From assembly GCF_009663775.1 (NCBI RefSeq), contig NZ_RDBR01000023.1, forward strand, positions 1 to 35,429: a stretch of 35,429 nucleotides of DNA, read 5' to 3'. The position numbers and the translations under genes are program-made. This document shows, one piece after another, positions 1-35,429 of this stretch. Below the pieces are notes generated by a model. The model searched no databases and was not told the DNA's origin. It saw only the letters and a list, made by a program, of their open reading frames with translations. Origin of the DNA: Lactobacillus sp. 0.1XD8-4. Its GTDB lineage: Bacteria; Bacillota; Bacilli; Lactobacillales; Lactobacillaceae. Numbering within the stretch: the stretch's first letter is position 1; every line of letters begins with the position of its first letter.

Positions 1-458
1 CTTTTGATTAGGGATATTCAAAAGTCTATCACAAATGGCTTTTTATTTTTTCTAACTTAATTTTACAAACGACGTTATGTTTAACAAACTTTCTCAAGGT
101 TTTATTCATAAAAATTTCATAATTAAAGTTTTTTAAGTCATTTCCCTTATCCTTGGTGCTTAATTTTCGTATTTCCTTCTGAGAAGAATTCAAACGATCA
201 ACTACCCATTAAAATTAATTTCATTTAGTCTCAGAGCTAATTGCTCTTTTAGACGCTTGTTTTTCATAATTTTTAAAATAGTAAGACTCTTTTGATAAAA
301 GAGTCTTACTATAAAGTGCTACAAATACTAATATAATAGGCTTTTAAAATTGTATATTTTCTTGTAAGACTGTTGTATAATTTTATTGAAAAAGTGTCTC
401 ACGATTATAATGGTTAATTTAGCCCTTTTAGGTGAGAAAAAAGGAGTATTTTTTATTT
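1..458. other. AT-rich non-coding region upstream of the patatin-like gene
   Basis: No plausible coding frame, tRNA or other RNA gene is seen in these 458 bases. The first 270 bases are AT-rich without clear structure. The only strong signal is the perfect hairpin at 278-312, listed separately. TATAAT-like hexamers at 376-381 and 406-411 could be -10 elements for the downstream gene, but neither has a good -35 partner at 16-18 bp, so no promoter is called. Confidence 0.6.
278..312. repeat. Perfect 16-bp inverted repeat (hairpin)
   Basis: The left arm (278-293, ATAGTAAGACTCTTTT) and right arm (297-312) are exact reverse complements around a 3-nt GAT loop. There is no U-tract on either side, so it is not a textbook intrinsic terminator. 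It could be the terminator of a gene left of the window, a regulatory structure, or the trace of a small mobile element. The structure is read directly; its function is unknown. Confidence 0.75.
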
Positions 459-1313
459 ATGTTATATAATGCAGCATTAGTTTTAGAAGGTGGCGCATTC
501 CGTGGTCAGTATACTGCTGGCATTGTTGATACATTTCTAGCCCACCACATTGAATTTCGCAGTGTAATTGGTGTATCCGCGGGTTCATTATGTGGGGTTA
601 ATTTTGTATCAAAACAATATGGTCGAGCAGCCAATATTAATATTAACCACCGACATGACCGTAACTATATATCAATGGCTCGTGTATTTAAGAAACAAAT
701 TATTAACCTTGATTATTTATTTGAAGATCATGGTTATTCATGGCAAAATTTCAACGAAGAAGCCTATCGACGCTCTGCTTCCCACTTTACTGCAGTTGCA
801 ACTTCCGTAAAAACAGGTAAAACAGTATTATTTACGGATCCAATTGGCGACGATCTCACGAATGCTCTTAAGGCATCTTCTTCAATGCCATTTTTATCAG
901 ATCCGCAAGAAACCGCCCAAGGTCCATGTCTTGATGGTGGAATTACTGATTCAATTCCATTTGATATCGCACAACAACAAGGTTATGACAAAATTGTTGT
1001 TGTACGGACACGCGATATTAGTTATCGAAAGAAGCCTTCAAGTCCGGCTGTCAAACGCCTCTACAATTTAGTATATAAAGATCACCCTGAATTTGCTAAA
1101 GCGGGTATCAATCGTCCAATAGTTTATAATCACCAAATCGCCGAAATTAGTCATCTTGTTCATGAAGGAAAGATTTTTAATATTGCACCTACTAAGCCAA
1201 TTAAAATCAAACGGATTGAAGGAAATATTAAAAAAATCCGTGCCCTTTATGAGACCGGACGTAAAGAAGGTGAAGAAACAATTCCGTCATTAGTTAAATA
1301 TCTCGAAAACTAA
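459..1313 (+). CDS. Patatin-like phospholipase family protein
   Basis: A 284-residue serine lipase/acyl hydrolase of the bacterial patatin family. The oxyanion-hole motif GGAFRG lies at residues 11-16, the nucleophile elbow GVSAG at 38-42 (Ser40), and the Asp of the Ser-Asp dyad in LDGG (Asp159). No signal peptide is visible, so a cytoplasmic enzyme acting on lipid acyl esters is expected; the substrate cannot be told. An upstream in-frame GTG at 432 would add nine residues, but AAGGAG at 441-446 lies inside that extension and points to the ATG at 459. The next gene, a tyrosine recombinase, follows after 16 bp on the same strand and is probably cotranscribed. Confidence 0.88.
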   Translation: MLYNAALVLEGGAFRGQYTAGIVDTFLAHHIEFRSVIGVSAGSLCGVNFVSKQYGRAANININHRHDRNYISMARVFKKQIINLDYLFEDHGYSWQNFNEEAYRRSASHFTAVATSVKTGKTVLFTDPIGDDLTNALKASSSMPFLSDPQETAQGPCLDGGITDSIPFDIAQQQGYDKIVVVRTRDISYRKKPSSPAVKRLYNLVYKDHPEFAKAGINRPIVYNHQIAEISHLVHEGKIFNIAPTKPIKIKRIEGNIKKIRALYETGRKEGEETIPSLVKYLEN

Positions 1314-1329
1314 TAAAGGATGAAATATT

Positions 1330-1977
1330 ATGTCAACTAAAAAGAGGATATACATTCCTAAAAATAAAACAAATGGACAACGTAAAGGTAATCGCAAAAT
1401 CTGGGTTGAAAACGTAAAATTTTTGACATTAGAGGAATATGATCGATTAAGAGAAACAATCAAACTCCACTCACGGCCAGAGCTAATCAATCGTAACCTT
1501 TTATTAATTGCGATTGCACTTAACAATGGCTTGCGAGCATCAGATGTTGTTACCTTACGTGTCGGTCACGTTTTGAATAAAACTAAAACTCGTGTGATTG
1601 AACAAAAGACTGGGAAAGCTAAAACTCTCTTTTGGAATAATTGCTTAGCTGAGATTATTGATTATCTCAACGACCTTGACTACCATGATGAAAATGATTA
1701 TTTATTTCCAGGTAAACAAGATGGTCATTTTTCTGTCCATGGATTTTATGAAATGCTTCAACGAATGGCTCGCAAAACAGGTGATGGTAAAATCGTTGCC
1801 AAAATTGGCACACACTCATTCCGCAAAACTTTTGGCCGCCAATTATATAAAAAGGGAGTTAATGTTGAAATTATCTCGCAACTATTTAACCACTCTTCCG
1901 AACGAAATACTCGCCACTATTTGGGGATTGAACAAGAAGACCTTGATAAAGTAGTCCAGAATTTTAAATTTGAATAA
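1330..1977 (+). CDS. Short tyrosine recombinase (XerC/D-like catalytic domain only)
   Basis: A 215-residue site-specific recombinase. All catalytic residues can be placed: Arg69 (GLRAS), a Lys near 93-96, His162 and Arg165 (HSFRK), His188 (FNHSS) and the nucleophile Tyr197 (RHYLGI). The usual N-terminal SAM-like core-binding domain of about 100 residues is missing; only about 30 basic residues precede the catalytic domain. It sits 16 bp after the patatin-like gene with an AAAGGATG ribosome site. A 21-bp sequence 11 bp after its stop recurs near position 31100. It may be a domesticated or regulatory recombinase, or the remnant of an integrated element. An intact active site argues against simple decay. 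Confidence 0.85.
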   Translation: MSTKKRIYIPKNKTNGQRKGNRKIWVENVKFLTLEEYDRLRETIKLHSRPELINRNLLLIAIALNNGLRASDVVTLRVGHVLNKTKTRVIEQKTGKAKTLFWNNCLAEIIDYLNDLDYHDENDYLFPGKQDGHFSVHGFYEMLQRMARKTGDGKIVAKIGTHSFRKTFGRQLYKKGVNVEIISQLFNHSSERNTRHYLGIEQEDLDKVVQNFKFE

Positions 1978-1987
1978 TTTTATGTAC

Positions 1988-2008
1988 AAATATTATGTAA
2001 ACTAAAAA
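1988..2008 (+). repeat. 21-bp direct repeat, copy 1
   Basis: The 21-mer beginning AAATATTATG and ending AACTAAAAA occurs here and, identical and in the same orientation, at 31094-31114. This copy starts 11 bp after the recombinase stop codon. The identity is seen directly; a role as a recombination site is speculative. Confidence 0.6.
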
Positions 2009-2024
2009 TGATCACTTTTCCTAA

Positions 2025-2054
2025 TTGTCGTCACCCACTGATATTAGCTATGAT
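2025..2054 (+). promoter_or_regulatory. Candidate promoter of the EamA transporter
   Basis: TTGTCG (2025-2030) and TATGAT (2049-2054) are separated by 18 bp and lie 35 bp upstream of the start codon. AGGAAGGTG just before the ATG is the ribosome site. The hexamers are imperfect, so this is a moderate call. Confidence 0.4.
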
Positions 2055-2089
2055 ATAAGATAGTTTTAATGATTTAGGAAGGTGACAAA

Positions 2090-2980
2090 ATGAAAACAGG
2101 AGTTGTTGAAAAAAAACAGCTTTGGGGAATTGAATTAAATTTGATTTCACTTCTTTTTAGCAGTATTAGTCCAGTTCTTAATAAATTCTCGCTTATAAGC
2201 TTGAGTCCGGTTGTCGGCGGAATTTTTACCAGTATTTTTGCTGCAATTTTTGTTCTTACAACGATTTTAATCACTCGCCAACATATTTCTTTGTGTAGTC
2301 TGCGAAATCCATGGTTATGGCTTTTAGGTGGTACTAATGCAATCGGTATAATTCTGCAATACATTGCCCTCGCCTCACTGAGCCCAATTACAGTAACTTT
2401 AATTGCCCGCCTCTATTTAGTTTATGTTTTCTTTCTATCTTACGTCTTCTTGAAAGAAAAAATTACCAAGTGGGATTATCTTGCAATTGTTCTTTGTATT
2501 TTAGGGTCATTCTTTATCTCAGGCAGTCGTCTTCAATTTAGTGATAATATTCTTGGGTTAATCTGTGCATTCATCTATCCGTTAATGTATGCTGCCAATA
2601 ATATCGTTGCAAAGTACATGGTTAATGACACGCAGCCAAGTAATGTTCTCTTTTACAATCATTTAACCTCTGCCTTATTGTTATTTTGCTATGCAGCAAT
2701 AACAGGGACCTCATTTGCTAACATTTCGGGACGGGCCGTTGCCTTTAATTGCGGGGGCGCCTTCTTTAATGGTTTCATGTCCCTCTTACTCTTTTATACG
2801 AGTTTAAAATTTATTACTGCGGGTAAGGCTAATATTGTGCGCGCACTTGGGCCAATTGTAGTAATTATTTATTCTTCATTCTTTTTCCCGGTTCAGGTAA
2901 CACCATCGTTAATTTTTGGGGCAGTCCTTGTAATACTGGCAAGTACCATTGTTACATTTACTAAAACCAGTCACGAATAA
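2090..2980 (+). CDS. EamA (DMT superfamily) transporter
   Basis: A 296-residue integral membrane protein with about ten hydrophobic helices arranged as two EamA repeats, the layout of drug/metabolite transporters. The junction after the first repeat contains the family-like stretch LYLVYVFFLSYVFLKEKIT, and the second repeat ends with a helix reading GAVLVILAS. Members export or import small metabolites or amino acids; the substrate cannot be predicted here. The gene is transcribed alone, with a promoter candidate at 2025-2054 and a strong terminator at 2996-3045 shared with the convergent nar operon. There is no evident functional link to the neighbours. Confidence 0.85.
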   Translation: MKTGVVEKKQLWGIELNLISLLFSSISPVLNKFSLISLSPVVGGIFTSIFAAIFVLTTILITRQHISLCSLRNPWLWLLGGTNAIGIILQYIALASLSPITVTLIARLYLVYVFFLSYVFLKEKITKWDYLAIVLCILGSFFISGSRLQFSDNILGLICAFIYPLMYAANNIVAKYMVNDTQPSNVLFYNHLTSALLLFCYAAITGTSFANISGRAVAFNCGGAFFNGFMSLLLFYTSLKFITAGKANIVRALGPIVVIIYSSFFFPVQVTPSLIFGAVLVILASTIVTFTKTSHE

Positions 2981-2995
2981 GTCCCTTCATTTAAT

Positions 2996-3045
2996 AAAAC
3001 CGTCAAATCAGCTGCATTCACAGTTAATTTGACGGTTTTATTTTG
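2996..3045. terminator. Bidirectional terminator between the EamA gene and narI
   Basis: The arms at 2996-3008 (AAAACCGTCAAAT) and 3027-3039 pair over 13 bp. The stem is followed by TTTTATTTTG on the plus strand, and the A-rich left side gives U-rich sequence on the minus strand. It lies between convergent genes and probably ends both. Confidence 0.85.
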
Positions 3046-3738
3046 TTAGTATGCCCGAACTCGACGCCGATAAACAATATAACGGCGGAAAATATATTGC
3101 CATGGTAATGTTAAAGCGTGAACTAATCTAGTGTATGGGAAGTAACCAAAGATTGCAAAACCGCATAATACATGGATTTTATAAATCAATGGGACTGATG
3201 CCATTAGTTGCCATTGCGGATTTAAAACAAACAGGCTTCGCACCCACGGACTAATCGTTGTCCGATAGTTAAAGTTTTCCATAAAGGCGCCACTAATTGT
3301 ACAAGACAGTCCTAATGCAACCGTAATTAGCAATGCCCAATCAACAATAATATCATTAATGTCACTAGTTTTATGCACTCGTGGAACTGTCATCCGCCGA
3401 TAAGTTAAAATTGCGATCCCGACAAAGGCTAATACTCCAGCTGGAATTCCCATCATTAACGAACCAAACATATGATACATGTGGTTAGTAATACCAAAGT
3501 AGTCAGTCCAGCTTTCTGGAATGAACATCCCCAAGCAATGCCCGAAAAAGGCTAGAATAATACCTATATGAAAAGTTACACTCCCAATCATCAGCATTTT
3601 CTTTTCGAGAAGTTCACTTGACTTTGCAGTGATCGAAAAATGAAAATATTTAAACCTTACAAATGTACCAATAAAGAATGATGCTAGCATTACGTATGGA
3701 TAAATGACCCATAGAAAAATTGACCAGCCATTATGCAT
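3046..3738 (-). CDS. narI: Respiratory nitrate reductase gamma subunit (diheme cytochrome b)
   Basis: A 230-residue membrane subunit that oxidises quinol and passes electrons through two b hemes to NarH. There are five hydrophobic helices. The four heme-ligand histidines are present at 57, 67, 189 and 207, in near register with His56, 66, 187 and 205 of the Escherichia coli protein. The start codon overlaps the narJ stop in ATGCATAA (8 nt), with GGAGG upstream, so translation is coupled. It is the last gene of the narGHJI operon, ended by the terminator at 2996-3045. Lactobacilli generally cannot make heme, so activity probably depends on environmental heme and quinone (family knowledge, not seen here). 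Confidence 0.95.
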   Translation of the reverse strand: MHNGWSIFLWVIYPYVMLASFFIGTFVRFKYFHFSITAKSSELLEKKMLMIGSVTFHIGIILAFFGHCLGMFIPESWTDYFGITNHMYHMFGSLMMGIPAGVLAFVGIAILTYRRMTVPRVHKTSDINDIIVDWALLITVALGLSCTISGAFMENFNYRTTISPWVRSLFVLNPQWQLMASVPLIYKIHVLCGFAIFGYFPYTRLVHALTLPWQYIFRRYIVYRRRVRAY

Positions 3739-4309
3739 CTTCGTGCACCTCCATTTTAATACATGAACCGATAAGCGACCGTGTAATTCGGATTAGTTGG
3801 ATATACGGGTTGTCACCATCAGTTACTGCATTTTTTAATAAAGTATAAGTACCATCTTCAATTACGCTTAAAACTAGCTGAATATCTTGACGCCGCGGAT
3901 CGTTAAGGTAGTCACCGTATGCTAAAAACTCTAATAATAATGGTAAATAATCCGATAGCTCGCTAGTTGCCTCTGAAACACCAAACATTTCATACAATAC
4001 CTTTAATCGTGCCAGAATTGTACCACGTTCCCGTGAATCAGTCATTTTATAATATGACATATACAAGGTATAGCGCCGATTCATTTCAAAAAGGTGGGTA
4101 TACATTTCTTGACGTTCAATTGATGGTAAGCTTGCTAACTCATCAAATAAACTCAGAATCTCGCCACGGGTTGCTGTCGATAGGGCCTGATCGTGGACAA
4201 CTTGTTGACGTAGTTCGTCAGAAAATGTCTCTTTATCAGGATAGTCGATTAACCATGCAAGAATTACAAATGTATTTTTTAAGGTAGTCAATCTTTCAAA
4301 ATCAATCAC
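3731..4309 (-). CDS. narJ: Nitrate reductase delta chain, NarG maturation chaperone
   Basis: A 192-residue, mostly helical cytoplasmic protein of the NarJ/TorD-like chaperone family, which holds apo-NarG during molybdenum cofactor insertion and is not part of the final enzyme. Its place between narH and narI is the canonical order. The start is set at GTG 4309: GGAGG lies 8 nt upstream, and the GTG overlaps the narH stop as GTGATTGA. A longer in-frame ATG at 4339 lies inside narH and lacks a ribosome site. The protein is shorter than the roughly 236-residue E. coli protein, mainly at the C-terminus. Confidence 0.9.
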   Translation of the reverse strand: MIDFERLTTLKNTFVILAWLIDYPDKETFSDELRQQVVHDQALSTATRGEILSLFDELASLPSIERQEMYTHLFEMNRRYTLYMSYYKMTDSRERGTILARLKVLYEMFGVSEATSELSDYLPLLLEFLAYGDYLNDPRRQDIQLVLSVIEDGTYTLLKNAVTDGDNPYIQLIRITRSLIGSCIKMEVHEDA

Positions 4310-5861
4310 GCCAAATACCTCCGTAAAAACTATCAGCATAAATCTGATTAGTAGACTTTCCTGCTTCAGCTTTCTTAAACATACTGCTATGTTGTGGCGC
4401 TAGTGCACAACCCTCACACTCATCATAACCAAGACTACCCTGTTCTGTTTGGGCATCCTCTACTTCAGCCTTTTGACTACTTGGAATAACAAAACGATCT
4501 TCATATTTAGCAATTGCTAATAAGCGATATAGGGCAGTAGCACTTTCTTCTGTCAATCCAACTCGTTCTAACTTACTAATATCAAAATCACGCCCGCTAG
4601 TTTTCGCCCGCATATATAAACGCATCATTGCTAATTTATATAGTGCTTGTTTAATCACCGTAACATTTCCAGCTGTTAAGAGACTAGCAAGATACTGGAC
4701 AGGTACTCTCATTTGATCAATTCCGGGAAAAATCATTTCTGGATTCTTAATGGAGTCCCGTCCTTCAAAATAACTCATTACCGGGGATAGTGGCGGAATA
4801 TACCAAACCATTGGCATTGTTCGGTACTCTGGATGAAGGGGAAAGGCAATTTTTTCTTTAACTGCCATCTTATAGATTGGCGACTTTTGCGCTGCTTCAA
4901 TCATTTCTTCAGAGATCCCGTCTTTTAATGCTTGCTTAACAATTTCTGGATCATTTGGATCAAGAAATAAGCCAAGCTGTGCTTCATACAACTTACTTTC
5001 ATCAAGGGTTGAAGCTGCTTCTTCTACCCGGTCAGCATCATAAAGAATTGCACCAATGTAGCGAATCCGGCCGACACAAGTTTCTGCACAGACAGTTGGT
5101 TGTCCTTCCTCAATTCGCGGATAACAGAAAGTACATTTTTCCGCCTTATGAGTCTTCCAGTTAAAGTAAACTTTTTTATAAGGACATCCAGTCATACAAA
5201 ACCGCCAGCCTCGACAACGCTCTTGGTCAACAAGGACAATTCCATCTTCATCACGTTTATACATCGCCCCTGAAGGACAAGAGGCTACGCATGGCGCATT
5301 TAGACAGTGTTCGCACAGTCGTGGCAAATACATCATGAATGCTTGTTCAAAGTTGTTTTTAATATCACGCTCGATTTTTTGCATATTCGGATCTTGTTTA
5401 ACGTATTCGGTTGATCCTGCTAAATCATCATCCCAGTTTGGCCCAGTAGTTAGCTCCATATCTTCGCCCGTTACTTGGGATTTAGGACGAGCAACCGGCT
5501 GGTGTTTTCGTTCTGGGCCGAAAAGAGTTTTATAGTCGTATGTCCATGGCTCATAGTAATTGTCCATTTCTGGCATATCATTATTATAAAAAATTTTCCC
5601 CAGAGCAATTTTATTCAATTTGCTACCGGCGCGTAATTGAAGCTTTCCTTTGGAATTAAGCGTCCAACCGCCATGGTATTGATTTTCATCTTCCCACCGT
5701 TTTGGATAGCCGATACCAGGCTTTGTTTCAACATTATTAAACCACATGTATTCAGCACCGGGTCGATTTGTCCAAGTATTTTTACAAGTCACGGAACAGG
5801 TATGACAACCAATACACTTATCTAGGTTCAAAACCATGCTGATTTGTGCTTTAATCTTCAC
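4302..5861 (-). CDS. narH: Respiratory nitrate reductase beta subunit (iron-sulfur)
   Basis: A 519-residue electron-transfer subunit. Four Cys groups match the E. coli protein closely: Cys16/19/22/26; Cys182/185/190/194; Cys215/221/225 with Trp218 in place of a fourth Cys, marking the [3Fe-4S] cluster; and Cys242/245/257/261. It therefore carries three [4Fe-4S] and one [3Fe-4S] cluster, linking NarG to the NarI hemes on the inner face of the membrane. The start is GTG at 5861, overlapping the end of narG, with AAGAAGG upstream. The predicted N-terminus MKIKAQ...VLNLDKCIGC fits the family. Both flanking genes overlap it. Confidence 0.96.
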   Translation of the reverse strand: MKIKAQISMVLNLDKCIGCHTCSVTCKNTWTNRPGAEYMWFNNVETKPGIGYPKRWEDENQYHGGWTLNSKGKLQLRAGSKLNKIALGKIFYNNDMPEMDNYYEPWTYDYKTLFGPERKHQPVARPKSQVTGEDMELTTGPNWDDDLAGSTEYVKQDPNMQKIERDIKNNFEQAFMMYLPRLCEHCLNAPCVASCPSGAMYKRDEDGIVLVDQERCRGWRFCMTGCPYKKVYFNWKTHKAEKCTFCYPRIEEGQPTVCAETCVGRIRYIGAILYDADRVEEAASTLDESKLYEAQLGLFLDPNDPEIVKQALKDGISEEMIEAAQKSPIYKMAVKEKIAFPLHPEYRTMPMVWYIPPLSPVMSYFEGRDSIKNPEMIFPGIDQMRVPVQYLASLLTAGNVTVIKQALYKLAMMRLYMRAKTSGRDFDISKLERVGLTEESATALYRLLAIAKYEDRFVIPSSQKAEVEDAQTEQGSLGYDECEGCALAPQHSSMFKKAEAGKSTNQIYADSFYGGIWRD

Positions 5862-8800
5862 TCCAGTTCACCTTCTTAAGTTTTCGTACATTTGCATAAA
5901 GATCACGTTGATTACCAGTTGGTCCATAATAATTCCATGCATAACTTAATTGTCCGTATCCCCCTACCATATGTGTTGGTTTTACATGAATTTGTGTTGG
6001 GGCATTATGAGATCCACCACGATTACCGGTGATTGTTGATAGTGGTTCATAAATTTCGTTATCTTGCGCATGGTACATATACATTGAACCCACAGGCATA
6101 CGGACTGAAACAACTGCCCTTGCAGTAACAACCCCGTTTCGGTTGTATACTTCAATCCAATCATTATCCTTAACCCTAATTTTTTCAGCATCTTCAGGAC
6201 TAATCCAAATAGTCGGACCACCACGGAATAATGTTAGCATTTCAAGATTATCGTAATACATGGTATGAATATTCCATTTACCATGCGGAGTCATATACTT
6301 CAAGGTAATCTCATCTTCAACTGGTGGAACATCAACATCCCCTGGTGCTAGAACAATTGGTGGCAAGGATGGTTTATAGGTTGCTAGACTTTCACCAAAT
6401 TCACGAAAAATCTCATGATCAATATAGTAGTGTTGCCGACCGGTTAAAGTACGGGTTGGTACATTTCGCTCAGTCATTAATGAGAAAGGCGTGTATCGTG
6501 CACCGCCATGCTTAGCAGAAGTCCCAATTGGCGTTGGGTATGCTTCTTGTGGCTGAGCAGTAATTTGTTTAAATGACATCGCATCGTCTGCATGCCCCCG
6601 TCCAATATCAGCAAGCTTTTCACCAGTCCGTTCTTGCTTTTTATGCCATGCGCGATCGGCAAGCTTACCATTGGAAGCAGTTGACATTCTTAAGATTGCA
6701 TCACAAACTTTCTCATCTTCGTCAAGCAATGGGCATCCAGCGCCAACACCCTCACTAGCAATTCCATTCATTGCCTTTAAATATTCATATTGGTCTTTAA
6801 CATTATAGGGATAATTATTAACAATATTCGGCCCAAGGGTAATGAATTTTTCATAGAGCTTCGTGTAGTCTCGAGGGATGAGCTTTAAGGATGGCATCGT
6901 CTTACCAGGAATAGGTTCTGTTTCCCCTTTTTTCCAATCTTTAATTTCACCGTATGGCTGGGCAATTTCGCCTGGGGTATCATGGCCAAGCGGCGCGCTT
7001 TTTAAATCATAATGAATCCCTGGCAAGTATTGTTTTGCCATATTAGCTACTGTCTTAGCAAGAAGTTTAAACTGTTGCCAATCAGATTTAGATTCCCACA
7101 TTGGACTAACTGCTGCGTTAAATGGATGAATATAAGGGTGCATATCAGTAGAAGAAAGATCCTTTTTTTCATACCAAGTAGCGGCAGGTAAGACAACATC
7201 AGAATACATAGGTGTTGAAACCATCCGAAAATCCAAATCAACCACTAAATCAAGTTTGCCGACTGCTTCTTTATCATGCCAGACCATATCTTGGGGTTTG
7301 GCACGATCATTCGGGCGGGCAAGAAGACCATTTTCTGCTCCTAAAAGATGTTTCATAAAGTATTCTGCCCCTTTTCCAGAGGAAGCAAAGAGGTTCGACC
7401 GCCAGAGGAAGAAGGTCTTAGGTTGGTTTTCTTTAGCATCAGGATCTTCAGCAGCAAAATGAAGGGTCCCTTGTTTTAATTCATTAACTACTTGTTTAGA
7501 AATTTCTTTAATATCAGTTGTGCCGTAATCCTTGGCAAAAGATAATGGATTACGGTTAAATTGTGGGTAAGATGGTAACCAGCCAAGGCGGATTGCCATT
7601 TGATTATAGTCAGCATTATGCAAATAAGAATGATGACCCTTCCAAACAGGAGATTTTTGAGCTTGATTATCAATTTCTTCGTAACGCCATTGGTCTGTTG
7701 CAAAGTAATACCACGTGGTTCCTTGCATTTGACGCGCGCCGCCTTTTTCCCAGTCATTTGCAAATGTAATGTTGGCCCATCCTTCTTGTGGCCGTAGTTT
7801 TTCTTGCCCAACATAGTGCGCCCAACCGCCACCAGTCATACCAACACAACCACAGAGCATCAGCATATTAATGATATTGCGGTAGTTCATATCGGCGTTA
7901 AACCAGTGGTTAACACCACCGCCCATGATAACCATGCTTCGCCCTTCATTTTCAGCTGCATTTTGAGCAAATTCGCGGGCAATTTGGATAACTTGTTTAG
8001 CTTTAACGCCTGACCGGCTCTCCTGCCAAGCGGGGGTAAAGTAACTGCTTGCATCCATTGCGTCCTTAGCAGCTAATTCATCATTGCCTGTCCGATTGAT
8101 CCCCATTTGAGCCATTAATAAGTCATAGACATTAGTGACAAGCTGTTCGCTGCCATCAGCAAACTTCAGCTTCTTTACTGGTAAATGACGTTGAACAACA
8201 CTATTACCTTCATTACTAAATGCTGGAAAATCAGCAATCACTTGCTCGGTATTTCCTTCTTGATCATTAATCGACAATGCTGGATCAATTTTATTACCAT
8301 CTTGATCAACTAATTCAAGATTCCATTTTTCATTTTGATCGTATTCTTGCCCCATCGTCCCGTTTGGCACTACAATTTTGCGCTGGTTTTGATCATAGAC
8401 AACGGTTTTCCATGCGGGATTGACAATCGTTTCATCTTCCACTAGGTCATTGATGCGGATAAAACGACCGGGAGTATAATGCCCAGGATTAGCCGTACTT
8501 TGCTCTAGTTTGACAATGAAAGGCAAGTCAGTAAATCGTTTGGAATAATCAATAAAGCGCTTTACCGGATGTTTTTGATAGAATTCATCTAAAATTACAT
8601 AGGTCATCGCTTGAGCCACCGCCGAGTCACTTCCAGGATGAGGAGCTAACCAATCATCAGCGAATTTAACGTTTTCGGCATAATCTGGACTAACAGCAAC
8701 AATCTTGGCTCCTTTGTACCGTACTTCCGTCATAAAGTGGGCATCGGGAGTTCGCGTCAAAGGCACGTTCGACCCCCACATAATAATATAAGAACTGTTG

Positions 8801-9516
8801 TACCATTCAGCGGACTCTGGAACATCAGTTTGCTCACCCCAAACTTGCGGCGATGCTGGTGGTAAGTCAGCGTACCAATCATAGAAGCTCATTTGTTCTC
8901 CACCAAGAAGTGCAATAAAACGAGCTCCGGCGCTGAAACTCATCATTGACATTGCTGGAATGGGGGTAAAACCACCAATTCGGTCAGGTCCATATTTTTT
9001 AATGGTATACAGGCAAGCAGCAGAAATCATTTCTAAAGCTTCATATCGATGAACACGGATTAGGCCACCGTGACCACGAACGGATTTATACTTTTTAACT
9101 TTTTCCGGATCTTCAACGATACTGCCCCAGGCTTCTAATGGATTAGAGTATTCTTTCTTGGCATTTACCCATAATTCCCATAGTTTTCCCCGGATATATG
9201 GGTACTTAATCCTAACAGGACTATATTCATACCACGAAAAACTGGCCCCACGAGGACATCCCCGTGGTTCATATCCTGGAATGTTAGGTCCACATGACGG
9301 ATAATCAGTTGCCTGATGTTCCCAAGTAATAATTCCTTGTTTAACATAAACGTTCCACGAACACGATCCGGTACAGTTTACCCCGTGAGTTGTCCGTACT
9401 ACCTTATCATGTGCCCATCGCTGGCGATAAAGCTTTTCCCACCGACGACTTTTTTCTTCGAGTTGTGTAAAGGTTCCATTAAACTTATCAACTTTATTAA
9501 AGAACCGTGACTTCAT
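5851..9516 (-). CDS. narG: Respiratory nitrate reductase alpha subunit (Mo-bis-MGD)
   Basis: A 1221-residue catalytic subunit that reduces nitrate to nitrite at a Mo-bis-MGD centre, close to the 1247 residues of E. coli. The N-terminal FS0 [4Fe-4S] ligands are His44, Cys48, Cys52 and Cys87, the His-Cys3 pattern typical of NarG. Asp217 in YADLPPASP corresponds to the molybdenum ligand Asp222 of E. coli. The molydopterin-binding segments are present to the C-terminus. There is no twin-arginine signal of the periplasmic type, so the enzyme faces the cytoplasm. AGGGAGGT precedes the ATG. It is the first gene of narGHJI, with a promoter and TTCCCTAGT box at 9590-9626 shared with the divergent cofactor operon. 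Confidence 0.97.
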   Translation of the reverse strand: MKSRFFNKVDKFNGTFTQLEEKSRRWEKLYRQRWAHDKVVRTTHGVNCTGSCSWNVYVKQGIITWEHQATDYPSCGPNIPGYEPRGCPRGASFSWYEYSPVRIKYPYIRGKLWELWVNAKKEYSNPLEAWGSIVEDPEKVKKYKSVRGHGGLIRVHRYEALEMISAACLYTIKKYGPDRIGGFTPIPAMSMMSFSAGARFIALLGGEQMSFYDWYADLPPASPQVWGEQTDVPESAEWYNSSYIIMWGSNVPLTRTPDAHFMTEVRYKGAKIVAVSPDYAENVKFADDWLAPHPGSDSAVAQAMTYVILDEFYQKHPVKRFIDYSKRFTDLPFIVKLEQSTANPGHYTPGRFIRINDLVEDETIVNPAWKTVVYDQNQRKIVVPNGTMGQEYDQNEKWNLELVDQDGNKIDPALSINDQEGNTEQVIADFPAFSNEGNSVVQRHLPVKKLKFADGSEQLVTNVYDLLMAQMGINRTGNDELAAKDAMDASSYFTPAWQESRSGVKAKQVIQIAREFAQNAAENEGRSMVIMGGGVNHWFNADMNYRNIINMLMLCGCVGMTGGGWAHYVGQEKLRPQEGWANITFANDWEKGGARQMQGTTWYYFATDQWRYEEIDNQAQKSPVWKGHHSYLHNADYNQMAIRLGWLPSYPQFNRNPLSFAKDYGTTDIKEISKQVVNELKQGTLHFAAEDPDAKENQPKTFFLWRSNLFASSGKGAEYFMKHLLGAENGLLARPNDRAKPQDMVWHDKEAVGKLDLVVDLDFRMVSTPMYSDVVLPAATWYEKKDLSSTDMHPYIHPFNAAVSPMWESKSDWQQFKLLAKTVANMAKQYLPGIHYDLKSAPLGHDTPGEIAQPYGEIKDWKKGETEPIPGKTMPSLKLIPRDYTKLYEKFITLGPNIVNNYPYNVKDQYEYLKAMNGIASEGVGAGCPLLDEDEKVCDAILRMSTASNGKLADRAWHKKQERTGEKLADIGRGHADDAMSFKQITAQPQEAYPTPIGTSAKHGGARYTPFSLMTERNVPTRTLTGRQHYYIDHEIFREFGESLATYKPSLPPIVLAPGDVDVPPVEDEITLKYMTPHGKWNIHTMYYDNLEMLTLFRGGPTIWISPEDAEKIRVKDNDWIEVYNRNGVVTARAVVSVRMPVGSMYMYHAQDNEIYEPLSTITGNRGGSHNAPTQIHVKPTHMVGGYGQLSYAWNYYGPTGNQRDLYANVRKLKKVNWSED

Positions 9517-9576
9517 CGTTGATTGACCTCCCTTATTTATTAAGCTGCTTTAATTGCTGTTATTAAAGTAAGCCTT

Positions 9577-9614
9577 TTCCCTAATGTAAAGATTATCATC
9601 ATTCCTGCTATACT
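9577..9614 (+). promoter_or_regulatory. Promoter of the cofactor operon with TTCCCTAAT box
   Basis: TTCCCTAAT (9577-9585) stands 23 bp upstream of a TATACT -10 element (9609-9614); there is no good -35 hexamer. The same arrangement occurs at three other promoters in the window. The half-site CCCTA matches one arm of the TAGGG-N4-CCCTA palindrome described for staphylococcal NreC, so NreC-type activation is inferred. Confidence 0.6.
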
Positions 9615-9626
9615 ACGACTAGGGAA
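9590..9626 (-). promoter_or_regulatory. narG promoter with TTCCCTAGT box
   Basis: Read on the minus strand, TTCCCTAGT (9626-9618) is followed after 22 bp by TAATCT (9595-9590) as -10. The geometry matches the divergent promoter at 9577-9614. The two promoters interlock, so each box covers the expected transcription start of the other. Confidence 0.55.
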
Positions 9627-9663
9627 ATACCTATATTTTTAATTGAATGAGGTGCTAATGGAC

Positions 9664-10683
9664 ATGAACCGTTATGATCGTCAAGAAAGGGTCTACCAAA
9701 TTGGGCAGGCAGGTCAAGAAAAAATTAGTCAAGCTACAATTATGATCGTGGGAACTGGTGCATTGGGAAGCTATGCTGCTGAGCAACTTGTGCGCGCTGG
9801 TGTCAGAAGCCTAATTCTTGTTGACCCTGACACTGTCGAGATTACTAATCTGCAACGACAAGCCCTTTTTACTGAAGAAGATGCCAATCAAGCGCGTTTG
9901 AAAGCAGAGGCATTAAGGGATCACTTAACTAAAATTAATTCTAATTGCCGCATCACAGCAATTCCTGCGCCGCTTACCCCTGATATTATTGATGATTACT
10001 CTTTTAATTTATGTCTAGACTGCCTTGATAATTATCATGCTCGCGATTTATTAAACAAACTATCACTAACAGCTAAGTTTGATTATATCTTTGCTAGTTG
10101 TGCTGGTACCTATGGAAATGTTATGCCTATTTCAGCAACCACGCATCCTTGTCTAAATTGTCTCTTTCCTAATCTTAATGACCTATTGGAAAATGATTGT
10201 GACCTAATCGGGGTCAATACGGCCTTAGTTCCCCTAGTTGCAGGTCTTCAAGTTTCTTTAGCCCTCCATTATCTTATCGATAAGGCAAGTCTTAATTTTA
10301 ATGAATTGATTACGGTTGATAACTGGTCGATGGCGTTTATGAAATTTAAGGTTAATAAAAATCCCCAATGCCCTAGTTGTTCAATCCCTAAGCAAAACTA
10401 CCAAGATACTGAACCATTATCAGGGCTCCATATGCTTTGCGGTGAGAACGCTTATTATACAGTTAACGAAAAGGCGGTTAGTTTTACTCATCTTCATGAA
10501 TTACTGACAGAAAAACATGTTCCCCTGAAAACAAATCGCATGTTTCTGCACTTTAAATGGCAAAACCGACCGGTAAGTATTTTTAAAAATGGTAAGATTA
10601 TTATGTATAACTTGCCTAATAGTAAGGCAGCCCAACAGCAATTACGGTCATTAGACCAATTAATGAAAGAAGATGTACAATGA
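9664..10683 (+). CDS. moeB: MoeB/ThiF-type adenylyltransferase (molybdopterin synthase activation)
   Basis: A 339-residue E1-like enzyme expected to adenylate the C-terminal Gly-Gly of MoaD so that it can be loaded with sulfur. The ATP-binding GTGALG is at residues 30-35, followed by DPDTVEITNLQRQ, typical of MoeB/ThiF. Zinc-binding pairs CLNC (163-166) and CPSC (236-239) are present. The roughly 90-residue C-terminal extension is absent from the 249-residue E. coli MoeB and resembles the small tail domain of many Firmicute ThiF proteins; it is not a rhodanese domain. The ATG at 9664 is chosen because GAGGTG (9649-9654) is 9 nt away; ATG 9658 is only 3 nt from it. ThiF is the alternative, but the neighbours favour a molybdenum role. 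Confidence 0.85.
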   Translation: MNRYDRQERVYQIGQAGQEKISQATIMIVGTGALGSYAAEQLVRAGVRSLILVDPDTVEITNLQRQALFTEEDANQARLKAEALRDHLTKINSNCRITAIPAPLTPDIIDDYSFNLCLDCLDNYHARDLLNKLSLTAKFDYIFASCAGTYGNVMPISATTHPCLNCLFPNLNDLLENDCDLIGVNTALVPLVAGLQVSLALHYLIDKASLNFNELITVDNWSMAFMKFKVNKNPQCPSCSIPKQNYQDTEPLSGLHMLCGENAYYTVNEKAVSFTHLHELLTEKHVPLKTNRMFLHFKWQNRPVSIFKNGKIIMYNLPNSKAAQQQLRSLDQLMKEDVQ

Positions 10684-11177
10684 AAAAAGTTGCAATTTTA
10701 ACAATTAGCGATAGCCGGACATTAGAAACTGATAAATCCGGAAAGTTTATTACCGAAAAATTAACCAAGGCAGGGTTAGTAATCACTACTCGCATAGTTG
10801 TTAATGATGATCTTGTTAATATTCAAGCTGCCTACCTCCAGCTGGAACAACAAGCACCGGATATTATTATCACAAATGGGGGAACTGGCATTGCTCATCG
10901 CGATGTTACAATTCCAGCGATTACCCCTCTCTTGAAACGTCTTCTTCCTGGATTCGGTGAAGCTTTTCGGCAAATCTCATTTGAAGAAATCGGTACCCGA
11001 GCATTGGCTTCTCAAGCACTTGCCGGTTTTAATTACCGTTATCAACTCACCTATTGTCTACCAGGCTCACAAAATGCTTGTCAAACAGCGTTAGATAAAC
11101 TTATCATCCCTGAATATGAACACTTATTATTTGAAAGCAGTCCTCAACGAAAGGAAGTTCACCACCATGCTCACTAG
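10680..11177 (+). CDS. moaB: Molybdopterin adenylyltransferase-type protein MoaB/MogA
   Basis: A 165-residue cytoplasmic protein of the MoaB/Mog fold that adenylates molybdopterin before metal insertion. The family signatures are TISDSRT at 8-14, NGGTG at 66-70 followed by RD-V-T (Asp75), and PGS at 128-130. It overlaps the preceding gene by 4 nt (ATGA) and the following moeA by 11 nt, so it is part of a coupled operon. Length fits MoaB. MoaB and MogA cannot be separated from sequence inspection alone; Firmicutes usually carry MoaB. Confidence 0.9.
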   Translation: MKKVAILTISDSRTLETDKSGKFITEKLTKAGLVITTRIVVNDDLVNIQAAYLQLEQQAPDIIITNGGTGIAHRDVTIPAITPLLKRLLPGFGEAFRQISFEEIGTRALASQALAGFNYRYQLTYCLPGSQNACQTALDKLIIPEYEHLLFESSPQRKEVHHHAH

Positions 11178-12384
11178 AAGAACCCCCATCTCGGTTGCTG
11201 AAGCCCAAAAGAGAATTAATGAAATTACACTTACAACGTCTACGGAAATAATCCCTCTTACTGAAGCAAATCATCGTGTAATAGCAACAGATGTATATGC
11301 TCCTTATGACTATCCACATTTTCGGCGAGCTGGAATGGATGGTTATGCAATTTTGTCAAGCGATGACCATGATTATCCACGCGAATTTACTGTACTAGGC
11401 GAGATTCAAGCAGGTGCAACTTGGGACCAGCCCCTCCACCCTGGAGAAGCTGTTCGGATCATGACTGGGGCGTATGTTCCAAAAGATGCAGAAAAAGTAA
11501 TTCGAATTGAAAAAACACGTCCTAGTGCAGACAAGCAAAAAGTAACGATTATTACGAGTGAAAGCAAGAGTAATATCACAGAAACAGGCACTGACGTTAA
11601 GAAAGGTGAAATCGTTTTAGCAAAGGATCAAGAATTAAATCCTGGGGGGCTAGCTGTTCTAACTGCCTTTGGCATCCAACAGGTTACTGTTTATAAAAAG
11701 CCGCGCATTGCAATAATTGCAACGGGAACCGAACTGCTTGGTCCCCATGACCCAATTGCTGCAGGTAAAATTTTTAATAGTAATGGTATTATGCTTAAAA
11801 ACTTGGTTGAAGAAAGCGGCGGTATTGTTGACTTTGAGACCCAGTTACCAGACGAGGCTAATGTTATTAAAGAGACATTAGAAAAGCAAATGGCTTCCCA
11901 CGATATTGTTATTACTGATGGTGGTGTTTCTGTTGGTGATTTCGATTATATTGGGGATGAAGCACGCAAGGCAGACCAGCTTCTGTTCAACAAAATCAAA
12001 CAACGGCCCGGTAGCGTAACTACTGCTTTTGTCCAACACAAGACACTTGTAATGGCTCTTTCGGGAAATCCTGGAGCTTGCTTTACTGGTTTTTATTTAT
12101 ATATGGAACCGTTAATTCGTCGTTATCAGCACCAGCCTAGCCGCCTTCGCAAAGTACGGGCAACTTTAGCGGCACCCTATAATAAGACGAATGGGTTTGA
12201 TCGTTATCTCCGTTGCACCTATGAATTTAAAAACAATCACTTTCTAGTTTATCCAAACGGAATTAACCGTTCCGGGTCATTAGCTAACTTGCAGACAACA
12301 AACTGCTTAGCGCTTATTCCTCATAGTACAACACCTATGAAAGTGGGAACGGAGACAGATGCATGGCTACTACCCTTCAAATAA
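11167..12384 (+). CDS. moeA: Molybdopterin molybdenumtransferase
   Basis: A 405-residue enzyme that inserts molybdate into adenylated molybdopterin. It contains the N-terminal MDGYA motif (57-61), a central MoaB-like domain with DGGVSVGD, and SGNPG at 299-303, all typical of MoeA, whose usual length is about 410. The start is ATG 11167, preceded by AAGGAAG and overlapping the moaB stop. An in-frame ATG at 11116 lies further inside moaB without a ribosome site. The 3' end overlaps mobB by 22 nt. Confidence 0.93.
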   Translation: MLTRRTPISVAEAQKRINEITLTTSTEIIPLTEANHRVIATDVYAPYDYPHFRRAGMDGYAILSSDDHDYPREFTVLGEIQAGATWDQPLHPGEAVRIMTGAYVPKDAEKVIRIEKTRPSADKQKVTIITSESKSNITETGTDVKKGEIVLAKDQELNPGGLAVLTAFGIQQVTVYKKPRIAIIATGTELLGPHDPIAAGKIFNSNGIMLKNLVEESGGIVDFETQLPDEANVIKETLEKQMASHDIVITDGGVSVGDFDYIGDEARKADQLLFNKIKQRPGSVTTAFVQHKTLVMALSGNPGACFTGFYLYMEPLIRRYQHQPSRLRKVRATLAAPYNKTNGFDRYLRCTYEFKNNHFLVYPNGINRSGSLANLQTTNCLALIPHSTTPMKVGTETDAWLLPFK

Positions 12385-12851
12385 TCGGCCATAAAAAGAG
12401 TGGCAAAACCTTAATTACAACAGCTTTGATTAAAAGATTAACGCAAGCAGGATATCGCGTTGCTGCAATTAAACATGATGCTCATAATGCTGCTATGGAT
12501 GTTCCTCATACTGACAGTGCTCGTATGAGTGGTGCAGGAGCTCACCAGGTCATCCTCCAGTCAGCGTCAGACTTCTTTTTTCACCAACAAGGAAATGTCC
12601 CCCCATTATCATCATTAGTTGAATGGTTGGGAAAAGATAACGACTTTGTCCTAATTGAAGGTCATAAACAAGCACATTATCCTAAACTGGTTTTACTTAA
12701 ACCCGGAGAAGAAGTAAACAGCATCACTAGTAGTCAACCAATTCAAACTGGCAGCATCTTTAACACCCATAATGCAAATTTACGCGGTAAAGATGAGATT
12801 ATTAACTGGTGCTTTACTTTTTTAGAACATGCCAAAGGAGTAAAGAAGTAA
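12363..12851 (+). CDS. mobB: Molybdopterin-guanine dinucleotide biosynthesis adaptor MobB
   Basis: A 162-residue GTP-binding protein assisting MobA in forming the guanine dinucleotide cofactor. The P-loop GHKKSGKT is at residues 9-16, followed by IKHDAHN near residue 37 and DFVLIEGHK near 100, all typical of MobB. It starts inside the end of moeA and stops exactly one base before mobA, so it is translated from a polycistronic message. Confidence 0.92.
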   Translation: MATTLQIIGHKKSGKTLITTALIKRLTQAGYRVAAIKHDAHNAAMDVPHTDSARMSGAGAHQVILQSASDFFFHQQGNVPPLSSLVEWLGKDNDFVLIEGHKQAHYPKLVLLKPGEEVNSITSSQPIQTGSIFNTHNANLRGKDEIINWCFTFLEHAKGVKK

Positions 12852-13424
12852 ATGATTGGAATTATCTATGCTGGCGGACAATCGAAGCGGTTTGGCCAAG
12901 ATAAAGCGTTATTTAAAGTACCAAAGTTAGCAGCACCAAATGTCCAAATCGCTGCAGAAAACTTGCAAGCTATATGTGCAAAAGTAATCGTATGTGCAAA
13001 CGAAAAAAACCAAGTACAGATAAAACAACGCTTATTATCCATGAACAATATTCAAGTTATCACTGATTTGCCTGCGTTTTCCCAGCATGGTCCCCTTTCA
13101 GCAATTGTTGCTTGTACAGCGCAATTTAAAGGGACCCACGATTTTATTACGTTGGCGGCTGATTATCCGTATATTACATCCAAAACGCTTCAGCGCTTAG
13201 CTCAAAAGCCTTTTTCTTATATCAGTACCAGTAACCACGATCATTATACCCTTGCGCACTTTTCGATTAGCCATGAAGCGGTTATGGCCTGGTTGTTAGC
13301 TGAAAACAATTGGCGATTAGGAGACTTTTTAATCAAAAAATGTGGCTGTAGGTCCCTTGACTGCAATACAAATGATGAATTCTTAAATTTAAATTACTGG
13401 GAGGTCGATACAAATGAAAAATAA
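12852..13424 (+). CDS. mobA: Molybdenum cofactor guanylyltransferase
   Basis: A 190-residue nucleotidyltransferase that attaches GMP to molybdopterin, giving the MGD form used by NarG. The N-terminal nucleotide-binding signature AGGQSKRFGQDK is at residues 7-18, and ADYPY near residue 105 matches the metal-binding D-x-P region of the family. Length fits MobA. The start follows the mobB stop directly, with AAAGGAG 11 nt upstream. The 3' end overlaps the next small gene by 11 nt. Confidence 0.92.
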   Translation: MIGIIYAGGQSKRFGQDKALFKVPKLAAPNVQIAAENLQAICAKVIVCANEKNQVQIKQRLLSMNNIQVITDLPAFSQHGPLSAIVACTAQFKGTHDFITLAADYPYITSKTLQRLAQKPFSYISTSNHDHYTLAHFSISHEAVMAWLLAENNWRLGDFLIKKCGCRSLDCNTNDEFLNLNYWEVDTNEK

Positions 13425-13698
13425 AGATTTGATGACAGAAGCAGATTTTCAAAAACTAATCGCACTCGTTTTAAATGATTTAGCGATTAGACGGACGATG
13501 CTTGAAAATCGGGAGCAAGAAGTACAGCAACAGTTAAGCTCATTAGAGCGCGATGCAGAATTGGAGCAGCTTGACGATCAAATTCAACAAGTGCAAGCAG
13601 ATTTTGATCATTACCACGAGTTTACTGATCCTCGCTTCGATTTTAATGCTCACCAATATTTTCAAGGGCCTTCAATGGGGTTGCCGAAACATCCATAA
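13414..13698 (+). CDS. Small coiled-coil protein of unknown function
   Basis: A 94-residue, acidic, Gln/Glu-rich protein. Residues 25-70 have a heptad-like pattern suggesting a coiled coil; the tail is rich in Phe, His and Pro. I do not recognise the family. GGAGG is 9 nt upstream of the ATG, and the gene overlaps mobA, so it is cotranscribed with the cofactor genes and ends at the terminator at 13701-13755. It occupies the slot just before the two-component genes where staphylococci have nreA, but it is far too short for a GAF-domain NreA and shows no similarity to one. Confidence 0.75.
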   Translation: MKNKDLMTEADFQKLIALVLNDLAIRRTMLENREQEVQQQLSSLERDAELEQLDDQIQQVQADFDHYHEFTDPRFDFNAHQYFQGPSMGLPKHP

Positions 13699-13700
13699 GC

Positions 13701-13755
13701 TACAGAGACCAGCAATAATGTATTTACAAGTTGCTCGTCTCTGTATTTTTATTTA
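13701..13755 (+). terminator. Terminator of the molybdenum cofactor operon
   Basis: TACAGAGAC (13701-13709) pairs with GTCTCTGTA (13737-13745), and AGCAA (13711-13715) with TTGCT (13731-13735), with one C-C mismatch. ATTTTTATTT follows. It separates the cofactor operon from nreBC. Confidence 0.85.
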
Positions 13756-13788
13756 AGCCAAAGCAAAGTTATAGTGACTTATCAAATG

Positions 13789-13817
13789 TTGCGCTCCAGT
13801 TAAGAAAGCGTTATTAT
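13789..13817 (+). promoter_or_regulatory. Candidate promoter of nreBC
   Basis: TTGCGC is followed after 17 bp by TATTAT, about 70 bp upstream of the histidine kinase start. No TTCCCTAAT box is present, so the regulator genes look constitutively expressed. Confidence 0.45.
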
Positions 13818-13885
13818 ATAAAATAGGAATATTTGAAGTATTAATTTCTTAATTTTAGTGTTTGCTAATTGAGGAGGAGTCTGCA

Positions 13886-14929
13886 TTGCTAGAAACAGCT
13901 AACTGGGTACAAACATATTTTAACCAATCACCAGATGCGATTTTTTTATTCAAAAATGACGATTTACTGGTAAGCAACCAACCTGCTCAACAACTAATTG
14001 CAAGTCTTAAATTAAACGTGGATTACCTCTTGCGGATGGGAAAAAATGCTTGGTCACAACACGAAAAAGATAATTGTGCATCGTGTCTTATTAAAGGTCG
14101 CTTAAATAGGGCAACTATTCCCGTTGTTTTTAACCAGGATTCCCCCCACCCATTTCATTTTTCTTTAATATATCAACCATTAAGCGCTAGTCAAAATATT
14201 ATTGCCCTAACACTTGAAAATCGTGAGCAGCAACAACGAATCTCTCAGGTTGAGCAGCAGCGAATTCTGAATCAATATATAAGTGAAGCCCACGAAAAAG
14301 AACGGCAGAAAATATCGCAAGATCTCCATGATAGTATTGCCCAAGAAGTTTATTCTGCCATTATTGGTGTGCATCGGCTTGCCACACAACCTAATTGTGA
14401 TTCGCAACGGGTGCAAAAAATTAGCACGGCGGTTGAAAAGCAATTACGGGCTACCCTTATGGAAATCAAAAACATGGCATTAAATATTCGGCCCTCCGTT
14501 CTTGATAACTTTGGCCTAATTCCAGCTATTAAGGGACTTGCTAAGCGCGTACAAGCAAGTACTGGGATTAGAATCAATGTTGTCGCCTTAACTTCTGCAG
14601 ATAACTTATCAGCTAATGTGCAAAACGTGCTTTATCGAATTAGCCAAGAAGCAATCAACAATGCCGTTAAACATGCCAATCCAACTGAAATAAATATAAT
14701 TATGACTAACCACCATAATTACATCAAATTAGAGGTTTTAGACAACGGTACTGGTTTTGACAGTAATTACCAAGCTAGTTTTAATGGCCATTCACTCGGG
14801 TTGATGAATATGAATGAACGGGTAAAAGCATATAATGGTGCATTTATTATTACATCAAAAATTAATAAGGGAACAACAGTTAAAGTTGAATTCCCTTATA
14901 ACAATTTGAATAAGGATCAGGTGAAATAG
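13886..14929 (+). CDS. nreB: NreB-type sensor histidine kinase
   Basis: A 347-residue cytoplasmic kinase without membrane segments. Order: PAS-like sensor (about 1-115), coiled linker, HisKA_3 box with QDLHDSIAQ (His148), then HATPase with NNAVKHA and DNGTGFD. This is the layout of staphylococcal NreB, the oxygen-sensing [4Fe-4S] kinase that controls nitrate respiration. Only two sensor cysteines are present (C64-x2-C67); the second CxxC of the four-ligand staphylococcal sensor is missing, so cluster binding may differ. The start is TTG 13886, set by GAGGAGGAG at 13871-13879; the earlier TTG 13862 lies upstream of that site. nreC follows directly. Confidence 0.85.
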   Translation: MLETANWVQTYFNQSPDAIFLFKNDDLLVSNQPAQQLIASLKLNVDYLLRMGKNAWSQHEKDNCASCLIKGRLNRATIPVVFNQDSPHPFHFSLIYQPLSASQNIIALTLENREQQQRISQVEQQRILNQYISEAHEKERQKISQDLHDSIAQEVYSAIIGVHRLATQPNCDSQRVQKISTAVEKQLRATLMEIKNMALNIRPSVLDNFGLIPAIKGLAKRVQASTGIRINVVALTSADNLSANVQNVLYRISQEAINNAVKHANPTEINIIMTNHHNYIKLEVLDNGTGFDSNYQASFNGHSLGLMNMNERVKAYNGAFIITSKINKGTTVKVEFPYNNLNKDQVK

Positions 14930-15583
14930 ATGTATAATGTTTTAGTTGCAGACGATCACGCAATTGTCCGTTCGGGAATTTCATATTTAGTTGACCTACA
15001 ACCCAATTTTACGGTAGTAGATGGAACTGCTAGCGGTACTGATACATATATGAGGATTGAACAAGGCGACATTGATATTTTAATTATGGATCTTAGTATG
15101 CCACCGGGTGAAAATGGGTTACTTACCACCCAACGAATTCATGATAAGTTTCCGCAAGTACGAATTATCATTCTTTCAATGCATGAGGAGCAGGAATATA
15201 TTAATAAGGCGATGGCTAATGGTGCAATGTCATATGTCCTTAAAAGTTCGCCAGATACCGAGATCATTAAAGCCCTTCAGCATGTTATTAATGGCGAGAA
15301 CTACCTTGACACCAATATTATTGTCAGTAAAAACGACCTTAAAAAAATCAATGCTTCTGGTAATAACCTTAACCTAGAGGGGTATAATAGCCTTTCAAAA
15401 CGCGAAAAAGAAGTCTTCCCGCTAATTGCACTTGGTTATTCTAATAAGGAAATTTCGCAAAAAATGTTTATCTCAACTAAAACTGTTGAAGCCCATAAAG
15501 CTAATATATCGCGCAAACTTCATCTTCATGGGCGGGTCGAGCTAGTCCAGTATGCGATTCACCATCACTTAATTGATTTTTAA
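14930..15583 (+). CDS. nreC: NreC-type response regulator (NarL/LuxR family)
   Basis: A 217-residue DNA-binding regulator. The receiver domain (1-120) has the acidic pair Asp8/Asp9, phosphoacceptor Asp54 (MDLSMP) and a Lys in YVLKSS. A LuxR-type helix-turn-helix covers about 150-215 (LSKREKEV ... STKTVEAHKANISRKL). The ATG follows the kinase stop directly, so the pair is coupled. It probably activates the nitrate reductase, cofactor and transporter promoters through the TTCCCTAAT boxes; this is inferred from the match of CCCTA to the NreC half-site and from position. A terminator follows. Confidence 0.88.
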   Translation: MYNVLVADDHAIVRSGISYLVDLQPNFTVVDGTASGTDTYMRIEQGDIDILIMDLSMPPGENGLLTTQRIHDKFPQVRIIILSMHEEQEYINKAMANGAMSYVLKSSPDTEIIKALQHVINGENYLDTNIIVSKNDLKKINASGNNLNLEGYNSLSKREKEVFPLIALGYSNKEISQKMFISTKTVEAHKANISRKLHLHGRVELVQYAIHHHLIDF

Positions 15584-15588
15584 ACTAA

Positions 15589-15628
15589 CGGGGAATCCTT
15601 GAAATAAGAGGAATCCCCGATTTTATTT
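15589..15628 (+). terminator. Terminator after nreC
   Basis: CGGGGAATCC (15589-15598) pairs with GGAATCCCCG (15610-15619) with one A-A mismatch, followed by TTTTATTT (15621-15628). Confidence 0.75.
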
Positions 15629-15676
15629 GTAGGTAAAATTTCTTAAAATAAAGCATGAATATGAGGAGGCATTTTT

Positions 15677-15949
15677 ATGACAACAAATCTAAGCCGTAAC
15701 GATGAACTGCGAGGGGTTCTTAGCGATATTGTCCGGAAACGATTTATTAATAGTCGGCAAGTTAACCCCGTCTCAAATCTCTTTTTAACGACTAAGTATG
15801 CAGTGGATCATGGGTATATTACTGGTGCAATCCTTGACGAAACATTTAGTAGTACCTTAGCAGAACTAAATTTAAAAAATGCAACTTTGACAAAACAGGG
15901 TCACCGTAAGCTTGCTGAATTAATTAATCAGCACACAAAGGAGAATTAA
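15677..15949 (+). CDS. Small protein, possible winged-helix (YjcQ-like)
   Basis: A 90-residue soluble protein. The second half, with YITGAILDE and then NLKNATLTKQGHRKL, recalls the YjcQ-like small winged-helix pattern in which an LTxxG segment forms the wing. That similarity is by eye and weak. GAGGAGG lies 7 nt upstream of the ATG. It is the first of three tightly packed genes (2-nt and 4-nt gaps) following nreBC, so the three proteins probably act together. If it is a winged helix, it may regulate or scaffold the operon. Confidence 0.65.
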   Translation: MTTNLSRNDELRGVLSDIVRKRFINSRQVNPVSNLFLTTKYAVDHGYITGAILDETFSSTLAELNLKNATLTKQGHRKLAELINQHTKEN

Positions 15950-15951
15950 TA

Positions 15952-16920
15952 ATGGATGCTCAGGACAAATTAAAACGCGAATATGAAAATAAGTCGATTT
16001 ATACAGCAGGCTTTTATGCTGATCCAGATAATGACCTCCAAAACCGCCAGAAGCTGTTTGACACATTGAAATCCCTAGTGATGAATCAAGAAGCTGATAC
16101 TCCGTTTGCCCTTCAAATCATGCTGACTAATAGTGAAATCAATATAATGCCACTAGGATTAGTAAACTTGGATGAATTAAAGGAATATGAAAGTAAAAAG
16201 CGAGTAACGCATGGTTTGCAAAATCAAAATGACTCTTTACCACTTGTTATTCAATATTCTCCTCATACGGATGGCGGAAAGATTATAAAGAAAATGGTTG
16301 GCTCCGTCCAAGAACTATTCACTAATTTTAACCAACAAATTGAAATAATTTGGCAAACAGTAAAAGAATTGATGCAAGCTAATTTTGTAACTTTGACAGC
16401 TATCGAAAATGACTTAATCGCCGATAGTCATGATGTATGCAAAGAATATCTTGCTACCTTTTCCAAAATGACATCTACGGAACTAAAAGAGCAACTTGGA
16501 TTTAGGATTGCTAAAGACGAGCTAGCGCAATTTTCGGCCTATATGGCTGATATGCATGAGGTTCAAGCGATTGTCCTTTCATCAGGATCATTTGTTAACC
16601 GCGAATTGCTAGAAAAGAATTCTTTTACGACAATGATGAGCGATAACATCCGTCGTAGTACCCTCTTTTGGGTCTTGGATAATACCTTCTATGAAATTTA
16701 CTATTACTTTTATATGAGTAATAGTAACGAAAAGCTCCATAAAAGGCTACAACATTTACGGCAAGACTTAATAGTCAATATGCGTAATGATGCCTTTCAC
16801 CGTGCTCAAGAAATGACTGCCAAGCAATCACAAAATGTCAATTTTAGTGAGTATTTCACTGATATTTTTATTCCCGTAGCTGAACAAATTATTGCAGAAA
16901 TAAACAAATTCAAGGATTAG
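15952..16920 (+). CDS. Hypothetical protein, 322 residues
   Basis: I do not recognise this family. It is soluble, without signal peptide or membrane helices; the N-terminal ~110 residues look mixed alpha/beta and the rest largely helical. Aromatic-rich stretches occur around residues 240-260 (FWVLDNTFYEIYYYFYMS). It is translated with an AAAGGAG site immediately after the 90-residue gene and is followed 4 nt later by the polyprenyl-synthetase-like gene. Its position in the nitrate respiration cluster is the only clue to function. Confidence 0.8.
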   Translation: MDAQDKLKREYENKSIYTAGFYADPDNDLQNRQKLFDTLKSLVMNQEADTPFALQIMLTNSEINIMPLGLVNLDELKEYESKKRVTHGLQNQNDSLPLVIQYSPHTDGGKIIKKMVGSVQELFTNFNQQIEIIWQTVKELMQANFVTLTAIENDLIADSHDVCKEYLATFSKMTSTELKEQLGFRIAKDELAQFSAYMADMHEVQAIVLSSGSFVNRELLEKNSFTTMMSDNIRRSTLFWVLDNTFYEIYYYFYMSNSNEKLHKRLQHLRQDLIVNMRNDAFHRAQEMTAKQSQNVNFSEYFTDIFIPVAEQIIAEINKFKD

Positions 16921-16924
16921 GATA

Positions 16925-17824
16925 ATGCAACTAACACCAGATGAACGATTAACAAGTGCCCTCCCGATCCTTATTAAGCAGTTTCCACCAATGATCCGTT
17001 CGATGATTGATTTAACTCCTAACAACAGCGAACGAAAAATTCGTTTGTTAGTTTTCGAAGCCATTAGTCATTTAACGCCCAAAGAATTGACGGTTGATCA
17101 AATTACTGCTGCACAGCTACCAGAGTTACTCGCCCTGGCAGTGGAACTTAACCCGCCTGCTTTTCAACCCGCCAGGTTAACACCCAATACGCTTGCGGAA
17201 CAAAAAGCATTTTCATATTGTGCAGTCTATCTAATGAATCGTTTCGTCAGCGGGCTGAATATGGTCGGGAATTCACCACAAATTATTGAAGAGCTGACAA
17301 CTGACGCAGGCGACATAATGATGGCGCAAATTCAGCGGCTTCGCTTTAACTACAATCAGCATTTTAGGATCACAGACTACTTGGCTGATATTAAAGCGCG
17401 CCAAGGAATCCTTGCGGCAATCACTGCTAAACAGAGTGCGGTTTTCAGTAGTACGAGTTCGGAAATAATGGCCCTTGCTAGCCAAATAGGACAATCAATT
17501 GGTACTATTAGCGCTATTATTCACGAATGTCGGCAACTAAAAGCGGATAAAACTTGGTTTATTAGCAATATTACTGCGGGTCAATATCCGTTGGCGCTTC
17601 TTTTTGCCCGCGAAACCTCTCCCGACTGGTTTAATAACTTCTTTGGGCACCCTCACCGCCCTTCTTTGGAACGGTTTGATCAAGCTTATCGGCTAACGTT
17701 AGCACATTTTAATGACGTTAACCAAATTGTTGATGACATTAAAGCCCAATTGATGCTGGACGTCAAAATATTACCCAGCAATCGGGTACAAAAGGAGTTA
17801 ATTAGTTTAATAAATAGTATCTAA
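16925..17824 (+). CDS. Degenerate polyprenyl synthetase-like protein
   Basis: A 299-residue, mostly helical soluble protein. The region from about 115 to 230 lines up by eye with trans-isoprenyl diphosphate synthases: AGDIMMAQIQRLRF for the AGD helix, then DYLADIKARQGILAAITA for the YLEIIRxKTA helix, then GQYPLALLFARE for the EGKxTLPLxxAL segment. Both Asp-rich metal-binding motifs are missing: the first is replaced around FVSGLNMVGNS and the second (FQIVDD) by SAIIHECRQL. It is therefore unlikely to be a catalyst alone. It could be a regulatory or small subunit of a heteromeric prenyl synthase, a quinone-related helper, or an unrelated helical protein. Last gene of its operon, ending at the structured repeat 17828-17906. 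Confidence 0.75.
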   Translation: MQLTPDERLTSALPILIKQFPPMIRSMIDLTPNNSERKIRLLVFEAISHLTPKELTVDQITAAQLPELLALAVELNPPAFQPARLTPNTLAEQKAFSYCAVYLMNRFVSGLNMVGNSPQIIEELTTDAGDIMMAQIQRLRFNYNQHFRITDYLADIKARQGILAAITAKQSAVFSSTSSEIMALASQIGQSIGTISAIIHECRQLKADKTWFISNITAGQYPLALLFARETSPDWFNNFFGHPHRPSLERFDQAYRLTLAHFNDVNQIVDDIKAQLMLDVKILPSNRVQKELISLINSI

Positions 17825-17825
17825 A

Positions 17826-17906
17826 AAGGCTCTAGTATTCGGAAAAACCGAACGCTAGAGCCTTCTTTATATTTGTAAGGGCGTGAGGACGAATAATAAG
17901 CACTCC
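17826..17906. repeat. Structured terminator-like repeat, copy 1
   Basis: The hairpin GGCTCTAG...CTAGAGCC with an AAAAA loop spans 17828-17862, with A/T flanks that make it a bidirectional terminator between the converging unknown gene and narK. The homology to the copy at 24870-24948 extends about 45 bp beyond the hairpin, to the shared ending AGCACTCC, so this is a dispersed repeat rather than a simple terminator. Confidence 0.7.
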
Positions 17907-17984
17907 GTAACGTGTTACATCAGTCTTGCTTAAACCGCCTTGTCGAGGAGGTTATTTCCCCTTTCTCTATCACGCGTTTTAATA

Positions 17985-19178
17985 TTATTTAACAATATGA
18001 ACATCCCCGTGAATATAATGCTTCCACAAGGCAAACCAACAAATCAATCCGGTTAAGGCTAAAAGTGCAATCCCGAGTTCATAGCTGCCGGTCCATTGGT
18101 AAATATAACCAATAATTAATGGTGGGAAGAAACCGCCTAAACCACCGACAGCTCCCACAAAACCAGTAACCGCGCCAGTATTCCCCTTTGATACATACGG
18201 AACCATCTTAAAGACAACCCCGTTACCAATACCAGCTGAAAGACCGACTAATACAATTCCGGCAATAAACATATACTCATTATGAAAACTTAACATAATC
18301 CATATGGCGAAAATAACAATAGCAATAAATACCCATTGTAATAATGTCATTGGCCGTTTTTTATCGGCCAAGTATCCACCTACTGGCCGTACTAAAGTAC
18401 ATACAAAGGCAAACAAGGCGGAATAAAGCCCAGCAGTAACAGGAGAATAATGAAACATCCCCGTTAAAAAGGTTGGCGTTAAATTGGTAAAAGCAACAAA
18501 CAAGCCGAATGTTAAGAAGTAAAACAAAGAAAGATACCATGTTCCACTATCTTTTGCAACAGCTAACGCACCACCAATGGTTTTGCTCTTATCTACCGGC
18601 ATCTCTTTACAAAAAATTGCAAAGAGCACACCAAAGATAATAGTTAGGATAATTAAAAAGTAATAAACGCTATCAAAGCCCGCTGCTTTAGAAATGTAAG
18701 GAAGAGTCATTGCCGCTACAGCATTCCCCATATTCCCCATTGAAACAATTCCTAATGCTAAACCTTGTTGCTCAGGCGGGAACCATACTGAAGCATATGA
18801 AACCCCGACTGCAAACGATGTTCCTGACATTCCGACTAGCAGCGCGGCAAATAGTAACATGCCAAATGAATGAACACGCGGAATCATAATCAGTGGAATT
18901 AAGATAAAAGCCATCAAAATAAGATAAACCTTTTTACCACCGTAGCGATCGCTTAATATTCCCACCGGTATCCGCATAATTGATCCCAATAATACTGGTG
19001 TTGCCAGCAGTAGGGTACGTTGCGACACATCCAAGTCAAACATCTGTGCAACTTGGGATGCAAGTGGGGCAAAGTTCGACCATGACATAAAACATACAAT
19101 CATTGCTAACGTGGAAAGAGTTAATGCAGTATACGCATTGCGTCGACTTCCATGAGCAACATCCTTAACACTTGACAT
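17985..19178 (-). CDS. narK: Nitrate/nitrite transporter (MFS, NarK family)
   Basis: A 397-residue membrane protein with about 12 hydrophobic helices. An arginine in the helix-2 region (GSIMRIPVGILSDRYGG) fits the nitrate-binding Arg of NarK, and two glycine-rich nitrate-signature-like stretches, SAGIGNGVVFKMVP and GAVGGLGGFFPP, are present. It should import nitrate and may export nitrite in exchange. The start is ATG 19178: GGAGGAGG is 8 nt upstream, whereas TTG 19184 is only 2 nt from it. Only about 50 bp separate it from moaD, so moaE-moaD-narK may be one transcript ending at the repeat 17826-17906. Confidence 0.93.
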   Translation of the reverse strand: MSSVKDVAHGSRRNAYTALTLSTLAMIVCFMSWSNFAPLASQVAQMFDLDVSQRTLLLATPVLLGSIMRIPVGILSDRYGGKKVYLILMAFILIPLIMIPRVHSFGMLLFAALLVGMSGTSFAVGVSYASVWFPPEQQGLALGIVSMGNMGNAVAAMTLPYISKAAGFDSVYYFLIILTIIFGVLFAIFCKEMPVDKSKTIGGALAVAKDSGTWYLSLFYFLTFGLFVAFTNLTPTFLTGMFHYSPVTAGLYSALFAFVCTLVRPVGGYLADKKRPMTLLQWVFIAIVIFAIWIMLSFHNEYMFIAGIVLVGLSAGIGNGVVFKMVPYVSKGNTGAVTGFVGAVGGLGGFFPPLIIGYIYQWTGSYELGIALLALTGLICWFALWKHYIHGDVHIVK

Positions 19179-19228
19179 AATCAAGTCCTCCTCCTGTAAA
19201 ATATTCAGTTTTCCCTGAGAAGCAGTGA

Positions 19229-19474
19229 CTATCCACCACTAACTGGTGGAATGATTGCTACTTCATCATTTGCGGTTAAGCTGACTTCATCCCTATCGAT
19301 AAATTCTTGGTTAATTGCTAACCGTGAATTAGCCAAGGTTGTCGTAAGCTGCGGTGCAAGTTGACTAACTTGTTTTAGAATATCCGTCACGCGAATAGGA
19401 TTAGTAACCTCAACTGTAACAACTGGCCCTAATTGGTCTTGTAAAAATGCAAACAGTTTAACTTTGATTTTCAT
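19229..19474 (-). CDS. moaD: Molybdopterin synthase sulfur carrier subunit
   Basis: An 81-residue ubiquitin-fold protein ending in VSGG; the terminal Gly-Gly is the point of adenylation and thiocarboxylation by the MoeB-like enzyme. It pairs with MoaE, encoded immediately upstream, as molybdopterin synthase. ATG 19474 overlaps the moaE stop (TAATG), with AGGTGGGG 6 nt upstream. A GTG at 19486 would add four residues but overlaps the ribosome site. Confidence 0.92.
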   Translation of the reverse strand: MKIKVKLFAFLQDQLGPVVTVEVTNPIRVTDILKQVSQLAPQLTTTLANSRLAINQEFIDRDEVSLTANDEVAIIPPVSGG

Positions 19475-19875
19475 TAGTTTCCCCACCTAACCTTATCCGT
19501 ATCATATTCTTTTTTCCAAATAGGCACTTCCCGCTTTAATGTATCAATAATATATTGACACCATTTAAATGCTTCTGCCCGGTGTGGAGCGGCTACTCCC
19601 ACAAAGACTGCGATGTCTGATAGACCTAATTGACCAGTTCGATGCGCTACGACTACCCGCCCGCCTTGCTTTTCAATCGGCATTGCAATTTTTTCAAGTT
19701 GTTTTTCTGCCATTGGCTGATAAGCGGAATATTCTATTTTGGTAGTTTCAATCTTTCCGGTCCACTGCCGAACGGTGCCAACAAACATATCAATCCCCCC
19801 ATATTGTGGATCAACAAGACGTTGGTATAGGTCAGCGATATCAATAGGCTCATCACTTATCCGTAAATAATGCAA
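19474..19875 (-). CDS. moaE: Molybdopterin synthase catalytic subunit
   Basis: A 133-residue protein that transfers sulfur from MoaD to cPMP to make molybdopterin. Signature segments AHRTG (77-81), APHR (96-99), FKWCQYIIDTLKREVP with Lys114, and IWKKE with Lys121/122 match the MoaE active site. The start is TTG 19875, with GGCGGGTG upstream. It heads the moaE-moaD-narK unit and is divergent from the flavodoxin gene. The cPMP-producing genes moaA and moaC are not in the window. Confidence 0.93.
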   Translation of the reverse strand: MHYLRISDEPIDIADLYQRLVDPQYGGIDMFVGTVRQWTGKIETTKIEYSAYQPMAEKQLEKIAMPIEKQGGRVVVAHRTGQLGLSDIAVFVGVAAPHRAEAFKWCQYIIDTLKREVPIWKKEYDTDKVRWGN

Positions 19876-19939
19876 TAATAATCACCCGCCTTTAACAGTG
19901 TTATTATTACAGATAATATTATTATTTAGAATTAGTTAA

Positions 19940-19976
19940 TTCCCTAATAATCTCATCCTTATTATGTTGCTATACT
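19940..19976 (+). promoter_or_regulatory. Promoter of flavodoxin-permease operon with TTCCCTAAT box
   Basis: TTCCCTAAT (19940-19948) is 22 bp upstream of TATACT (19971-19976). The -10 sequence and the geometry match the moeB-like promoter. The same box might also serve the divergent moaE promoter in the inverted orientation, but no matching geometry is seen there. Confidence 0.6.
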
Positions 19977-20003
19977 ACTAACTAAGTGAGAGGATTAACG
20001 AAT

Positions 20004-20444
20004 ATGAACAAATTAATCATTTATGATACGATTTATGGACATAATTTTGAATTAAGCAAATTTATCCATGACCAATTACTGCCTGAAGCAAGTCTGATTT
20101 CTTTTAAGGAATTTTCGCCGACAATGTTGAGCAATCATGATTTTCTGATTCTTTGCCCTTGCACATACGGTGAAGGAGAATTAACAGCGAATGAACAAGT
20201 AGTTTATGACCATTTGTCTAACCGTTCGTTATCACATCTTACCTACTATCTTGCGGGGATTGGGGATCGCAACTTTGGGCAAGAGAGGTTTGCTAATGCG
20301 GTGAATATTTTTGATAAATTGCTTCGCCAGCGTCAAGCAGTTCCGATTGCACCATCACTAAAAGCAGATTATGAGGATATAGCAAAAGCTCACCAACAAA
20401 TTACGAGAATATTAAAGGAAGCAAGTAGAAAGAAGCGATCATAA
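20004..20444 (+). CDS. Flavodoxin-like protein
   Basis: A 146-residue FMN-binding fold. The N-terminal YDTIYGHN takes the place of the phosphate loop (usually TxTGNT), CPCTYGEGEL at about 53-62 is the second FMN loop, and GIGDRNFGQERF (about 86-97) the third. It likely carries electrons in the cytoplasm. GAGAGGA precedes ATG 20004; an in-frame GTG at 19986 lies upstream of that site. It is the first gene of an operon with a FecCD-type permease and ATPase behind a TTCCCTAAT promoter. It may reduce an imported metal or heme complex, or serve as a redox partner; the sequence does not decide. Confidence 0.82.
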   Translation: MNKLIIYDTIYGHNFELSKFIHDQLLPEASLISFKEFSPTMLSNHDFLILCPCTYGEGELTANEQVVYDHLSNRSLSHLTYYLAGIGDRNFGQERFANAVNIFDKLLRQRQAVPIAPSLKADYEDIAKAHQQITRILKEASRKKRS

Positions 20445-20470
20445 TCACAAATCATCATTATCGAATAACA

Positions 20471-21439
20471 ATGTGCGGGATAGTTTGCCTAGTTTTAATT
20501 GCTATAATTTTTGCCCTATCTTGTGGACGAATTTATTATTCGCCATCAGAACTTTTACAAACGTTAGTTCATCCCCAAAGCAATCCAGTAGCTGCCAATG
20601 TAATTTTTAACATCCGCTTACCACGAATTATTGGAGCACTCCTAGTTGGTGCTAGCCTTGCAATGGCTGGCTGTTCATTTCAAAATGTTTTTCATAATCC
20701 GCTTGTTTCGCCGGATATTCTCGGTGTTTCCTATGGAGCTGCAGGAGGAGCTGCAATGGCGATATTATTGGGATATGGACTTGGGGGGACCCAAGCATTA
20801 GCATTTATCGGCGGAATAATCGCAGTTGGTCTAACAGTCGCATTAGCTAGAATTATTCATCAAAAAGGTACTTTAATTCTTATATTAGCAGGGATTGTTA
20901 TTTCCGGCTTCATGCAAGCACTAATTGGTCTTTTGAAATATACAGCTGATCCTGATTCCCAATTGCCAAGTATTGTCTATTGGCAATTGGGAAGCTTAGC
21001 AAAGGTTGATTTCTCAAATATTATTGCTATCCTCCCCTTGTTAATTATTGGCACTATCGCTTTAATTGTTCTTCGGTGGCACCTAACTGTCCTATCGCTG
21101 GGGGACCAGCAGGCACAGCTAGAAGGAATAAATATTGGGCTAGAACGACTTTTTATTATTATTGCTAGTACCTTTCTAACTGCTGGTACGGTATGCTTGA
21201 GTGGTAATGTGGGATGGGTTGGATTAGTTATTCCTCATATTGCACGGCTTCTTGTTGGCGATAATGCACAAAGGACTCTTCCATTGTCTGCTTTTCTCGG
21301 TGCTCTTTTTCTTCTTATTGTCGACACTTTTGCACGCTCGCTTTCTGTTGGTGAAATTCCGCTTAGTATCCTAACCGGTTTTATCGGCACGCCGCTCTTT
21401 GTCTATATTCTTATAAAAAAGAAGGTTCGATTAAATTGA
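20471..21439 (+). CDS. FecCD-type ABC transporter permease
   Basis: A 322-residue membrane protein with about nine or ten helices and the family signatures RLPRIIGALLVGASLAMAG near residue 52 and NPLVSPDILGVSYGAA near 76. This family imports siderophores, heme, cobalamin and, in the MolBCA type, molybdate or tungstate. The first helix looks short: the only standard start is ATG 20471, no clear ribosome site precedes it, and no other ATG/GTG/TTG exists between the upstream in-frame stop and that ATG. The ATPase start overlaps its stop. The cofactor setting favours molybdate; heme is also plausible because NarI needs it. Confidence 0.88.
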   Translation: MCGIVCLVLIAIIFALSCGRIYYSPSELLQTLVHPQSNPVAANVIFNIRLPRIIGALLVGASLAMAGCSFQNVFHNPLVSPDILGVSYGAAGGAAMAILLGYGLGGTQALAFIGGIIAVGLTVALARIIHQKGTLILILAGIVISGFMQALIGLLKYTADPDSQLPSIVYWQLGSLAKVDFSNIIAILPLLIIGTIALIVLRWHLTVLSLGDQQAQLEGINIGLERLFIIIASTFLTAGTVCLSGNVGWVGLVIPHIARLLVGDNAQRTLPLSAFLGALFLLIVDTFARSLSVGEIPLSILTGFIGTPLFVYILIKKKVRLN

Positions 21440-22212
21440 ATATTCTTAATGTTCATCAACTAGCATTTTCATATTCTCCGTCCAAAACTGTCTTAAAAAA
21501 GATAAGCTTTTCTCTTAGGGCAGGCGAAGTTTTTACTATTCTCGGACCTAATGGTATTGGTAAATCAACCTTACTTCATTGTTTACTGGGAATCCTGCCG
21601 GTTAACCAAGGAAGAATCGAAGTTGCCGGCAAAGACATCCAGACCGTGAACCAACGTTTTCTTGCTCAACAGGTAGCTTATGTGCCACAGGATTACCATG
21701 TGAATTCAAGTATAGCTGTTATTGACTATTTATTAACGGGACGTACCCCTTACCTGTCACTTTTTCAGACACCCCAACATAAGGACATAATGCTTGCCGA
21801 AAAATACCTTAAGGAGTTTAAGCTAATAGCTTTGCGCGATCGTTCTTTTTCATCTCTTAGTGGTGGTCAGCAACAATTAATCGCAATTATCCGCGCTCTT
21901 TTGCAACAGCCACAACTGCTAATTCTCGATGAACCAATGGCGGCGCTTGATTTAAGTCGACAGTATGAATTATTACAACTAATAAAGAAATTAAATCGCC
22001 AACAAATTGCGGTTATCCTTACAACTCACCTACCAGATCATGCATTAATGCTACAAGCAAAAGTTGGTCTCTTAAACCTTAACGGCACGCTGGAAGTTGG
22101 TAATAGTGCCCAACTACTAACAAAAGAAAAGCTTGAAGACCTTTATCAAGTTCCCTTGGATCTCGAGTATATGCCTAATCTTCACCGTTACACTTGTCAA
22201 ATAAAACTATAA
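21436..22212 (+). CDS. FecE-type ABC transporter ATPase
   Basis: A 258-residue ATPase. Walker A GPNGIGKST is at residues 37-45, Q-loop in YVPQ (83-86), signature LSGGQ at 142-146, Walker B LLILDE at 162-167 and H-loop His199. The TGRTPYL segment at about 102-108 is typical of FecE/BtuD-like iron-complex ATPases. The start is TTG 21436 overlapping the permease stop, with GAAGG 10 nt upstream. It energises the preceding permease. A bidirectional terminator follows, with the binding protein gene converging. Confidence 0.92.
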   Translation: MNILNVHQLAFSYSPSKTVLKKISFSLRAGEVFTILGPNGIGKSTLLHCLLGILPVNQGRIEVAGKDIQTVNQRFLAQQVAYVPQDYHVNSSIAVIDYLLTGRTPYLSLFQTPQHKDIMLAEKYLKEFKLIALRDRSFSSLSGGQQQLIAIIRALLQQPQLLILDEPMAALDLSRQYELLQLIKKLNRQQIAVILTTHLPDHALMLQAKVGLLNLNGTLEVGNSAQLLTKEKLEDLYQVPLDLEYMPNLHRYTCQIKL

Positions 22213-22257
22213 AAAGCATGGCGATTGAGCAATTCTCAACCTACCATGCTTTTAATT
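22212..22257. terminator. Bidirectional terminator between the ATPase and binding-protein genes
   Basis: AAAAGCATGG (22212-22221) pairs exactly with CCATGCTTTT (22244-22253), with an inner TTGAG/CTCAA stem. A- and T-runs on both sides serve both converging genes. Confidence 0.85.
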
Positions 22258-23268
22258 TCGACTGGCTAATATCTGCTTAGCTTGTTGTGGTGTTAAGTTA
22301 TAGTGATAATATTTTTGATAAAATTTTTGAACTTCAGTAACCATATCAATATCTTTCATTTCTCGGGGATGTAAAACCTTAGCAGCCCATAATACTTGTA
22401 ATGCTTCTTCAGCACTATAACGATCCCACGGAAAGGTTCCCTGCGGATTACCGTATACCTTATCTTGACGAACCGCCCTTAGTTGACATAGTTGTTTATT
22501 GGCTTTTAATGCCTTTCTCGCTTGTGTTGAAGTTGTGCTGCCGACAATAATTACATCAGGGTTTGCTTTCACAATTTCTTCAGTAGTTATTGAAATCTGA
22601 TTTCCCTTTTTGGTAACTACATTTTTACCACCAGCGATTTTTATCCATTCATCAACAATTGTCCCCTTACCGTCAACCTTAGTAAGATCAGTAGCATTAA
22701 CAATATGAAGAACCGTTGGGGTCGCGGTTCGAGTCTTTAGCTTATGTTTAACTAATTCAATATTTGTCGTTAAATCTTTATTATACTGGCGACCGATTCG
22801 GGGCGCATCCCCGCCTAAGATCGTTGCCGTCAAAGTAACTGATTTTTTTAAACCATTAAAGTCACTGTACATGGCGTTAGCAGTTGGCAATTTTGCTTGG
22901 CGTGCTTCTTTTACCTGCCCTGGATCAGCTGCAATTACGACATCAGGATGGCTCTTAATCAATTCTTCTTGTTGTATCTGGTTACCCACTAATGGCGCCT
23001 TTACCTTTTTAATGCTTGGATCAACAATTGTAAACCAGTATTGTTTTTTTATAATTGGTGTTGTCGCAACAATCTTCTTTTGCCCGCCTAGCAGCAAAAC
23101 AACTTGGTTATTCGCGTGCCATAAATCTGCAACACGATCAACTTTTGTAGGAATTTTTACTTCATGACCAGCCATGTCTTCAACAGTCCGGGTCGCACTC
23201 GCCAGGACTGGAGAAGAAAGGCTGCCGAATAATAAATTAAGACCTAATACAATTAATAATTTTTTCAT
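22252..23268 (-). CDS. FecB/BtuF-type periplasmic-binding-fold protein
   Basis: A 338-residue substrate-binding protein of the metal-chelate class. An N-terminal Sec signal (about 1-24, ending VLASA) is followed by VEDMAGHEVKIP, typical of the family, then HPDVVIAAD and NPDVIIVG in the two lobes. There is no lipobox cysteine, which is unusual for a Gram-positive binding protein; it may be secreted or held by its uncleaved signal. It converges on the permease-ATPase genes and so has its own promoter. The inverted repeat at 23314-23334 overlaps that promoter. Ligand unknown: molybdate/tungstate, heme, cobalamin or ferric chelate are possible. Confidence 0.85.
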   Translation of the reverse strand: MKKLLIVLGLNLLFGSLSSPVLASATRTVEDMAGHEVKIPTKVDRVADLWHANNQVVLLLGGQKKIVATTPIIKKQYWFTIVDPSIKKVKAPLVGNQIQQEELIKSHPDVVIAADPGQVKEARQAKLPTANAMYSDFNGLKKSVTLTATILGGDAPRIGRQYNKDLTTNIELVKHKLKTRTATPTVLHIVNATDLTKVDGKGTIVDEWIKIAGGKNVVTKKGNQISITTEEIVKANPDVIIVGSTTSTQARKALKANKQLCQLRAVRQDKVYGNPQGTFPWDRYSAEEALQVLWAAKVLHPREMKDIDMVTEVQKFYQKYYHYNLTPQQAKQILASRN

Positions 23269-23299
23269 CTTTATCTCCCTCTATGCTCACAACGATACT

Positions 23300-23334
23300 A
23301 TTATAAACAAATTTCACTAAGATTAAATTAGTGA
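23300..23334 (-). promoter_or_regulatory. Promoter of the binding-protein gene with inverted-repeat operator
   Basis: On the minus strand TATAAT (23305-23300) is preceded after 16 bp by TTTAAT. The perfect inverted repeat TCACTAA-N7-TTAGTGA (23314-23334) covers the -35 element, the place for a repressor. The regulator is not identified. Confidence 0.5.
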
Positions 23335-23344
23335 TTTTATCTAT

Positions 23345-23380
23345 TTCCCTAATATTTTTTGTTCTCAGTTTGACTATAAT
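23345..23380 (+). promoter_or_regulatory. Promoter of the unknown gene pair with TTCCCTAAT box
   Basis: TTCCCTAAT (23345-23353) is 21 bp upstream of TATAAT (23375-23380). It is the fourth member of the box set and the one that links unknown genes to the nitrate cluster. Confidence 0.6.
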
Positions 23381-23407
23381 AGATGGTAAAGATTGAGGGA
23401 GGATAAT

Positions 23408-24367
23408 ATGAACCGTAATCTTAAAGCATCCGTATACCAACACGTTAATTTTTCTACTGATTTTCAAAACTTTTTTGACTTTCCCGATTTTCGTGAAATG
23501 CGTCCAATTATTCGGGATGCGATTCATCAAATTGCCAGTGAATCATTTAAGACACCGCAGCTACCAGTTAAAATAGAGCATCAAGCCCTATTAATTGAAC
23601 AGCAACTGGAACGAGAAACACGAAAATATCAACATCAGAATGGCGTTTTTCCTAACCAACAATCAGAATTGCATAACTTAATTCGCTTATATACCAGCCT
23701 TTTACAAGTAATCAGCCGTCGCAAGATAATTGACCAAGAAGTCGAAGACATTATTTATGCCGTTGATCAAACTAGAAAAAGCCTCCAAAAACTTAATAGA
23801 CTTACAGGAACCGGACCATTATTTGAAGAAAAACGCGATTGTGAGCTTATTCCTGGAACATTTTATTATCTAGTCGCACAACAACTAACCAGACCGTACC
23901 TAATTAACCCCCATGGAAAGCTAGTACCAGAAAATGTTTCGCATGAAGGACGGCAATTAGTTATTAAAATGATTACATACTGTTACCGCGATTGGGACGC
24001 CTATCTTACACATCAATATGATGAGCAATATAACATAAAAAATGAACGCGGCTTATCAAGAACAGCATATTACGATAAGTTAGAACAAAATGAACTCAAG
24101 TATGCTGATCACGCGTATGCAGACGTAATTAGCAATTCGTTTGAGGAACTCCAACAACTACTTGTTCCGCAGTATATTGACGCCCTTGATATTATGTCAA
24201 CTAACATCGAAGCAGTATTTGTTGCTTATCCAGATTTGCGCCCACAGTTTAGCCAAATAATTGCTCATTATTTTAAACTAGACCAACATGGTTTTAATCA
24301 TGTTATGGACGCGCCAATCGCAGATATTAAAGCTAAGTATAATTATTATCGGCAAAATTTTAGTTAG
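23408..24367 (+). CDS. Hypothetical protein, 319 residues, in probable nitrate regulon
   Basis: I do not recognise this family. It is soluble, predicted largely helical, rich in Gln, His and Tyr, with no signal peptide or membrane segment and no CxxC metal site. GAGGGAGG (23395-23402) sets the start at ATG 23408 rather than the TTG at 23393. The next gene follows after 9 bp. Its promoter carries the TTCCCTAAT box also found at narG, the cofactor operon and the flavodoxin operon, so coexpression with nitrate respiration is inferred. Candidate roles such as a chaperone or assembly factor are only suggestions from the helical character. Confidence 0.8.
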   Translation: MNRNLKASVYQHVNFSTDFQNFFDFPDFREMRPIIRDAIHQIASESFKTPQLPVKIEHQALLIEQQLERETRKYQHQNGVFPNQQSELHNLIRLYTSLLQVISRRKIIDQEVEDIIYAVDQTRKSLQKLNRLTGTGPLFEEKRDCELIPGTFYYLVAQQLTRPYLINPHGKLVPENVSHEGRQLVIKMITYCYRDWDAYLTHQYDEQYNIKNERGLSRTAYYDKLEQNELKYADHAYADVISNSFEELQQLLVPQYIDALDIMSTNIEAVFVAYPDLRPQFSQIIAHYFKLDQHGFNHVMDAPIADIKAKYNYYRQNFS

Positions 24368-24376
24368 GAGAAGATC

Positions 24377-24808
24377 ATGCATCCGCAGATTACCCCAGAA
24401 ATGAAATTAGGAATGCGCGAATTTGATAATACCATGTTTATGTTAAATATCGCGCCCACGCAAAATAATATTACAGAGTTTTCATTAGAAGGCAATATGG
24501 TGCCAGAACGATTAGATGAACTAGCATGGGCTCTTCCCGCTTATCTTGCGACAGATTTTAACTTGTTTTTTATTTTTGCTCCTAATGTTAATGACCAGTG
24601 GGCAATTAGCTGTTCGCAAGCCCAAATTATCAATGGTAATCAAATCGCCGCAATGAGTGAAACCGTGCCTACGGGGATGGGACTTAATGCTGTTAATGAG
24701 TTGAGTCCAAGTGCAGCAATTGAGCTAATTGCTTATTTAAAAACATTAGAAGTTAATGGTCTTGGATACTTTGATGAACAAATCGGTAAAACAGTCCATA
24801 GTTCATAA
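24377..24808 (+). CDS. Hypothetical protein, 143 residues
   Basis: Unrecognised, soluble, acidic. Residues 60-130 have alternating hydrophobic stretches suggesting an alpha/beta fold (FNLFFIFAPN ... AIELIAYLKTLEVNG). AGGAG lies 6 nt before the ATG, and the gap from the preceding unknown gene is 9 bp, so the two form one operon under the TTCCCTAAT promoter. Transcription probably ends in the structured repeat that begins about 60 bp downstream. Confidence 0.78.
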   Translation: MHPQITPEMKLGMREFDNTMFMLNIAPTQNNITEFSLEGNMVPERLDELAWALPAYLATDFNLFFIFAPNVNDQWAISCSQAQIINGNQIAAMSETVPTGMGLNAVNELSPSAAIELIAYLKTLEVNGLGYFDEQIGKTVHSS

Positions 24809-24860
24809 AAAGGGGTTGTAACATAAGGCTCCTAGCTCGTTGAAAATGCTACAGCGCAGT

Positions 24861-24950
24861 ACACAAAGGGACTCTAGCGTTTGGAAAATCCGAACACTAG
24901 AGTCCTCTTTGTGCTTGCGGGGGTTCAAAAACGAACTAGCAAGCACTCCT
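24861..24950. repeat. Structured terminator-like repeat, copy 2
   Basis: ACACAAAGGGACTCTAG pairs with CTAGAGTCC and CTTTGTG across 24861-24913. A second hairpin GTGCTTGC/GCAAGCAC with an inner GTTC/GAAC (24911-24946) overlaps the end of the first. About 80 bp align with the copy at 17828-17906, including a compensatory G-C to A-T pair in the first stem (17829/17861 against 24871/24903). It lies between converging genes. Confidence 0.75.
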
Positions 24951-24953
24951 TTT

Positions 24954-26855
24954 CTATAGTTTTTCAATTTGCTTACGCAGGCTGTTAATCTTTGTAAGCG
25001 GTAAATCACTATCTTCAATGTAATAAATCAACTCTTGTCGATCGACTTTCCCCTGTTTAATTGCTGTGATTAGATCACTCGACAAAGTTGGATACTCATG
25101 ATTAAACATCGCAGCCACATCAGGAATATTAGTAACCTCTGCACTGGTCCATCCCCGATTCCATGGTCGACGAATATTAGCGGCGATTAATAATAACAAT
25201 TTGATTAGATCTTCATTATGCTTATCGGGCGTAATATTAAGGTTTATCGTATCATTGAGCATTTTGAGAATCCGATTAATTGTATCAGTCATCGAAACTA
25301 AATCGAGATCTTTGTATAAACCTAATTTTATAGCATAAAGGCAGATAAAGACTGCTCCCTGCAGGTTACTACCTGATAATTGGTATTGCGTCTTAAATAA
25401 TTCGCCCAATCGTTCACGCAATTCATACAGGTCAAAGTAATCATCATATTTATAACGCATAAGCTCTGCTTTTTCGGGAAGGTAGTACTGTAACCCTAAT
25501 TGGTGATTGTAAAGCTTGGCTAACCGTCCACAATCAGTAAGCAATGTTGAATAGACAATAAAAATCCCTTCCTCAAATGTTTCCCCAAGACTAATATCAT
25601 CAGCCATTTGATTAAGATCGATTAAATGATAACGCAATTCTTGCTCACCAATCCGATCTTGAACAAATTGTTCAAACTTATCCGCGTTTAAATTCAATTG
25701 CGGATTCTGCGTGTTAATTATTTGGTAAGCATGGCGAACTGGAATGATCCCATAGAGGCTTGCAAATGAAGCAAAATAATCATCAAGCATTAAGTCGGTT
25801 TGCCCATCAAAAATTGTTGGCAATTCTTTGCTAATAGTATTAAACATCAAGTCATTCGGATCAAACGGTTCATTATCAAAGTCATCATTCATAGTATCGC
25901 CCTGCTCCATGAGCGCAAGATAATTGTGGTAATCACTATCATCAATGCCACCATTATCATGAACATATCGCATAAGGCGTTTTAATGCCCGTTCAATATT
26001 TTTTATTTCATTTCGCGATGAACCATGATATAACAGTTCTTCAACATTTGCACTATTAAAGTCAAAAAATGCTTGTAAATGATAAGCCAGCCACTCATTC
26101 AAATAGAACTTAAGATTACTTTCATAGCCCTTTAAAGTTTTACTACTATATTTTGTCTGAATGTCAGTCAGAAAAATATCAAGAAGCTGGTTATTCAATT
26201 TTTGAATTTTAACAATTGCTTGATCAACCTTTTTTGAAGAAGCAAAGTCGTAATTAGTTGCGCTCAATTGATCCAGTTGATCAATAATTTTTTCAAGCTT
26301 GTCACGACTAGCCGGCTGCTTTGCTGGTTCAGCACCTCGAAGGTTGAATGGTTGCGCGTTTTTAATTATTTCTACCGTGTTACTATCATCAATATAATCG
26401 TTACCCTGTCGTTTCATGATCGCTGTTAGTTGTTTTGAAAGGGCAACTTCCTCCGTTATATCAGCTAATGGTTTAGCATAGTCACGACATAGTAAAACTA
26501 GTGAGCCCATTTGAGAGCGATCAATTGTTTTGTTAATTTGCCATGCTTCACTAGCGGCAAGATACTCTTTAAATGCTTTTGTCGAAAGACCAAGATTAGT
26601 CCAGACTGCCCTTAAATTGGTTTCAAATCGTGTTTGAATTTGTTGCTTATTCTTGGCATTAACATTATATAAAACAACTGCCAGTGTCGTTGCATCATTT
26701 AGAAAAACCAGATTCTTTTGATGCTGAATTGTAAAGTAAGTGACATGCCATGAAAAAATAGAATTAGCTCGAGCCATAGCCGTTGTTTCATCATTTTCAG
26801 CTTGCTGATAATTGCTAAATAGGTTTTTGGCTTTTCCTGCTACATTAATGTACAC
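24954..26855 (-). CDS. Large hypothetical protein with N-terminal DUF6933-like domain
   Basis: A 633-residue soluble protein. The first ~170 residues, with FSWHVTYFTIQHQKNLVFLNDATTLAVVLY, resemble the DUF6933 family (recalled by eye). A low-complexity linker near 170-200 is followed by a long helical region and then acidic segments (320-350). The C-terminal half is not recognised. The start is GTG 26855 with GAGG 6 nt upstream, overlapping the preceding 104-residue gene by 11 nt. The two genes form a minus-strand operon between the nitrate cluster and the thiamine operon, with no functional clue. Confidence 0.75.
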   Translation of the reverse strand: MYINVAGKAKNLFSNYQQAENDETTAMARANSIFSWHVTYFTIQHQKNLVFLNDATTLAVVLYNVNAKNKQQIQTRFETNLRAVWTNLGLSTKAFKEYLAASEAWQINKTIDRSQMGSLVLLCRDYAKPLADITEEVALSKQLTAIMKRQGNDYIDDSNTVEIIKNAQPFNLRGAEPAKQPASRDKLEKIIDQLDQLSATNYDFASSKKVDQAIVKIQKLNNQLLDIFLTDIQTKYSSKTLKGYESNLKFYLNEWLAYHLQAFFDFNSANVEELLYHGSSRNEIKNIERALKRLMRYVHDNGGIDDSDYHNYLALMEQGDTMNDDFDNEPFDPNDLMFNTISKELPTIFDGQTDLMLDDYFASFASLYGIIPVRHAYQIINTQNPQLNLNADKFEQFVQDRIGEQELRYHLIDLNQMADDISLGETFEEGIFIVYSTLLTDCGRLAKLYNHQLGLQYYLPEKAELMRYKYDDYFDLYELRERLGELFKTQYQLSGSNLQGAVFICLYAIKLGLYKDLDLVSMTDTINRILKMLNDTINLNITPDKHNEDLIKLLLLIAANIRRPWNRGWTSAEVTNIPDVAAMFNHEYPTLSSDLITAIKQGKVDRQELIYYIEDSDLPLTKINSLRKQIEKL

Positions 26856-27159
26856 TTTTTACCTCATCTTCCCGTACAACCATAACATTACCATCTTCTG
26901 GATTACCATATACGGTATATGAACCCTTGAGTTTTAGCTCCCGATAGTCATTTCCCGCATAATTTCCCTTTATCGTATAACAACCAGACTTTAATTCTCC
27001 AACTGGTTGAAATAATGCCGGAACCGGCTTTTTATCAGTCACGATGATTTCAAACTCGCCGTCAACCCCACCATTACTAAATGACAATTCACGCCCTGTC
27101 GCATCATCAATTATAAGAACTTGCGCTTTGTTGGTTGTCTGTCTTAATTCTTCTTGCAT
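26845..27159 (-). CDS. Hypothetical protein, 104 residues
   Basis: Unrecognised small soluble protein, apparently beta-rich, with Gly- and Asp-containing turns (residues 25-80). AGGAG precedes the ATG by 7 nt. It overlaps the DUF6933-containing gene, so the two products are likely made together. It is transcribed divergently from the thiamine riboswitch. Short repeated-looking elements such as GELKSGCYTIKGNYAG and ELKLKGSYTVYGN suggest two similar beta units. Confidence 0.75.
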   Translation of the reverse strand: MQEELRQTTNKAQVLIIDDATGRELSFSNGGVDGEFEIIVTDKKPVPALFQPVGELKSGCYTIKGNYAGNDYRELKLKGSYTVYGNPEDGNVMVVREDEVKSVH

Positions 27160-27282
27160 TGATATTCTCCTATTTTATATGTTTTAATGTCATTTTACAA
27201 TCATCCCATCATTTTGCCAATTATCTTTATTATTAATTAGGCAATGAATGCGGTATACTATTAATATAAAATAATTATTGCA

Positions 27283-27372
27283 TTAGGGGTGCCCATATTA
27301 CTGGGCTGAGATATGCAGTGATGTATGGACCCTAGAACCTGTAAGTTAATACTTGCGTAGGAAAATGCGTAT
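27283..27372 (+). ncRNA. TPP (THI-box) riboswitch
   Basis: All conserved THI-box parts are present: GGGGTGCCC (27286-27294), CTGAGA (27306-27311), ACCC followed by GAACCTG (27329-27341), and GTTAATAC followed by GCGTAGGAAAATGC (27345-27368). A terminator hairpin follows at 27385-27428, so thiamine pyrophosphate binding should stop transcription of thiM-thiD-thiE. The -10 candidate TATACT is at 27254-27259. Confidence 0.97.
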
Positions 27373-27384
27373 CAGAAGTTTAAT

Positions 27385-27428
27385 TGCTCAAGATAGGCTT
27401 TTTTCACCTACCTTGAGCATTTTATTTT
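27385..27428 (+). terminator. Riboswitch expression-platform terminator
   Basis: TGCTCAAGATAGG (27385-27397) pairs with CCTACCTTGAGCA (27407-27419) with one A-C mismatch, followed by TTTTATTTT. It lies directly before the thiM ribosome site (27429-27434). Confidence 0.88.
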
Positions 27429-27441
27429 AAGGAGTTATTTA

Positions 27442-28254
27442 ATGGTCAAACGTCAAATTAATTGGGCCCTTGTTGATCAACTACGGAATAAAAATCCAAT
27501 CGTTCTTACCCTAGCGAATTTAGTAACAATTGATAAAGTTGCGGATGCAGTAAGTGCGATTGGAGCTTCACCAATTATGTCGATTGAGGTAAATGAAGCA
27601 AGTGAAATGGTTGAATTAGCAGACGCAATTACAATCAATCTTGGAACAATAAGTCAACAACAACTAACACAAATCAAAAAGGTTCTGCATAAGGCAAATT
27701 ATCGTAAACCATTAGTTCTTGATCCAGTTGCAGTTGGCGCAGTTTCCTCACGCTTGAAAATAGCGCAAAATTTACTAAAAGAATTTCACTTTGATGTCAT
27801 CAGAGGAAATGCCAGTGAAATAGCAGCACTCATCGGTGACGTTGATAATAAAAGCCATGGAATTGATGCAGGCGCAGTTACTAACCAAGTACATATTGCT
27901 GAATTATGTGCCCGTTGGTTTCACGCGATCGTAATTTTAACGGGTGAAACCGACATCATTACCGATGGCCAAGTCCTATATAAAAATCCATTTACTGCTG
28001 AAATGCTCACCACAAACGTAGGAAGTGGTGATATACTTTCGAGCCTCGTAGCCGCCTTTCTTGGCACTACTACTAATACCTGGGATGCTTGTATTGTGGC
28101 TACTGTTCTTATGTCGGCCGCTGGTGTTCTTGCTAATCGCTATTCAGCTGGTCTTGGTTCGTGGCAAGTTCAATTTTTTGATCAACTCTCAATTATGGAT
28201 GCTAACTCTTTATTAGATTTTTTAAATGAAAGCGAGGAAGATTACCTTGATTAA
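27442..28254 (+). CDS. thiM: Hydroxyethylthiazole kinase
   Basis: A 270-residue kinase that phosphorylates hydroxyethylthiazole for thiamine salvage. Family features: NPIVLTLANLVTIDKVADA at the N-terminus, DPVAVGA at 94-100, IRGNASEIAAL at 120-130, and the anion-hole segment NVGSGD at 192-197. Asp197 stands where Bacillus subtilis ThiK has its active-site Cys; Asp is the base used in the wider ribokinase fold, so activity is likely. AAGGAG precedes the ATG. First gene after the TPP riboswitch, overlapping thiD by 8 nt. Confidence 0.94.
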   Translation: MVKRQINWALVDQLRNKNPIVLTLANLVTIDKVADAVSAIGASPIMSIEVNEASEMVELADAITINLGTISQQQLTQIKKVLHKANYRKPLVLDPVAVGAVSSRLKIAQNLLKEFHFDVIRGNASEIAALIGDVDNKSHGIDAGAVTNQVHIAELCARWFHAIVILTGETDIITDGQVLYKNPFTAEMLTTNVGSGDILSSLVAAFLGTTTNTWDACIVATVLMSAAGVLANRYSAGLGSWQVQFFDQLSIMDANSLLDFLNESEEDYLD

Positions 28255-29071
28255 TGATTACCCTCAAACCTTAACAATTGCAGGCACTGATAGCGGTGGC
28301 GGTGCTGGGATTCCAGCTGATGTAAAAACAATGCAGATGCGAGGAGTATATGCAGCCATGGTCGTTGTTGCCGTTACTGCGCAAAATACTCTTGGTGTCC
28401 AGGATGCGATGCCAATGCCAGAAAAACTAATTGATGAGCAATTTGCCTCAATTGCAAGCGACCTAAAAATTCGTGCCTGCAAGACCGGGATGCTTGCTGA
28501 CCCCCTAAGAGTTAAGACCGTGGTACGTAACCTTAAAAAATATGACTTTGGCCCGCTTATCGTCGATCCAGTCATGGTCGCTAAAGGTGGTGCTAAATTA
28601 CTAAGTGATGATGCAATCACAATTGTCCGTGATCAACTATTGCCCCTTGCCAGTCTGATTACGCCTAATATTCCCGAAGCATGTGAGTTGACGGGGATAA
28701 CAATTAAGGATAAAAATGATATTAAAAGAGCAGCTAAGAAGCTTCAAGACCATGGTGCCAAAAATGTTTTACTAAAAGGCGGTCATGCCCAAACGGATGA
28801 TCGTGCTGATGATTACGTTCTGTTTGAAGATGGAAATGATTTATGGTTGACAGCGCCACGAATTAAGACTAAAAATACACATGGGACCGGTGATACGATT
28901 TCTGCTTGTATTACCGCCGAAATTGCCAAGGGCCATTCAATGGAGCAAGCAATTATGATTGGTAAAACATACGTAGAAAAGACGATTCAAAAAGGTATTA
29001 ACGTTGGTCATGGTCACAGTCCATTGAATCACTGGGTTAAAGTTGAAGGAGACGATATAAATGGTATTTGA
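28247..29071 (+). CDS. thiD: Hydroxymethylpyrimidine/phosphomethylpyrimidine kinase
   Basis: A 274-residue ribokinase-fold enzyme making HMP pyrophosphate. [20 protein letters not shown] at the N-terminus, KTGML near 80, [10 protein letters not shown] near 106 and THGTGD (Asp216) near the C-terminus fit ThiD. TTG 28247 is chosen: GAGGAAG (28234-28240) is 6 nt upstream, and the start overlaps the thiM stop as TTGATTAA. The ATG at 28226 lies upstream of that ribosome site. The end overlaps thiE by 11 nt. Confidence 0.94.
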
Positions 29072-29708
29072 TCCACAATTATTACAAGTATATCTAGTTG
29101 GCGGTACACAAGATGTTCATAATGATGTAGATGCTTTTCTGGAAAAAGTTGAATTAGCAATGCAAAGCGGCATTACGGCCTTTCAATATCGGGAAAAAGG
29201 TAACTCAAACTTACGACCAAATGAACGGATTGACCTTGGCTTACAATTACGAGAATTGTGTACAAAATATGCTATTCCATTGATTGTTGATGATGATTAT
29301 CGATTAGCACAGCAAATTAATGCTGATGGGGTTCATGTTGGGCAAAACGATACAAAAGTAGATCAAGTCTCAGTTGCTGTTGGTCACCAGATGTTTATTG
29401 GTTATTCATGTAATACCCCTGCTCAAGTTGAACATGCTAACTTAATGGACTTTGTTGATTACGTTGGTTGTGGTCCGGTATTTTCCACCAACTCGAAAGC
29501 TGATGCTGACCCTGCAATTGGCTTAGGTGAACTGAAGCATTTAAATACGTTAAGTCACCACCCGGTTGTTGCAATTGGTGGTATCACTAAGGAAAATATG
29601 CAAGCAGTTCATGACACCGGTGTTGCAGGAGTGGCGGTAATTTCACTAATATTTGATAGTGATGACTTAGTTACGACAATTAAGCAAATGAAGGCCCTTT
29701 ATAAATAA
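29061..29708 (+). CDS. thiE: Thiamine phosphate synthase
   Basis: A 215-residue TIM-barrel enzyme joining HMP-PP and thiazole phosphate to thiamine phosphate. QYREKG (42-47), VDDD (76-79), HVGQND (92-97) and GCGPVFST near 138-145 are the expected substrate-binding segments. AAGGAG precedes the ATG, which lies within the end of thiD. With thiM and thiD it gives salvage of thiazole and pyrimidine; thiC and thiG are not present here. Confidence 0.95.
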
Positions 29709-29711
29709 GAA

Positions 29712-29763
29712 AATAGCGATTTAAAATGATGGTACCCATCATCTTAAATCGCTATTATTTTTT
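29712..29763. terminator. Bidirectional terminator between thiE and the CLC gene
   Basis: A 21-bp stem with one mismatch (29712-29732 with 29736-29756, TAC loop) is followed by ATTTTTT. It overlaps the stop codon of the converging CLC gene. Confidence 0.88.
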
Positions 29764-31008
29764 GGTTATTTCTTGAAGCCATTTTGAAATTCCAATTGAA
29801 ATAGCTACCCCAATCCCTAAAGGAATAAATGCCGTAAAGTTAAGGTGACAAACTTCAAATAACATAAACAAGGCCATTAGTGGCGCCTGTTGGGAAGCTG
29901 CTAAAAATAAAGTTGCTCCTATTACTGCACACTGCGTTAACGTTACGAGAGGGAAAACCTGAACATAAGGAATGCCGAGAAAAACACCAATAACCGCCCC
30001 AGCTGCAATCGATGGTGTCAAAGTTCCCCCATAGCCCCCGCATTTGATTGTAAACAAAGTAATAATTACCTTAGCAAATAGTCCGAAAAGTAAAGCTAGC
30101 AGGACTTGTTTATCAATCGTGGTCGTATTCATCGCCAACTGCGCTAAGCCCCGTCCATTTCCCATAATTTGCGGGTAAAAAGCAGCAACTATCCCGGTTG
30201 ATAATGAAAGTAGTGGTAATTGCCAAAATAAATATTTATTGGTCACCCGATGAGCAGATGCAATTTTAACGCCGCGCTTAAACCACGTTCCCATAACACC
30301 TAATAAAAGGCCAAGGACAATTGCAAAGGGTACCGTAATTAATGAAAAGTTCCGACTACCAACAATATAATATGGTTCAAACCCTTTTAAGATTGAGCCG
30401 ATCATCGTTGCAATCACTGACATGATAAGACTAACAGAAACTGACCGTGCATTGATACGCCGGTATAGAATCTCTAAGCAAAACACAGTTCCCGTAATTG
30501 GAGCAATATAGACCCCTGCAAATCCTGCACCCGCTGCCGCTGCTACCAGCAATCGCTTATCCTCTGCATCAAGGTGAAACCACCGAAAACGTTCAAGGGT
30601 ACTTCCCCATTTTTGGGCAATTGCTGCACCTGCTTCCCGTGGTGCTAGTTCTCGACCGATAGAATTTCCGGTACCAACAAAAAAGATCTGTGTTACAACG
30701 TGAATCAGCGTTTTATCTAACGGCATTCGTTTACCGTTTAGTGCATTTTTAATGCTAACCGGATGATAACGGCGCTGCAATAAATACCACACAAGAGCTG
30801 CAATTACACCACCGATGAAGACTGAGATAAATCGATGTATCGGGAATATATTGATATTAACAGGCATTTTATTGGTTTCATTAAAGTTCAAAAAATAATG
30901 CTCAGTTATATCAAGAATCGCGCTCAGTACTAATGAACTAAAGCCAACGATAATTCCAAGAGCAACAGTAGCAATTGCTAATGGAATATTTTTTTGTGTC
31001 TCTTCCAT
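29755..31008 (-). CDS. CLC-family chloride/anion channel or exchanger
   Basis: A 417-residue polytopic membrane protein. VGTGNSIGRELAPREAG (111-127) corresponds to the GKxGP filter region of CLC proteins, written here as GRELAP, and CGGYGGTLTPSIAAG near 320-335 to the GxFxP helix N-terminus. The common GSGIP filter motif near the N-terminus is not evident, so the ion specificity (chloride, fluoride or other) is open. AGGAGAGAG precedes the ATG. It is a single-gene unit ending in the shared terminator at 29712-29763. Confidence 0.85.
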   Translation of the reverse strand: MEETQKNIPLAIATVALGIIVGFSSLVLSAILDITEHYFLNFNETNKMPVNINIFPIHRFISVFIGGVIAALVWYLLQRRYHPVSIKNALNGKRMPLDKTLIHVVTQIFFVGTGNSIGRELAPREAGAAIAQKWGSTLERFRWFHLDAEDKRLLVAAAAGAGFAGVYIAPITGTVFCLEILYRRINARSVSVSLIMSVIATMIGSILKGFEPYYIVGSRNFSLITVPFAIVLGLLLGVMGTWFKRGVKIASAHRVTNKYLFWQLPLLSLSTGIVAAFYPQIMGNGRGLAQLAMNTTTIDKQVLLALLFGLFAKVIITLFTIKCGGYGGTLTPSIAAGAVIGVFLGIPYVQVFPLVTLTQCAVIGATLFLAASQQAPLMALFMLFEVCHLNFTAFIPLGIGVAISIGISKWLQEITKK

Positions 31009-31093
31009 TCTCTCTCTCCTACGTAGAAATAAATCATTCCTAGTTTATCATGAATAGTAAGAAAATGATAATTAGTCAAGTTAACTCAATTTA

Positions 31094-31114
31094 AAATATT
31101 ATGTAAACTAAAAA
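31094..31114 (+). repeat. 21-bp direct repeat, copy 2
   Basis: Identical and same orientation to 1988-2008 (starts AAATATTATG, ends AACTAAAAA). It sits between the CLC promoter side and the alpha-glucosidase terminator. No recombinase gene is adjacent here. Confidence 0.6.
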
Positions 31115-31136
31115 GTTCTTGCTTAGTTCTCAATAT

Positions 31137-31183
31137 TAAAAGGCTGTTAATGTTCATAAAGACAAACACTAACAGCCCTTTTA
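31137..31183 (-). terminator. Terminator of the GH31 gene
   Basis: The arms AAAAGGCTGTTA and TAACAGCCCTTTT pair with one bulge, extended by TGTT/AACA. On the minus strand the stem ends in CCTTTTAAT, about 20-60 bp after the alpha-glucosidase stop. Confidence 0.8.
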
Positions 31184-31199
31184 ACTAGAGAGAAATTTT

Positions 31200-33506
31200 T
31201 TATTGTTGAATATACTTTTGTGTCTGGTTATCAAATATAAAAGTATACTTTTGGTTAGCAGTTTCTACAAAAATTTTTTCATAGAATTTGCTATATCCCG
31301 CATTAGTTAAGGTAATGTCAACTTGATCATGATCTACTTTAACGTGATAAAGGTTATATTCTCCATCTTGGTAGGCAAAATCAATGCCATTATCTTGATA
31401 ATGAACATAATTACCCTTTTCTCCATATACCCGGAAAGTCATCATTTGATCGGGGGCATCACTAATATGATTTCTTGCAGCTCCCCACGGCAAAATCGTG
31501 TCTTTTCTTACAAATAATGGTAGCTTATCTATCGGTGCCTTGACTAAAAGATTACGCTTTCCTGAATATTCTACACCATTCCAGAAATCAATCCATTCAC
31601 CTGCTGGCAAGTATACTGCCCGAATGTCTTGCCCCTCTTGAACAATTGGTGCAACTAATAACTGATCACCAACCATATATTCATCGTTAATTGTTCTAAC
31701 AGCCGGATCATCATCATAATTTAAGACAAGTGGCCGCATAATTCCTAATCCCGTCTTTGTTTCCTGATAGCTGAGATCATAAAGGAATGGTATAAAGCGG
31801 TACCGAAGTTTAAGATACTTTCGGTAGATTGATAAGGTAGGTTCGCCAAACACCCATGGTTCTTGTGATCTTGTTCCCATTGATGCATGGTTCCGATAAA
31901 GCGGACTAAAGAGCGCTCCTTCAATCCACCGAGTTAACATCTCGGCTGTTGCATCTGCCCCAAAGCCACCAATATCGGTGCCAGCAAACGTAAAACCACT
32001 CATACTTAAGTTACATAATTGCGGAATCATCATTTGAAGGTGGGGCCACAGACTTTGATTGTCTCCGGTCCAGACAGTTGAATATTTCTGAGTGCCTGCA
32101 TAAGCTGCTCGAGTAATCACGTATGGTCGTTTATGGCCATACTTCTTTAATCCTTGATAGGCCGCTTTCGCCATATTATGCCCGTAAACATTATGCATTT
32201 TTTTATGGGTTGATTTATCATTGCCGTCACTAAAACTAACATTATCAGGGATATCGCCTTCAAAAGTAGCTGGTTCGTTCATATCGTTCCAAATCCCACA
32301 AGTTCCACTATCAACTAAAAACTTGCAATTATCGGCCCACCATTGTCGAACTTCTTCTCTCCCAAAATCTGGAAATACGGCGTCCCCAGGCCAAACCTTA
32401 TTAACATAGACTGTTCCATCTGGATTCTTGACAAAGTAGCCTTTCTTTAGTCCTTCTTTATATATCTGGTATTTTTTATCCTGTTTGACTCCTGGATCGA
32501 TAATCGGCATTACCCGAAAGCCCTGGTCCCTTAACTTATGAATAAATTTTTGCGGATCGGTAAACTTGTCCTTATTCCAGGTAAATACACGATAGCCGTC
32601 CATATAATCAATGTCAAAATGGATAACATCGCATGGTAAGTCGTTTTCTCGTAATTTATTAGTAATTTCTTCTACTTTAGCAGGACTAACACTATATCCC
32701 CATCGTGATTGCTGATAGCCAAGCACCCATTTTTGCGGCAACGGAACGCGCCCTGTTAGATAAGTATAATTCGTCACGATGTCTCGTAAATGCTGTCCAC
32801 CAATAATATAATAATCAAGATTTCCGGCAACTGCCGAATAGTAATAATAGTTAGAATTTTCTTTACCAAGATCAAAGTGACTACGATATGGGTCATCAAA
32901 GAATAACCCATAGGGGTGGCCATCTTTTAACCCTAACATAAATGGAATTGATTTATACAAACGGGTAAAACTTTCTACCTGAGGGGCAGGATTATCCGTG
33001 TTCCAGTTGTCATACTCATAGCCTCGTTTATTCAAATAACCAGTTTTATCGCCTAACCCATAAATTTGTTCATTCGTAGCTAAGGACTTAATTACTTCAA
33101 AATATGTCTTATCCTGATCGCTTCCTCCAGCAACATCATGTCCTTCGGCAGCTATTAGTTTTGCATGAGCTTCATCTAATCCACGATCAATTGGTGTCCG
33201 CTTTCCCCGATAATCAATTACTAATGGATGACTATCCTTATCATAAACATCAATTTTTTCATCATCATAAACTTTAACAATTAATGATGATGTTAGTAAT
33301 TCGAGATGGTCACCTTTATCAAATAAATTAAAATCAGTCTTAATAGTCTTGTTACCTTCAATCGCGTAAGATTGGCCTTTTTCGCCATAATCTTGAAATA
33401 CACGAATGATTTCTGGTGTAATGACTGATAAAATCAAGGAACTTTTTTTATAATTAATGGTAATCTCTTGGTCAGCGATAGCATACCCACTGATTTGATT
33501 ATTCAT
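31200..33506 (-). CDS. Glycoside hydrolase family 31 alpha-glucosidase
   Basis: A 768-residue cytoplasmic glycosidase. The nucleophile lies in GIWNDMNEP (Asp408) and the acid/base in STVWTGDNQSLW (Asp482); HFDIDYMDGYRVFTWN and TFAGTDIGGFG are further GH31 signatures. It probably removes alpha-linked glucose from maltose-, isomaltose- or other short oligosaccharides; alpha-xylosidase is less likely but cannot be excluded. No signal peptide. AGGAAGG stands 9 nt before ATG 33506; the upstream ATG 33515 directly abuts that site and is less likely. A cre site upstream indicates carbon catabolite control by CcpA. Confidence 0.92.
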   Translation of the reverse strand: MNNQISGYAIADQEITINYKKSSLILSVITPEIIRVFQDYGEKGQSYAIEGNKTIKTDFNLFDKGDHLELLTSSLIVKVYDDEKIDVYDKDSHPLVIDYRGKRTPIDRGLDEAHAKLIAAEGHDVAGGSDQDKTYFEVIKSLATNEQIYGLGDKTGYLNKRGYEYDNWNTDNPAPQVESFTRLYKSIPFMLGLKDGHPYGLFFDDPYRSHFDLGKENSNYYYYSAVAGNLDYYIIGGQHLRDIVTNYTYLTGRVPLPQKWVLGYQQSRWGYSVSPAKVEEITNKLRENDLPCDVIHFDIDYMDGYRVFTWNKDKFTDPQKFIHKLRDQGFRVMPIIDPGVKQDKKYQIYKEGLKKGYFVKNPDGTVYVNKVWPGDAVFPDFGREEVRQWWADNCKFLVDSGTCGIWNDMNEPATFEGDIPDNVSFSDGNDKSTHKKMHNVYGHNMAKAAYQGLKKYGHKRPYVITRAAYAGTQKYSTVWTGDNQSLWPHLQMMIPQLCNLSMSGFTFAGTDIGGFGADATAEMLTRWIEGALFSPLYRNHASMGTRSQEPWVFGEPTLSIYRKYLKLRYRFIPFLYDLSYQETKTGLGIMRPLVLNYDDDPAVRTINDEYMVGDQLLVAPIVQEGQDIRAVYLPAGEWIDFWNGVEYSGKRNLLVKAPIDKLPLFVRKDTILPWGAARNHISDAPDQMMTFRVYGEKGNYVHYQDNGIDFAYQDGEYNLYHVKVDHDQVDITLTNAGYSKFYEKIFVETANQKYTFIFDNQTQKYIQQ

Positions 33507-33561
33507 AATGTTCATCCTTCCTACATTGATACTATACTATTATTGTAGCGCGTTCTTTTTA

Positions 33562-33576
33562 ATGTAAACGTTTTCT
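33562..33576 (-). promoter_or_regulatory. cre site (CcpA operator) upstream of the GH31 gene
   Basis: ATGTAAACGTTTTCT matches the catabolite-responsive element consensus WTGNAANCGNWNNCW at every fixed position. On the minus strand it overlaps TTTACA, a candidate -35 element, about 55 bp upstream of the gene start, so it should repress when preferred sugars are present. The divergent PAP2 gene starts 75 bp away and could also be affected. Confidence 0.8.
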
Positions 33577-33650
33577 TATCGATGAAAGCTATAATTACTA
33601 GTAAATGCTATAATAGATGGTAATTACAAATAATAAACGAGGCATATAAA

Positions 33651-34304
33651 ATGCATAATAGACTAAGAGTTAATATTGGGCTAATTTGTTGGTTTCTATT
33701 TAGCATAATATTAGTAAATATTATAGAAAAAACACAGCTAATTTCGTTAATTGACAACTGGGGGTTCGCCTGTACTCAACCAGTTACACAGTTAAAAACA
33801 ATTATCCTCACAGAAATAACGTTTCTTGGCGATCCGGTAACTGTGGGGATCGTTACAATTGGGCTAATGCTGTTCCTCTGGCGCCGAAAACAACCTACTG
33901 ATAGTGTTTGGTATGGTATGCTTCAATTTTTAGGCTATTGTCTGGTTATATTGGTAAAGTATAGTGTTGTTCGTTTACGTCCCACCCATAGGTTAATCAG
34001 TGTTAGCGGATATAGTTTTCCGAGCGGTCACACATTCTCTACAGTTATTTTTGTTTTTACTATCTTAGCGCTTACTATTCCGCGCTTAAGTAAACATTGG
34101 CAAAAAATTTTATATATATTTTTGGGTATGCTCTGGATTTTGCTTATAATGTATTCAAGAGTTTATCTTAGAGCTCATTTTACAACCGATGTTATGGGAG
34201 GATTTCTTTTAGCCCTTGGTTGGTGGTTATTAATGAATACTCAACGAAAACGATTTTTTAACTGGTTAATAAAACCAGTACGAAAAAATAGGAGCGTGAG
34301 ATAA
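33651..34304 (+). CDS. PAP2-family membrane phosphatase
   Basis: A 217-residue protein with about six hydrophobic helices. The acid phosphatase signature is complete: K103-x6-R110-P, PSGH at 124-127, and SR at 169-170 followed by His176 and Asp180. Family members dephosphorylate phosphatidate, phosphatidylglycerophosphate or undecaprenyl pyrophosphate at the outer membrane face; the substrate cannot be told. GAGG precedes the ATG, and TATAAT at 33609-33614 is a probable -10. The stop codon lies inside the terminator shared with the converging nucleoside hydrolase gene. Confidence 0.9.
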   Translation: MHNRLRVNIGLICWFLFSIILVNIIEKTQLISLIDNWGFACTQPVTQLKTIILTEITFLGDPVTVGIVTIGLMLFLWRRKQPTDSVWYGMLQFLGYCLVILVKYSVVRLRPTHRLISVSGYSFPSGHTFSTVIFVFTILALTIPRLSKHWQKILYIFLGMLWILLIMYSRVYLRAHFTTDVMGGFLLALGWWLLMNTQRKRFFNWLIKPVRKNRSVR

Positions 34305-34329
34305 TTATGCATCTCACACTCCTATTTTT
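34284..34329. terminator. Bidirectional terminator between PAP2 and nucleoside hydrolase genes
   Basis: AAAAATAGGAG and GTGAGAT on the left pair with ATCTCAC and CTCCTATTTTT on the right, with one C-A mismatch and an AATTATGC loop. It overlaps the PAP2 stop. Confidence 0.88.
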
Positions 34330-34330
34330 C

Positions 34331-35269
34331 TTATCTTAGTAGAGCCGTCTTGCCAAGATTATCCATTAATTTGAAAAACTCTTTCTTGTTAGTCTTCGTT
34401 ACTAGTGACAGTGGTCGGCCGTTATCGTTTCGATAGGTCCGACCAGCAGCCACGCCACTAGTTTCAACACTTGCTTTAACATCTTCAGTTTCTATCAGGT
34501 CAGGATATAAACTTGATAATGTCGTTAGCACATCCCATAGGTAGTAAGTCGAATCGGCTTCATCAGCTAATACTAATGAATAGCCTTGACCAATTAAGTC
34601 TATTGCTGGGAATTTACGGAGACTTGCCCAATGTAATCGCAGTTCACGAGTTAAGGGAATTTCTTCAGTACTTTCTAAACCAACCATTTGAATATCTAAT
34701 TTTGAAGCAAACACACGCTTAACTGCTTCAGGATCCCAAAAGGCATTCCATTCAGCAGTTCCGTCAAACCCTAATTCATTAACATTTCCATGGCCATCCA
34801 GTGAACCACCCATCCAATATAAACGCTCGATTTTATTTTCAATACTTTGATCATAGTCAAGCGCCCTTGCCAAGTCGGTAAGCGGACCAGTCATGATTAA
34901 GTCTACCGGTCCATCTGCTTTTTCTATCTTCTTAACCATATCAATATGAGCTGGCTCTTTAGCTTCTTTTGTTAAGATAATTCCCGATTCGTTTAACATT
35001 GGAAATGCATTAAACGAAAACGAACTTAGTCGCCAATTCGAAGGAAAAGGATGATGGGCACGGGAATTCGATTTAGCTACTTCTAAGTAATCATTATTTG
35101 TATTGAAACGATCAATAATTTTTCGTGAAGCACGTGTAGCAGGATCAATATAACAATCAGCATCAATAACACTGACACCAATTAACTTAATATCAGATAC
35201 TTGTAAAAGTAATAAAAGTGATACTAAGTCATCTACATTGCCATCATGATTAAAATATACATTTTTCAT
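34331..35269 (-). CDS. Nucleoside hydrolase (IUNH family)
   Basis: A 312-residue cytoplasmic enzyme expected to hydrolyse N-ribosidic bonds of nucleosides. The N-terminal calcium site reads NHDGNVDD (residues 7-14) instead of DTDxGxDD, so the first Asp, proposed as general base in characterised members, is Asn. Other signatures are intact: IMTGPLTDLARAL near 160, WMGGSLDGHGN near 192, and EWNAFWDPEAVKRVF near 212. The N-terminal change places it in a divergent subgroup whose activity may differ. The ribosome site AAGGAAG is about 14 nt from the ATG, longer than usual. It converges on the PAP2 gene. Confidence 0.85.
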   Translation of the reverse strand: MKNVYFNHDGNVDDLVSLLLLLQVSDIKLIGVSVIDADCYIDPATRASRKIIDRFNTNNDYLEVAKSNSRAHHPFPSNWRLSSFSFNAFPMLNESGIILTKEAKEPAHIDMVKKIEKADGPVDLIMTGPLTDLARALDYDQSIENKIERLYWMGGSLDGHGNVNELGFDGTAEWNAFWDPEAVKRVFASKLDIQMVGLESTEEIPLTRELRLHWASLRKFPAIDLIGQGYSLVLADEADSTYYLWDVLTTLSSLYPDLIETEDVKASVETSGVAAGRTYRNDNGRPLSLVTKTNKKEFFKLMDNLGKTALLR

Positions 35270-35313
35270 ATGTAATTTATCCGCTTCCTTATTTTTGCAA
35301 TAAGTATAACATA

Positions 35314-35405
35314 ATTAAACTAGTTAGTAGAATATCGAAATAGTTTAATAGAAAGGCTCTACAATATTAAGTACTGATGAACTACCATCGGTGCTTATTT
35401 TGTTT
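35314..35405 (+). ncRNA. Possible structured leader ending in a terminator
   Basis: ATTAAACTA (35314-35322) and TAGTTTAAT (35341-35349) form a perfect 9-bp stem. AAGTACTGATG (35369-35379) pairs with CATCGGTGCTT (35385-35395) through two G-U pairs and is followed by ATTTTGTTTT. GTAGA and TCTAC at 35327-35331 and 35358-35362 offer an alternative pairing. There is no plus-strand gene upstream to terminate, so this may be the regulated leader of a gene beyond the window. I do not recognise a known riboswitch class. Confidence 0.35.
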
Positions 35406-35429
35406 TAAAATTTAAAATAAAAAAACGAA

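Follow-up and report, generated by a model that had tools for sequence, protein, structure and literature searches.

A predicted NreC operator and nitrate respiration regulon in Lactobacillaceae

Five promoters of the nar island of Lactobacillus sp. 0.1XD8-4 are preceded by candidate operators for the response regulator NreC. The island lies in contig NZ_RDBR01000023.1, analysed here as a stretch of 35,429 nt (the window). In the proposed mechanism, NreC would be phosphorylated by NreB, a kinase whose gene also lies in the island. A dimer of NreC~P would then bind a dyad of the TAGG-N6-CCTA type some 43 bp before the transcription start, placing it just ahead of the -35 position, and would recruit RNA polymerase (class II activation); the promoters concerned lack a good -35 box and mostly have an extended -10. 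The predicted targets are narGHJI, moeB-mob-nreBC, moaED-narK, the flavodoxin/FecCD operon and the operon of the two genes for proteins of 324 and 143 aa. Since nreBC would lie inside the moeB-mob operon, NreC would control its own synthesis; and since all five operons would share NreC control, enzyme, cofactor, transport and regulator would be switched together. We put the probability of this model as a whole, in which binding, activation, phosphorylation, signal and operon extents are predicted from sequence, at roughly 0.87. The evidence consists of the sequence and spacing of the sites, their conservation, and their co-occurrence with NreC.

Candidate operators in the nar island

The window contains exactly four copies of the word TTCCCTART, at the positions listed in a preliminary description of this DNA, and the -10 hexamers and distances given there were correct on re-reading (Table 1). 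As had also been observed, no promoter has a good -35 box: in each of the five, the best candidate at a spacing of 15-19 bp matches TTGACA at one to three of six positions. Shuffled windows contain 0.71 such words on average, and four were reached in 2 of 100 shuffles; the count alone is evidence of moderate weight. The box followed at the same spacing by TATAMT has three matches in the whole genome (2,206,423 bases), all inside the window, and the reversed-pattern control has one. This pattern does not count the narG box, whose -10 is TAATCT, and it was derived from the window's own sites, so that other genomes provide the test.

Table 1. Genes and candidate regulatory elements of the nar island (coordinates of the window)
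Feature	Position	Strand	Details
narGHJI	3046..9516	-	narG 5851-9516, narH 4302-5861, narJ 3731-4339, narI 3046-3738; named from translations, orthologues found
Candidate moeB operator	9570..9583	+	AAGC-CTTTTC-CCTA; 6/8 arm positions; centre -44.5; overlaps box 9577-9585
Box, moeB side	9577-9585	+	TTCCCTART; -10 TATACT, gap 23 bp
narG extended -10	9590..9598	-	TGA-TAATCT; TGNTANNNT at the box-directed position in narG rows
moeB extended -10	9606..9614	+	TGC-TATACT
Box, narG side	9618-9626	-	TTCCCTART; -10 TAATCT, gap 22 bp
Candidate narG operator	9620..9633	-	TAGG-TATTTC-CCTA; 8/8; centre -43.5; overlaps box 9618-9626
moeB/thiF-like, moaB, moeA, mobB, mobA, 94-aa gene	9643..13698	+	moeB/thiF by family match; other names by reading
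NreB-like histidine kinase	13862..14929	+	one CxxC pair; Pfam HisKA_3, HATPase_c
NreC-like response regulator	14930..15583	+	receiver and LuxR-type HTH (Pfam)
moaE-moaD-narK	17985..19875	-	moaE 19474-19875, moaD 19229-19486, narK 17985-19184; moaE, moaD named by reading
moaE extended -10	19903..19911	-	TGT-AATAAT; 24 nt past the non-box arm of the 19940 dyad
Candidate two-way operator, fld operon (+) and moaE-moaD-narK (-)	19933..19946	.	TAGT-TAATTC-CCTA; 7/8; centre -43.5 both ways; overlaps box 19940-19948
Box, fld operon	19940-19948	+	TTCCCTART; -10 TATACT, gap 22 bp
fld extended -10	19968..19976	+	TGC-TATACT
Flavodoxin, FecCD-type permease, ABC ATPase operon	19986..22212	+	ATPase named by reading
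Substrate-binding protein gene	22252-23268	-	
Candidate operator, 324-aa gene	23338..23351	+	TATC-TATTTC-CCTA; 6/8; centre -42.5; overlaps box 23345-23353
Box, 324-aa gene	23345-23353	+	TTCCCTART; -10 TATAAT, gap 21 bp
-10 of 324-aa gene	23375..23380	+	TATAAT, not extended
Two genes, 324 aa and 143 aa	23393..24808	+	

An alignment of 45 sites, taken from the window and 20 loci, reveals a 14-bp dyad TAGG-N6-CCTA in which the box core forms the right arm; the box appears to be the better-conserved arm of the predicted NreC operator. The dyad centres lie at -42.5 to -44.5 over the five promoters. The preliminary description had seen no full palindrome. This does not hold for the narG site, which is a complete dyad with all eight arm positions; the others match at six or seven.

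The operons listed earlier (the cofactor genes, narGHJI, the flavodoxin-permease genes and the two genes for proteins of 324 and 143 aa) do follow the four boxes, but the list omitted moaE-moaD-narK, which has a fifth promoter reading off the 19940 dyad in the opposite direction. The moaE -10 is 24 nt from the dyad in eight of nine related loci and 25 nt in the ninth, and is preceded by TGN in all. Both -10 hexamers of the narG and moeB promoters lie in the 50 bp that separate the two dyads, and thus two polymerases are unlikely to occupy these promoters simultaneously. Overlapping pairs of sites on opposite strands were counted by hand in 29 of 42 narG-containing genomes (model R1).

Extended -10 hexamers (TGN) are present in four of the five promoters, the exception being that of the 324-aa gene. 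The site of this gene is also the weakest, with a genome-wide E-value of 0.01 in model R1; the sequence CCCTAAT at this promoter is kept in all six rows, namely the window and five Limosilactobacillus loci. Extended -10 promoters can work without a -35 box, and the sites lie close to the -35 region, as would be expected if the conserved sequence were core promoter DNA, such as an odd -35 box or an UP element, acting without an activator. The dyad symmetry, the fact that one dyad serves two divergent promoters at equal or near-equal distances, and the co-occurrence with NreC make such an explanation very improbable and argue for an activator site.

The moeB-mob genes probably form a single operon continuing into nreBC. 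Three further genes separate nreC from the moaE-moaD-narK region. The best match of the narK product is the NarK family, although the score is under the family cut-off. The proteins of 324 and 143 aa have no Pfam match at E<=0.01 and no NCBIfam match at E<=0.001. A half-site was considered upstream of the substrate-binding protein gene, where no suitably spaced -10 was seen by eye. Among the proteins of the island, NreC is the only transcription regulator recognised by reading.

Conservation in Lactobacillaceae

Of the 42 narG-containing genomes of Lactobacillaceae, 34 have the exact dyad ahead of narG, no more than 330 nt away in 33 of them and at 415 nt in the other; the box is thus conserved at orthologous promoters, as had been anticipated. 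In simulated sequence, the mean number of genomes with the exact dyad in the 330 nt upstream of narG was 0.125 of 42, versus the 33 observed. Seven genomes of one genus retain only the box arm. The one narG-containing genome with neither arm, G028, has a best NreC match of 22% identity; its assembly is 91% complete, and NreC could be unassembled. In 31 loci (618,571 bases) the exact dyad occurs 19 times, and 17 of these occurrences are upstream of narG by position.

A scan of related genomes with the box and -10 pattern, proposed in the preliminary description, covered 397 genomes of the family: the pattern is present in 35 of 42 genomes with narG and in 34 of 355 without it (Fisher test 4e-24, not corrected for relatedness). 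Of 90 pattern sites, 49 are within 30 kb of narG or nreC; two of the 35 genomes, G003 and G301, have matches only far from nar. Six genomes that contain both NreC and narG but do not match the pattern have a mirrored strong arm, TAGGG...CCTA, at their narG promoters. Twelve promoters of Companilactobacillus type or with comparable divergence show the mirrored strong arm, e.g. TAGGGAAAATCCTA, and an extended -10 follows exactly 24 nt on. A box of the moeB type is found ahead of a moaC-like gene (named by eye), upstream of nreABC, in four Companilactobacillus loci. In the nar islands of other Lactobacillaceae, such as Lactiplantibacillus plantarum, the gene order is similar and the narG/moeB pair of boxes is likewise present.

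Applied to the genome containing the window, model R1 recovers all four sites of the window and, outside it, a single weak match (E 0.02). At E<=1e-3 it finds sites in 36 of 42 narG-containing genomes versus none of the 38 controls without narG that were used out of 42 planned, and at the looser E<=0.05 in 11 of the 38 controls too; these counts are not independent, as the model was built in part from the same species and the genomes are related.

Could a short AT-rich word simply have recurred by chance? The 2 of 100 shuffled windows that reach four boxes leave some room for this. However, the box and -10 pattern has all of its three genomic matches within the island, the dyad upstream of narG far exceeds the simulated frequency, and it is conserved in several genera and in all 15 genomes examined outside the family. 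Chance can practically be dismissed in favour of a conserved operator.

Co-occurrence with NreC

Across genomes, the site follows NreC rather than narG. Among 25 genomes with NreC and without narG, 11 have a site at E<=1e-3 in model R1 (9 of 23 when the model-training genomes G282 and G308 are omitted), and 12 have none at E<=0.01. In a search of similar stringency, genomes with no NreC match at E<=1e-60 yielded sites in 0 of 39 at E<=1e-3 and in 4 of 39 at E<=0.01. These four control matches have E-values of 0.003-0.009, and the site of the 324-aa gene (E 0.01) is no better. A promoter element common to all lactobacilli was rejected, as none of the 39 genomes without an NreC match has a site at E<=1e-3.

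The box is very probably the docking site of NreC, because the dyad precedes narG both in the family and in genomes with narGHJI-nreABC outside it. The earlier proposal of a conserved activator-type site at nar and molybdenum cofactor promoters, with NreC as the likely binder, agrees with the co-occurrence and with the match to narG sites outside the family. The loci nearest by NreC are those of L. caviae, L. rudii and a record of L. reuteri (89-91% identity), and we take the genome containing the window to be that of a gut Limosilactobacillus.

The same genome encodes an NreC paralogue (G000:C26:13455, 59% identity), which in principle could also bind the operator. More generally, the box might belong to another regulator that happens to span the nar island, be it an NreC paralogue or a regulator that acts globally in redox or catabolite control. 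The paralogue has the same helix ISTKTVEAHKA, and in other genomes a dyad like those of the island lies near suf-linked paralogues. On the other hand, two narG-free genomes of the same genus, G045 and G394, whose best NreC matches are only 53-56% identical, have no site. The suf-linked paralogue of our genome and that of L. rudii have no adjoining NreB match, and there was no exact dyad in the DNA read, which was 10 kb ending before sufC and feoB in the former and a locus including both genes in the latter. The box is not known to match the sites of CRP/FNR or CcpA. Outside the family, the dyad occurs together with narGHJI-nreABC. Finally, the box is unlike the Rex site TTGTGAA-W4-TTCACAA (PMC2883068). 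Taken with the evidence for NreC, control by another regulator is improbable, although less so than the alternatives discussed above.

Comparison with other nitrate regulatory systems

Gene order and the NreA model led us to presume that the genomes with narGHJI-nreABC outside the family are Staphylococcus. Fifteen of the 16 with NreA over the model cut-off were fetched (G641 was left out), and in all 15 narG is preceded by the exact dyad, with a -10 hexamer (TACAAT or TAAAAT, 5/6) exactly 24 nt past it. Two of them, L140 and L141, share the 14-mer of the window's narG site. Reviews describe a GC-rich palindrome at nar, nir and narT as the binding site of NreC~P in staphylococci (PMC8139620, PMC5694512). 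The exact form TAGGG-N4-CCCTA is absent from all 15 narG promoters and is therefore an idealised consensus; the window's narG site matches it at nine of ten positions. The suggestion that the binding mode in the window may differ is not upheld: the narG dyad is complete, and the presumed staphylococcal narG promoters have the same asymmetric form. On these grounds we rejected a different binding mode.

Staphylococcus and the window have in common the NreB/NreC pair, the palindrome at nar and, judging from the presumed Staphylococcus genomes, the dyad and 24-nt spacing at narG. They differ in the predicted targets, which here additionally include moeB-mob-nreBC, moaED, the flavodoxin/FecCD transporter and the operon of the 324-aa gene. 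The enterobacterial NarX/NarL system shares the class of response regulator, and the window's NreC scores 120.5 bits with the NarL NCBIfam model. However, this is far under the NarL cut-off of 250, and the predicted operator is TAGG-N6-CCTA, whereas that of NarL is a pair of heptamers.

The NreC operator is thereby extended from presumed staphylococci to Lactobacillaceae as a sequence rule: TAGG-N6-CCTA, about 24 nt, and a -10 without a -35. The rule predicts five co-regulated operons, including the uncharacterised genes for proteins of 324 and 143 aa. In the literature searched, which covers subscription papers sparsely, we recognised neither an NreC operator in lactobacilli nor NreC control of suf/feoB, and found no published description of the conserved operator and regulon in Lactobacillaceae, which the comparative data indicate to be real.

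Sensor proteins

No NreA was found in the genome containing the window, either by sequence query or by the NreA family model; the same query matched 7 of 50 genomes of the genus. Of 30 NreB loci, 21 were read as having an NreA-like ORF ahead of nreB; the one in L007 has an E-value of 4e-26 with the NCBIfam NreA model, yet is under its cut-off. The ORF is absent before nreB in the window, in L. caviae, in the L. reuteri WF-AA1-C record and in L. rudii, and also in five loci with no narG in the stretch read.

The two CxxC pairs of NreB are ligands of a 4Fe-4S cluster. Lactobacillar NreB has one pair in all 30 proteins read, a count that leaves out L024, L033 and the four diverged nar NreB of L042-L045. 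Outside the family, 72 genomes had an NreA match, and the loci of the best 30 of these all carry the motif CxxC-X11-CxxC (30 of 30). Staphylococcus NreABC has NreA and an NreB with two pairs, whereas in our genome NreA was not found and NreB has one pair. Therefore both staphylococcal inputs, nitrate via NreA and oxygen via a cluster-bearing sensor, may work differently here, and the name "nitrate regulon" would reflect gene content rather than a demonstrated signal. The missing NreA and the halved set of cysteines provide a natural test of nitrate and oxygen sensing by NreBC.

Sites between sufC and feoB

Nine regions from genomes with NreC and without narG were fetched; G234 and G317, with similar scores, were left out of this sample. 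Eight of the nine have the site in the interval between sufC and feoB, with an NreC-like gene nearby; in the ninth (G304) it is elsewhere, 25 kb from NreC. The sufC-feoB dyad is near-symmetric. On the feoB side, the -10 is at 24 nt in all eight regions; on the suf side, it is at 24 nt in three and at 25 nt in five. This dyad suggests that iron-sulfur assembly in lactobacilli is under a regulator that has gone unrecognised.

We tentatively propose, at somewhat less than even odds, that two branches of NreC use one operator. One branch would control nitrate respiration, in the reuteri-like subclade without NreA and through a sensor from which half of the cluster cysteines have been lost. The other would run iron-sulfur assembly and ferrous iron uptake off a single symmetric two-way operator at suf/feoB. 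At its root, NreBC would then be a switch responding to Fe-S/oxygen or iron status rather than to nitrate. In a quick midpoint-rooted tree, whose support values were not read, the suf-linked NreC proteins form a separate branch. Two loci, L022 and L024, contain suf genes, but their NreC proteins group with the nar-linked branch.

The narG and moeB promoters interlock: two dyads of the TAGG-N6-CCTA type, putative NreC operators, are situated 50 bp apart, and both -10 boxes lie in between. Judging by this arrangement, binding of polymerase at the two promoters is probably mutually exclusive. A moeB-type box is retained in Secundilactobacillus collinoides and S. paracollinoides, where the examined loci lack narG. 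It precedes an apparently decayed mobA gene, which is followed by nreBC.

Coordinates of the features
Feature	Position	Remark
Interlocking narG and moeB promoters	window 9570-9633
Interval before nreB, without NreA	window 13698-13862
NreB gene	window 13862-14929
Three genes of unknown function, 3' of nreC	window 15677-17824
Second NreC-like regulator (59%)	G000:C26:13455-14102 (= L050:4456-5109)	window's own genome; adjoins suf genes
Dyad between sufC and feoB, example	L092:8713-8726
Surviving moeB-type box	L022:7733-7786 and L024:6820-6873	S. collinoides and S. paracollinoides

In narG-free lactobacilli (loci L088-L094, L096), an NreC-type dyad occurs between the divergent suf and feoB genes, close to an NreC paralogue. 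Its position suggests that NreC may control Fe-S assembly and iron uptake in both directions. No NreB match was found adjoining the second NreC-like gene of the window's genome, which is apparently an orphan.

Most related nar islands carry an NreA gene ahead of nreB; none was found in the window's genome or in the corresponding islands of three close relatives. Only one CxxC pair is present in lactobacillar NreB, whereas NreB from outside the family has two (in the best 30 of 72 genomes with an NreA match).

The last of the three genes downstream of nreC weakly matches polyprenyl synthetases (PF00348, 8.5e-5, below the cut-off). The set recurs in many related nar islands.
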